From: Puffinus mauretanicus | Lineage: Eukaryota; Chordata; Aves; Procellariiformes; Procellariidae | Direction of reading: 5' to 3' | DNA: 64,000 nucleotides | Assembly (NCBI GenBank): GCA_023333565.1 | Contig: JAJKFH010002041.1 | Location: forward strand, 1-64,000 | In this document: one piece after another, positions 1-64,000 of the stretch | Layout: every line of letters starts with the position of its first letter | Numbering within the stretch: the first letter of the stretch is position 1 | Position numbers and translations under genes: made by a program | Notes under the pieces: model-generated | Seen by the model: the letters and a program-made list of their open reading frames with translations, nothing else | Told to the model about the DNA's origin: nothing | Databases searched by the model: none

Positions 1-426
1 TAACACAAAGGAGACCAGGGGGTAGCCTTGGTTCTAGGTAGATGGCTATATCAGTTCAGTAGATCAGCAGGCTATGCCAGTTGAGTCGTTCAAACAGCTG
101 TGTACCTGTTTGTCTCTGAGTAGATCAAAAGAGTGCATATGTCTTCCTAACTTAGCCAGGGGCAGGGTTACATGGTTCAGCCAACATATTGTATTAAAAC
201 TGGACAACACACAAAAAGAACTTCCAAAAGAGTAATGGGCTTGAGCTGGTTTCAGCCCATGTGTTTCCTACTGTTGGCTGGGGGTGACCAGCATTGTGAC
301 AGTGAGCATATTATAGAGAACGGTAATAAAATTCATGGTTGCATTGTGATTCATCTGGGTATTCCAATTGCTACTCTCTGCTATGTGCAGTTTATACTTG
401 TATTGTGATTTAAGAACATTGTTGTA

Positions 427-723
427 TCACGCTAAATCAAAATCCTGCGTAATGTCGTATAACTTCAAATAAGACATTAAACGGTCCATGTGAGGAATAT
501 CTAAAAGAACATGGTCAGAGAGCGTTAGACTCTGACACTGTGGAGGGATAAGCCCATTCACCAATACTTTATGGGGACCTGTTGTCTGGAAAGCACCTTT
601 GCAAAAAGGGGCCTGTGTATCTACATGGACAAGAAGTTGAGAACCGATGCAGCCTTGCAAAAAGAAGGCCAACAGCTTTTTCAGCTGCATTAGAAAGAAC
701 ATAGACAGCAGGTTGAGGGACAT
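427..723 (-). other. Unassigned open frame, possible exon
   Basis: A 98-codon open frame that I do not recognise. On the minus strand it contains a plausible splice acceptor: a pyrimidine-rich tract ending TTTCTAATGCAG with the exon side starting near 684, followed by about 85 open codons to a stop at 427. The residues (for example LVHVDTQAPFC and PQCQSLTLSDHVLLDIP) look compositionally like a globular protein and not like simple repeat. There is no neighbouring exon I can join to it and no known motif. It may be chance, an exon of an unseen gene, or an old mobile-element remnant. Confidence 0.15.
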
Positions 724-737
724 GGTCCTTACACTCT

Positions 738-1266
738 AGTCAGTGCTTGTGAATCCACATCTAGCATACTGTGTTCAGTTCTGGGCTCCGTGGCACACGA
801 AACACATGGAAATACTGAAGCAAGTCCAGAGAAGGGCCATTAAGATGATTAAGCAATTGAAGTATCTTCCATATGAGGAAAGATTAGGAGAGCTGGGATT
901 GTTTGACCTGGAGAAGAAAGGGCTCAGGGGGAGTCTTGTCAGTATGTATAAATACCTGATGAGAGTAGTAAAGAAGATGGAGCCAGATGTTTCTCAGTGG
1001 TGCCCAGCAACAGGGCAAAAGGCAATGGGAACAAACTGAAATACAGGACATTCCTTTTAAACCTAAGAAAAATCTTTTTTACTCTGAGGGCTGTTGAACA
1101 CTGGAATGGGTTTCTGAGGGAGGTTGTGGAGTCTTCGTCTGTGGAGATATTCAAAACCTGACTGGACATGACCCAGAGCAACCTGCTGTAGTTGATCTTT
1201 ATTCAAGCAGGAACGCTGGACTAGATGATCTCCAGACGTCGCTTCCAAGCTCAGCCTTTCTGTGAT
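738..1266 (+). mobile_element. CR1 LINE, 5'-truncated 3' end
   Basis: This is the C-terminal end of the CR1 reverse transcriptase ORF plus the 3' UTR. The frame at 743-1039 reads the typical block with [21 protein letters not shown] and YEERLGELGLFDLEKK, then breaks. The 3' end has the usual wording about two-dozen bases before the TGTGATCCTG tail. It is inactive, because it lacks the endonuclease and most of RT and carries frameshifts. Confidence 0.9.
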
Positions 1267-1267
1267 C

Positions 1268-1445
1268 CTGACAGTGATCAGACACTGGAATAAGGGACCT
1301 AGCTAAGTGGTGGGATTTACATCTTTGGAGGTATGCAAACTCACCCGAACAAGTTCCCGATCTAATTGGGCTTGCTTTGAGCAGGAAGTTGGCCTATAGA
1401 CCTCTTAGATTACCTTCTAATCTACATTACTCTGTGATTCTGTTC
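1268..1445 (+). mobile_element. CR1 LINE 3' tail, second older copy
   Basis: A second CR1 3' end follows the first in the same orientation. It runs from the segment corresponding to the RT C-terminus ('ggaataagggacctagc' region) to the terminal TCTGTGATTCTGTTCTA. It is more diverged than the copy before it, with no usable frame. Confidence 0.65.
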
Positions 1446-1862
1446 TAGATTCTATGATACAGGTGTAGGTTACCCTAAGGACTTCTCAGAATTAGTACTA
1501 CTAAATAGAGTATCTTTAGTGGGAAGAGAGAGAAAAAGTTATTGCCAGCTTAGGGACCTTAGATCTGGATAGGGTTCTGAGACTAATTAAGGCTTGTATG
1601 GGGATAGGGAGAGAGAAACTGGGAGCAGGTTCTGAGACCTGCAGATGTCCTCATTTTCATTTTGCCCTGTTGTTAGGCTCTGTCTCCCTGACCACTTGCT
1701 TTCCTCATGGGAGGTGGTGCGCATTCCTCTGAACTCTCTCTTCTCTTTCTTCAGGATGTCCCAAATCTCCCAAATCTTAGAGATGAACACTAGGTAATTT
1801 ATTATGACCTGTAGAAATCACTTTTACAGAGTAGAAAGGGAGTTAAATAAATAAGGAAAACC
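1446..1862. other. No gene seen
   Basis: Single-copy-looking DNA between CR1 copies and the first olfactory receptor. I see no exon-like frame, RNA gene or tandem repeat here. Confidence 0.4.
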
Positions 1863-2781
1863 CTAGATGAAATTCCTAAGAGCAACTTTGAATTCCTGGT
1901 TCCTTAGGCAATAGATGACCGGGTTGACAAGGGGTGTCAGGGCAGTGTATACCACAGAAACCAGTTTGTAGGAGCTGAAGGAAATCAATAGCTTGGGGCC
2001 TAGCATAGATAAACAGGGAGGCTGTATAGAACACCGTGACCCCTGAAACGTGAGAGGCACGGGTATAGAAGGCCTTGTAACACCCCTGGGCTGAGGAAAT
2101 GCCCAAGACAGCAGAGATGATGCACACATAGGAGACCATAATCACAATGAATGGTACAAGAAGGATGAGCAAGGCCAGTAAGAAATCCATAGGCTCAGCT
2201 ACTGACATGTCGGTGCAGGCTAGCTTCAGTATGGGAGAGACATCACAAAAGAAGTGGTTGATGACGTTGGGCCCACAGCAGGTCTGACGTGAAATGAAGT
2301 AAACCTTCCCTATGGAAATCAGGAAGACACTCATCCAGGAGCAAATGGCCAGACGGGCACAAAGAGTGTGATCCATGATGATTGGGTAACGCAATGGGTT
2401 GCAGATGGCCACATAGCAATCGTAGGCCATGACAGCCAAGAGAGTGCACTCACTGCAGGCCAATGCCAGGAAGAAGAATAGCTGAGCCATGTAGCCTGTG
2501 AAGGAGATGCCTTGTCTCTTTGTCACCAAGCTCACAAGCACTTTGGGCACTGTGACGGCAACGTACCAGATCTCCAGAAAGGAAAGATTGCCCAGGAAAA
2601 CATACATTGGCTTGTGAAGCTGGAGATTTGTCCAAACAAGCACAACAATCACTGCATTTTCTGTCTCTGTCAGCACATAAGCCAGGAAGAACATAAAAAA
2701 GAGCAGCAGCTTGATTTCCTGTTTACCTGGAAAACCAACCAGAATGAATTCAACCACATGGGTCGAGTTATTTGAGGGCAT
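1863..2781 (-). pseudogene. Olfactory receptor (class II, OR6-like), frameshifted
   Basis: Seven-transmembrane odorant receptor, single coding exon. I place the start at the Met at 2781, just before an N-glycosylation site (NNST), because it gives the usual receptor length; an in-frame Met at 2856 would add 25 atypical residues. Visible in order: the VEFILVGFPG start; TM1 with EN in place of the usual GN; KPMYVFLGNLSFLEIWY; CSECTLLAVMAYDCYVAICNPLRYP; the extracellular CGPNVINHFFCDVSPILKL block (typical of OR6-like receptors); and TM6-TM7 ending PLVNPVIYCLRNQEFK. Two faults stand out. The DRY arginine is Cys (MAYDCYVAIC). One extra base at about 1980-1981, between TM6 and TM7, breaks the frame, so the NPVIY block is read from a different frame down to 1863. 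It lies on the same strand as two other broken receptors downstream. The frameshift could in principle be a sequencing error, but the DRY change makes inactivity likely. Confidence 0.9.
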
Positions 2782-2859
2782 GCTGAGAATCATACAGAAG
2801 CTGCTATAGACTTTGCAGGAGAAGCAGATGAAGCAGCAGTTTGAACATCCTCTCAAGCT

Positions 2860-4150
2860 AGCTTGTATGCACAGACCGTGACTTGAAAATCTGTGTTTGC
2901 AATGAGAGCTGCCTGGATTGAGAAAAAAAAAAAAAAAGAGTCATCCATAATGAAAAAAAACCAACCAATGGCAACAACATAGCAACTTCACAAAGTACTA
3001 TTGAGGCACAAAGGGTATATTCTAAAGTAGACTGCAGGATTTTTCTAGGACCGTATTTTGTAAATACAATTAGGATCCTGCTCACACAACTGTGAGTTAC
3101 ATTTCTGATCCAGACCTCAAGCATCTCATGATGCTAACACAGCATGATCTGAAACGTGCTAGATTCATGAAAGGATGGAATGCTTAGGATATTTTTTTTT
3201 CCATACTCTATTGGTTTACATGAGTTTTTCACCCAACCTTCACATTCCGCCTCATCTGAAACTCACCCAGCTACTGTTGTAACACTATTCTGGACACTGA
3301 TCTTTAGTGCCTCTGAACTATTAGGGACAAAATTAATTAAGCCATTTCACTAAATCTTAAGGTTAGTCATCCTTGTGTAAGTCAATTTCTTCACAGAATG
3401 ATTGTTTCCTGTAAATGCCTATTATATCATTTCTAGATGTACTTCCATCTGTGCTGTTGTTAGTCTTTAAGATTGAGACAGGCACCTGTGTCTGCTTAAA
3501 TGCGGTAGGGTGGATCTCCTCGTGAATAATCTGGTTATGTAGTGAATATAAAAGTTAATGGAGAGACACAAACACTGTTAAGAAGTGACAATATCTCATA
3601 AAGCACAATAGAATGAATGAATCCACCTTCTCAAAGTGTTGGTCTTTCTCCTTTGACTAAAAGAGGACATTCAAATATGAAGTTAACCTGTTCTAAGTAA
3701 ACAGTGTGGAATTAATCACACGGTGGGTGATTAATTGTATATTAGTGATTCAGGGTACCTAACCATAACCATGTTTTGTGATGCTGTAGATATCTTGTCC
3801 TTTCAGCTCTCAGTCTGGAGGATGATGAGATTTCCATAGGTTCTGTGTCATACGTGGCAGGAATTTGTGAAACATTCTAGCACATCTGAAATACTTTCCT
3901 ATGGCTCTGTTTAGGCTCTTGAATCCCACCTTCAGTGTCCATATGTGAGACGTGTAATGTCTTTTGCATGCTGTAGTTATTTGGGTCATTCATACAGAGC
4001 AAAAACTCTACAGGACATTCAGAACTTTTTGGAGTGACACCTGCCAGGTAGAGAACAAAGGGCCTCTCAAAACATCACCAAGAGCCTATGCATGGACCAA
4101 ATTAATCCCTAATTAATACAATCCGTGACTCTAAACAGTGATTCATCTGG
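2860..4150. other. Intergenic DNA with one poly-A run
   Basis: No gene recognised. A 15-base A run sits near 2921-2938 and a T run near 3191. The rest is AT-rich, without tandem structure or a conserved-looking frame. Confidence 0.4.
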
Positions 4151-4156
4151 CCTTAT

Positions 4157-4375
4157 ATAACATTGTCAGCTCATGTCCAGCTTTTCATCCACCATTTCCC
4201 TGAAGTCCTTCTTGGGAGGGCTGCTCTCAATCCCTTCATCCCCCAGCCTGTATTGATACTGGGCGTTGCCCCAACCCAGGTGCAGGACCCTGCACTTGGC
4301 CTTGTTGAACCTCAGGAGGTTCACACAGGCCCAGCTTGTCCAGGTCCCTCTTACCCAAGACATCTGCACAGTGCC
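4157..4375 (-). mobile_element. CR1 RT fragment, inverted part
   Basis: Minus-strand frame with [26 protein letters not shown] and DEKLDMS, the CR1 RT segment that lies immediately upstream of the segment found at 4838 on the plus strand. Its outer (left) end corresponds to the point where the plus-strand part begins, which is the layout of a 5'-inverted LINE insertion. Confidence 0.85.
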
Positions 4376-4837
4376 TGTAAGTTTCTTATACCCTTAAGTT
4401 TCTACATCCTTCAGAAGCAAGAGCTGAAAGCTGGGTGGCATTATCTTCATCATCCCTCAACAAAAACATATTTTTAGACAATCCCTGCTATCTCACTTCT
4501 TAATCATACCTAGCACAGGAGAGGAATTCCGGAACTTAAACACAGGCAGCTCTAGTGCTGTGTTAGACCTTTTGTGATACTCTGCATGGCCTTCACAGAT
4601 CTTCTGCGGGTCCCATGTTATATCTGCCAACTCCAAGTGAGTGGCTAAGATATCACTGGCAGCTAAAATTGCACTATCTCACTCTATATAGGTGCCTGAA
4701 TATCACCATGAGTGCCTAAAGTGGAGTAACTTATATGCAATGCTAGCTGTTTAAGCTCTGATTATAGTCATATAACTATACATAATAAAGTGGAAGCATA
4801 AGCCATATAGATAATATGGGGCCTGTGTGAACCATGG

Positions 4838-5455
4838 GGCCAACCATATCCTGGGCTGCATCAAAAGAAGTGTGGCCAGCAGATCGAGGGAGGTGATTCT
4901 GCCCCTCTACTCTGCTCTGGTGAGACCCCACCTGGAGTACTGCATCCAGCTCTGCAACCCTCAGCACAGGAAAGACATGGACCTTTGGAGCGGATCCAGA
5001 GGAGGGCCATGGAAATGATCAGGGGGATGGAATGCCTCTCCTATGAAGAAAGGCTGAGAGAGTTGGGGTTATTCAGCCTGGAGAAGAGAAGGCTTTGGGG
5101 AGACCTTATTGCAGCCTATCAGTACTTAAAGGGGGCTTATAAGAACGATGGGGACAAACTTTTTAGCAGGGCCTGTTGTGACAGGACAAGGGTGAATGGT
5201 TTTAAACTAAAAGAAGGTAGATTTAGACTAGATATAAGGAAGAAATTTTTTACAATGAGGGTGGTGAAACACTGCACCAGGTTGCCCAGAGAGGTGGTAG
5301 ATGCCCCATCCCTGGAAACATTCAAGGTCAGGTTGGATGGGGCTCTGAGCAACCTGATCTAGTTGAAGATGTCCCTGCTCACTGCAGGGGGATTGGACTA
5401 GATGACCTTTAAAGGTCCCTTCCAACCCACCTATGCTATGATTCTATGATAAACT
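4838..5455 (+). mobile_element. CR1 LINE 3' end, plus-strand part
   Basis: Starts at the [17 protein letters not shown] block and runs through [34 protein letters not shown] and FRLDIRKKFFTMRVVKH to DGALSNLI, a stop, and the CR1 3' UTR ending ATGATTCTATGAT. One frameshift separates 4827-5018 from 4985-5362. It is non-autonomous, lacking the N-terminal RT and the endonuclease. Confidence 0.92.
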
Positions 5456-5696
5456 GCAAAAGGCATTTATTTTTAGTAACTCTATTGAGCGACTAAGTTT
5501 AGTTACAATGAGTCTGACCTATCTTCTGGTTTCTTTAAGTGAGGTGACAGAAATCCCATGATTAGACACAACCAACATAAATGCACAAACTCACTGTTTC
5601 ACATGCAGATAACTTGTTAATGCTTACATGCATCTATTATGCTATATTTGTAGTAAACTGCGAGGTTAATCCCTTTCACTAATGTGCTATGAGAGC

Positions 5697-5715
5697 ACAC
5701 ACACACACACACACA
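5697..5715. repeat. (CA)n microsatellite
   Basis: About nine and a half uninterrupted CA units. Confidence 0.95.
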
Positions 5716-7705
5716 TATTTAGCTATCCATTCATCTATGCTTATAGCAACATATCAACACAGTCTAGCTGATAATAATCTTTCTTTCTATATATGTATTA
5801 GATATATGTTTCTAATATAAGATTTGGGCAGACAGAAAAGGATATGCTGTACTAAAAGAGTGTAGACTGAACATACCTCCATTATTTCCATGGTGGGAAG
5901 ACTGTTTTTCCCCATGACTTCTTAATTGTCCACTTCAGTATTCTACTGTTCCTCCGTATCTCTGTCTGTCTATCTATATGCATAGCTGTGAAGAGAAATA
6001 AAAGCAAAAGTATTTCATAGCTTACATGTGAATATAAACACGTGTATGTGTAGATGTGTATGTTCTAGAATTAAATATTTGTGTGCAATATTTCTTAATA
6101 TTTCTTAAACATGTCATTTCTTAAACATTTCTTAAAAATGTCTTTTTTTTTTACTTCTCAATTAAAGACACTTTAAGGAAATGTGATTATCAAAAAATGA
6201 CAAACAATTCTCGTCAGATTAGTTCAATTTGGGATCAGAAGGTCTGATTCCATCCCTTAATTAGGCAAAACTTTGCCCACTGTATGCAAAAACTTTATGG
6301 TGCTAATGAACCATGAACCTCTACACAGGAGAAACTGTCAGAGACATTTGATAACAGCCTGCTCTGTTGTAAGTCACAGGCAGGGAAAATCTCATGTGAG
6401 GTCAATTTCAAGATGGCTACACTTTGCTCCTAAGAGGAGTCTCACCAATCCAAATATTAAATACAGACTTTAATCAATGAATTCTACAGAAGATTCCCTC
6501 TCTATAGCATGAAGCACCTGAAGTAGACTCTAAAATAATTCAGGTGAATTGTATTCGAAGAGTGGTTGACAACAGAGACATTGACAATAGAGAGAAACTA
6601 TGGAAAGGGGCTGTGCTGTTGGTATTGACCTCAGTACGTACACTTAGGGGAAATTAATCTCATGGTACCCAACTCTGAGGAAGAAGGAAGAAAGGAAAGA
6701 AGGGAAATGATAAAAAAGTGAAAAATTAAAAAGTGGAAAGGCAGGAAGGAGGGAAGGAAGGAATAGAGGAAGGAAGGACAGAGAGTGAGAAAAGCTGTTT
6801 CTATAATAAATGTGCATTAACATAAATGCTAAAACACAAAACACTACTTACTTGAGAGAAAAGGATAAAGATTAACATACCAGCCTATTTTTTTTCCTGA
6901 TGCTTGTTCTAAATAACTGATGATGAAAAGAAAAAGAAATGTCATTGGAAAAATGTCTTTTAAAGCATGAAAACAGAAATTTGCAGGGAAAAAAATGAAG
7001 TTTCATATAAAAAATAATTGAAGTAGTTTTCTATGGAAGTTAGAGATCAAGAAATAGACAAGGCTAGGAGACCACTGTTTCCTCTTCTGTGGCATGGGAA
7101 AAAATGAACCTCTTTCTCTTTAGGGACCAATGTGAGTTCTATATGTTGAGTTGCTCCTCATTCTCCAACATGAGAGGCTGGAGACTCCTGTGGTCAGTGA
7201 CACTGCTCTCATTTTTTTCAACTAGATCAAAGTTGCAGTACAAGAACCTTTACTTTGAGAACTGATAAGCAAATCAGATCCACACAGAATCTGTGCCAAA
7301 GGGAAAACACTGGTTTATACTTGCGATAGGCAGGATTTGGCTCCTCTATTTATATATTTACACGACCTAGTAATCTAGAATTTCCTTTATCTGTCTCTTT
7401 TGAATGGGTCATTACAATGAGATTGACTACTTCTTAGAATCCATGGACTGTATTTAGTAACTCTCCCTTGACTGGAAAGAAAACTACCATGATTAGCCTG
7501 GTATATACTAAAGGAGCAAGCCCCATATTACTTATGGGCATACAGTAATATTTTGTATGTCTTAGGGTATTTGACACTTCTGTACAAGACATATGTTAAA
7601 TTATGCCCTTCCTTACTGGGAGCAGGAAGCCAGGTGTGATGCTCTGGAGCACCTAAAATGTCAATACCTAATGACATATAGGCACACGAATCCTATCCTT
7701 ACCTT
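5716..7705. other. AT-rich intergenic DNA with a short GGAA tract
   Basis: No gene recognised. An imperfect GGAA/GAAG purine tract lies at about 6734-6780; the frame over it is low complexity. The rest shows no repeat family I can name. Confidence 0.4.
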
Positions 7706-8600
7706 CTATAAACTCATAGAATAATTTATGCTGGATAGGTCCTCAGGAGATCTGAAGTACAACCTCCTGCCCAAAGCAGGTGCAGTCTAACGAATACTAA
7801 GTTGAGGGGGATAAACAATTCCCTTGATTTACTGTCTATGGTGCTGTTTATACAGCCCAGAATACAGTTGAGCTGCTTTGCTGCCAGGGCACTCTGAAGA
7901 CTGATGCTCAGCTTGCTGTCTACCAAGACTCCCAAATCCTCTTTGCAGAGCTTCTACCTAGCCAGTCAGTCCCCTGCTTGTGTCATTGCCAGGGGTTATT
8001 CCTTGCCACATGCAGGAATTTGCATTTGTTTGCATCCTTGTTGAATTTCATGCAGTTCCTAGTGGCCAATTCTTCCAGCCAGTCTATGCCCCTGAGTATC
8101 TTTCCCCTCCCCCTCCCCCAGTTTGGTGTCATCTGTAAACCTGCTGGGTAAGCACTCCTTCACCTCTTCCTGCAGTATTTCAGGGTAGAGTAGACCCACT
8201 GACTACTCCAGATAGAATATGACCACTACTCCTCTGAGCCTGATAATCCAACCAGCCTTTTTATCCATCTAGTTGTCCATCCATCCAGACTGTAAAGCCA
8301 TAACTTGGCTACAATACAATGGAAGACAGTGTTGAAAGTCTTGCTAAAGTTCATGTAAATGGCATCTGCTGCTCTTCCTTCATCCACAAATCCAGTGATT
8401 TCATGACAGATATAGGTTGGCCAGGAATAATTTACTTTTGGTAAATTTATGCTGACTGCTCCCAGTCACCTTCTTCTTCATAGGACCAAAAGTGTGTTCC
8501 AAGAAGAATTACCCCGTGATTTTCCCAGGAGCAAAAGTGAGGATGTTGAATGGTCTGTAGTTTCTCAGATTGTCCTTTGAAGATGTTCACATTACACCCA
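7706..8600 (-). mobile_element. Old CR1 LINE fragment
   Basis: Minus-strand CR1. The 3' end is at 7706 (CTCATAGAATAATTTATG... on the plus strand), then the VLVDSKLS and CIKSTIDSKSRE-like region, the segment corresponding to LSKFADDTK (near 8115-8130), and the part corresponding to the [11 protein letters not shown] region near 8330-8360. It has many stops and is much older than the CR1 at 61.4 kb. Confidence 0.85.
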
Positions 8601-8889
8601 AAATTTGTTGCAGCAAAGGAAGCAGCGCTATTTTTTGTTCACTTCATCTGGTTGCCACAGTTCCACTTGCCTGCTATAGAACCTGAAAGTTTATCCTGCA
8701 GTAAGTCTATGTATACAAAGGTAATTTTAAACAAGTCCAGAGAGAGATGTCTGTGTTATGAGTACCCACATTGAGATAGATGAGTCCCAATGATGGGTCT
8801 TTCCTGACTTGCTGCCCATTTTACTCAGACTTTTCTCAGACTTTAGGGTAGTGGAGGTAACATGTGTATGAGGTGAATATCACTGCCGT

Positions 8890-9459
8890 GCTGATGGACA
8901 CAATTAAATTGCCTTTAAAGGGTAGAAATCATAACAGCCGGGACATGACAAGAGAATTGCTTCATTTAGCTGCCCATAGAGAACTGCAGTCTGTAGAATG
9001 CTGTTGGCATAGCCACAGGTGTAGGATGCCAATGCAAACTGATGGCATCCTTTTTTGACATCTTGGTGAGGTAGAACAGTGGGTTACCAATGGCCATGAA
9101 GCAGTCATAAGCTGTGACCACTATGAGGAAGTACTCTCTGGTGACAAAGAGAGGAAACAACATCAGCTGGGCTACAGATCGCCACAGGAAATGACCTGCA
9201 TCTCAGCAAAGAAGCAGTCCATGGAGTGGCAATGGCAGAGGGGTGGCAGGGGTCCCCAGAGGGCAGATGGAGAGGTTCTTGAGGAAGTATGGTTGTTTGG
9301 TAATAGATGAGTTTTTATACCAATTATAACAGTCATGGCATTCTTTCCCAAGGGCGTAGTGACATACAACAGTAGGAAGACCATGAAAAAAGATCTGCAG
9401 TTCTAGCTGATTTTGAATCCTGTCCGTGTGGACTCGGTCACCATGCAGCAATTTTCCAT
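8890..9459 (-). pseudogene. Olfactory receptor pseudogene, truncated after TM4-TM5
   Basis: The start codon (9459) is followed by MENCCMVTE, the usual receptor N-terminus. Pieces then appear in shifting frames: LELQIFF; a TM1 remnant VFLLLYVTTPLGKNAMTVIIG; a TM2 remnant near LSICPLG; FFAEMQVIS; then TREYFLIVVTAYDCFMAIGNPLFY (TM3 and its junction) and, one frame over, LASYTCGYANSILQT (TM4). It has an in-frame TAG near the N-terminus, at least three frameshifts, DRY changed to DC, and no TM6-TM7 block. The pattern fits a class II receptor of the OR5/OR8-like kind, but subfamily assignment is uncertain. Confidence 0.85.
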
Positions 9460-10680
9460 GGCAGGTGCCTGATGAAGAACAAAAGTTAACAGAATAAAGT
9501 TGAGTTCATGTTGGAGTTACTTCTGCTTTCTACCTCAGATGAGAGGTAAAAACAGCCAAGTATTTATTCGTGTAAGTGTATGCGTATAAATTCATTCCTA
9601 TACATAATACACGTATATATACACATAAAGTATATACCTGTGCATGTATATCATGATTTGTAAACATAATACATTACTTTCCTTTTTCCATATTATTGTC
9701 ACAAGTTATATTTATCTGTAGAATTAATAAAAGACAAGAAATAAACAAAAGAAAACCAAGGAACAAATTTAACTTTCCCCTTCCAGCTTTTTGCTTTCCT
9801 TTTTGAAGTGGGAATTGGTGAAAGTGGAAAAGATCATAGTAAATGAAGAACCAAGTGAAAATTCAGTATAGTTTCTAATCTCTTTTTATTTCCAAAGAAG
9901 TTTTAGTTTTGAAAATTTCAATACTGCAATTACAATGATTCTAACTCTCTTTGAACTCAGGCGTACCAATGAAGCCATTTTTTCTGTTAACTCAGCTGTT
10001 CTTGTGATTAAAAGAAAGCAGATTATCTTTCTTTATTTTATCCAGCCATCACCGAGGACTTGGCTTCTATTCTGTTCTAGTTTATGGGCTCATATTTCTA
10101 TTCCTAAGCTCATATTTATATTCATATTCATGATCACCTTAATCTAAGAAAAAAAAATAAACTGAGTTCATATAAGGAGAAATGGTGTTTTTTTTCTTTG
10201 TTCTAAGTATAAGTATGTATAGTAAATATTGCTTACTGTATCTTCTGTTTTCTTAACATTCATATCTGAGGCAACTGTCTAGCTTCCCTGTATGGCTATT
10301 AGAGAGAAACAGGCAATTCCAGAGAACAGTCATCTAAACACCTGATTTATTAGAAGAGTAGTGATTTTAAGAAGTGTTAAATTTATTGTAGAAGTACTGT
10401 GCAAGACTGCTTCAGATGAAGTCATCTCATAGTATTTAGACATAAACAGATAATACCAATTTGAACTTCATGTTTCTCAGAATTAAATTTCATTTTCCTG
10501 CCTTCAGTTACTTAAAAGGGGCCAAAAGAGGTGGCAAAATACAAATGTGCAATACCATTTTACAGCTGTATCGTAGTCTGTCTGACTTCTGCTGCTGTTC
10601 AAGAAGGCTAGAGGTCTCCTTTAGTCCCTGTGTCATAGCTGCTAGCCTGTGCAATTCTCTTGGATTTGCTTCTTCCTAGA
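9460..10680. other. AT-rich intergenic DNA
   Basis: No gene recognised. The stretch near 9585-9670 is rich in alternating TATA/CATA steps. The open frame at 9935-10147 has no motif and ends in low-complexity residues. Confidence 0.4.
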
Positions 10681-11249
10681 TGTCGTGGTCTAACCCCAGC
10701 CAGCGAATAAACCCCACGCAGCTGCTCACTCACCCCTCACCACCTCCGGTAGGATGGGGGAGAGAATCGGGAGGGCACAAGTAGGAAAACTCCCGGGTTG
10801 AGATAAAAACAGTTTAATAATTGAAATAAAACAAAGTAGAACAGTAATAATAACAATGAGAACAACAACAATAACAGACTATACAAAGCAGGCAATGCAC
10901 AATGCAACTGCTCACCGACCGCCGACCACGTGTCACGAACGTGGGGCGAGACCCCCCACACCCCTGGTTTTTATACTGAGCATGATGTCACATGGTATAG
11001 AATACCCCATTGGCCAGCTGGGTCAACCACCCCGGCTAGGCTCCCCCACCCCCGACAGGTTCCCCTGCAAGTGACAGGGCATGGGAGGCTGAAAAGAGAA
11101 ACCAAAAGTCTCCCCAGTGCAAGCACCACCCAGCAACAACCAAAGCATCAATGGGCCATCAACACTCCTCTCATACCAAACCCAAAACACAGCACACCCC
11201 CCAAGCTACTGGGAAGAAAGTTAACTCTGCCCCAGCCGGAACCAGGACA
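10681..11249 (-). mobile_element. Solo LTR of an avian ERVL-type element
   Basis: 569-bp LTR in minus orientation with terminal TG...CA. Its ends read TGTCGTGG and CCAGGACA on the plus strand. It is flanked by a perfect 5-bp target duplication, CTAGA, at 10676-10680 and 11250-11254. In the transcribed sense it has a TATAAAAA box at 10968-10975, and an ATTAAA-type polyadenylation signal lies near 10813. It is homologous to the LTRs at 38944 and 50015. The solo state with intact TSD implies LTR-LTR recombination after insertion. Confidence 0.92.
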
Positions 11250-11436
11250 CTAGAAATATATTTCAGGGGGAAAAATGAATAAGTCATTAAGTAAATATAA
11301 AAATAAAAATCCATTTTTTCAGTGGTTCATATGGAGAATATCAATATGATTGCCATTGCAAATCCTTTGTGAGACTTTGCTTTGTCCTCTTCGCTTCTGG
11401 CTGCTTCTGAAAATGCTTTCTTTGAAAGCATGTGAC

Positions 11437-12235
11437 TTAATAGGTGTAATTCCTTAGAATAATTTCCTTTCCAGTGCTTTCTTCAGAAAAAACCTTCACA
11501 TCTTTGTTTCTCAGGCTAGGGGTGATGGGGTTTAACATGAGGATGAAAAGACAGTACGACATGGACACTAATTTGATCTGGTCCGGTGAAGAGGAGTCAG
11601 AAGGAATGGCATACATTTCGAATGTTGTGCCAAAATACAGTGTTACTGCCATAGAGTGGGAAGCACAGGTAGAGAAGGCTTTCCTCCTGCCTGCCTGAGA
11701 AGTGATCCTCAGGATGGTGGAGATCATGTTGCAGTAGGACACCAGGATCACACAGCACAAAGTGATAATAAAGAAAGAGGAGAAGGAGAACAGCACAATC
11801 TTATTGACAAAAGTTTCACTGCAGGAGAGCTTTAGGAGTGGAAGGAGCTCAGAAAAGTAGTGATCAATCTCATTGGACCCAGGGAAGTTCAGCTGAAAGA
11901 TTAAACAACTGGTGTGTACTGCAATGTCTAAACTGCCTCAAAGGTTTAAACCAGAACCGGCAAGTAACACCCTCCAGGACATGATAGTCTGGTAGAGGAG
12001 AGGATTGCAGATGGCAGTGAAGCAGTCGTAAGACATTGTCGCAAGAAGAAAGTATTCAGTGGAAACAGAGAGTCCTCCAAAGAAAACAGAGAGTCCTCCA
12101 TTTGCCATTATAGCAAATGCCTTTGTGCTCTGAGCAGGACCTTGGGGGCAACACTGTTGGCATAACAGACATCTATGAAGGCAATATTACCAACAAAGAA
12201 GTACATAGGTATAGTGTAGAGTGCACATAAGTGTA
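11437..12235 (-). pseudogene. Olfactory receptor pseudogene lacking TM1
   Basis: From 12235 downward on the minus strand: [21 protein letters not shown] (TM2), then [25 protein letters not shown] (TM3), GSNEIDHYFSELLPLLKLSC (extracellular loop 2), and the long frame at 11437-11796 with ILVSYCNMISTILRI (TM5), AGRRKAFSTCASHSMAVTLYFGT (TM6) and a TM7 remnant in which the usual NPxIY is LNPITPSLRN. TM1 and the N-terminus are missing. A direct duplication near 12066-12105 and at least one stop near 11950 break the frame. DRY is DC, as in the other two receptors here. Confidence 0.88.
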
Positions 12236-14765
12236 AGCCAGGCAGACAGACAGAAAGTTTGGGCCTGAGTAGGAGCTAAAGTTCAAAGTTGCCACAAACA
12301 AATGTTTTAAATGGGAGAAAGTTCCTTTAGACACCAGAATTCTCAGTCTAGTCCAACTTTTATTTCAAAGTATGGGCAAACAAAAGTAATAAAGGAACAG
12401 TGAAGCACTCCAGAGGAGACCACAGTTAAGTTTTCAGGCAGGCCTGTATCTACATTGGCAAATAACTTCAATTTCTAACTTAGCCCAAGGAAACCTTGGG
12501 TTGTCCATTGATCACACCTGTATGCTTCATGCAGTTAAGAACACAGAACTCATACACTCTGTTTCATGCAAGTGAAGCAACACTTTTCTGGACTGTAACA
12601 CAACTTGTAGGTACTTCAAATAGAAATCTCAAAGAGCCACAAGGACATCAGACAGAGCCCAGGGAAGACCTGGGTGAAACGCTATGATATGATGTGTATG
12701 TAGCAATCAACCTTATGTGGGTTTATTCTTGTCCAATGCAGAGTCAAGTAACTTTGTACCACTTGATCTGGGGGACCCTGGATCACTCGGGGTGGGGTGT
12801 TATTAATAGCATACTTGTAGGCAGACTTTGTGTTTGTTGTGTTTATTGATGCACTGATGACATATATGCCCATAGCTGGAATGACGGATAGACATTTAGA
12901 GTTGTACCAAACAGAATTAAAGTCATACATAATCAACTTTGGACACAGTACTTTTGGATGCCTGGAGACCAAAGCAGGAGGATGACATTCAGGAAAGGTG
13001 GGTATTTGTAAGTCTGGTGGTGACCTGCTAGTTCTCATACCCTCTTCCTGCTTCCTAGTGTTCTGTTTAATTAATGCTCCTTCCGGGATGTAAATAGTGA
13101 CAAAACAGGTGCAAGAGAACTCTGCAAGACATTAAGTCATTTTGCATATCTGACCACTTAACTCCACTTTTATGCCTTATTTTCTTGTTACCATTCCCCT
13201 ACCATTTCTTTAGCTTACATCTTTCATTATTTCTCTTACAGTTTCTGTCTCCTAGCAATTTAAATTAGGGGTAAGCTTCACCTCACCTCATTTTAAGCAT
13301 GTAGGGCCTAGAAACCTAAACCTAACCTCACAGTCTGATTCTTTTAATAGTTAAGGGTGAGGAACTCAGTCACATCATTTTCAGATAGATAAATGGAAAT
13401 AGGTCACATGAAGACTCCCTAGAATTGTCTAGTTATCTCCATTGATGGTAAACATATTGTAGTCTGGTTGAATAGCTCATCAGGTGAAGTTAGGCATAAG
13501 GAACTTTACTTCAAGTTACTGACTGACCCCGAGTCACTAGTCTGAACTTACCTGCAAATACTGAAAAGCAGCAGGTAACTCAGAGTTATCTTTCTCACTC
13601 CAACCTTCCCTGCATTATTTGTGGTTCATTCAAAAAACGCCAGTTGTTATGCATCCAACTATGGCATACTTTCAATACAATCACTGGAATTGAACCAGTG
13701 GCACCAACAGAACAGATTCATCTTACGTAGGACTTGAATCATGCTTTGGAAGCAACTATCTTTTCCTCCAGTAAATGAAGAGAAAGACTCAGACAATGGG
13801 CCTACTGTCTTAGGCATCCATTAGCTCTGGTGAATCTAGGCTACTGACTCTACAGGTCCCCCCTAAGATTAAATTAATTATGTCCTGAAAATGTTTATTT
13901 CTCTCCTGTGACTACAAAAAGTATCTTAAGTTCAGCGCAATTAGAAATGTCTGCATTACAGATATTTGTGCAGCTAGGACAAATAACTCCTAACAAAAAT
14001 GCCCACCTTCTAAGAAAAACATCTCCGTATCGGAAGTCTAGGCGGTCACCTTCTTGCTCATCAGAAATCTCTGTGTTGCAGTGTTAGGGAATAACTGGTT
14101 GTCTCAAGTTTCGTGTTGTTTCCCCATTACTCAGGAGGCAGCACTCCCACATGAGGTAAAGAACTGGGTGGAGGCCCATCGTTTGGACCTGAGCCCAGCT
14201 GCTGGCACAGGGTTGACATACAGAAAGGATTTGCTGCGTTGATACTGGTTCAGCAGATGTATGAGGAGAGATGAAGCAGAAGAGGAAGAGAACAGGAGCT
14301 GCTGAAGCGGAGGGACTGAAAGCAACATAGATGAGTACTGTGGCTGGGGGTAATTAATAGGTTGGGGCTAGGGCACGGTGGCTAACAAAGGTGGTTACAG
14401 GTGGAAGGGACGCTCAAGAGCAACTGAGAGCAGGGGAAGGTGATATGGACAAACAAAGAATGCCACAAAGAGTCTTTTCAGAAGGCTGACAGAAAGGAAG
14501 ATTTGACTGAATCACAGCTGTGAACAGCCACAGAATGGATGGGGAAGAGAAGCTGACCTAGAGAAAGGGACTGCGACCTTCAACTTAGAAAGACAGAGAA
14601 CTGCACAGGTAAGAGACGCAGTAGAAAACCCAAGGAATCCAGGTCAAAAAGGAGAGCTAGACAGGAAGAAAGGATGAATAAGAGAAGATAAAGAGCAGAG
14701 TGGGCACTGGCCAGGAAAAGAAGAAAACCTGATCCAGAGAAAATCTGAACAGAGAATTATTTGTT
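12236..14765. other. Intergenic DNA, no gene recognised
   Basis: The frame at 12682-13038 (minus, 118 codons) has no motif. A 21-bp acceptor-donor pair at 14135-14155 is discussed under findings. I see no tandem repeat or RNA gene. Confidence 0.35.
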
Positions 14766-15480
14766 TCATAGAATCATAGAATAGTTTGGGTTGGAAGGGA
14801 CCTTTAAAAGGCATCTAGTCCAACCCCCGTGCCATGGGCAGGGAGATCTTCAACGAGATCAGGTTGCTCAGAGCCCTGTCCAACCTGATCTTGAATGTTT
14901 CCAGGGATGGGACATCTACTACCTATCTGGGCAACCTGGTGCAGTGTTTCACCACCCTCATTGTAAAAAATTTCTTCCTTATATCTAGTCTAAATCTACC
15001 CTCTTTTAGTCGCAACAGGCCCTGCTAAAAAGTTTGTCCCCATCGTTCTTATAAGCCCCCTTTAAGTACTGATAGGCTGCAATAAGGTCTCCCCGAAGCC
15101 TTCTCTTCTCCAGGCTGAGTAACCCCAACTCTCTCAGCCTTTCTTCATAGGAGAGGTGTTCTATCCCCCTGATCATTTTCGTGGCCCTCCCCTAGACCCG
15201 CTCCAACAGGTCCATGTCTTTTTTGTGCTGAGGGTTGCAGAGCTGGACTCAGTACTCCAGGTGGGGCCTCACCAGAGCAGAGTAGAGGGGCAGAATCACC
15301 TCCCTTGATCTGCTGGCCACGCTTCTTTTGATGCAGCCCAGGATACGGTTGGCCTTCTGGGCTGCGAGTGCACATTGTCAGCTCATGTCCAGTTTTTCAT
15401 CCACCAGTACCCCCAAGTCCTTCTCGGCAGGGCTGCTCTCAATCTCTTCATCCCCCAGCCTCTACATCCCCCCAGTTTGT
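14766..15480 (-). mobile_element. CR1 LINE, 5'-truncated
   Basis: The 3' end is at 14766 (TAGAATCATAGAATAGTTTGG on the plus strand). Reading leftward on the minus strand come the RT C-terminus, the [22 protein letters not shown] at about 15250, the [20 protein letters not shown] at about 15320 and the DEKLDMS-equivalent near 15400. It has frameshifts. It is close in sequence to the copy at 4838-5455. Confidence 0.92.
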
Positions 15481-16182
15481 ACATTAATAAAATGGTACAC
15501 TGTACTACCATTTTAAAATGAGAGCTCAGTCTGTGGAATATCTATTGTAAATACCTCGTATCTGGTATAAATACCTAGATGTACCTCCATTTCTCCACCC
15601 CAGTCCCCTCACAGATAAACAATTCACCTCTAGGTACTTTTTATCCAGTGGTCACAGTTCTACTACATCCAGACCTAAATTTGATATTTCTGATATTGTT
15701 ATCTGACCTTGGACTTATATAGTATTACTGATATGGTTACCTAGGAGCTGTTGGCCTTGCAGGAATCTGGTCTCCAAAAAGTCCCCAACACCCTTTCTAT
15801 TACCTGTGAATCTTGGTCATTTCTCACAAAACTCCCCCTTAACCAACTACGAAATCCAGCCATCCTTCACAGCACTATCTGTAGTTTCTGTCAGATTGCC
15901 ACACTCTTACTTGTAATATCCAGCAATTTCTTATGTCTTGTACAGTAGTTCTCCACATCTTGTTCAGTTAGCTTAACCTCAGGGTAAGGCATAGCCAGCA
16001 TCCTAGTCATTTGCCTGGAGCCTTGCCAATATGGGTCACTCTACGCTTTTGGGCAATTTTTCCTGGAGTGTCTTAAGCAGAAAGATGTGGCCACTGACAT
16101 TAATTCTGCCCTGAAATTACAGACACAGTTGAAAGATCAGAATATTCTATTAAAGAAAATGCAAAGCAAGGAGAAGAAACTC
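15481..16182. other. No gene seen
   Basis: Between two CR1 copies. The frame at 15751-15948 contains a hydrophobic stretch but no motif, and there is no supporting splice site. Confidence 0.35.
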
Positions 16183-17040
16183 TTTCACAGAATCATGGAA
16201 TAATTTAGTTTGAAAGGGACCTCTGGAGTTCATCTAGTCCAATCCCCTGCCCAAAGCAGGGTCAACTAGAGCAGGTTGCTCAAGGACTTGATTAGTCAAG
16301 TCTTAAAAATCTCCAAAGATGGAACTTCCACAACCTCTCTGGGCAACCCATTCCAGTATTTGACCACTCTCATCACTTAAAAAAAAGAATTTAAAACTCC
16401 TCGTATGTAATTGGAATTTTCCAAGTTCCAACTTATGTCTGTTCCCTCTCATCCTATTGCTATGCACATCAGAGAAGAGCCTTGCTCCATTTTCTTTGTA
16501 TCCTGCTCCCATCAGGTAGTTCTAGACAGCAACAAGGTCCCCCTTAGCCTTTTCAGCTTAAAGCTGAACAGGCCCCATTATGTCAGCCTCTCTTCCTGCT
16601 TCATGTGCTCCAGCCCCCACTAGCTTGGTGGCCTCTGCTGGACTAATCTCTTTCTTGTCCTGGGGAGCCCCAAACAGGACACTGTACTGCAGATGTATCT
16701 CCCAAGTGTCAAAGAGAGGGAAAGAATCTCTCCTGTTTACTAATGGCTACACTCTTACTAATATAGCCCATGATGCAGTTACTTTTCTTTGCAGTAAGTA
16801 CACACTGCCGACTCCTGTTTAACTTGTTGTCCGCCAGCACCCCTTTTTAGTCGGTCAGCCCCCAGCCTGCCCTGTTGCATAGGGTTACTCTGGACCAGGT
16901 TGCACCTGCCTTTGCTGAACTTCATGTGGTTCCTGTCAGCCCATTTATCCAGCCTTTCCAGGTCCTCTGAATGGCAGCCATGCCCTTTGGCATGTTGTCC
17001 ACTCCCTCCAATTTGGTGTTGTCCACAAACTCACTGAGAA
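16183..17040 (-). mobile_element. Old CR1 LINE fragment
   Basis: CR1 3' end at 16183 (CACAGAATCATGGAATAATTT), then the RT C-terminal part and upstream sequence to the segment equivalent to LSEFVDNTKLEG near 17030. It is strongly decayed, with no long frame. Confidence 0.85.
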
Positions 17041-18154
17041 GTAACAGATTCTGAATATGGAAGCAAGAAAGAGTTTAATCTGGTAGTTTACCAGAATGAA
17101 ACACTTCCATATTTTTAAACAAAAAATGCTTCATTTCCTTTAACTGAGCCATATTTCATCAGTTTCTTTTATTGCCTTACAAATTATGCATTTCTGATCC
17201 CCACTGTTCTTTTGACTTAGGTTTCCCCTCTTCATCACCTCTCCTACAATACACACAGTCACGTTACTCTCTAGAAATGCATAAATACATTCACAGTGGC
17301 ACACACTATTCTTTAAGGAGTCTAGCATGTGTGACTGAAGAAGAAATAAACTTTAACTCCAATAAAACGATATGAGAAAGAGAATGCATTATTTTTGTAA
17401 CTGACTGAAATTTAAAAGGATCCAATATGAGACAGTAATTCCCCCCTCGCCCCCCCCCAAAAAAGTTAATATGGCTAGACATATCTTTCTGTGTATGTGT
17501 GTATGTGGTTCTTTTTATATCTCTCTCTTAGCCTGCTTAATCTATTACTTTTTGTAAGTTTTTCCACTTTATAGAACCTGGTTTTCCTACTGGAAAATCT
17601 AGGAATCACAACTGGTGGGTTCTCATTTGGTGACCCATCTATAGGAATCTGCATAAACAATGAGAATGCACAGCAGTGTCATCTTCACTGTGATGTGTCC
17701 TATCTACTCTAGAGTGCAGGCATGCAGACATACACCCATGAGTGAACTACAAACTGTATTGAAGATGTTTGACCTTATTGGACCAGACACTCACCATGTA
17801 GAAGTAAAGTCAATTTTCCTGAAGATGCACTACAGGAACAGACCTGCTGAAAATAATCTTAAAATAGATTATTTTGCATTCAACCCTAGTTAGACCAGCT
17901 GAGTAGTATGTCTGAGGAACATTAGTTAAATATAGTTAACATTGTATATAGAGGTGAAGTAATATAAATCCTATCATAGTGTTTGTGATGGAGCCTAACT
18001 GACTGGGTACCCTTTGACATTGGATCAAGGAGGAGTACTGCTGAAACACATAAGGATCTCTTGTGGGGCTCATCCCTCCTGGCATGAAAAAGAAAATCTG
18101 AAACTGCTGTGCCATGAGGTATTTATGTGTCTTTTATTTCTCTCTCATTTACAG
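17041..18154. other. Intergenic or intronic DNA
   Basis: If the glycosyltransferase extends upstream, this is its intron 3 region. It contains a C-rich run followed by A-rich sequence near 17441-17465 and no recognisable exon. Confidence 0.35.
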
Positions 18155-18193
18155 ACAAACAGACTTAAATGAAACATCTCCAATGCTTCCTCG
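18155..18193 (+). pseudogene. GT6 stem exon (exon 4 equivalent)
   Basis: 39-bp exon with a strong acceptor (TTTCTCTCTCATTTACAG) and donor (TCG then GTAAGG at 18194). In the phase required by the next exon it reads QTDLNETSPMLPR, with no stop, and the final Arg codon is split across the intron. ABO exon 4 (48 bp) ends with the matching LP plus split Arg. It contains an N-glycosylation site (NET). This segment is part of the stem between membrane anchor and catalytic domain. Confidence 0.7.
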
Positions 18194-18651
18194 GTAAGGG
18201 CAAGTTCTCTGGCTTCATTAACGTGATATTACATTGTTCTCATGACTATGTTTCTGGCACATACAAGTCAGGACAGCTGAGAACAAGGCTGAATGAATAG
18301 GAAAGGATGCCTATTTAGAGAAGGTACTCTTCCAGAAACCATTAAAAAATGCAATGATGCAGAATCTTTCGTTTGTTTGCTTTCAGAAAGGAAACTGGGA
18401 AATTATGGTGAATGCTGCAATGATGTTTTCAGTTTACTTAGAGCTTAAATCATTTTTTCCCTCCCCTGCCACCACCCATCTCAGAAGCTAAAAAAGAAGA
18501 GTCCTTGGCTGATGCTATTTTTAGTGATAACAGTCAGCATTCCAGGTGATTTGTAAATGTCTGTGAAAGGGACATTTTAGGTCAGTGGGATGAATTTTTT
18601 TCTGGAATTGCCTATTCTAGAGCCATTGGTTCTAGAAAAACAGTAGAGGAG

Positions 18652-19125
18652 AGATGGACATACCGGAGAGAGTTCAGCACAGGGCCAGAAGGATGATGAA
18701 GGGACTGGAGCATCTGTCCTATGAGGTAAGGCTGAGAGAGCGGGGACTGTTCCGTCTGGAGGAGAGAAGGCTTGGGGGGTAACTTATCAATGCATATAAA
18801 TACCTGAAGGGAGGGTACAAAGAAGACAGAGCCAGGCTCTTTTCAGTGGTGCCCAGTGCCAGGACAAGAGGCAATGGGCACAAACTGAAACACAGCAGGT
18901 TCCCTCTGAACAACAGGAAACACTTTTTTACTGTGAGGGTGACTGAGCATTGGAAGAAGTTAGCCAGGGAAGTTGCAGAGTCTCCCTCTTTGGAGATACT
19001 CAAAAGCTGTCTGGACATGCTCCTGGGCAACTGTCTGTAGGTGTCCCTGCTTGAGCGTGGGGGTTGGACCAGATAACCTCCAGAGTTCTCTTCCAACCTC
19101 AACTACTCTGTGATTCTGTGAAAAA
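18652..19125 (+). mobile_element. CR1 LINE 3' end
   Basis: Plus-strand copy inside the putative GT6 intron 4. It begins around the RVQHRARRMMKGLEHLSYE region, has LRERGLFRLEERRLGG and the RVTEHWKKLAREVAESPSL block at about 18940-19000, and ends with CTGTGATTCTGTGAA. It is 5'-truncated and frameshifted. Confidence 0.9.
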
Positions 19126-20189
19126 TCATAGATGACAAATTAATATTTAGATGACTGAACTCTGGTATTTATTTAACTTAATTTCAGATGTATAAATTTA
19201 AATATATATATTCCACATTAATGTTGCCTTAATTTTGTTTTTCCTCCCAGTTTTTAAGTTTCACCACTACAAACCTAAAAGGAGGGAGTTCATTTTTTCT
19301 CCTGGGAGTTTCTGAGGAATTTTGTTCTTTGTTTTGTTTTTTGTTCTGTTCTTGGACTTCTCTAGTCATATTCAGGAAGATCATTCTAAGCTGAAAACTT
19401 CACCTGACTCTCTAACTACTGATAATGTTTTTGACAATCCACATTATGCACAAACTCATACACACTTAGGCACACACCTTCCCACTATTAACTTGGGAAC
19501 TGTTTTGGAACTATTCAGATGCAAAATAATCTCATATTATCCTTTACCGTTATCTCCAATTTTCCTTTTGCATGTAGTGATCCACAGGCCCTCTGGACTG
19601 CATGGATTGCTTCCAAACAGTGTCTGTGTAAAGTAATTCAGAAACACATTCCTGTAACTGGGAGGACTCTGGTTATACATGAGTCAGTGTATTGAAACAA
19701 AAGCCTAAGCACATCCTGCAAGGGATTACCCTGAAGGATTTCTCACTTGGCCTCATGCCATCTTATGGTGTGTGTGAAGAATAGCTTCTTCACTTCAAAT
19801 ACAATACAACACAGCTGCCCTTTCCCAAAGTTTACAGAGAACTGCCATGGAATCTTTAGTGTAAAATATAGGCCTGTGTGATTATTATTCTTTTTAAAGC
19901 AAACTGAATCTCGTCATCTTTAAGACTCAAAGATTTCTCTTTCTCAGTCTGTGTCTCCAGCCTATGGTGAAACTGAACACAAATATGAAAGATGCAAGCA
20001 CACATAGAATAAAGGCACAGTGGCTACCAAGATTGACCCAAACAGAGCAGAGAGCAATGTTTTCACATAAGCAGGACTCACGTAAACAACTCAGACTGCC
20101 TGATCCTATTCCTCTTTCCTGTTCATTGGAGCTATAGCTCACAAGAGGACAAACACACCTGCTCATTCTGCGGTTCCACAGGGATGCGT

Positions 20190-20790
20190 GTGCCTGTGAG
20201 CTCCTCGAAGCCTAGACCAGACAGTAGCTCTGTCCAGACTTAATGCCCAGACCTTGGGTCTCACTTATCCAGTTTCCAACTCCGACCTCTAGTCTTTCCA
20301 GATTCTGGTCTCCTCCTGCTCACAGGCTTGATCAGTTTGACATTTGCTGACATATCCATCTGTGCATGCACAGACTAGAGGGCAAGGTCACATGGAAAAT
20401 AAATAAGCATAGAGTCCAAAAAGAAGATAGGACAGATGGCAGTGATCAGGCTCAGGGCTTAGCCAGACTAGCTGAGTGACCAACAGCCTGTTTATACAAG
20501 ACTGGGCCCTATTATCCACCACCTTTTCTCCATTTTCACACATTTGTTCTCCCCAGTCTCTCTCTATTCCTCTCTTTCTCTGCTTTGGCTCTTCCGCTAC
20601 ATATAAACATCGCACATTCCCACAATTTGCCTCAGCCCATCAGTCGCTGACCTAAGAGTTCCTTTCTTTGTTATTGTTTTAATAATCTACAGCTCATTAA
20701 GGTTTGCGTGTCTGAGTTTTAATTGATTATGTCCTTTGTTTCTTGTCCTTGCCTTTGATGTTGAATAACCATTAACCAGATATCCTCTCA
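20190..20790. repeat. Diverged dispersed repeat, copy 1
   Basis: Aligns by eye in several separate blocks, in the same order and orientation, with 35060-35770. Shared blocks include CCAGACCTTGGGTCTC / CCAGACCCTGGGCC, ACCAACAGCCTGTTTA / ACCAGCAGCCTGCTTA, and CACATTCCCACAATTTG / CACGTGTTCCCACAATC. The family is unknown; it may be an old LTR. Confidence 0.5.
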
Positions 20791-20920
20791 AACCAGAAAT
20801 CTTTACACTCCACATATCCTTACAATCCCTGGTATTCTTGTTATTACTATTATTGGGTTATAGTGATAATGAATGACCATGTACATTATTCTAAGGTTAT
20901 ATATTTTTTCTTTTCTGCAG

Positions 20921-20956
20921 GATATTATATCCTCAGCCGCTTCTGACAAAACCACG
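20921..20956 (+). pseudogene. GT6 exon 5 equivalent
   Basis: 36-bp exon, the same length as ABO exon 5. The acceptor is TTTTTTCTTTTCTGCAG and the donor is ACG then GTAAGT at 20957, both excellent. It reads (R)ILYPQPLLTKP(R), aligned with the Tyr-Pro-Gln-Pro motif at the end of the stem in ABO-like enzymes. Its split codons join those of the flanking exons to CGG on both sides, so the reading frame is preserved through the exon. Confidence 0.85.
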
Positions 20957-21559
20957 GTAAGTTTGATTTTTAAAATCTGTAAGTATTGAAAAGAAAAAGA
21001 AGTTGTATCAAGGATGATTCTTCTCAAATAACTCCAGAGATTTGTCATATAGATACTTTGTAGGTTATGTGATAAAAGATTCATCTCTACACAACACAAA
21101 GGAGCACAGATGGACAATGGGAGGCAGGGAACCCCAGTAGCCTAATAAGAGAAACCACCACAGTGTAAAGGTGCCTACCAAGGCCGTAACAGGAGAGCAA
21201 TCGGACTCATTGTCTGGGGATGAAATCTATTAAGATGAGTCAAAGGAAGAGGCTCTCTAGAGCAGCTTTCAGACTGAGAGGAGTTACTGCCTACAAAAGC
21301 ATGGGATGGCAAGGGAAGACCATTTTGGGATTATGCAAGACTGATTATGGGATGTTGAGAGGAGGACCCACAAGTGGAGAAAGGGAGGGATCAAGGTGGT
21401 TTGGGGAGGAACAGGTATAGGAAAATAAAGGGATAAGGTTATATAAGGGGGTGGTTGCATGTAAAGGCATGCTGGTCAGTATGTTTGTGTGGCAATGCCC
21501 TGTACCTGGTCAGCACAGTCTGCCCTGTCTTCTCACTAAGCTCTATTTCTACCTATCTT

Positions 21560-22340
21560 CCTAGGTAAGAGGTTCTTTTGTGTGCACGTATTTGTATGGA
21601 GGCCTAAATACCAGCAACTACAGTCAGACCATGGGCTGGGGACCTGTGTGTCTGCGGTGCCTGCAGTTGGAGAGACCAGAGCACGTGAAAATTTAAGTGC
21701 TAGCGACTCTAGTTGCACCACAGGTCATAGGGGCCTGTGCATCTGTGGTCCCAACAACTGGAATGAGTGAGGATGTAAGTGCTAGCAACTGGATTGGGGA
21801 CCACAGGTCATGGAGGCCTGCATGTCTGGGATGCTGGCAACTGGAGAGACTGGAGTGCATGCATATTGTGTGGGTACATATGTCAGGGTGTAATAGCTAG
21901 CAAATGCCAAGCTGTACTTGCTGGCAAGCAGGATAAGTGATTTGGGAGGTAGGTATTGAAGTGGCCATAAGCCTGCTTCATATACTGGAGAGACCAGATG
22001 GCCTGAGATTTGGCTATTGGAGGGACCAGGAGGTCCAAGCCAACTACTGGAGAGACTGTAAGGTCTGAGGGTTGCCCGAGAGACCCATTTGCATGTGTGT
22101 GTCTGTGTGTGAGCCAGCTGGAGATGAGAAGATCCACAGACCAGCTACTCAGGAGACTGAGTGTCTAAGGCGAGTTAATAGAGGGACCTACCGTGAATGT
22201 GTTTGTGCATGTGTGAGCATGGGGGATCAATACTGCGTATGTGTCAGTGCCAGTAAGCACGTGGGCTTGCAAGGTAACTGGGAGGCTGGGGATCCAGGGA
22301 GAATTACTGAATAATTCTGCAAGGCCAGCTGCTGGAGGGA
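21560..22340. repeat. Imperfect minisatellite in intron 5
   Basis: Degenerate tandem units of roughly 75-110 bp. Recurring words are AAGTGCTAGC(G/A)ACT, ACCACAGGTCAT(A/G)G, GGCCTG(T)G(C/T)(A)TCTG and CTGGAGAGACTGGAG. The first three units (21600-21890) are the clearest. TG-rich sequence continues to about 22560. Confidence 0.6.
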
Positions 22341-23812
22341 TCCATGTTGTATATACGTACACATATATATCTGTGTGCAGTATATGTGTTTATATATATT
22401 TTTTACTAAAGGCCTTTCATCCTCAGTAGTTGAAAAGGGGGATAGGATGACATTGTTAGTGCTGTTTGTGTTTGCGTGAGTGCTGTGTTTTCTGTCTGTA
22501 TTATGTGTGTGGGCAGACATATATATGTGTATGTTGTGTATGCGTGCCTATGTGTGTCTTTATTGGGAATATATTCTCAGCCTTGCTACTGGTTGGACCA
22601 GGGGACATTGAGCTGCAGCAGCCTTGCCTCTACTGGGCTACCAGATTCAGCAGCTCCCCTAACAATATCTACCTTCAACTAACTAATGATGCTAGATTTC
22701 CCTTTATACTCAGTAAGTATAAATAGGCAATTCTTAGGTGTAGTTCATCCAAATATTTAAAATAAGGTGGAGGAGTTTCCCTGGACATGCCTATTTCTTG
22801 CCACTGACTATGAGTGTGGCCTAGATTGCTCATATGCCTGTGTCTGCACTGAGGAAATTAGAAGTTATCATAAGGTCTCCCACGCAGTGCAAGGATCGTA
22901 TGTGTCTGCATCTAGTCTCTTAGGCTCCCTTTACAGTAAATTGGGAATTGTAAATATGTCTGTGGCATAAACATATTCTATATACTTGTGTTATGAGAAG
23001 GTTGATTATACCATAGAAATGCTTGCTTCTCTTCACTTACAATAATGGATCCCTGACAACTTGTTCAGATGTGTGCATCTACAATATTTGGGTAGAAAAA
23101 TGCCTTCAGAAATATATTGGTTCTGTTTTATAAAATATGAATAATCATACAGATAAATTTAATCGGTGTAGGGGCTAAGGGACTCAATAGTCAGTGGCAC
23201 CTCCAAAAGGTGATCCAAACCATCTCAGCAGTAAATTACATTCTGCCAATTTTGGTTTTCTCCGTATTTTCAAATTAACTCAGGGCTCAAGCCCATACTT
23301 GTGTCTAAATTCCCTGATTGCGTGTGTTGTTTACACGGTTGCTGGCACTCTGGGTATATGCTGGACTGAACCAGTACACTCTCTGGATGTTAAAATTGCA
23401 TGAAAGAATGAAATGCTGTGTGGACACAAATGGTTTAGTTCACATGGCTCTGTGAAGCTGAGCTAGCAGTCAGGTATGGCAATATAGAGTCAGGTGTAGC
23501 TGTAACCTCCCTGTCACCAAAGGCTGAATTGGGAACACAGGTTCTACACTTACTCCAGTTCTTTTGCAGTTAGATACTTTGTAGAGAAGTAAATATTTTA
23601 GAGGCATCTGACTTATTTTAGGTGTCTGCTCCAGGATAAGATGACTCATATCTCAGATTTCACTGACAGTACTTTCTTGACCCCTAGTGATTTCAAAGGG
23701 AGTCTGGGGTGATTAACCCAAAGGTAGACATGTGTGCTGAAGCAGTTTGTGTTTGTCTTCATGAATTCTACAGGCCATCTAAAGACTACCTTCATTCTCA
23801 AACTCCTTGCAG

Positions 23813-23947
23813 GAGGCGGGATGTCCTGGTGTTGACACCCTGGTTGACTCCAGTTGTCTGGGAAGACACATTCAATAGAGACATCCTGAATGCCCAATAT
23901 ATGCAGAAGAACCTGGTCACTGGAGTGGTCACTTTTGCTGTTAAAAA
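23813..23947 (+). pseudogene. GT6 exon 6 equivalent with lost donor
   Basis: 135-bp exon, identical in length to ABO exon 6. The acceptor is CTCAAACTCCTTGCAG. It reads [20 protein letters not shown] then [13 protein letters not shown] and GVVTFAVK, the beginning of the GT6 catalytic domain (the DVLVxTPW strand and the ILN region that helps bind the nucleotide). The expected donor position, 23948-23949, is CT rather than GT. The next GT, at 23954, would add six bases and, joined to the next exon, would create a TGA codon. It is therefore probably mis-spliced or inactive. Confidence 0.88.
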
Positions 23948-24881
23948 CTATTGGTTTGTCATTTATTTCTTGTCAAATACTTAAACCTCTCACCTGCCAG
24001 CTATGCTGCAATACTGCTGGTGGAGCACGAGTGAGAAATGTTCCAAAGACAGAATATAAGCAGCTTTAGACTGGGAGAAATGTGTCATGTGAGCGTCCCA
24101 ACTTCCCAAGTAAGGCAACTGGCTCTGAAAAAGCAGGAGACATTGCCTTGCAAAGGGCAAAAAATATCCTTGGAAATATAACTAGCATTTTGATTCCTTG
24201 AGAAGAAAATTCCAGCTCCTGCTATGTTTCTAACAACAAGCTTTGCCTCTAACCTGGGGTAAAAAATACAAACATTCTGCAAAGCTGAGATTTTTAATGG
24301 GTTCCTGCTACAGTTTAGAGTTAAAATACTAGCTCCAGTAAAATTATTAACCACTAACCATAGCTTGTAAGTTCTGGGGGAGGTTTCTCTTCGAGTTTCT
24401 GAGTGAGTAAAGAACTATACTCCCTCTATCTCCACTAAGCATCCCAGATTTAAATAGAGACTTCAGGTATCTCAAGGCAATCAAAATTGTTTCATCGATA
24501 ATTTTGATCCTCTGTAGAATAGTAAGTTAAAAAGTTAAACTGCAGAAAGAATGACAGGGAGCCAGGGAGCATGTAAGAGTGAAGGGTGAGGAGAAGTATT
24601 TATACTATGCAGTGCTATTAGGGAGCAGCATGGGGTAGAAGGTATGCATTCTGTACAGTGAGGATGAAAGACCAATGGAGTAGAGAATAGTGAAAACTGA
24701 AAAATGGTATAATGTGCAGCAGCATGGGGAAGGTTGAAGGGGTAGCAGCTATGTTAAATAAATAGCACTAACATAGGAAGGGAGCAATGGATAGAAAAGG
24801 AGAAACAAAATGAACTTGAAAAGCTGCCATTCTTCAGCAGGAAGCACCCCTCTCCACTCTTTTCCCTTCCTTGTCTCTCAG

Positions 24882-25553
24882 ATATGTCCAGTTTGTAGAA
24901 GGGTTCATGAGCTCTGCCAACAAGTACTTCCTTGCTGGGCACCAGGTGAACTTCTACTTGTTCACAGACAATCCTGAGCAGATCTCTCACCTTCATATGG
25001 CCCCTGAGAATCGCCTCTTTGTCGTCCCTGTCCAGAATCATGGTGGCAGGATATCTCCATGAGCCATATGGATATCATCAGCAGATATATCCGCAGCCAA
25101 TTCCAGTATGAGATCGACTATCTCTACTCCATAGACATTGATGTCCAGCTATTTGAACACATTGGTGTGGAGATCATTGATACACTGGCGGGGACCATCA
25201 GCTCCTGGCAGTACACTACACGTCATGAGAGCAAATCATATGAGACACACATTGAGTCACAAGCTGCTATCCCTACGGGAGAAGGGAACTTCTATTATAC
25301 AGCAAGCTTCTATGGGGGAAGTGTGGCCGAGGTCTACAAACTGACCAGAGCCTGTTTTAAAGGGGTCATGGAGGACAGAAAAAATGGCATTGAAGCTAGG
25401 TGGCATGAGGAGAGCCACCTCAACAAGTATCTCCTGTATCACAGGCCCACGCGCCTGCTCTTCCCAGACTACTACTGGGATGAAGAGCTAAGCCGGCCCT
25501 GCATCATCCAGGTGAAGAGGGTGCGCTCTGTGCGCAAGGATGGCAAGAAGTAA
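24882..25553 (+). pseudogene. GT6 catalytic exon (exon 7 equivalent), one-base frameshift
   Basis: Acceptor TTTCCCTTCCTTGTCTCTCAG, then YVQFVEGFMSSANKYFLAGH, VNFYLFTDNP and RLFVVPVQNH. About base 25043 one nucleotide is missing before the codons for WQDIS, so the upstream frame ends at a TGA at 25060. The rest is open in the second frame: MSHMDIISRYI; the metal-binding D-x-D as SIDID; GVEIIDTLAGTI; GEGNFYYTASFYGGS (the three residues after FYY are TAS, where ABO has LGG or MGA and GGTA1 HAA); NGIEARWHEESHLNKYLL with the conserved catalytic Glu; LFPDYYWDEEL; stop at 25551. The length matches the family apart from a slightly short C-terminus. The long intact second part suggests recent loss, or a base error in the assembly. 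Confidence 0.93.
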
Positions 25554-26432
25554 ACTTCTAAAACAAAGAAAGCAAGAAAGACAGGTCATCAGTGTCAAGA
25601 CAGTAAAACAGATGTGGAAGTTATAAAGACGTTAATTTACCTGTGTGTGTCTTTCTGCATTTCTGATGCTAATAGAAAGGGTCAAATTATGCTGTTTATT
25701 GAGATTTTTCTCTGTTAACCTCAGTTTTATTGCAGAGTATAGACGCTAAGAAAGCAATGATCTATATGCCCATTTCTCTTTTCACTCATCTTTGCTTTGT
25801 AGTCGTGATACTACTGTCTTCAGTGCTCACGACTCTTGGGAGCCCCGGATTAATCTGCACATGGGCCATGCTGTCCCATCACGTGTTCTTGCCTCTAGAT
25901 TTTGTAATCATTTAGAGTCATTAGTCCAAGCACGTCTTCCTTTTCTTCTTGCTTATCCTCTAATATATTCAGCATTATTGTTCTAGCCTTTGCTTGTCTT
26001 ATGCCTCTTTCCAGCCTCTCACGCACCAATTTGTCACAACAAATTGGGTACAGGTCAACTGTACCCATTCATACACCACCAGCAAAGTTAATAAACCCAA
26101 CAAAACATATTTCAATGCTGTCTTAATCAGCTTATCATAAGAGATGTATTGAGGAAACAAAAATATCCTAATGTACAAGTGCCAGTCCAGTTAACAGGTG
26201 TCTTAGGGACCTTAAAGACACATACCCCTCATAATCTTTCATTCTCTATGGTCTTATAATAAAACAATTCTTACAGGTTAGCATATGACCAGTAATAATA
26301 TAAACCCAAATACAAAATCCCAGAGCAAACAAAGCTACAATTTCTAAAAACAATCAACAGGTTCAGATTATAGCAATAGGGTCATCAAAGTCTATTTGCG
26401 GGGTTGTAGGTTGTACTTCTGTTGACATTTGA
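25554..26432. other. 3' flank of the GT6 gene
   Basis: No further exon. An AATAAA lies near 26089 and could serve as a polyadenylation signal, but nothing else supports the end of the transcript there. Confidence 0.35.
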
Positions 26433-27476
26433 TCAAAGAAAGTTTATCCAGATCATCCAGCCCTGCTGTGACAGGTGATACACTCTATGTTGTGTCTGAA
26501 GGTGGTGCGACCCTTCTGCACTGCGAAGCGCGGATCCAGTTGAGCAGTCCTTGCACATTACTGCAGTATTAGTAACTACCAGTACCTGATAAGGTCCCTT
26601 CCAGCACAGCTGAAGCACGCATTTTCACTGGTATACCTTAATGTAGCCCCAGTCTCCTGGTTTTAAGGAGTGATAGACTTCAGTGGTGAGTTCAGGTGAG
26701 GCTTCTTTCAGCTGTGTGGAAAGTCCTTACACATTTCATCAATACTTGACATTATTTTAGAAGACTATTATCCGTCAATTTTAGGTTTGACTGTATGGGA
26801 GCTCAGGGTGCTGTGTAAGACAGTCACATGGGTTTGCCCATTAAAATCTCGTGAAGTTACAGTCCATATTTTCTATTCAGAATGCTTCCTCTAGACATTA
26901 ATGGGACGGGTAACACATCTGGACATTCCAGGTCAATCTCTACACAAATTTTTGCCAATTTTTAAAATCAGAGTTTTGCCTCTCTACAGCTCCATTGGAT
27001 TGGGGGTGATGGGCAAAATAACACTTTCATTCTATTTGTATGGCTGCACAAATTTTCTGCACTACTTATCCAGTAAAGCGAGTCCCCTTATCTAGCGTTA
27101 CTAAGTAGAATAGTAAACCTAGAATACTAAACCCAGAAATTACTTCTCTCAGCAACTTTTCTTCAGTGGTTGTTTCATCTGCATGTTTACAAGCACAGGC
27201 TTCTACCCATCCTAAGAACATATCTAAAGTGACAAGGACACACTCAAGATGACAGCATTTAGGCATCTGAATAAAGTCAATTTGCAAATTTACAAATGGT
27301 CCCCACAAGTTAGGGTGTGTAGTTATACTTGTCTTTTCCTGCTGTCTTTTATAATTTTGTTGAAAAGGTGTCCTAACAATATAAAGATTTAAGAATTTGA
27401 ACAATACTTTGCTAACAAGCTTCAATAATTTACGCCTTAATTTCTGACAAAATGAAAGCCTCTTCCTGATCATTCA
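26433..27476 (-). pseudogene. Class I (gamma-like) ERV integrase fragment
   Basis: Minus-strand integrase in three decayed pieces. The core has QIDF (first Asp), LDKGTRFTG (second Asp) and HHPQSNGAVERQN (Glu), followed by a C-terminal piece with the WKGPYQVL (GPY/F) motif that marks gamma-like and related elements. At least four in-frame stops and shifts are present. Reverse transcriptase, protease and gag are absent. An LTR of the same orientation follows upstream in sense (27861-28541), so this is probably an internally deleted provirus. Confidence 0.8.
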
Positions 27477-27860
27477 AGCTATAGAACTACTTGATTGAAT
27501 AAAAATGTATATGAATTTACAAATCCTAAATGTATGTGGACTATTAAAAGAAAATGAAATCGTATCTAAAGTTCTTCAATTTTCCTTTTTCAGTATTAGC
27601 TGTATCTTCAGATATACCAAGATTTTAATGATGTAGTCATTAGTTCAGTGACTTCATTAAAGCTTTCTATTGCTCTCATCCCATTCAAAAAAAAATGCTG
27701 AAAATAGACAAATAAAGATGCGTACAAGAAAAATTTGGGGTGAACCAATCCTGATAGCTGTAATCATACCCCCTTTGCTGCTCTCGGCCACTGAATGGGC
27801 CACAAGAGCAAATGGTACTTGCAAGAGCAAGTATATCTGTTACTCTTCGTGCTGTACTCC

Positions 27861-28541
27861 TGTCACGAATGGGTGATTTAGACTGCTTAAAGAACCACTG
27901 TCAAAGGTATCAGCAAAAGTGGTTTTATTGGAATATGATGTTGTAAAAGTGCGACTTAACAAAATTCAATGGCAAGGTTCACTTTACTACTTTCTGCACG
28001 AAGGATATAACAAAGGTTCAAAACTACCAAGACAGAATCAAAGTCACCAAGACACAAATCATAGTTACCATAATACATGTGATATCAGTGGCTTACCAAA
28101 GATCTGCCATTGGTAAAAGGTCTCTCTGCCTCGAGGAGCAACCTTGAGAGGTGTCCCACCTCAAGGGGAGATCACTGCCATGCAGTCAACTGCTTAGCAG
28201 GGAGAAGGCTCATTTAGGCTCTCATGTTTATGGAATAAAGTGGTTGGCTTGTAGTCAAATTACATGCAATGGAAAAAGTATGCATGAGACTCCTTGTACG
28301 CACAACTTTCTTTGTTCCTTGATAAATGAGTCTTGGAAAAGACACCCGCTATTCATCTGTTAATCGTATGATCCAAGCTCATATGCATCATGCTCACTGT
28401 GTCACTCTCTTCCTTTGTGGATTTTCAGAGAACAGGCTGGAACTAGAGGAGTTCTTGGTCCGATTACGGCTTAGGCCTTTACCTCCTTTGGAGCCCACAC
28501 TAAACTACCACTAATTTGGTTAAGGAGTTGAGTGTATCCAA
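27861..28541 (-). mobile_element. ERV LTR, copy 1, 5'-truncated
   Basis: In the minus sense the 3' end is clear: AATAAA near 27932-27937, about 75 bp before the terminal ...TTCGTGACA at 27861. The U3 side shares 210 bp (28332-28541) with 30160-30369, with about four differences by eye. The first ~50 bp of U3 present in the second copy are missing here. Confidence 0.7.
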
Positions 28542-29075
28542 AAGAAAGCCATTTTTCTTGCAATTTGCAGGGAGCTGTAAATCACTCCAGCCATGTTCAC
28601 TGCAGAGTGTTTCTTGCCTTTTGGGTAGTTGTAGTACAATTAGTGTTAAATGATCAAGTGAGCTATTGTCTGAAACCGCAGTGGAAGAGAAGTTTTTCAA
28701 GCAGTAGGAGAGTCTCCCAATCTCTCCTCTACTATCTTCTCAGAAATATCTCCCAGGGAGAAATCCCTGGGCACACCACAGGAGCTTGAGCAACTCCCCC
28801 TCCTCAGCCGTTTTGTGGGGTTAGGAGGTGTCTTACTTTCAGTTGATGGAGCCCACCTTCTTCATCCTTAGATACCTAGTCTCAACTAATGGTGGTTGAG
28901 TATTTAATGTAGAGCACATTCAGTATGAACTGAAACTTTTAAAAATACAGTTCCTGCTGCTTTGGTGAACAAGCCTGGTATCTCTGGCTCTCTGGCATCT
29001 CTGGCTCTCTGGCAGGGGGGAGAGTCTGAATGTGACCTCAGCCCCTTCCCCCACACTGACAGCCCTTCGCCGCCG
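28542..29075. other. No gene seen
   Basis: Unassigned DNA between LTR and CR1. It contains a short local duplication of an 18-base CTGGCTCTCTGGCATCTC-type word at about 28979-29013. Confidence 0.35.
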
Positions 29076-29262
29076 AGTACGAGAGTGCAAGTCTCTCTGG
29101 TACTGGGGAGCCCAGCACTGGACACAGTACTCCAGGTGTGGCCTCACCAGTGCTGAGTAGAGGGGAAGGATCACCTCCCTTGACCTGCTGGCAATACTTT
29201 GCCTAATGCAGCCCAGGATACCCTTAGCCTTCTATGTGGCAATGGCACATTGCTGGCTCTTG
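29076..29262 (-). mobile_element. CR1 LINE RT fragment
   Basis: Minus-strand piece with [18 protein letters not shown] and the neighbouring SRSRE-type region at about 29180-29215. There is no 3' tail, so it is truncated at both ends. Confidence 0.85.
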
Positions 29263-29519
29263 AATCAAATAACAGCTAACACAAAGAATATTGAATTATT
29301 CCACTCTTTATTCCATCCCCAAGAAGGAGCATGGTGTCACCAGTGGGAGGGCTTCTTCCTCCCTTTTTTGTGTACACTCAGGATTATTTTATGTTTCAAA
29401 CAGCCTTTTTGCTAGCACTTATTTCTATTCCGCTCATAAACTTAGTTCTGTGATTGCTTCAGTCTGATAGTCCTTCTCCAGTCGTGGTTTTGTTTCTTTT
29501 GGACCGAAAATGTGCAAAT

Positions 29520-29608
29520 CGTAGAATCATAGAATGGTTTGGGTTGGAAGGGACCTTTAAAGATCTTTAAGGATCAAATCTAAAGATCTAGTCCAACCTC
29601 CCCCCCAA
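29520..29608 (-). mobile_element. CR1 LINE 3' terminus
   Basis: Only the last ~90 bp of a CR1: GTAGAATCATAGAATGG, TTGGAAGGGACC and TAGTCCAACC in order, with a short internal duplication of TCTAAAGATC. Confidence 0.88.
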
Positions 29609-30159
29609 AAAAATCTAAATAAGTAAAACTGTAATAAAAAGACTGTTCATTAGTAGCCAGACAATTTGCTCTAAAAAACCACACAAAACCTCTGGCTAGT
29701 CATAAATACAAGATCATTAAGTATTTCTGCTGTTACAGCTGGGACAACTGTGATCCAAAAGCCAGTTGCAGGCACAGGCAGTTTCTTAAATAACTTCACA
29801 TATAAAACTAAAAGTAAATAAAAGCAAGTTCAGATCCAGACAAGACCTGACAAATTCTGAAGCATGATACATATTATTCTTGTATGCCTGGGGCCTATTA
29901 CTGCCACTGGCAGCTCCAAACTGTCTGGGCTGCAATAGCAGGGGTTAGCCATTTTGTTTGAGGGTCTCCACCCAAGGCAATCTGTAAAGTATTCTGAGGG
30001 GGCTGAGTGAAATTAATGTGTGAGTATAACTGAAGCACTGTATGTATCTAAGTTAAGATGGGTGGACCAGGGCTGGACATAAACATACATGGACCAGGGG
30101 AAGTCAGTGGGTTAATATGTATTTTGAATTTTCTGCATCTTTCAGGATGCAGAAAGATC

Positions 30160-30421
30160 CTTGGAAAAGCCACCCGCTATTCATCTGTTAATCGTATGAT
30201 CCAAGCTCATATGCATCATGCTCACTGTGTCACTCTCTTCCTTTGCGGATTTTCAGAGAACAAGCTGGAACTAGAGGAGTTCTTGGTCCGATTACGGCTT
30301 AGGCCTTTACCTCCTTTGGAGCCCATACTAAACTACCACTAATTTGGTTAAGGAGTTGAGTGTATCCAACTTGAGGATTAATTGTCAGTGTTCACTTGGG
30401 GATTAATTCCTAGCCGTGACA
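30160..30421 (-). mobile_element. ERV LTR, copy 2, U3 end only
   Basis: In the minus sense it begins TGTCACGGCTAGG at 30421 and continues into the 210-bp segment shared with 28332-28541, then stops at 30160. It is the complement of copy 1, keeping the U3 start and lacking the rest. Confidence 0.7.
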
Positions 30422-33400
30422 GAGCATGAACATAGGGCTATTAAGATAAGAAGAAACTGGAGCAATGTGTTACAATGGATCCATCCACTTAAATTTCCCA
30501 ATTAAGATAGAGTATGGGACATTATGAGTGAAATAGATGAGGGTGAAGCCTGAAGATTAAGGCCAGGTTAGGATAGTGACTTAATTTATTCCAGGCAGGT
30601 TAGGCTTGAAGGATCGAATTGAAATTGAGAGTTAACACTGATATACGAAAGTGGAACAGCTCAGTGACAAAAATGGACTTGTCAAGGGAAGTAATTTAAC
30701 AAAGGTGGATCAAGACAGGACATGGAATTAGGGAGGACCCCGTTGTCCTTGTCTATGGAAGTATTCAGTCTTCCTCTGCTTATTGGGTCACTTTAAAACT
30801 GAACCATTTTCATGATCATTTTCAAACCCAGCTAAGGGGTGATGTCCCAAAATAGAGGGGGCACAATTCCCTAGGTCAGTCTAAGAGTTATGGGAAGCTT
30901 TGCTGCAGACAAAGAAAACACTCTCTGATCTTTGTCCCAAGGCTGTAGGTCTTGAGGCTAGTCCATCAACCTTCCCCACAGTGTCTCACTTCATTTTTTC
31001 CCGGATGCCAGTTGTACAACGAGTTGTGAGGTGTGGAACGAGGGTAAGGGGCCTGTGGAAAGATGTCCCATATGCTCTGCCCCAGGAATAAGCCTCCTGC
31101 TGAATGACAATCCAGCCTCTGCAATCAGCTGAATAGCACAAGTCAGAACATGAGGTAGCATGGCTAGACCTGACCCATATACTTAGGACACATGAGTAGG
31201 CCAGGCTATGCAGAAGGTTTAGGTGGGTGGGACAGTCTCTCTCAAAGGTCCATTTGTCTGGGCTTTCATAATATCTGTTATGAATGTCTTGCTCTTTGCT
31301 CTGTAAATCTGGTTTGGTAATCCCAGCCTTCTGATGCTGTTACCCATTTTATTGCAACTGTGTTCCTTAAGAGTGATTTCCCAGATTTGAAAATAGAGCA
31401 AGAAAGTAACACTATACCCAAGCCTGGTTTGTCCAAGGGGTGAGCAGTAAAAGGTTACTGAAGATGGACCAGACAAGAGGAATCTGTGTGATACTGACAG
31501 CTCCCTGATAAAGATCAGTGGGGAAGCGAAGTTGAAGCATTCTGGTGAATTGAGTTAGTATAGTTAGGCCAGAGTAATCAAATCCTTCAAGGTGAACAGA
31601 ACAGGCCACAAATTGAGTTATAAGAGAGAGTCAGCCTCAGTATGAACTGACCCATTTGAACCACTTTAGAAAGCATAGACCAGGACGCTGCAATAATAGT
31701 GTTGAACTAGGTGAGGGGAGTGATGTAAGATTCTTTTTGTAGCATTTCCCCTCTGCAAGACTTAATCCTCTGTTGCTGTCTGATTTCTCACCCATACTCT
31801 GTGCCACTGCCAAACCGGTTTTACATGTGAAACTCGACACCTTGGGAGGCATGACACCGCAAGTGTCTCACTCCCACTTTTCAGCGAAGAACAAAGACCC
31901 CCACAGGTTCTACAGTCCCAGTCTCTTGCAACATCCTGTTTGAGGGCTGGAAGATCTCTCTTATCCATGCCTGCTCACTCCATGTAACTTCCTTTCCCAA
32001 TGCCTCTGGAGACTGGAGACAAGTTTTCTACCACCCTCAGAGGCAGGATTGAACACACAAAGCACAGAGAAGAGCTGAGTTGGTAACTATGAATGAAGAC
32101 TACCAAATGCGCTGCCTTAGCAGCCCGCATCATATTAAGGTAAAGAAATTTGGCTGATCTTTAAAAATCAGAGCTCCATCCAAATTACTTCCTTGTGCTA
32201 AGGTTAAACCTGGCCAGGATAGAGGGTTAATGGGGGTGGGTCATGGCAAAATGGACTGTGTCTGTATGAACAGAATAGACTTCATCGTTAATTGCAGTGT
32301 GACTGAATCAGTCTTAGGCATTAGATCAGTATGAATGGGGAATGCTGGGATACAGTATAAACTCAGACAGAGCAGGCAGGATTAGTAAATGAAGGTGGAT
32401 TGAACAGGTTGGCATACTGGGATAGCTGGCGTGGAATAGACCAGGCAAGAGAGAAAGCATGATGGGATTGGTCAGGCACTGAGCCAGGGCGGATGTCACA
32501 CAGGCTTGATGCTGGTCATCGTGATGGACATCAGATTAAACTTGGTAACACAGGAAGGGGTTTAATATGGGTGGACCACGCCAGGGTGGTGGAGTAAGAT
32601 GATCTTAATGTTTACCATTACTCACTGACAATTGGCTTCAGGATTCAGGCCCACCTTCAGACAAGCTTAGGTCATGACATCCAGACCAAGAGAAAGCTTG
32701 GAGTGGCCTTTGACTCATTTCTAGAACCTAGCAGGGGTTCTATATGGGCCGTATATATTTGTGTATATATACACTGTCCTGCAGTGGCAGGTCTCCTTCT
32801 TCACAGTAACAGTCTGTAGCACATTTTGGGCTCTGAAACTCAAGACTGAGCTGAATGGGCATGGGCTAAATAAGGGTAATGAGATTAGATTAATCTCACA
32901 GCCTCTGCTACCTGCAGGACTTTCATTCCTTGACATCTGAACTCCTGGTCATACACTGCACCACCTTCAAATCTGGTAGCTTTTAACATCTGTTATTGTA
33001 GGAAATTCATCATGGCCAGTCATTCTCCTCTGGTGTTTAACAGGAGGAACTAAGTTCTGTGGTCTGCATTTAATTCCGTAGGTAAGATGATATGGGAGCT
33101 GCCAATAGTAAAGGAAACTCCAGCACTCTGACTGAAATCTCAGCTCATACCAGGGAGAGACCTTTGAAACCAGGTTCTTGCGGTAGCTGGTGTGAACCAT
33201 TCACACTAACCTACTTTCCTGAAACACTCTGCCCATGGGGGAAAAAGTAATTGTCTTGCTTGTTTCTTTCAGAAGGTTGGGAGAGATTGTCAAAACAATG
33301 TAGCAGAACCGAAGCAGGGGATTAATACAGAGAGATGAAAAATAACGACAATACTGCAGCAAAATTGAACGGGTTAACAGATGTGGAACAGGTGATGTTC

Positions 33401-34789
33401 ATGGGTCAGTACTGGTGAACTGGCAACATGCAGCAGGCAAATATGCCTGTACTAGAAGGGAGCAGTAAGAAAGGGTGGCTTGTATGGCATCTCCTCCCTA
33501 CAGTACTCAGCCCATTGCTGCCATTTGAACATTCAGCCATTCAATCTGCACCAGATTCAGTCTTAGCTTATGACACCCACCACAGGAGCCACAGCGGCAG
33601 GAGCTTCTCATCCTGCTGTTGAGAAGTGGCCTTTACTGCAGAAGAGCCATACAACTCAGTTTTGACTGTGCCTCCCCTCCCCCCTCACTCTCCCAAACCA
33701 GAGCAGCTGCTCTGGTAGCGGGCTCTTCTCCCTGCTCTACCTGTAGTTAGTATCTCCAGCTGCTGTCTCTGGGAGGTAAAGATAAAATTTTCTCCCCTAA
33801 TAGGAGATGGATTGGACACAATATGGACAGTATGGTACTGTGGATGGACAAGAACTCTTCTGCAGTTCTCCCCATGATCCATGTTAATTACCTGGGATCG
33901 CAGCAAAATAAAGCTTTCCAGCTGGATGTTAAAAGAAAACTAAACTAAGCACAAGTGCTCTGCCTGTTTGATTTAATTTGCTTACAGTGGTGAGTAGAGA
34001 GCGTGTATGAGTTGATTAGACCAAACCCCTCTCCATGTCACTGTGTGGGCTGGATGATGATGGTGTGAGGGTGAAGCCGAACAGGTTTCAGGTATAGTTT
34101 TAGCATGAGTAAAATAGGCCAGAACAATGTGTCATCAAAAATTTGAGACAACAGAGGAATTAATAATGGGGTGGACTAGGGTGAGGCAGGAAAAAAAGGA
34201 CAGGTTTGAAGTTGCTGCCTAGGCTGAGGCTTAATGGGAATATAGGGGATGGGGTACAGCTAAAATGGAGAGATAGGCTGAGTGAGGTCCATCACATCCA
34301 GGACTGTGATTTTAACAGGAAAAAAAGCAGGAAATGCTGTGTGGATGAAAGAGTTCAGGTGATTGAGAAAAGCACTGGCAAAGCTGTGTGAGCCACAAGA
34401 GGGCAGTGAACCACAAGCAGACTTCGGTGAAGAGAGCTAGAGCAGTGCATTAGATAGGAATGAGCAGTGAAGGCAGTGATCTAACCAGACTGGCCATGCC
34501 ATCGCAGTGGGTTAAGGGATCCAGCCTCTGCTTTCTCCTGCTGACCGTGTGGTTTTAAGTCACATTCAAACCTGTTTAGACTATGAAAGCTGACACAAGA
34601 GGAGTCTTAGTATCGGAAGTCACATACTCCTGAAGCTTAGCAGGAGATTTTGGTGGACAGCGATCGTCCTCTCACTGCACACACCCCCTCTGTTAAGCAT
34701 ATTCTTATCTGGTGGATCGAAGGACTCAGGGAAATCCTCTCATGCCATCCTGCTAGAAGGAAGGCTGCTGCTTTTCCCCGCTCACAGGT
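30422..34789. other. Unassigned DNA with a degenerate recurring motif
   Basis: No gene recognised in more than 4 kb. A loose motif of the form GGTTAAT followed by GGGTGGACCAGG recurs (about 30059-30120, 32227-32245, 32560-32590, 34155-34185), mixed with AGGCAGG and TGAATGGGG words. This suggests a very old tandem or dispersed repeat. Frames here are short and without motifs. Confidence 0.35.
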
Positions 34790-35059
34790 CCAGCCAGTGG
34801 CAACAGAGCACATATGGCAAACGTGAGCATTGGCATAGGAAAACCGAGTACAGGCATGGCTACCACATTGATCAAAACAGTGAGGACACTGCCTTTACTG
34901 GCACCCACACAAACATAGGCAGCACTCATATAAACATGAACAACAGAGAAAGCCTGATCTTCCTGCTAATCAAGCTTAAAATACGCTGTTGGACTATACG
35001 TATACCCTAATTCGCTTAACTTACTTACACATATACTTCTATTCATGGGTATCTCTTGA

Positions 35060-35770
35060 TCTTTAGTTGAGACTTCAAGTCCCTCCAGTATCTATCCCAG
35101 ACCCTGGGCCTTTTATCCAGTCTCCAGCACAGGCCCTGGGTCTTTTCACATTCAAGTTTCCTACCCCCCAGTTAGTCCAACTAAAAATTCACTGGCAGAA
35201 CAGGCACTTACACACACAAACACATGCACGCAAACAAGCTAGAGCGCAAACTCACACACACACATACAGGAAGTCCTAACAATAAAGAAGATAGAACAGA
35301 TTGTGGCGACTGGAGAAAGGGCTGCCCAAGCAAGTACACGGACCAGCAGCCTGCTTAGACAGTATTAGCCCTTTTTATCCATCCTTCTCTTAATTCTCTT
35401 CATCCTCACACACTTTTCCTCCTCAGTTCGCCTCAACTTGGCCTCTCCCTACCTTTGATAATTCCCCAGAACATCCTACAATGAATTTCACGTGTTCCCA
35501 CAATCTTCTAAAACATCCCATAACTTTTAAACATCCCATACTAAATTGTCATTTACCAGTGAGACACATTCTAATACTGTGATAATCTTCTTTCCTTCTT
35601 ATCAATTACAAAGTTACAGTTTGAATGTCTTCAAGGCTACACTTGAATTATGACTATTTAGTTTTGGGCTTTTCTACTATATCCATTATCTGCTGTTCAT
35701 TATAGTATGCATATGTTTGTGTTTAATTTATTATTTATTGTGTTGTCTTTTAAGTTGAATAGCCTGTAAA
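35060..35770. repeat. Diverged dispersed repeat, copy 2
   Basis: Partner of 20190-20790, with the same block order and orientation. It contains an extra CA-rich stretch (35198-35270) absent from the other copy. Confidence 0.5.
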
Positions 35771-35784
35771 TGAATGTCCCTGTA

Positions 35785-35832
35785 CACACCCACACACCCA
35801 CACACACCCCTCACACTCCCACCCCTCCTCCC
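35785..35832. repeat. CA/CCCA-rich simple repeat
   Basis: Alternating CACACCCA and CCCTCACACTCCCACCCCTCC words; low complexity. Confidence 0.8.
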
Positions 35833-36225
35833 TAGGCTCTCCAGTATGAAGTGGCATTTCTCACACCTGGAATGTCTTCCATCTAATCTTCACAGAAGGA
35901 GCAACCACAGACTGTCTGCTGGGCTCCTTTCCTCTGGGGACTACAGACAAACACTGTGTGGAAGCAAAAGCAGCTGATCAAAGCTGTAAACAAAGTAAAT
36001 CCCATATGGTCTTCCCTCAACTAGTGGGCAGGACTGACCTAGACAAGACAGCTCAAGCAGAATTTTCAGAAAAAGCTCAAGGAAACATGCTGAAACTTTG
36101 ACACCTTCAGGAAGCCTTGTTTTCCGATACAACTAAACACTTTCTTGCCTCAGAATGAACTGATATTAACAAAGTGAATATAAATTGTGAGAGCACAATA
36201 CCAGATCTGAATGCATAATCAGCCT

Positions 36226-36383
36226 CTTGTGCACTTGGCAGAGCATGGAAGCTGAAAGTCCTTGACCAGTAGGGTACTTAGCAACAACTGAAAACATCAG
36301 TGTGTTATCAACATTCTTCTCATACTAAATCCAAAACACAGCACTAGGAAGAAATTTAACTCTATCCCAGCCGAAACCAGGAC
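36226..36383 (-). mobile_element. ERVL LTR fragment (U3 end)
   Basis: Homologous to the right-hand end of the LTR at 38944-39495, with blocks CTTGGCAGAGCATG, CAACAACTGAAAACATCA, TCCAAAACACAGCAC and AGCCGAAACCAGGACA. The rest of the LTR is missing. Confidence 0.8.
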
Positions 36384-36499
36384 AAATATTTCTTTGGTTA
36401 CTTCGGGTTATCTGTTCAGTTGTGTCTACTCCCAGCCTATTGCATACCCCTTACTCACTGGGGGTGGGAGTGGGGGCAAAGTGAGAAACAAAGAAGGCC

Positions 36500-36638
36500 T
36501 TGATGCTGCGCAAACGCTGTTCAGCAAAAGCTAGAACATTAATGTATTAGCAGTACTCTTTTGGTCAAAAATCTAAAACAGAGCACCATATGAGCTCCTA
36601 TGAAAAAAATTAATTCTATCCTAGCCAGGCCTAGTACA
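36500..36638 (-). mobile_element. Older ERVL-like LTR fragment
   Basis: The same U3 end in a more diverged form: AAAAGCTAGAACATTAATG, CTAAAACAGAGCACC and TCCTAGCCAGGCCTAGTACA. Confidence 0.55.
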
Positions 36639-36709
36639 GTGGAGTAAGCTTTGTAGCTTTCACTGGATTGAAGGCTCTGACCCTTGCAAATCTCTGTCAC
36701 TCTGATCCT

Positions 36710-36903
36710 ATGACAATGGAGCCAAAGCGTGTACTGAAGCGTGAGCTCAGTCCAGCAGAAGAGCCCAGGCAGTATAAGTTTGAAGAGAAAAACCTCCTTC
36801 CTGCTGTGCTCAGTTCACAATTATCTCCTGTCCCAGAGTGGTTTTCTATCCTTGGTGAGTGGTTCCACACAATGTCCTGGGCTAGAACAATCTGTGCCAC
36901 CAG
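36710..36903 (+). other. Unassigned open frame ending in a splice-donor-like site
   Basis: Opens at the ATG at 36710 (a second ATG at 36716) and reads MEPKRVLKRELSPAEEPR and EEKNLLPAVLSSQLSP before CAG followed by GTGAGG at 36904. A second donor-like GTGAGT lies at 36856. The composition is protein-like and charged, but I cannot name it and no partner exon is seen. It sits just past two LTR scraps, so it could be chance. Confidence 0.15.
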
Positions 36904-36949
36904 GTGAGGTCAGCAGAAGTGGTTTATCATGGAGTGAGAAATGAAATTC

Positions 36950-38943
36950 TTGACTTAAGGGACATGGAAGATACTGACGGAGGAACTGTGGAAAGGCCTA
37001 AATATTGTTAGAATATTCAAGGAGATGGATGCACAGATCCAAGCAGAAAGCATGTTCTCATTCCCCTAGTCTCTCTTAGAAATTCCTGCCTTCCTGAACA
37101 AATACACAGTTCTGTGTATCAGTGTTCTAGGTTGTCTTTATTCCCATGACAACTAATATGAGGAACATGTTATCTGGTATAAGGTGCATTCCCTTTCATG
37201 TCTGGTAAATATGACTGCTGATTTTCAAAGGACTCTATCATGGTTAGCAGATCAGTGTTGTTATGACCTCTACCAAATATGGGGTTTTTTTTCCTGCTGA
37301 CAAGTGATGCTAAAGCAATTTTGAATCTGCAGGCAATTGTGCTTAGCAGTGCCCTCACGCACAGTGGAAAAACTGTATTTCATTGTACTATCTAGTACTG
37401 AGGATAAAGCTTGAGCAGCTGGCAATTCCCTTATCTCCATGGCAACCACTGCAACACAGGCTGCTTGCAGGGGTGGAGGAGAAAATTCTTTTTTATATCA
37501 GAGTATATTAGCAGTGTCACAGCCAAGCTGTGAGATGAGAAAGAGATACAGATAAATTGTCCTTAGGGCTGGACTTAAGCGGGGTAAGAGTTCTCAGCCC
37601 AGGTTTCAAAATGCACTCAGAAACCCAGTCTGACTTTCATATCCCTTTTTCTTTAATCACTTTTGGAGACTATTCAATAGCAATAAACACTTATTTGTAG
37701 CCCTGAAAATTGGAAATAGCATCCTAAATTCAAAGGGAAGGAGGACTCACGCTGCTGAGAGACTGTCAATTCATAACAACCAAAGAATGGCAGACTTCCT
37801 CAGCCAAAGATGGTACAGGCCAATCATGACCCATTACTTTCTTTTACTTTCTAAAAATAATTCACTACATGCAGGTGAGCTATTGAGAATTGTTCTGGGC
37901 CAGTGCTAAGTTCTGAACAATACTCAGGAACTGGGAGGACTACCTAGCTCTAGCTGTTTTTGGAAGACAATCATGTGTCAAGGATATGGCAACACTGTAA
38001 AAGTAGACAATTTTGTTGTAGTGAACCTACTATATGAATGTACATAGCATAGCTAAATCAACATACAGGACGAATAAATCGCTCTGGTCTCAGGAAGGAA
38101 AAGAGGGCTAGAAGACCATGGTCTATTAGTTATCATTGTTCCTATGAACTGAGATGCCAGGATGAAGAGCTCAGTTGCTTTCACCGAGACCACGTGTCTA
38201 GAATAAAGCAGCAGCAGTAAGATGGGATTCAGTTGGAGTCTGCGGTCTCCACCCTCTTCTGCCCACTGCTCTTTGTTTTCATATTGAAGAGAACTGACTG
38301 CAGCCTGAGTGACAACCTTGCAGCTTGCAGTTAGCCTTTGTTAGAAAGCAATGATCACCTCTTTCCCCCATGAAACTCCTATTTTGGAGCGACACTCTGG
38401 AGACTAATGTCTCTCATATCCATGATAACCAGCTATGGCTCGTTCCAGGCCACTGCTCCACTCTGGATGAGACCAGAACACTGGGCAAATGTGTGAACCT
38501 TAACAAGCCCAGCCTGCAAGTTGGTTACTACTGGAACTTAGCAGAAGGCATTCCTAAAGGAAGCAGCAGACATCCCTGATTCTATAAAGATCCCACTCTA
38601 TTTCCACACCTCTGACTGCTGCAGATCGTGGCTCCATACTAGTTATTGGTGATCGTTCACAAGCTCGCCTGCAAACTGCGGCTTCAGTGGCTGGAGATGA
38701 AAATTCCCCCTACCCAATGAAAGGGGTTTCAGATGTAATATGAGGAAAAAAGAGATACGGACAAGAGATTTGGGAAGGGAACCCTAAATGCTTTCGGACA
38801 GGGATTACACTGACTCCAAGTCGGGCACTTCCATTCTGCATTTCAAGTCGCTTGACCATCAATTATCTCTTCTAGTCCATGCCTTTCATTGTACAGGGAA
38901 ATATCAGAGTTTTCACACGAGTGAGTTGAGCAAAGTGTATGTG
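36950..38943. other. No gene seen
   Basis: Unassigned DNA between LTR scraps and the ERVL 3' LTR, with only short frames and no repeat I can name. Confidence 0.35.
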
Positions 38944-39495
38944 TGTAGTGGTTTAACCCTGCAGGCAGCCAAACACCACACAGCCGCTCGCTCACTCCCC
39001 CCACACCCCCCGCAGCGGGACAGGGGAGAGAATCGGAAAAAAAAGTAAAATTCATGGATTGAGATAAAGACAGTTTAATAGAACAGAAAAGGAAAGGAAA
39101 ATAATAATAATAATAACAACAATAATAATAACAATAGTAATGATAGAATATACAAAATGAGTGATGCACAATGCAGTTGCTCACCACCTGCTGATCTAAG
39201 CAGTGATCGCTACTTCCTGGACCACGTTTCTTATGTATATACTGAGCATGACGTCATAGGGTATGAAATACCCCGTTGGTCAGTTCGGTTAGCTGTCCTG
39301 GCTATGCTCCCTCCCAGCTTCTTGTGCACCTGGCAGAGCATGAGAAGCTGAAAAGTCCTTGACTAAATAAGCACTACTCAGCAACAACTAAAACATCACT
39401 GCATTATCAACATTCTTCTCGTACTAAATCCAAAACACAGCACTATACCAGCTACTAGGAAGAAAATTATCTCCATCCCAGCCAAAACCAGGACA
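38944..39495 (-). mobile_element. ERVL provirus 3' LTR
   Basis: LTR of the same family as 10681-11249, minus orientation, sense start TGTCCTGG at 39495. It contains an ATAATAATAAC-type microsatellite (39100-39140) on the plus strand and a TATA-like stretch near 39232-39240. It is directly preceded in sense by the polypurine tract, so it is the 3' LTR of the element filling 39496-44997. Confidence 0.88.
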
Positions 39496-39508
39496 GTATC
39501 CACCCCTT
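39496..39508 (-). other. ERVL polypurine tract
   Basis: In the minus sense AAGGGGTGGATAC abuts the LTR start TGTCC. This is the expected primer site for plus-strand DNA synthesis and fixes the LTR boundary. Confidence 0.75.
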
Positions 39509-40057
39509 ATTCTATACCATCTACGTCATGCCTAGGTCTCACATTCATAGCCAATGAACTGAATTGTGTGATGTTAATTGCTATATAATATTGTCTGTCA
39601 TCAGTCCAATACATTCCAATTAATCACCACCCTTTCCCTGTCTTTTGATATATACACACAGGTATCATTCCCTTAGTCTATGGCCCATCCCTCCGAAATG
39701 TCCATTGAGTTCATTTAGTCCATGACTTTGGGCTCCATCTCTCATAACAGTCTTTCAGGGCAGGAGAGGTGGTGTGTGGTGTTGGATTGTTGCATGCTGA
39801 AGCCGGTTCTGGTTCCATTATCGCTGCACTTGTCCAGTTCTATCATTGTTGCACTTTGCTCGGTTTTATCAAAGTTCATTCTTCATTAATCTAGGTGATT
39901 CTTACTGCAATACTGTTGATATGACATATAGCAACCATAGAAGGGATGATATACAATATCATATAGCAAATAACATCACACAATTCAGTTCATTGGCTAT
40001 TTTCACCCAGAATCAAATCCCCTTGAGGTACACATCAGACTTCCCCTTCCTTTCGCA
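39509..40057 (-). other. ERVL 3' non-coding region
   Basis: Between the integrase end and the polypurine tract. There is no envelope gene, as usual for ERVL elements. The plus-strand frame at 39846-40379 is a shadow of this and of the integrase. Confidence 0.6.
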
Positions 40058-40734
40058 TTACCCACCAAGTGCACCCAGGTCCTTGAGCAAAAGCAATCGC
40101 ACGGTTGGGTTTGCCTTACCTAAGGCAGGAATAATCCAGACTGTCTTCTCCAACATATTTTTTATGTGCACGACAGGGAATTCATCCCCATCTACCGTAC
40201 ACAGAAGTTTTGATTGGGCAGGGCCAGCTCGATTGGCAGATCCCCTAATGTTGACTAACCAAGTGGCTTTTGCTAAATGTGTATCCCAATGCTTGAATGT
40301 CCCACCACCCATTGCTCTCAGTGTAGTCTTTAGCAGTCCGTTGTATCATTCGATTTTCCCGGAGGCTGGTGCATGGTAGGGGATGTGATAGACCCACTCA
40401 ATGCCGTGCTCTTTGGCCCAGGTGTCTATGAGGGTGTTTCGGAAATGAGTCCCGTTGTCTGACTCAATTCTTTCTGGGGTGCCGTGTCGCCATAGGACTT
40501 GCTTTTCAAGGCCCAGGATGGTGTTCCGGGCGGTGGCATGGGGCACGGGATATGTTTCCAGCCATCCAGTGGTTGCTTCCACCATGGTGAGCACATAGCG
40601 CTTGCTTTGTCGGGTTTGTGGGACTGTGATATAATCAATCTGCCAGGCTTTCCTCAATCGGCTTGCTTGATTGCAGCACATGTTTCACATTCATGGATAA
40701 CCTGTGCAATAGTGTCCATGGTCAAGTCCACCCC
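40058..40734 (-). pseudogene. ERVL integrase, disrupted
   Basis: Inserts viral DNA into the host genome in functional relatives. The zinc-finger Cys pair (CETC-type) lies at about 40685-40700. The core carries QIDY, SDNGTHF and ASGKIE with exactly 35 residues between the last two catalytic positions (D-35-E). Disruptions: an in-frame TGA at 40735-40737, a frameshift between there and 40681, and a TGA at 40346-40348 immediately after the catalytic Glu. After that stop the frame continues open to 40058. Two of the stops sit where CGA would be usual, consistent with CpG decay. Confidence 0.88.
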
Positions 40735-41399
40735 TCAATCACAAGCCCATCTGTATGTTGCGTCTCTTCCTTGATGGCCCAAGGCATCATGGGCCCACCG
40801 AGCTATAAATAATTCACCCTTATGTTGCCGGTCCAGATCCACCTGAACCACTTCGATCTTAGCAGCCTGGTCCACCTGCTGGTTGTTTTGATTTTCTTCA
40901 GTGGCCTGACTCTTGGGTACATGAGCATCTACATGATGTACTTTTACAACCAGGTTCTCTACCCGGGCAGCAATATTTTGCCACAATGCGGCAGCCCAGA
41001 TGGGTTTACCTCTGCACTGCCAGTTGTTCTGCTTCCACGGCTGCAACCACCCCCACAGGGCATTTGCCACCATCCATGAGTCAGTATAAAGGTAAAGTAC
41101 TGGCCATTTTTCTTGTTCAGCAATATCTAAAGCCAGCTGGATGGCTTTCACCTCTGCAAGCTAACTCGATTCACATTCTCCTTCAGCAGTTTCTGTGACT
41201 TTCATATAGGACTCCATACAGCAGCCTTCCACCTCTGATGCTTTCCGACCAGATGACAAGACCCATCAGTGAACAGGGCATATTGCTTCTCATTTTCTGG
41301 TAGTTTGTTATACAGTGGGGCCTCCTCAGCACGTGTGACCTCCTCCTCTAGGGATATTCCAAAGTCTTTGCCTTCTGGCCAGTTCTTGATCGCTTCCAA
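40735..41399 (-). pseudogene. ERVL RNase H, disrupted
   Basis: The N-terminal half (41202-41399) has ALFTDGS, the first catalytic Asp. The second half (40735-41151) has KAIQLALDIAEQ, YTDSW and a later HHVDAH block, then runs into the HDALGH start of the integrase zinc finger. A stop between 41151 and 41202 separates the halves. It degrades the RNA strand of RNA-DNA hybrids in active relatives. Confidence 0.85.
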
Positions 41400-41426
41400 G
41401 ATTCCTGGGTGACTGGGGTTTCGTAT

Positions 41427-42013
41427 TCAGGCCCGTTGTGTGATCAGTGCGACCCACTTATTCCACGTAGCATCGGTTGCATGATATCTACAGGGGACGC
41501 TCCCTTTGAACATCAAGCCCAGCACCGGCAGTCGGGGTGCCAGGAGGAGTCGTGCTTCAGTACCGACCACTTCTGAAGCAGCTCGAATCCCTTCATATGC
41601 TGCCAATATCTCTTTCTCAGTTGGAGTGTAGCGGGCCTTGGATCCTCTGTATCCCCGACTCCAGAACCCTACGGGTCGACCTGGAGTCTCCCCTGGTGCT
41701 TTCTGCCAGAGGCTCCAGGTAGGACCATCCTCCACGGCTGCAGTGTAGTGCACATTCTTTACATCTTGTCCTGCACGGACTAGCCCAAGGGCTATTGCGT
41801 GAACTATCTCCCGTTTAATTTGTTCAAAGGCTTGTCGTTGCTCAGGGCCCCATTTGAAATTGTTCTTCTTCCGAACAATACACAGAAAAGACTTACGATT
41901 TGACTGTAATTTGGAATATGCATTCTACAAAAACCCAAAACACCTAAGAAAGGCTGTGTTTCCTTCTTGCTAGCTGGTGGAGACATGGCTGTTATTTTGT
42001 TGATCATATCCAC
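41427..42013 (-). pseudogene. ERVL RT thumb and connection region, disrupted
   Basis: Two frames, 41804-42013 (with QPFLGVLGFCRMHIPNYSQ, the RT palm-thumb boundary) and 41427-41753 (with RPVGFWSRGY and YTPTEKEILAAYEG, the tether before RNase H). They are separated by shifts and stops. Confidence 0.82.
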
Positions 42014-42122
42014 TGGGATCTGATGACATCCCAGTGTTTTATTCCTAAAATCTGGATCTCCTGTGCAGGTCTCTTGACCTCACTTTGTTTTATGGCAAAA
42101 CCAGCCTTCAGAAGGATTTGAA

Positions 42123-42566
42123 CTATTCTCTTCCCTTTCTCAATAACTTCTTTACTGTGTTGCCCCATATGATGACATCATCAATGTATTGCAGGTGTTC
42201 TGGAGCCTCACCCTGTTCCAGTGCAGTCTGGATCAGTCCTTGGCAAATGGTAGGGCTGTGTTTCCACCCCTGGGGCAGTCGGTTCCAGGTGTACTGGACG
42301 CCCCTCCAGGTGAAAGCAAACTGTGGCCTGCACTCTGCTGCCAAAGGGATGGAGAAGAACACATTAGCAATATCAATTGTGGCGTACCACTTGGCTGCCT
42401 TTGATTCCAGTTCGTATTGAAGTTCTAGCATGTCCAGCACGGCAGCACTCAGTGGCGGCGTGACTTCATTCAGGCCACAATAGTCTACTGTTAGTCTCCA
42501 CTCTCCATTAGACTTTTGCACTGGCCATATGGGACTGTTAAAGGGTGAGCAAGTCTTGCTGATCAC
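42123..42566 (-). pseudogene. ERVL reverse transcriptase fingers and palm
   Basis: 147 open codons: SPFNSPIWPVQKSNGEWRLT (fingers), ATIDIANVFFSIPL (first catalytic Asp), LPQGWKHSPTICQ and QYIDDVIIWG (YIDD, bases 42177-42188). The catalytic box is intact, but the frame stops at both ends and the neighbouring parts are shifted, so no complete enzyme can be made from this locus. Confidence 0.9.
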
Positions 42567-42589
42567 TCCTTGGCTCTCCAGTCGACGAA

Positions 42590-43020
42590 TCAGGGATTAT
42601 GGATGGGAATCAGGGAATCCCAGTTGGTGCAATGTTGGCGCTGGTGCACTGTTGTGGTAGCGATCAGCACCTGTTGTTCTTTGACCCTCAGCAACCCCAC
42701 AACAGAAGGGTCCTCCGAGAGACCGGGCAAGGTAGACAGCTGTTTAATTTCCTCCATCTCCAAGGCAGCTATACCAAAAGCCCACCAGTACCCTTTTGGG
42801 TCCTTGAAATACCCTCTCCTGAGGTAGTCTATGCCAAGGAGGCACGGAGCCTCTGGGCCAGTCACAATGGGGTGTTTCTGCCACTCATTCCCGGTTAGGC
42901 TCACTTCAGCCTCCAACACAGTTAACTCTTGGGATCCCCCTGTCACTCCAGAAATACAGATGGATTCTGCCCCTTTATAGCTTGATGGCACCAGGGTACA
43001 CTGCACCGGTGTCTACGAGA
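42590..43020 (-). pseudogene. ERVL aspartic protease, frameshifted after DTG
   Basis: The long frame (42590-43006) has the LLGIDYL flap-to-core motif and a C-terminal tail. The active-site DTG triplet lies at about 43005-43013 but in another frame; a small deletion directly after it breaks the enzyme. Confidence 0.78.
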
Positions 43021-43151
43021 GCCTTATACGCCTGTGGATCTGATGTGCCAGGTCATCGTATCCACCCAGTCCAGTAAACCTGGTTGTCCCTTTCCTCCAC
43101 CTGGCTGGAGGCAGGGCTCCTCTAGCTCTGGTCATAGTATTCATTACTCAT

Positions 43152-44509
43152 TTATTGTAAATGCGACTTAAGAATGTCTTCATTACAGTCCAAAGTAAAA
43201 TCAGCCCTTCTACTCTGTCTGGGGAACTGTTCACTGGAAACTGGACCATCGTGAGACAGTTTTTTTCTGGAAACTGGAGAAGCATTTTTCCTGGGAGAAC
43301 CCCCTTGTGTGATTGTTTTTTCTTGCAACTCATGTACCCATGCCTCTAGGGTCAAGGTAGGTTTTCCATCCCACTTCCTCATGTCCTCTCCATGGTCACG
43401 CAGAAAAACGCTAACTCCTGATGGCTGAGATACTGGTCCGTGCAGGTGGAGAGTAGGACATATCTTCTTTGAGTTGCTGGTCCGTACGCGACAGTTTCTC
43501 CGCAGCCGAGACAAGGGAGGAGACAGTTTCTTTGAAATCCCGGAGTCTGCTAACCACGTCATCCACCGCTGGTGCTTCTTCCTCTTTCCAGGACAGTACT
43601 GCCAATGAATTGGCATACAACGCTGGTGCGCTCCGTACCAACATCCGCCGCATGAGTCACATGCACTGGACTTCATCTGAGTCTTTGGGTACTTGCTCGT
43701 CATCCAGGTCACTATAAATCACTTCCATGATGGCTAATTCTCTCAGGTACTGGATACCTCTCTCCATGGTGGTCCATTTGCCTGGGCAATATATAACATC
43801 TTCCTTGAAGGGATACCTTTCCTTCACGCCTGACAGGAGTCGCCTCCAGAGGCTGAGGACTTGTGCCCCTTGTCCAATCATTTTGTCAATGCCCCCTTCC
43901 ATAGCAAAGGATCCCAGCTCTTTGGCTTCCTTATCCTCTAATTCCAGGCTACTGGCCCCATTTATCCCAGCATCGGAGCAGTCAGGTAACAATATGCTCG
44001 CCTGGACGACAGCTGAAATCTTTCCGCATATCTCGCAGCTCAGTCAGGGATAGCGATTGGGTGGTTTCCATCCCGTTTATGAGTTCTTCCTCTTCCTCCC
44101 CCCCTCCTCGTGATGGCCCTGCTTTTCCATCACCCCTTTCTAAACGACCTGACTTTCACTTCCAAGATTTCTTCTTAGGTACAGGGGCAACGGATACCAG
44201 CAAGGGTTGGTCCTCTGGTTCAGCTGTAGTACCTGTTGCAGGGGTTGGAGTAACCGCAGTGCCCGTCACGGGGGTTGGAGTAGCCGTAGTGCCTGTCGTT
44301 TTGTCATCAGATCCTGAGACCTTCCCTTCCCCTTGAGGATTCTGAATAGTGTTGAAGAGGGCTCGGTAGGCATGGGCCAGGCCCCAGCACATTGCAGTGA
44401 TTTGTGTCTCTCTGGAATTGCCAGGGTGACAGCATACTTTCTCCAAATATTTTACTAGTTTTTTAGGATTCTGCACTTGTTCAGGGGTGAAGCTCCAAAA
44501 CACTGGAGG
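43152..44509 (-). pseudogene. ERVL gag, disrupted
   Basis: Three overlapping frames (44156-44503, 43657-43992, 43152-43712) follow one another in different phases, showing two or more frameshifts. The first part has the EQVQNPKKLVKYLEKVC block, then a Thr/Pro-rich linker encoded by an approximately 30-bp tandem repeat at about 44222-44300 (VTPTPxTGT units). I see no clear Cys-His zinc knuckle. Structural protein of the particle in functional relatives. Confidence 0.75.
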
Positions 44510-44997
44510 TTACCACTGTCCTAGGCACTTGCCCATACTATCCCACACACCCTGCCACTCATAACTATCCAGCCTCAGGGCAGATCTCTGGGTGGTATTT
44601 GTAAATAGTTGTTTAACGTTAAACAAGGCCTGAAACACATTCAGGAGACATAGCAATAGGAACATGCTGGTTTGAACATCCCAAGGATATTCAAAATCCT
44701 CAAGAGCTGTTGTAATCAGCTTGGAGGAGAAGGCGAAGGCGAAGGAAGCCGTCTTCTCCGTAAAGTGACTTTCTGAGGAGAAGAGGTAAAAAGTGTAATT
44801 ATTAGTAGTTTCCAAGAGATGATAGCTCCCGAAGCCCAGGGATGACGGCAGAGCTGAGTACAATCTCCTGACCAATAATTTTATCATACCATAAGCCAGT
44901 GTTACACAGGGTAGCAAAGTGATAACCTTAATCCATCTGCCAGAGATGATAAACCCTACATAAATACTGACAAACAGCAGTATATACAGCCAGTAGG
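44510..44997 (-). pseudogene. ERVL pre-gag open frame with hydrophobic segments
   Basis: About 160 open codons in the same frame as the start of gag, separated from it by one TAA (44510-44512). Three hydrophobic stretches are seen: YWLYILLFVSIYVGFIISG, VITLLPCVTLAYGMIKLL and TSMFLLLCLLNVFQALFNV. The upstream end is cut by the class II LTR at 44998, so the original start and the ERVL 5' LTR are lost. I do not know a function. It could be a membrane-associated gag N-terminus, a separate leader ORF, or non-coding sequence that happens to be open. Confidence 0.45.
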
Positions 44998-45076
44998 TGT
45001 CGGAGGGACCAGGGTCGGAGTGGGAGCGCGTTCCCGGAGGAATAATGAATCTCAATATGAGTATGGTTATTCCCCG

Positions 45077-45082
45077 TTTATT
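45077..45082 (-). terminator. LTR polyadenylation signal
   Basis: AATAAA in the minus sense, about 17 bp after the TATA box and about 80 bp before the LTR end. Confidence 0.75.
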
Positions 45083-45098
45083 TCGCAATATCATGCTG

Positions 45099-45106
45099 CT
45101 TTTATA
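45099..45106 (-). promoter_or_regulatory. LTR TATA box
   Basis: TATAAAAG in the minus sense within the class II LTR. It would start transcription about 25-30 bp downstream, near the polyadenylation signal, implying a short R region. Confidence 0.7.
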
Positions 45107-45514
45107 CACCAAGCACATTAACATGTACACTCACAAATCCTCTATTGGTTAGTATAAGTAAGCATACGAGTCCCAACAGACACAGATTGGCCAAGAGCAG
45201 GTGTCCACGCGAACGCTTCCTGCCCCTGCATTCCGTTATATAATTTACTGATAACCGCATTCCCCAATCTGTTTTTCCCTACTCCACTATCACCTCAGGG
45301 ACTCGAAAACTACAACTGCTCTCCGGCTTGCCTTATACTATAACCAACAAATCTTCAGTGCTTGGAATGTTCACAGAAAAAATCCTTCCACAAATTCCCC
45401 TTTTTGTTTTTGAACAATCCAAGCCTGAATACTTTCCAACAAAAAAGCAACAGAAAGTTTGGTAACATTCAGAAAATTAAATAGAATCATCTTAAAAACA
45501 ACAGTTTTTCAACA

Positions 45515-45890
45515 ATGTGTAAGCTTACAAATATTAATCTTAATTTAACACTTCTAATATAAAGACAAACTTAACACTTCTAATACAAAGGCCTATTTCT
45601 TTTTTTTTTTTTTAACCAGACAAATATTAACCTTAACTTACTAAATCTATCTTCTTTTATACAAACTTACAAATATTATCTTAACTTACTAAACCTATCT
45701 TTGTATACAAACTTACAAATATTAATCTTAACTTACTTAACTTATCTTTGTATACAAACTTACCAATATTAATCTTAACTTACTTAACACAATCTTACCA
45801 CTTAGCCAGACAAATATTAATCTTAACTTACTAAACCTATTTTCTTTTATAGATTTTATACAAACTTAACACTTCTAATACAAAGATATC
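45515..45890. repeat. AT-rich tandem repeat in the env position
   Basis: About six imperfect units of 45-60 bp built from ACAAATATTAATCTTAACTT and CTATCTTTGTATACAAACTT. It lies between integrase end and polypurine tract, where env would be expected. Confidence 0.85.
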
Positions 45891-45996
45891 GGTGACAGTC
45901 TTTGCATCTGATTTTGCTTTTTTCTATTTCATAAGGAGAGTTCATAACAACATACAGTCTCAGTCGTTACAATTCCTTTGATTCGACTTCCTCTTC

Positions 45997-47319
45997 TTAT
46001 GAGAGTGCAGACTTCACTGCTCGGCTAGGCACCCATATTGGTCCCTTATCTGTGGAAACACACATGTATCCCCTCCCATTAAATATTACCGAAACTGGGC
46101 CCAGCCACATGCCAGTGATTGGGTCTCGATACATTACTTTTAATTTCGGAAGCGTTGTATGAGAGTTAAACTTAAGGTTTTGGTGATGTATTATAATCGA
46201 TGGCTCTTCTCTGTCTCCCATCAGACACAAATAATTTAGAGTAAATAGGACTTTATGCAGTCTCATCTGCGGGTCCTTTTCTCCCTCCTTTTGCTTTGCT
46301 AGATAGTCCTTCAATACCTGATGCGTACGTTCTACTAGGCTTTGCCCTGTCGGTGAGTTTGGGATGCCTGTAATATGCTTGACCCCCCATCTCATCAGAA
46401 AAGTTCTCAACTTCTGACTAGTGTAAGCAGGGCCATTGTCTGTTTTCAGTTGTTCTGGCACACCCAACACTGCGAAGCAAGCAAGGAGGTGCTTACACAC
46501 ATGATGAGCTTTCTCACCCGATAAAGCCGTGGCCCATATTACTTTAGAGAAGGTATCTATGGTGACATGTACATATTTGAGCTGCCCAAATTCGGCAATA
46601 TGAGTTACATCAGTCTGCCAGAGCTCTAAAGCCTTGAGACCTTTTGGATTAACGCCCAGCCCTATTCCAGGTCCATGATTTCCACACTTGGGACAGGCTT
46701 GTATGATAGAGCGAGCTTCATTTTCTGATAACCCATATTGCCTTCTTAAACCCTTTGAGTTTTGATGAAATATTTCGTGACCCTGCCTAGCTTGCAAAAA
46801 TTTATCTACAGGTGGTACATGACACGCTGGACTGACAAGATTGTCCGCTATCTGATTACCTTGTCCTAAACCCAACTCCCATTGATGGCTACGGATATGA
46901 ATAACACAACACGGAGCCGCTCGCTGAGAGATGGTCGATCTTAATTGAATAAACAGTTTCCCTAGCTGAGGATTATTTGTTTCCCTAATCAGTGCGTCTT
47001 GAATTCTTGGTATAAGCCCAGCTACATATAGAGAATCAGTCACCACATTCAAAGGATGATTAGGCCAGTTCCCTAATGCCCATACCACCGCCACTAATTC
47101 TAAAGTCTGTAAGGTATCTCCAGCTTGCCCTTGCAAAATCTTTTTGCACCATTGATCTGTTTCCCACCATACGCATGCAGCTTGTCTAGAACGTTTTCCC
47201 GCATCTGTATATACCGTCAACCCCTCGAGAATGGGGCTACCGACCACTTTAGGTTTTTCTAGCCACTGATTTCGTTTTAGAATTTGCCACAATTTCCCTT
47301 GAGGTTGCTGAGAGTGCAC
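45997..47319 (-). CDS. Class II ERV RNase H-integrase open frame
   Basis: 440 codons without a stop. The RNase H part (about residues 30-170) keeps all four acidic positions in VYTDAG, LELVAVVWAL, VTDSLYVAG and GNQIADN. The integrase follows with H-x3-H and C-x2-C (HEIFHQ, CPKC), then WQTD, KTDNGPAYTSQ and SLVERTHQ with exactly 35 residues between the last Asp and Glu. A C-terminal DNA-binding part ends at GPIWVPSRAV. The first codon given is not ATG; the frame is simply the remainder of a pol polyprotein whose RT part is deleted. There is no obvious promoter to express it alone, since the upstream LTR is only 69 bp. Compared with the ERVL pol next to it, it is strikingly intact, so it is younger. 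Confidence 0.85.
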   Translation of the reverse strand: MHSQQPQGKLWQILKRNQWLEKPKVVGSPILEGLTVYTDAGKRSRQAACVWWETDQWCKKILQGQAGDTLQTLELVAVVWALGNWPNHPLNVVTDSLYVAGLIPRIQDALIRETNNPQLGKLFIQLRSTISQRAAPCCVIHIRSHQWELGLGQGNQIADNLVSPACHVPPVDKFLQARQGHEIFHQNSKGLRRQYGLSENEARSIIQACPKCGNHGPGIGLGVNPKGLKALELWQTDVTHIAEFGQLKYVHVTIDTFSKVIWATALSGEKAHHVCKHLLACFAVLGVPEQLKTDNGPAYTSQKLRTFLMRWGVKHITGIPNSPTGQSLVERTHQVLKDYLAKQKEGEKDPQMRLHKVLFTLNYLCLMGDREEPSIIIHHQNLKFNSHTTLPKLKVMYRDPITGMWLGPVSVIFNGRGYMCVSTDKGPIWVPSRAVKSALS

Positions 47320-47351
47320 CTTTCCACTAAATCCTAACAGAGATTCTTGAA

Positions 47352-47420
47352 CGGCTTGCCTTATACTATAACAAACAAATCTTCAGTGCTCGGAATGTTC
47401 ACAGAAAAAATCCTTCCACA
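47352..47420 (-). mobile_element. Class II ERV 5' LTR remnant
   Basis: 69 bp equal to 45324-45392 except two bases. In sense it starts TGTGGAAGG at 47420 and is then interrupted at the CGGCTTGCC word, where pol sequence begins. Confidence 0.88.
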
Positions 47421-49069
47421 GTGCCAAGCTCCACGTGGAGGGTGGCCGCTTCGGAGCTTGGCCCTGGTGCGGGTGAGGGCTAGGTTGAGGTTAGGTGGGA
47501 GAACAGACAGAGAGCCCCGGTGTTGGTGAGGCTGAGAATGGGCTGCGAAGTGATCGTGAGGGCCAGCATCAACCCTGATTCCTGGCTATCTCCGTGCCAA
47601 GCCCTATGTGGAGAACGGCCGCTGCGGAGCTTTGCCCTGATGAGGGGCAGGGATATGTCGAGGATAAGTGGGAGAACAGAGACAGAGCCCCGGTGTTGGT
47701 GAGGCTGAGAATGGGCTGCGAAGTGATCGTGAGGGCCAGCTTCAACCCTGATTCCTGGCTATCTCAGTGCCAATCCCTATGTGGAGAATGGCCGCTACGG
47801 AGCTTTGCCCTGATGAGGGGAAGGGATATGTCGAAGCTAAGTGGGAGAACAGAGACAGAGCCTCGGATTTGGTGGGGCTACCAAGGAAAGGTGAGGGTCA
47901 GCATCAACCTTGATTTCTGGCTACCTTAGTGCCAAGCTCCGCGTGGAGGGTGGCCGCTTCGGAGCATGGCCCTGGTGAGGGTGAGGGCTAGGTTGAGGTT
48001 AGGTGGGAGAACAGACAGAGAGCCCCGGTGTTGGTGAGGCTGAGAATGGGCTGCGAAGTGATCGTGAGGGCCAGCATCAACCCTGATTCGTGGCTACCTA
48101 AGTGCCTAAGCCCCACATGAGAGTGGTCGCTTCGGAGCTTGGCTCCGATGAGGTTAAGGCATAGGTCGCTGTTAGGTGCGAGCAGAGACACAGAGCCCCG
48201 GTATTGGTGGGGCTGAGAGGGGGCTGCCAAGAGACCGTGAGGACCAGCATCAACCTTGATCTGATTACCTCAGTGCCAAGCTCCACGTGGAGGGTGGCCG
48301 CTTTGGAGCTTGGCCCTGGTGAGGGTCAGGGCTAGGTTGACGTTAGGTGGGAGAACAGACAGAGAGCCCCGGTGTTGGTGGGGCTGCCAAGGAAGGTGAC
48401 GGCCAGCATCATCCGCGAGTCCTGGCTTTTCAGTGCCAAGCCCTATGTGGAGCGTGGCCGCTTCGGTGCTTTGTCCTTATGAGGGTAAGGGATATGTCGA
48501 AGATAAGTGGGAGAACATAGACAGAGCCCCAGTGTTGGTGAGGCTGGGAATGGGCTACGAAGTGATCGTGAGGGCCAGCATCAACCTTGATTCCTGGCTC
48601 TCTTAGTGCCAAGCCCTATGTGGAGCGTGGCCGCTTCGGAGCTTTGCCCTGATGAGGGGAAGGGCTAGGTTGAGGTTAGGAGGGAGAACAGACACAGAGC
48701 CCCGGTGTTGGTGGGGCTGAGAGGGGAGTGCAAACAGAAGGTGAGGGCCAGCGTCAGCCTTGACTCGTGGCTATATCGGTGCCAAGCCCTATGTGGAGAA
48801 TGGCCGCTGCGGAGCTTTGCCCTGATGAGGGTAAGTGATTTTTCGAGGATAAGTGGGAGAACAGAGACAGAACCTCGGATTTGGTGGGGCTACCAAGGAA
48901 AGCTGAGGGCCAGCATCAACCCTGATTCGTGGCTACCTAAGTGCCTAAGCCCCACATGAGAAGGTGAGTGCAGCTTAGAGACTTAATGTATAAAATGTAT
49001 ATGTATGAAGAAGTAATAGAGAAGAAGAGAAGTAAATGAGAATATATGAGAAGAAGAAATGAGAAAAAT

Positions 49070-49111
<42 letters not shown>

Positions 49112-49334
49112 GCAACTAGAGGGACTGTTAGGTGCGAGGAGAGACACAGTGCCACGGTGTTGTTGGGGCTGACAAGTGGCTGCCAAGATATCGTGATGAC
49201 CAGCATCATCCTTGAGTCCTGGCTATTTCTGTGCCTGAGCCGGATGAGGTGGGTGGCTGTTTCGGAGCTTGACTCTGATGAGGATAAGGGATAGTTTGAG
49301 GTTCTGCGTAGATAACGAGACCCTTCTGCATTAG
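47421..49334 (+). repeat. 172-bp satellite array A1
   Basis: Tandem units of about 172 bp (spacings of the AGCCCCGG word: 172, 174, 162, 173). Key words are TGCCAAGCTCCACGTGGAGG, GGCCGCTTCGGAGCTT, GATGAGGGTAAGGGATA, GAGAGCCCCGGTGTTGGT and GAGGGCCAGCATCAACC. Because 172 is not a multiple of three the frames rotate, producing several chance ORFs. It starts directly at the class II LTR. Confidence 0.92.
48966..49125. repeat. AT-rich interruption with (AT)n in array A1
   Basis: Purine-rich GAAGAAG words followed by about 12 AT units at 49078-49100, inserted in a satellite unit. Confidence 0.8.
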
Positions 49335-49770
49335 ATAACGCCACCCACCACATGGACTCCAAACGAGGAGTAGCCCCTTCCTGGTCCCACCACCCCTCTC
49401 CCTTATTCTCAAACCTAAATATCAACCTTTGCCTTACCATCTCTCGAGCCCATTTCCTAAACGGCTTCCCACCAGAGGGCGCTCCAACACAGGAAGAACC
49501 AGCATTGAAAGCTGTTTCTTGCTCTTGCCTTTCGTGGCAGCCCTTTCAGAGGGAGCTGTTCTCGCTCTACCACCCAACCAGGAACCTTACCAGAGCCCAA
49601 CTGCAAAGCAGTCGGGCTCCCTTAAACTAACAGGCAGGACTGAAAGATGTTGGTGGCTCTCACCTTCCCTTGATAGACCCTTCTCAGCTGCCCAACAGCC
49701 AGCCAGCTCCAGCACCCCAAATGTGCCATATCCACCACACCTAGCACTCCTTGCTACACATTGGTGGTGC
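49335..49770 (+). repeat. Junction block T1 between A and B
   Basis: Begins by reading the A unit in inverted orientation (ACGCCACCCACCACATGG), then a unique-looking segment with the CTCF-like site, then ACTGAAAGATGTTGGTGGCT and CTTCTCAGCTGCCCAACAG, leading into B. Homologous to 58305-58745, 60905-61230 and, inverted, 55925-56275. Confidence 0.85.
49469..49482 (+). promoter_or_regulatory. CTCF core consensus match (T1)
   Basis: CCACCAGAGGGCGC matches the published vertebrate core CCASYAGRKGGCRS at all 14 positions. Binding is inferred, not shown. Confidence 0.55.
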
Positions 49771-50014
49771 CTGCTGCTAGGCATGTTCCGTTGCTGAGTC
49801 GTGGGGGTGGTGGGCACTGCGGGGACTGGCTTCTTGTCATGTCCTGGTGCTGGGGATGCTGGGTGCTGTGTGCTGGGCTCCGGGGCTGCTGGGCATGTCC
49901 AGGTGCTGTGCATTGGCGGTGGGTGTGCTGCGTTGTGTGCGTGTGTGGGAATCAGTGCTGGGCCATGGGAGTGCTGGGCCCTGGCAGTGCTGGGTAGAGG
50001 GTATGATGGGTGCA

Positions 50015-50573
50015 TGTGTAGGTTTAACCCCAGCCAGCAAATAAACCCCACGCAGCCGCTGGCTCACCTCCCCTCCAACCCCGTGGGATTGGGGAGAGAA
50101 TCGAGAAGGCACAAGTAGGAAAGCTCCCGGGTTGAGATAAAAACAGTTTAATGATTGAAATAAAACGAATTAGAACAGTAATAATAACAATGAGAACAAC
50201 AATAGATGATACAAAGCAGGCAATGCACAATGCAACTGCTCACCGCTGCCGACCGTGTGTCTCGAGCGGCAGGGGAGAGCCCCCTCCCCTGCCCCCTCCC
50301 ATTTTTTATACTGAGCATGATGTCACATGCTATAGAATACCCCATTGGCCAGCTAGGTCAACTACCCCGGCTGTGCTCCCCACCCCACCCCCCCCCGAGC
50401 TTCCTGTGGGAGGCCGAAAAGAGAGAACAAAAGTCTCCCGGTGCAAGCACCGCCCAGCAACAGCCAAAGCATTAAGGGGCCATCAAGGCCCCTCTCACAC
50501 CAAACCCAAAAGCCAGCCCACCCCCCAAGCTACTGGGAAGAAAGTTAACTCTGTCCCAGCCGGAAGCAGGACA
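50015..50573 (-). mobile_element. Solo ERVL-type LTR in minisatellite B1
   Basis: Same family as 10681-11249, minus orientation; ends TGTGTAGGTTTAACC and GCAGGACA on the plus strand. Flanked by the 5-bp target duplication GTGCA (50010-50014 and 50574-50578). TATA-like TTTTTTATA on the plus strand near 50305. Confidence 0.9.
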
Positions 50574-51781
50574 GTGCAGTGCGCTGGAGTTCTGAGTGCT
50601 GGGTCCTAGGGGTACTGTGTATGTTTGGGTGGTGGGCATATCCGCGTGCGGGTAGTGGGCAGTTGGGGTGCTGGGGGGTGGTGGTACTGGATGCTGGGCA
50701 TTGGGTATGCTGGTTTCTGGGCACTGGGGGTGGTGGGTGCTGAGCGCAGCGTGTGCTGGGTGCTATGTGCAGATCACTGGGGATGGTGGGGGCTGGTTTG
50801 CTGCTTTCTGGTATGTTGGGCGCTGGGCATGTTTGGGTGCTGGGCATGTCTGGGTGCTGGGCACGGGCAGTGGGGCTGCTGGGTATGTCCGGTGGTGGGT
50901 ATGGGGCGGTGGGAGTGCTGGGTGCTAGGTACTGGGGGTGCTGGGCCCTGGCATTGCTTGGTACTATGCATAACTGAGTGCAGGGTATGTCTTGGTGCTG
51001 GCCATATCCGGTGCTAGGCGTGTGCTCTGGGTTTGCTGGGTGCTGTGCTCTGGGGGTGTTGGATTCCTGGCATGTGCATGTGCTGGGCCCTGGTTGTGCT
51101 GGGTATGTGTGGGTGCTGGGTGTTGGGCAGTATGGGTGCTGCGTGGTGGGCGCTGGGCATGTCCCGGTGCTGGGCACTGGAGGTCCTGGGTGATGGGGAG
51201 CAGGGAAGCTGCCTTCTAGGAATGTCTCAGTGCTGGGCATATCCGGGTGCTTGGTACTGTGCACTGGTGGTGGTGGTACTGGGTGCTGGGCACGTCCCGG
51301 TGCTAAGCAATGGCAGTGCTGGGTGCTTGGCGCGGGGGGTGATGGTGTTTGGGTGTGCTGGGTGGTGGGGGTGCTGGGCATGTGCGGGTGTTGGTTGCTG
51401 GGCCCTGGGTGTACTGGGTGCTGGACACTGGGGTGGTTGGTTTCTGTGCACTGGGGTTGCTGGGTATGTCCGGGTGCTGGGCAATGGCTGGCTGCTGGGT
51501 TCTGGGCCCTGAGGTTGCTGGGTGCTGGGCACCGGCCTTGCTGGGTGCTGGCTGGTGTGGGTGCTGGGGGCTAAGTGCTGGTTGCTGGGCCCTGGGAGTG
51601 CTGGGTATTATGCATAAGCAGGTGCAGGGTATCTCTTGCTGCTGGATGCTGGGTGCTGGGGCTGCTGGCTGCTGGGCATGTCCAGGGGCTGTGTGTTGGC
51701 GGTGGGTGTGCTGGGTTGTGCGCATGTCCGGGAATGAGTGCTGGGCCATGGGGGTGCTGGGTGGAGGGTATGATGGGTGCA

Positions 51782-51796
51782 TGTCGTGGTTTAACC
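51782..51796 (-). mobile_element. 15-bp ERVL LTR remnant
   Basis: TGTCGTGGTTTAACC, the exact family LTR end, after the same flank (TATGATGGGTGCA) that precedes the LTR at 50015. The rest of the LTR is gone and normal B repeat resumes. Confidence 0.75.
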
Positions 51797-52207
51797 TGGC
51801 ATGTGCGTGTGCTGTGTGCTGGGCCCTGGTTGTGCTGGGTATGTGTGGGTGCTGGGTGTTGGGCAGTGTGGGTGCTGTGTGGTGGGGCCTGGGTGCTGGG
51901 CGGTCGGGATGCTGGGCGGTGGGCAGCAGAGAAGCTGCCTGCCGGGCATGTCTGGGTGCTGGGCATGTGTGGGTGCTGGGCAGTGGGGGTGGTGGGCGGT
52001 GGTGGTGCTGTGTGCTGGGCATGTTGGGCTGCTGGGTTTTGGGCAGTGGGCGTGCTGGGTGTGTGCGTGTGTTGGTTTCTGTGCACTGGGGTTGCTGGGT
52101 GCTGGGTATGTCTGGGTGGCGGGCATGGCTGGGTGCTGGGCCCCGAGGTTGCTGCGTGCTGGGCACGGGGCTTGCTGGTGCTGCTGGTGCGAGTGCTGGG
52201 GGCCAGG

Positions 52208-52735
52208 TGTTGTCCGAAAAGCGGATTCCTGCCCGGCGTGGAAGGAACCAATTCCACACGCTCAGGAGAGAGATTGTTTTATTCAGGCCTGGGTGCTCGG
52301 TGGACTTGCCACAAATGAAGCACACCGGGTCTAATCACCTTTCTGTTTGTATCCATGCTTCTCATACATATTTTCAGTTTCTCTTTTACATATTCCTTAA
52401 ATTTCCGAGAACCGATTATAATATTACATCATCCTAGACATGCGCACTAAAACCTTTAGGGTCTCCTTGAGGGTCTCGGGTGGTCTCTGGTGGTCGGCGG
52501 GGTAGTGAACTCTTCGTGAACCTGTTCCTTTCTTTCCTTGTAAGGTCGAGGTTTGTCTCCGAGCCACGTCTGGACCACGTTAGTTTACGGTTCTCGTTTC
52601 CAAGGTTACTCTTCACTAGAGTCTAACAATGCTTCCAGGAGACCCGATTTCGACTACAATTCTACACACCTGCAAACACTACACCTGCTAGTTACCTAAC
52701 TTCTAAGCCACAAGTCTTCATTGTGTAGAATTACA
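52208..52735 (-). mobile_element. Solo LTR of an unassigned ERV
   Basis: About 528 bp of non-B sequence with TG...CA ends. In the minus sense it starts TGTAATTCTACAC and ends TTTTCGGACAACA, with AATAAA near 52273-52278 about 65 bp before the end, as expected for an R-U5 region. No convincing target duplication was found, so the exact ends are approximate. It may be class I. Confidence 0.7.
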
Positions 52736-53098
52736 GAAGCGAGCCGAGGTACTGGGGCTACTGGTTGCTGGGGCCTGGGAGTGCTGGGTACCATGCATAA
52801 TTGGGTGCAGGGTATGTCTTGCTGGTGGATGCTGGGCACTGGGGCTGCTGGGTGCTGGGCATGTCTCAATGCTGTGTGTTGGCGGTGGGTGTGCTGGGTT
52901 GTGCGCATGTCCGGGAATGAGTGCTGGGCCCTGGGAGTGCTGGGTGCGGGGAGCTAGGGGTGCTGGCTGTGGGCATTTGCAGGTACTGGTCATGACCAGG
53001 TGCTGGTTGTTGGGTCTTGTGGGTGCTGGGCGTGTGCAGGTGCTGGGCATGTCCGGATGCTGTGTGCTCGGCACTTGGGGTTCTGGGTAGTGGGCAGT

Positions 53099-55924
53099 GA
53101 GGGTGCACACCAAACACCCACCATCCAGCATGCCCACACGTCTCACACCCAGCACCCACAGTGGCAGGAACCAGCATACCCAACACACCCACTTCCAGCA
53201 CACCCACTGCCCAGGACCTGCATACGCTGCATTGAACCCAGCACCCCCAGCACCCAATAACCGATAGCCCCAGCGCCCAGCACGCCAGGGTCCAGCAACC
53301 AACACACGCACAGGCCCAGCACCCAGCACCCCCACCGCCCAAAACCCAGCACCCTGATGTGCCCAGCACACAGCAGCCCCAGGGACCACCACCCCCAGCG
53401 CCAAGCACCCAGCACCACCATTGCTCAGCACCCAGACATGCCCAGCACCTAGCACCACCACCCCCAGTGCCCAACACCCAGCACCCACACATACCCAGCA
53501 CAACCAGGGCCCAGCACACAGCACACGCACGTGCCAGGAATCCAGCACCCTCACAGCACAGCACCCAGCAACCCCAGCACAGCCACCCAGCACCGGATAT
53601 GCCCAGCACCCAGCACTGCATTTGCCCAGCACCCGGTACCTCCAGCACCAAGCATCCAGCACCAAGACACACCCTGCACTCAGTTATGCATAGTACCCAG
53701 CAATGCCAGGGCCCAGCACCCCCAGTACCTAGCACCCAGCACTCCCACTGCCCAGCACCCCGACATGCCCAGCACACAGCACCCGCACCACCCCACACTG
53801 CCAGTTCCCAGTACCCAGCACCCAGACATGCCCAGCACCCAGACATGCCCAGCGCCCAACACACCAGAACACAGCAAACCAGCCCCCAAGAACCCCAGTG
53901 ATCAGCACATAGCACCTGGACATGCCAAGCACCTGCAGTGCTCAGCACCCCAAACACCTACCATACAGCACCCCCACAGGTCTCACACCCAGCACGCCCA
54001 GTGCCCAGAAACCAGCATACCCAACACTCAGCATCCAGAACCCCCACCCCTCAGTGCCCAGCATGCTGCACATAGACATGGCCAGCACCCGGACATGACT
54101 AGCAGGCAGCTTCCCTGCTCCCCATCGCCCAGAACCTCCCGTGCCCATCACCCAGCACCCAGACATGCCCAGAGTCCACCACACAGCACCCACACTGCCC
54201 AACACCCACACATACCCAGCACAACCAGGGCAGAGCACACAGCACACGCATATGCCAAGAAACAAGCACCCCCAGAGCACAGAACCCAGCAACTCCAGAG
54301 CACAGACGCAGCACTGGATATGCCCAGCACCCAGTACCTCCAGCACCAAGAGATACCCTGCACTCAGTTATGCATAGTACCCAGCAATAGCAGGGCCCAG
54401 CACCCCCAGTAACTAGCCCCCAGCAACCCCACTGCCCAACACCCGCCACCTGGACATGCCCAGCATACAGCACCCGCACCCCCAGTGCCCAGTACTCAGC
54501 ACCCACACATGCCCAGAACCCAAGCATGCGCAGGACCCAACGCACCAGAACGCACAAAACCAGCAACCAACATCCCCAGTGATCAGGACATAGAACCCGG
54601 ACAAGCCCAGCACCCAGCATCCCCAGTGCCCTGCACCCAGTACACCAAACACCCACCACCATACAGGTCTCGCAGCCAGCACCCCCCAGTGCCCAGAAAC
54701 CAGCATACCCAACACCCCCACAGCCCAAGAACCCCTTTACCCAGCATCCAGACATGCCCAGCACTCGAACATACACAGCACCCAGCACCCTCAGGGCCCA
54801 GCACTAACTCCCGGACAGGCGCACAACCCAGCACCCCAACCGCCAACAAACAGCACCTGGACATGCCCACCACTCAGCAGCCCCAGTGCCCAGCCCCCAG
54901 CACCGCAACAGCCAGCATCCCCAGCGTCCAGCACCCTCACTGCCCACCACCCAGAACCCCAAGTGCCGAGCACACAGCATCCGCACATGCCCAGCACCTG
55001 GTCATGTCCAGCAACTGAAATGCCCACAGCCAGCACCTCTAGCTGCCAGCAGCCAGCACCCCCAGTGCCCAGCATCAGTCATGCCAAGGACGAGGACATG
55101 CCCAGCACTCAACACCCCAGTGGCCAACACCCAATACCCCCGGCACCCAGCAGCAAGACACACCCTGCACCCGCTTATGCATAGTACCCAGCACTCCCAG
55201 CCCCCAGCGGTAGCGCCGCCCAGCACCCAGCAACCCCAGTGCACAGCACCCACTAACCCCAGTGCCCAGCATCCCCAGCGCACAGCAGCCGGCATATGGA
55301 CATGCCCAGCACACGGACATACCCACTAGCCAGCACCCCTAGTGCCCAGCACCCAAAACTCCCTCCATCCATCACCCAGACATGCCCAGTGCTCAGCGCC
55401 CCCAACAGCCAGGATCAGGAAATGCCCAGCAACAAGCACTCCCATGCCTACCACCGCCAGTGCCCAATAACCAGCACACAGACAATGCCCACCAGCCAGC
55501 ATCCAGAACCCAGCCCCAAGCACTCAGTCCACAGGCATGCCCAGCACCCTGATATGCATAGTCCCCAGCACCCCCAGTGCCCACGACCCATCACTTGGAC
55601 ATGCTCAGCACTCAGAGATGTCCAGCACCCTACACGCCCAGTGCCTAGAACCCAGTACCCCCAGTGACCAGCACCCAGCGCAGCCAGTGCCCAGCACTGC
55701 CTGTAGCCAGCATCCACCACTCAGACACGATCATCACCTGCCCATTCCCAGCACCAAATCCTCCCAGTGCCCAGCACAGGGACATGTCGAGCACGCAGAT
55801 ATGCCCAACACCCAGCAACCGCAGCACCCAGACCTGTCCAGAACCCACTCCACTCAGGGCCTAGCACACAGTATCCCCACAACCCAGCACCGACCCAGGC
55901 CCAGCACCAAGCACTGCCAACGAT
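53099..55924 (-). repeat. Minisatellite B1, inverted arm (C-rich on plus strand)
   Basis: The same B units as reverse complement (CCCAGCACCCAGACATGCCC). The marker word appears inverted at about 53672-53695, 54356-54380 and 55160-55190. Segment 54928-55050 is an inverted copy of about 52960-53105. Confidence 0.92.
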
Positions 55925-56275
55925 CCCAAGGGGTGCTAGGTGTGCTGGATGTTGCGCATTTGCGGTGCTGGAGATGGCTGGGGTCTGGGCAGCTGAGAAG
56001 GGGCTGTAAAGGGAAGGTGAGCGCCGCAAACATATTTCAGTCCTGGCTAAATGTGTGTGGGAGCTCGACGGGGCGCTTGTCTGCTTTGCAGTTGGGCTGC
56101 GGCAAGGTTGATGGTTGAGTGCTACAGCAAGTGCATAGCCCCGGTGTTGGTGGGGACCACAAAGGGCTGCCAGGGCAGGCGAGTGCAACGAACAGCAGTC
56201 ATCTTGGTTCCCTCTGTGTTGGAGCGCCATCTAGTGGGTAGACGTTTCAGAGCCTGGCTCTGATGAAGGTAAGAT
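55925..56275 (-). repeat. Junction block T2 (inverted)
   Basis: Reverse complement of the T4 block at 60905-61230: TGCTGGAGATGGCTGGG, GAGAAGGGGCTGTAAAGGG, AGCTCGACGGGGCGC and the CTCF-like site, then into A2. Confidence 0.88.
56224..56237 (-). promoter_or_regulatory. CTCF core consensus match (T2)
   Basis: CCACTAGATGGCGC on the minus strand, a 14/14 match to CCASYAGRKGGCRS; oriented towards the one at 49469. Binding is inferred. Confidence 0.55.
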
Positions 56276-58304
56276 GCAGGTTGATGTTTAGGTGGAAGAG
56301 ACCAAAGAGAAGGGAGCAGGGGTTGGTGGGGCTGAGGAGGGGCTGCCAAGAGACCGTGAGGGCCAGCATCAGCCTTGATTCCTGGCTACTTCAGTGCCAA
56401 GCTCCACGTGGAGGGTTGCTGCTTCGGAGCTTGGCCCTCGTGAGGGTCAGGGCTAGGTTGACGTTAGGTGGGAGAACAGACAGAGAGCCCCGGTGTTGGT
56501 GAGGCTGCCAAGGAAGGTGAAGGCCAGCATCATCCGCGAGTCCTGGCTATTCAGTGCCAAGCCCTATGTGGAGCGTGGCCGCTTCGGTGCTTTGCCCTGA
56601 TGAGGGGAAGGGATATGTCGAGGCTAAGTGGGAGAACAGAGACAGAGCCTTGGATTTGGTGGGGCTACCAAGGAAAGGTGAGGGTCAGCATCAGCCTTGA
56701 TTTCTGGCTACCTTAGTGCCAAGCTCCACGTGGAGGGTGGCCGCTTCGGAGCTTGGCCCTGGTGAGGGTCAGGGCTAGATTGAGGTTAGGTGGGAGAACA
56801 GACAGAGAGCCCCGGTGTTGGTGAGGCCGAGAATGGGCTGCGAAGTGATCGTGAGGGCCAGCATCAACCCTGATTCGTGGCTACCTAAGTGCCTAAGCCC
56901 CACATGAAGAGTGGTCGCTTCGGAGCTTGGCTTCGATGAGGTTAAGGGATAGGTCGCTGTTAGGTGCGAGCAGAGACACAGAGCCCCGGTATTGGTGGGA
57001 CTGAGAGGGGGCTGCCAAGGGAAAGTGAGGGCCAGCATCAACCTTGGTCCTGATTACCTTAGTGCCAAGCTCCACGTGGAGGGTGGCCGCTGCGGAGCTT
57101 TGCCCTGATGAGGGTAAGGGATATGTCGAGGATAAGTGGGAGAACAGAGACAGAGCCTCGGATTTGGTGGGGCTACCAAGGAAAGGTGAGGGCCAGCATC
57201 AGCCTTGATCCTGATTACTTCAGTGCCAAGCTCCACGTGGAGGGTGGCCGCTTCGGAGCTTGGCCCTGGTGAGGGTCAGGGCTAGGTTGAGGTTAGGTGG
57301 GAGAACAGACACAGAGCCCCGGTGTTGGCGGGGTTGCCAAGAGAATGTGAGGGCCAGAATCAACTTCCATCCTGGCTACTCTGTTCCTGAACCCCATGAG
57401 GTGGATGGCTGCTTACGAGCTTCGCTTTGATGAGGGTAAGGGATAGATTGCTCTTAGGTGCGAGTACAGACACAGAGCCCCGGTGTGGGTGGGGCTGCCA
57501 AGACAATGTGAAGGCCACCGTCAACCTTGTGTCCTGGCTACTTTTGTGCCCGAGCCCCATGTGGAGGGTGGCCTTTTTGGAGCTTGGCTCTGATGAGGGT
57601 AAGGGACAGGTTGACGTTAGGTACGAGTACAGACACGGAGCCCCGGTGTTGGTGGGGCTGAGAAAGGACTGCCAAGGGAAGGTGAGGTCCAGCATCAACC
57701 TTCTATTCTGGCTATACTCTCTTGGAGCCTGATGTGGTGGGTGGCCGCTTCGGAGCTTGGCTTTTGAGGAGTGTAAGAGATGATAGGTTGATGTTAGGTG
57801 CGAGAACAAACAGAGAGCCCCGGTGTTGGAGGGGCTGCCAAACGAATGTGAGGGCCAGCATTAACCTTGAGTCCTGGCTACTGTGTCCCTGAGCCCCATG
57901 AGATGGGTGGCGTCTTTGGAGCTTGGTCTTGATGAGCATAATGGCTACGTTGATATTAGGTGGGAGAACAGACACAGAGCCTTTGTGTTGGTGGGGCTGG
58001 CGAGGGAAGGTGAGAGCCAGCATCAACTTCAGTCCTGGCTACTGTGTCCCCGGTCCCCATGTGGTGGGTGGCCGCTTCGGAGCTCGGCTCTGAGGAGGGT
58101 AAGGGCTACGTTGCCGTTAGGTGGGAGAACATATAGAGACCCCCGGTGTTGGTGGGGCTGAGGAGGGGCTGCCAAAGGAAGGTGAGGGCCAGCATCAACC
58201 TTGAGACATGGCTGCTTCTGTGCCTGAGCCCCATGAGGTGGGTGACCGCTTCGGAGCTTGGCTCTGATGAGTGTAAGGAATAGGTTGAGATTCTGCCTTA
58301 GATA
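56276..58304 (+). repeat. 172-bp satellite array A2
   Basis: The same unit as A1 in the same orientation, about 11-12 copies. Later units (57360-58290) are more diverged, with CCTGAGCCCCATGAGGTGGG-type variants. Confidence 0.92.
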
Positions 58305-58745
58305 ACGCCACCCACCACATGGGGCTCCAACAGAGAAGTAGCCCTTTCCCGGCCCCGACATCACCGGCCCCATCCCTTAATTCTCCCAACTAAGTATCAG
58401 CCTTACTTTCACCAGAGCCCATTTGCGTCGCGACTTCCCACTAGATGGCGCTCCAACACAGAAGGAACCAGGATTGGATGCTGTTTCTCAGTCTTGCCTT
58501 TCTTGGTAGCCCTTTTCCGGATGCTCTGCTCTCGCTCTACCACCCAACCATCAACCTTACACATCCAGCTGCCAAGTAGTCAATCACCCTTGCGGGCTCC
58601 CATGCACAAAATGGCAGGACAGAAAGATGTTGGCGGCTGTCACCTTCCCTTGATAGACCCGTCTCAGCTGCTCAGCACCCAGCCATCTCCAGCACCCCTA
58701 ATGTGCCATATCCACCACACCTAGCACCCCTTGCTACACATTGGT
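58305..58745 (+). repeat. Junction block T3
   Basis: Collinear homologue of T1, with TAGATAACGCCACCCACCAC, the CTCF-like site, ACAGAAAGATGTTGGCGGCT and ATGTGCCATATCCACCACAC. Confidence 0.88.
58438..58451 (+). promoter_or_regulatory. CTCF core consensus match (T3)
   Basis: CCACTAGATGGCGC, 14/14 match to CCASYAGRKGGCRS on the plus strand. Binding is inferred. Confidence 0.55.
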
Positions 58746-59517
58746 GGTGCCTGGTGCTGGGCATATTCTGTTGCTGAGTGGTGGGGGTGCTGGGTGGTGG
58801 GCACTGCGGGGGGCTGGCTTGTTGTCATGTCCAGGTGTTGGGTCCTGGGCAGTGGGGGTGCTGGTTGAGAGGCTCTGAGCATGGTGAGTTCTGGAGATGT
58901 GTGGGTGCCAGGCATCTTTGGCTGCTGGGCATTTCCAAGTGATAGGTCTTAGGCACCGGGACTGCTGGGCGCTAGCTGGTGTAGGTGCTGGGGTCTAGGC
59001 CCTGGGAGTGCTGTGTGCTGGGCCCTGGTTGTGCTGGGAATGTGTGGGATCTGGGTGTTGGTCAGTGTGCGGGCCCTGGGCATTGCTGTGTGCTGGGGGT
59101 GCTGGCTGTGGGCATTTCCAGTTGCTTGTCATGAATGGGAACGGTGTGCTGGCAGAGGTGGGCGGTGGATGTGCTGGGTGCTCGGCATGTCTGGGTGCTA
59201 GGCGGTAGCGGTGCTGGGTGCTTGGCACTGGGGGTGATGGTCTTTGGGTATGCTGCGTTGTGGGCATGTCCCTGTGCTGGGTACTGGGCATATCTGGTGC
59301 TGGGTGCGTGCACTGGGGGTTGCTGGATGCTGTGTTCTGGGGTGCTGGATTCTTGGCATGTGCGTGTGCTGTGTGCTGGGCCCTGGCTGAGCTGGGAATG
59401 TGTGGGTGCTGGGTGTTGGGCAGTATGCGTGTTGTGTGGTGGGCGCTGGGCATGTCCGGGTGGTGGTCAGCAGGGAAGCTGCCTGCTGGTCATGTCTGGG
59501 TGCTTGGCAATGGCTCT
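58746..59517 (+). repeat. Minisatellite B2
   Basis: Short B array, plus orientation, switching abruptly to inverted A units at about 59518. Open frames here (59135-59578 and others) are repeat artefacts. Confidence 0.9.
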
Positions 59518-60904
59518 CAGACACAGACCTAACGTCAGACAGGTCCTAACGTCAACCTATCCCTTACCCTCAGCATAGCCAAGCTCCAAAGAGGCCACCC
59601 TCCACATGGGGCTCGGGCACAGAAGTAGCCAGGACTCAAGGTTGATGATGGCCCTCACGTTCTCTTGGCAGCCCCACCCACACCTGGGCTCTGTGTCTGT
59701 AGTCACGCCTAACAGCAATCTATCCCTTACCCTCATCAAAGCGAAGCTCGTAAGCAGCCATCCACCTCATGGGGTTCAGGAACAGAGTAGCCAGGACAGA
59801 AGTTGATTCTGGCCCTCGCATTCTCTTGGCAACCCCTTCTCAGCCCCGCCAACACCGGGGCTCTGTGTCTGCCCTCTCGCCTAAACTCAGCCTAGCCCTT
59901 ACGCTCATGAGAGCCAAGCTCCGAAGCGGCCAAGCACAGAAGCAGCCATGTCTCAAGGTTGACGCTGGCCCTCACTTTCCCTTGGCAGCCCCTTCTCAGC
60001 CCCAACAATACCAGGGCTCTGTGTCTGCCCTCTCGCCTAAACTCAGCCTAGCCCTTACGCTCATGAGAGCCAAGCTCCGAAGCGGCCAAGCACGGAAGCA
60101 GCCATGTCTCAAGGTTGACGCTGGCCCTCACTTTCCCTTGGCAGCCCCTTCTTAGCCCCAACAATACCGGGCCTTTGCGTTTGTTATCCCTCCTAACATC
60201 AGCCTATCCCTTACCCTCCTCAAAGCCAAGCTCCGAAGCAGCCAATCAACTCATGGTAGCTCAGGCACAGAAGTAGCCAGGACTCAAGGTTGATGTTTGC
60301 CCTCACCTTCCATTGGCAACCCCTCCACCACCGGGCTCGGTGTCTGTATTCGCACCTAATGTCAACCTATCCCTTACCCTCATGAAAGCCAAGCTCCGAA
60401 GCGGTCACCCACCTCATGGGGCTCAGGCGCAGAAGTAGCCAGGACTGAAGTTGATTCTGGCCCTCACCTTCGCTTGGCAACCCCTTCTCAGCCCCACCAA
60501 CACCGGGGCTCTCGCACCTAACGTCAACCTGTCCCTTACCCTCATCAGAGCCAAGCTCCAAAACCGCCACCCTCCACATGGGGCTCAGGCACAGAAGTTG
60601 CCAGGACTGAAGGCCTATACTGGCCCTCACCTTCCATTGGCAGCCCCTCCTCAGTCCCAACAACACCAGGGCTCTGTGTTTGTTCTGCCTCCTAACGTCA
60701 ACCTATCCCTTACCTTCATCAGAGCCTAGCCCAAAAGCGGCCACCACCACATGGGGCTCTGGCACAGAAGTAGCCAGGATAGAAGACTGATGCTGGCCCT
60801 CACCTTCCCTTGGCAGCCCCTTCTCAGCATCACCAACACCGGGCCCTTCTCTTTGGTCTCCCACCTAAACATCAACCTACATCTTACCTCGATCAGAGCC
60901 AAGC
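59518..60904 (-). repeat. 172-bp satellite array A3 (inverted)
   Basis: A units as reverse complement: CTCCACATGGGGCTC, AGAAGTAGCCAGGACT, CAACACCGGGGCTCTG and AACCTATCCCTTACCCTCA. A pair of adjacent units at about 59880-60160 is almost identical, a local recent duplication. Confidence 0.92.
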
Positions 60905-61230
60905 TTTGAAACGTCTACCCACTAGATGGCGCTCCAACACCGAAGGAACCAACATTGACTGTTCGTTGCACTTGCCTTCCCCGGCAGCCCTTTGAGGTCC
61001 CCACCACCACGGGGCCTATGCGCTTGCTGTAGCACTCAACAGTCAACCTTGCCGGAGCCCAACTGGAAAGCAGTCGTGCGTCCCGTCGAGCTCCCACGCA
61101 CATTTAGCCGGGACTGAAATATGTTCGCCGCTCTCACCTTCCCTTTACAGCCCCTTCTCAGCTGCCCAGCACCCAGCCATCTCCAGCACCGCAAATGCAC
61201 AACATCCAGCACACCTAGCGCCCCTTGGTA
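60905..61230 (+). repeat. Junction block T4
   Basis: Contains the CTCF-like site, CTGTAGCACTCAACAGTCAA, GCTCCCACGCACATTTAGCC and CTTTACAGCCCCTTCTCAGC, then B3. Its last part is included in the 289-bp duplication. Confidence 0.88.
60919..60932 (+). promoter_or_regulatory. CTCF core consensus match (T4)
   Basis: CCACTAGATGGCGC, 14/14 match to CCASYAGRKGGCRS on the plus strand. Binding is inferred. Confidence 0.55.
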
Positions 61231-61405
61231 TCATTGGCAGTGCTTGGTGCTGGGCATGTGTCGGTGCTGGGCCATGGGGGTACTGTGTGCTAGGCCCTGA
61301 GTGTGGTGGGTTCTGGACATGGCTGGGTGTTGGGCGTATCTGGGTGCACGACATGTCCCTGTGCTGGGCACTGGGAGGTCTTGGTGCTGGGAACGGCCAG
61401 GTGAT
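61117..61405 (+). repeat. 289-bp direct repeat, left copy
   Basis: Runs from AAATATGTTCGCC to GGCCAGGTGAT and is identical, base for base by reading, to 62885-63173. It covers the end of T4 and the start of B3. Confidence 0.92.
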
Positions 61406-62884
61406 AGAATCATAGAATCATAGAATCAGTAAGGTTGGAAAAGACCTCTAAGATCATCGAGTCCAACCATCAGTCCAACACACCATGCCCCCTACACCAT
61501 GTCCCTAAGGGCCTCATCTACACGTCTTTTAAATACCTCCAGGGATGGTGACTCTATCACTTCCCTGGGCAGCCTGTTCCAAGGCCTGACCACTCTTTCA
61601 GTAAAAAAATTTCTTCTAATGTCCAGTCCAAACCTCCCCGGCGCAACTTGAGGCCATTTCCTCTTGTCCTATCGCTAGTTACTTGGGAGAAGAGACCAAC
61701 CCCCACCTCGCTACAACCTCCTTTCAGGTAGTTGTAGAGCGCGATGAGGTCTCCCCTCAACCTCCTCTTCTCCAGACTAAACAACCCCAGTTCCCTCAGC
61801 CGCTCCCCATCAGACTTGTGCTCCAGGCCCTTCACCAGCTTCGTTGCCCTCCTCTGGACACGCTCCAGCACCTCCATGTCCTTCTTGTAGTGAGGGGCCC
61901 AAAACTGAACACAGTATTCGAGGTGCGGCCTCACCAGTGCCGAGTACAGGGGCACGATCACCTCCCTGCTCCTGCTGGCCACACTATTCCTAATACAGGC
62001 CAGGATGCCATTGGCCTTCTTGGCCACCTGGGCACACTGCCGGCTCATGTTCAGCCGGCTGTCAACCAGCACCCCCAGGTCCTTTTCCTCTGGGCAGCTT
62101 TCCAGCCACTCTTCCCCAAGCCTGTAGCGTTGCCTGGGGTTGTTGTGGCCCAAGTGCAGGACCCGGCACTTGGCCTTGTGGAACCTCATACAGTTGGCTT
62201 CGCCCATCGATCCAGCCTGTCCAGGTCCCTCTGCAGAGCCTTCCTACCCTCCAGCAGATCAACACTCCTGCCCAGCTTGGTGTCATCTGCAAACTTACTG
62301 AGGGAGCACTCGATCCCCTCGTCCAGATCGTTGATAAAGATATTGAACAACACCGGCCCCAGTACTGAGCCCTGGGGAACACCGCTCGTGACCGGCCGCC
62401 AACTGGATTTAACTCCATTGACCACAACTCTCTGGGCTCGGCTGTCCAGCCAGTTTTTTACCCAGCGAAGAGTGTACCTGTCTAGGCTGTGAGCCGCCAG
62501 CTTCTCTAGGAGAATGCTGTGGGAGACAGTGTCAAAGGCTTTACTGAAGTCCAGGTAGACCACATCCACAGCCTTTCCCTCATCCACTAAGCGGGTCACC
62601 TGGTCACAGAAGGAGATCAGGTTGGTCAAGCAGGACCTGCCTTCCATGAACCCGTGCTGGCTGGGCCTGATCCCCTGGTTGTCCCGGACATGGCTCGTGA
62701 GCGCCCTCAAAACAAACCGCTCCATGATCTTCCCCGGCACCGAGGTCAGGCTGACCGGCCTGTAGTTCCCCGGATCCTCCTTCCGGCCCTTCTTATAGAT
62801 GGGCGTCACATTGGCGAGCCTCCAGTCGTCCGGGACCTCCCCAATTAACCAGGACTGCTGGTAAATAATGGAGAGTGGCTTGGC
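61406..62884 (-). mobile_element. CR1 LINE, young, 5'-truncated, RT domain present
   Basis: About 1.48 kb. In the minus sense it starts at the [19 protein letters not shown] block of RT and has [46 protein letters not shown] and FADDTKLG (the catalytic FADD) in one 264-codon frame. A one-base shift at about 62200 moves to a second frame with [30 protein letters not shown] and [17 protein letters not shown]; a further shift lies near 61640. The 3' end is four near-octamer repeats (ATTCTATG) at 61406-61427. It lacks the endonuclease and ORF1. It is much less decayed than the other CR1 copies here, and it sits exactly between two 289-bp direct repeats. Confidence 0.93.
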
Positions 62885-63173
62885 AAATATGTTCGCCGCT
62901 CTCACCTTCCCTTTACAGCCCCTTCTCAGCTGCCCAGCACCCAGCCATCTCCAGCACCGCAAATGCACAACATCCAGCACACCTAGCGCCCCTTGGTATC
63001 ATTGGCAGTGCTTGGTGCTGGGCATGTGTCGGTGCTGGGCCATGGGGGTACTGTGTGCTAGGCCCTGAGTGTGGTGGGTTCTGGACATGGCTGGGTGTTG
63101 GGCGTATCTGGGTGCACGACATGTCCCTGTGCTGGGCACTGGGAGGTCTTGGTGCTGGGAACGGCCAGGTGAT
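62885..63173 (+). repeat. 289-bp direct repeat, right copy
   Basis: Perfect copy of 61117-61405, abutting the 5' end of the CR1. Confidence 0.92.
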
Positions 63174-64000
63174 GATCGTGTCTGGGTGATGGATGCTGAC
63201 TCCAGGCAATGCTGGGCGCTGGCTGCGCTGGGTGCTGGTCTTTGCGGGTAGTGGGTTCTAGGCACTGCGGGTGCGGGGTGCTGGGCATCTCTGGGTGCTG
63301 GGCATGTCCAAGTGAGGGGTCCTGGGACTGCTGGGCAGTGGGGGTGCTGGGGACTACGCATATGAGGGTGCTGGGCATGCCTGTGTACTGAGTGCTTGGC
63401 GCTGGATTCTGGGTGCTGGGGATGCTGGCTGGTGGGCATTCTCTGTGTGCTAGTTATTGGGCACTGGCGGTGGTAGGCATGGGAGTGCTTGTTGCTGGGT
63501 ATTTCCTGATCCTGGCTGTTGGTGGGTGGGGGTGCTGAGCACTGGGCATGTCTGGGTGCTGAGTGATGGATGGAGGGAGCTTTGGGTGCTGGGCACTAGG
63601 GGTGCTGGCTAGTGCGTATGTCCGTGTGCTGGGCATGTCCATATGCCGGATGCTGTGCGCTGGGAATGCTGGGCACTGGGGTAGGTGGGTGCTGTGCACT
63701 GAGGTTGTTGGGTGCTGGGCGGTGCGAGTGCTGGGGGCTAAGTACTGGGGGTGCTTGTTGCTGGGCCCTGCAACTGCTGGTACCATGCATAAGCAGGTGC
63801 AGCGTATGTCTTGCTGCTGGATGCAGGGGCTATTGGGTGCTGGGCACTGGGGTGTTGGGTGCTGGGCATGTCCGGGTGCTTGGCATGACTGGGTGCTGGG
63901 CACTGGTGACGCTGGGTTTTGTGGGTGCTGGCTGTTGTCGTTTCCATTTGCTGGTCATGTCCGGATGCTGTGTGCTTGGCACTTGGGGTTTTGGGTGGTG
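63174..64000 (+). repeat. Minisatellite B3, continues past the window
   Basis: Plus-oriented B units with the marker word at about 63784-63806. The final 90 bp (63910-64000) is another copy of the 52960-53105 segment. All open frames are repeat artefacts. Confidence 0.9.

What the first reader, a model, noticed from the sequence alone, without database searches (positions are those of the whole stretch)
49469..60932. Every A-B junction of the satellite carries an exact CTCF core match, with a convergent pair around the palindrome
Four T blocks, four 14/14 matches to CCASYAGRKGGCRS (49469 +, 56224 -, 58438 +, 60919 +). The repeats around them are diverged, yet the motif fits in all four, including one variant (CCACCAGAGGGCGC) that differs at two positions permitted by the consensus. 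The first two sites point towards each other across the inverted B arrays, the arrangement that anchors chromatin loops in vertebrates. This would make the satellite a tandem array of insulator or loop-anchor units rather than passive repeat. The motif match is seen directly; binding and function are inference.
Basis: partly seen in the sequence, partly recalled or inferred. Interest (0 to 1): 0.75.

Follow-up and report, generated by a model that had tools for sequence, protein, structure and literature searches.

The report
CTCF-capped satellite arrays in a bird
A satellite DNA element present in hundreds of places in what is probably a bird genome carries, at the edges of its core array, a well-kept match to the binding site of the chromatin-loop protein CTCF that points outward into G-rich repeats, so it may be a built-in chromosome-folding unit rather than passive filler.

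Summary
The four CTCF core matches are real and are the window's four best sites by weight matrix (matrix recalled). They are not four independent junctions. Each 'T block' is two divergent edge monomers of the A-array family, and all four descend from one cap. One A/B boundary (about 59,530) has neither cap nor motif.

The window's own 1.21-Gb genome holds 444 exact motif-plus-flank copies, reversed control 0. The recurrent plan is [B-][cap-][A array][cap+][B+]: two old cap classes, both motif-bearing, pointing into G-rich B (72 of 74 caps, 0 opposite). Of caps found without using the motif, 68 of 83 (64 of 79 outside this contig) and 85 of 100 listed keep 14/14. The only common core variants are ones the consensus permits; neutral decay predicts 12-20% intact. 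But 14 of 249 cap windows are as intact, and parsimony changes are not significantly fewer (p 0.20). Binding is untested.

The convergent pair is a by-product; divergent pairs around A are the rule. Partly supported; a new variant of CTCF-bearing macrosatellites.

The parts
47413..48982 (-). A array 1 (10 monomer hits of the ~160-173-bp family, the last partial; strand given in cap orientation); its left end abuts retroviral-like sequence and no partner cap is seen
49126..49308 (-). last A1 monomer pieces before the orientation switch
49370..49800 (+). cap T1, S (switch) class: edge monomers a (49370-49521) and b (49530-49657)
49469..49482 (+). CTCF core match CCACCAGAGGGCGC, 20.5 bits
49800..53100 (+). 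B array 1 (17/23-bp TGCTGGGCA-type repeats, G-rich on the + strand), interrupted at about 50020-50600 and 52200-52745; in the B pieces 15 G4 patterns on +, 0 on -
53101..55880 (-). B array 2, inverted (G-rich on the - strand); 14 G4 patterns on -, 0 on +
55885..56359 (-). cap T2, C (colinear) class: monomers a (56186-56359) and b (56024-56176)
56224..56237 (-). CTCF core match CCACTAGATGGCGC, 19.0 bits
56362..58301 (-). A array 2 (12 monomer hits), enclosed by caps T2 (-) and T3 (+): the one complete element of the window
58307..58795 (+). cap T3, S class, with an inverted A piece 58307-58343 and monomers a (58338-58487) and b (58499-58636)
58438..58451 (+). CTCF core match CCACTAGATGGCGC, 19.2 bits
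58796..59530 (+). B array 3, joined directly to A array 3 at about 59,530 without cap or motif
59545..60797 (+). A array 3 (8 monomer hits, in cap orientation)
60800..61230 (+). cap T4, C class: monomers a (60800-60963) and b (60978-61125)
60919..60932 (+). CTCF core match CCACTAGATGGCGC, 19.0 bits
61231..64000 (+). B array 4, interrupted by a CR1-like insert at 61406-62884 and by a second copy of the cap's last stretch from 62885

Best explanation
This is a dispersed and locally tandem satellite element with the plan [B inverted][cap -][A array][cap +][B]. Each cap is a pair of divergent edge monomers of the A family and carries one high-scoring CTCF site that points outward into the G-rich B repeats. 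Shown: the architecture in the loci examined, 444 motif copies, the site's retention in both cap classes and the CTCF-like pattern of common variation. Inferred: CTCF binds the caps when they are unmethylated. Because CTCF stops cohesin arriving from the side the motif points to (established knowledge), the caps would shield each A array from loop extrusion coming out of B, and facing caps of neighbouring elements would bracket the B/B inverted block. The element would then be a repeated boundary unit: A arrays as insulated islands, B blocks as small loops. The site is kept because copies with working caps persist or are re-amplified.
For: Site quality. Genome-wide: 444 exact motif+flank copies, reversed control 0. 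Architecture; of 74 motif-independent caps with 400 bp or more downstream, 72 face B on the motif strand, 0 the reverse, 2 have no B (75, 0 and 3 of 78 with motif-found caps included); 21 of 24 adjacent cap pairs divergent, 20 of 22 without motif-found loci; 17 of 18 adjacent motif pairs closer than 2.6 kb divergent among the 100 of 444 places listed. Retention: 68 of 83 motif-independent caps intact, 36 of 42 C class and 32 of 41 S class; 85 of 100 listed flank-only C caps; matrix score 12 or more in 81 of 83. Neutral decay on the cap tree leaves 12%, 17% and 20% intact under three rate models; 82% or more was reached in 0, 2 and 1 of 400 runs each. Common core variants only at Y5, R8, K9, all permitted. 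The motif CpG is kept in 98% and 85% of the two classes, the best joint retention of 18 CpG columns. In the window the motif is in 4 of 41 A-family hits, all four a-monomers.
Against: Other cap segments are as conserved or more so: 14 of 249 windows. Parsimony changes at fixed positions are not significantly fewer (p 0.20; p 0.12 in the first 41 copies), and the whole core has more changes than average (37 against 30.3). In the four window copies 55 of 369 windows have as few changes. The scored caps were the best 40 of 624 and of 588 candidates, so old decayed caps are under-sampled. Amplification and gene conversion could preserve a site without function. Convergent spacings of 2.8-21 kb are short for loops. 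No binding data.
Confidence: 0.5

Rival explanations
1. Hitch-hiking: the motif arose once by two base changes in an edge monomer and is common only because caps were amplified recently and homogenised. It may bind CTCF now and then, but nothing maintains it.
For: Some A units of the window reach 12 of 14 at about the same place. The window's caps descend from one ancestor and the genomic caps fall in two clades. Tandem copies at a repeated 4,547-bp spacing exist in C31. 14 of 249 windows are as intact, and parsimony changes are not significantly fewer.
Against: Both old classes, 74-75% identical in the window, keep the site. Neutral decay predicts 12-20% intact against 82% seen, and the common variants are only the three permitted ones.
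Confidence: 0.3
2. The cap is mainly a CTCF-dependent promoter or start site that drives a G-rich RNA outward through B, as subtelomeric CTCF sites drive TERRA in humans. Loops are secondary.
For: The motif strand is the G-rich, G4-forming strand of B: 35 G4 patterns on the motif strand and 0 on the other in the window's B pieces; 336 against 41 within 1.2 kb of 74 caps. In human 17p-family subtelomeres the CTCF sites are oriented towards the telomere and their mutation lowers TERRA (PMC5727389, passages).
Against: No transcript data. The telomere-repeat search did not complete, so a subtelomeric position is untested. Orientation is inherited from one ancestral cap.
Confidence: 0.12
3. The conserved block belongs to another DNA-binding protein (for example a zinc-finger repressor or CTCFL) whose site overlaps GGCGCTCCAACAC, and the CTCF match is incidental.
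For: The low-change run extends past the core into TCCAACAC, in the four window copies and in the 41-copy set.
Against: Common variation at Y5, R8 and K9 follows the CTCF consensus, and the 19-column matrix scores 12 bits or more in 81 of 83 copies. DXZ4 also shows conserved sequence right beside its CTCF site (PMC3491370, passages).
Confidence: 0.08

Closest known systems
DXZ4/Dxz4 macrosatellite (mammalian X)
   Same: Tandem satellite with a CTCF site in the repeat unit; sequence that diverges fast around a retained CTCF motif (PMC3491370, abstract and passages).
   Different: [quoted passage not shown] Here there are two outward sites per element, mixed polarity, conservation not confined to the motif, and copies on many contigs.
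FIRRE and ICCE tandem CTCF repeats (mammalian X)
   Same: Tandem arrays of CTCF sites linked with long-range contacts (PMC6985041, passages).
   Different: X-linked loci; no evidence here on sex-chromosome linkage or contacts.
Human 17p-family subtelomeric CTCF/TERRA promoters
   Same: CTCF motif near and pointing towards a G-rich repeat tract; shared by duplicated blocks (PMC5727389, passages).
Foldback-type transposon origin of a satellite (Tetris, Drosophila virilis)
   Same: A foldback transposon that supplied the building blocks of a satellite (PMC4079207, title and start of abstract in a search listing); that foldback elements have long inverted ends with tandem repeats is recalled.
   Different: No target-site duplication or element end was examined here; no link to a transposon is shown.

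Membership tests
CTCF binding site | Match to the core consensus CCASYAGRKGGCRS | tested here: met
   Four 14/14 matches; 68 of 83 motif-independent caps genome-wide
CTCF binding site | High score with the full 19-column matrix | tested here: met
   19.0-20.5 bits, top four of the window (matrix recalled); 12 or more in 81 of 83 caps
CTCF binding site | Common variation limited to degenerate positions across copies | tested here: met
   Alleles in 5 or more of 83 caps: Y5, R8, K9 only; rarer variants break the consensus in 15 caps
CTCF binding site | Core more conserved than flanking sequence | tested here: inconclusive
   Departure rate p 0.031, parsimony p 0.20, 14 of 249 windows equal or better
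CTCF binding site | Occupancy in vivo; unmethylated core CpG | not testable with these tools
   No ChIP or methylation data
CTCF binding site | Second (M2) half of the 33/34-bp motif | tested here: not met
   No M2-like 9-mer (recalled consensus, up to 2 substitutions) within 60 bp upstream or 67 bp downstream of the four sites; the two-part motif occurs in only a quarter to a third of binding events (PMC3368268, passages)
DXZ4-type macrosatellite | CTCF site in each repeat unit | tested here: met
   Most caps of both classes bear the core
DXZ4-type macrosatellite | Sites share one polarity | tested here: not met
   Window + - + +; mixed and mostly alternating elsewhere
DXZ4-type macrosatellite | Conservation restricted to the CTCF motif | tested here: not met
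   Other cap windows equally conserved
DXZ4-type macrosatellite | Large homogeneous tandem array | tested here: inconclusive
   Diverged elements in the window; tandem copies at 4,547-bp spacing in C31; most contigs seen are too short to judge
Convergent CTCF loop anchor pair | Forward site on the left, reverse site on the right | tested here: met
   49469 + and 56224 -, but 21 of 24 adjacent cap pairs in the fetched loci are divergent
Convergent CTCF loop anchor pair | Loop seen in Hi-C with cohesin | not testable with these tools
   No contact data
Foldback transposon | Inverted terminal blocks with tandem repeats (recalled) | tested here: met
   Inverted caps and B arrays around A
Foldback transposon | Target-site duplication and defined ends at isolated copies | not tested
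   The two 10-kb stretches fetched were still satellite at both ends
TERRA-type promoter | Close to telomere repeats and transcribed | not tested
   The telomere-repeat search did not complete

The most novel reading that the evidence does not exclude
A bird satellite has evolved into a genome-wide set of pre-built chromatin boundary units, with several hundred caps. In each unit a repeat core is sealed at both edges by outward-facing CTCF sites that sit next to strand-biased G-quadruplex arrays. Selection on CTCF binding, not only array turnover, keeps the edges, so that folding, replication or transcription of the repeat blocks is set by their own DNA.
Probability: 0.3. Interest if true: 0.82.

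Novelty: new variant of a known kind. Interest (0 to 1): 0.6.

Why it matters
The CTCF-bearing satellites met in the papers seen here are X-linked mammalian macrosatellites. Here a satellite carries such sites at the edges of its core arrays, in opposite polarity, in hundreds of copies with natural variants. That is a ready-made series for testing how site orientation, spacing and decay affect boundaries inside repeats. It would also bear on an open question: whether satellite arrays carry their own signals for where heterochromatin or loop extrusion stops. It warns too that repeats can add hundreds of candidate CTCF sites that unique-mapping short reads would miss.

Tried and rejected
Rejected: four independent gains of the motif (tree). 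Rejected: T as a separate sequence family. Rejected: the convergent pair as special, since close pairs are nearly all divergent. Rejected: strict DXZ4 membership (polarity and conservation). Led nowhere: Rfam, no hit; exact motif and A patterns in viral contigs, none; literal repeat strings in papers, none; M2 half-site, none. Paper searches bearing on a bird satellite with CTCF sites showed no such report among the titles and abstract starts listed; the library holds open-licence papers only. Of the 12 stretches fetched to find S caps linked to C caps, 5 gave a full cap.

Limits of the counts: a first set of 83 caps and a first count of facing and pairs removed duplicates by sequence only, and the first set let in two caps of L040 that had been found by the motif. 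One search repeated everything with duplicates removed by genomic place (coordinates) and with loci found only by the motif (L001-L008, L040, L042, L043) left out: 87 caps in all, 83 kept, 79 outside the window's contig, 8 partial hits dropped. The results hardly moved; the report uses. The cap profile used as detector was built from the four motif-bearing window copies. Searches scored 40 of 624 and 40 of 588 candidates. Searches list 100 of 444 and 100 of 194 places. The simulation assumes an intact root, a midpoint root and a two-rate substitution model. Most fetched loci are about 3 kb, so distant pairs are under-seen.
Full report
What was checked. A second-order Markov model of the satellite predicts about 0.12 hits above 18.9 bits. 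That the source is a bird is inferred from a CR1-like element and the genome size; no call names the organism.

What the 'T block' is. A profile of the A monomer finds 41 hits in the window. Each T block holds a motif-bearing monomer 'a' and a motif-free monomer 'b'. At the homologous place, within 6 bases, the other hits score 4.6 bits or less and reach at most 12 of 14; one hit does not cover the place. T is thus the divergent edge of the A array, and I call it a cap. The a and b monomers give the same grouping, ((T1,T3),(T2,T4)), and 55733-57621 is an inverted copy of 61405-59545 at 79.7%. The four sites are one inherited site. The A3/B3 boundary near 59,530 lacks a cap, so the motif is at 4 of 5 A/B boundaries. 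In the b monomers and the A units, the two bases that complete the core are other letters, so a gain in the cap lineage is the simpler reading; this compares present-day copies only.

The genome. The window is 64 kb of a 68.1-kb contig in a 1.21-Gb assembly of 2370 contigs. The core plus TCCAACAC occurs 444 times (218 and 226 by strand), and the reversed pattern 0 times. Three 8-kb and two 10-kb stretches show the plan [B-][cap-][A][cap+][B+]. There are two cap classes: C caps continue the A array (T2, T4), and S caps follow an orientation switch (T1, T3). They form two deep clades. Of 74 motif-independent caps with 400 bp or more downstream, 72 face B on the motif strand, 0 the reverse and 2 no B; of 24 adjacent cap pairs seen in one locus, 21 are divergent, 2 convergent and 1 tandem (most loci are about 3 kb, so distant pairs are under-seen). 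Among the 100 listed places, adjacent pairs are 25 divergent, 18 convergent, 9 and 4 tandem, and 17 of the 18 closer than 2.6 kb are divergent. In the window, T2-A2-T3 is the only complete element; T1 and T4 belong to elements whose other cap is not seen.

Is the site kept? Copies were found without the motif: by the b-monomer flank of T4, by that of T3, or by lying near such a copy. Of 83 caps, counted once per genomic place, 68 keep 14/14: 36 of 42 C and 32 of 41 S; outside the window's contig 64 of 79. A flank-only pattern (ACGTCTAC, 14 free bases, TCCAACAC) has 194 matches, with 1 and 1 in the reversed control; of the 100 listed, 85 keep 14/14. Against neutrality: simulated decay on the cap tree leaves 12%, 17% and 20% intact under three rate models, and 82% or more was reached in 0, 2 and 1 of 400 runs each. 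Alleles present in 5 or more caps occur at Y5, R8 and K9 only, each the permitted alternative; 149 of 397 other cap columns have such an allele, so none at the eight fixed positions has probability about 0.023 if columns are independent. The motif CpG is kept in 98% and 85% of the classes, the best joint retention of 18 CpG columns. In the four window copies alone, simulated neutral retention has probability about 0.005.

Results that go the other way. Parsimony changes at fixed positions are 12 against 17.3 expected, p 0.20; the whole core has 37 against 30.3; and 14 of 249 windows are as intact under the same fixed/degenerate pattern. In the first 41 copies the fixed-position test gave p 0.12. 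In the four window copies, 55 of 369 windows have as few changes and 15 of 287 are as clean. Y5 is the most changing column of the cap (14 changes), which may reflect gene conversion, a mutation hot spot or an unresolved tree. Fifteen of the 83 caps have lost 14/14. Samples lean to the best-scoring copies.

G-rich partner. The window's B pieces hold 35 canonical G4 patterns, 35 on the motif strand and none on the other, against about 14 expected from composition and 1 in the 47.4 kb outside. Within 1.2 kb of 74 motif-independent caps there are 336 on the motif strand and 41 on the other. Papers link G4s with CTCF occupancy and looping (PMC11333042, passages).

How it most likely works. CTCF stops cohesin on the side its motif points to (established knowledge). 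Outward caps would therefore keep extrusion out of A, and facing caps of neighbours would bracket B/B blocks. This step is inference. Dxz4 sites share polarity, and inverting Dxz4 swaps the direction of its contacts (PMC6985041, passages), which is the precedent and also the difference. Duck TAD boundaries are enriched for predicted CTCF sites, with an excess of convergent pairs (PMC7787181, passages), so the avian machinery appears to be there.

Verdict. It is a new variant of a known kind.

Noticed in passing
61117-61405 and 62885-63173: A CR1-like insert (61406-62884, reverse-transcriptase hit) is flanked by an exact 289-bp direct duplication of satellite sequence. That is far longer than a usual target-site duplication; an assembly join of two haplotypes is the other possibility.
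   Followed up: partly
25008-25553 (+): Reading frame matching glycosyltransferase family 6 (PF03414, E 1.4e-62), possibly an exon of an ABO/GGTA1-type gene (the gene type is recalled).
   Followed up: no
1876-2940 (-) and 11437-11937 (-): Olfactory receptor sequences, one long frame and one partial, in the same contig as the satellite.
   Followed up: no
42123-42596 (-) and 45997-47382 (-): Retroviral-like reverse transcriptase and RNase H/integrase frames in separate pieces; the second ends about 30 bases before A array 1 begins at about 47,413.
   Followed up: no
50014-50573 and 10680-11249: The insert inside B array 1 is 84% identical to a stretch at 10.7 kb: a dispersed repeat of unknown kind.
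   Followed up: no
34390 (+) and 44987 (+): Two further CTCF matrix hits outside the satellite, 18.2 and 16.5 bits, each one mismatch from the core.
   Followed up: no
G000:C31:184387-189708: Whole elements repeat in tandem at a 4,547-bp spacing, with the same core haplotypes in both copies.
   Followed up: partly
49483-49490 and homologous places: The run TCCAACAC next to the core shows no change in the four window copies and in the 41-copy set: perhaps a second binding site.
   Followed up: no
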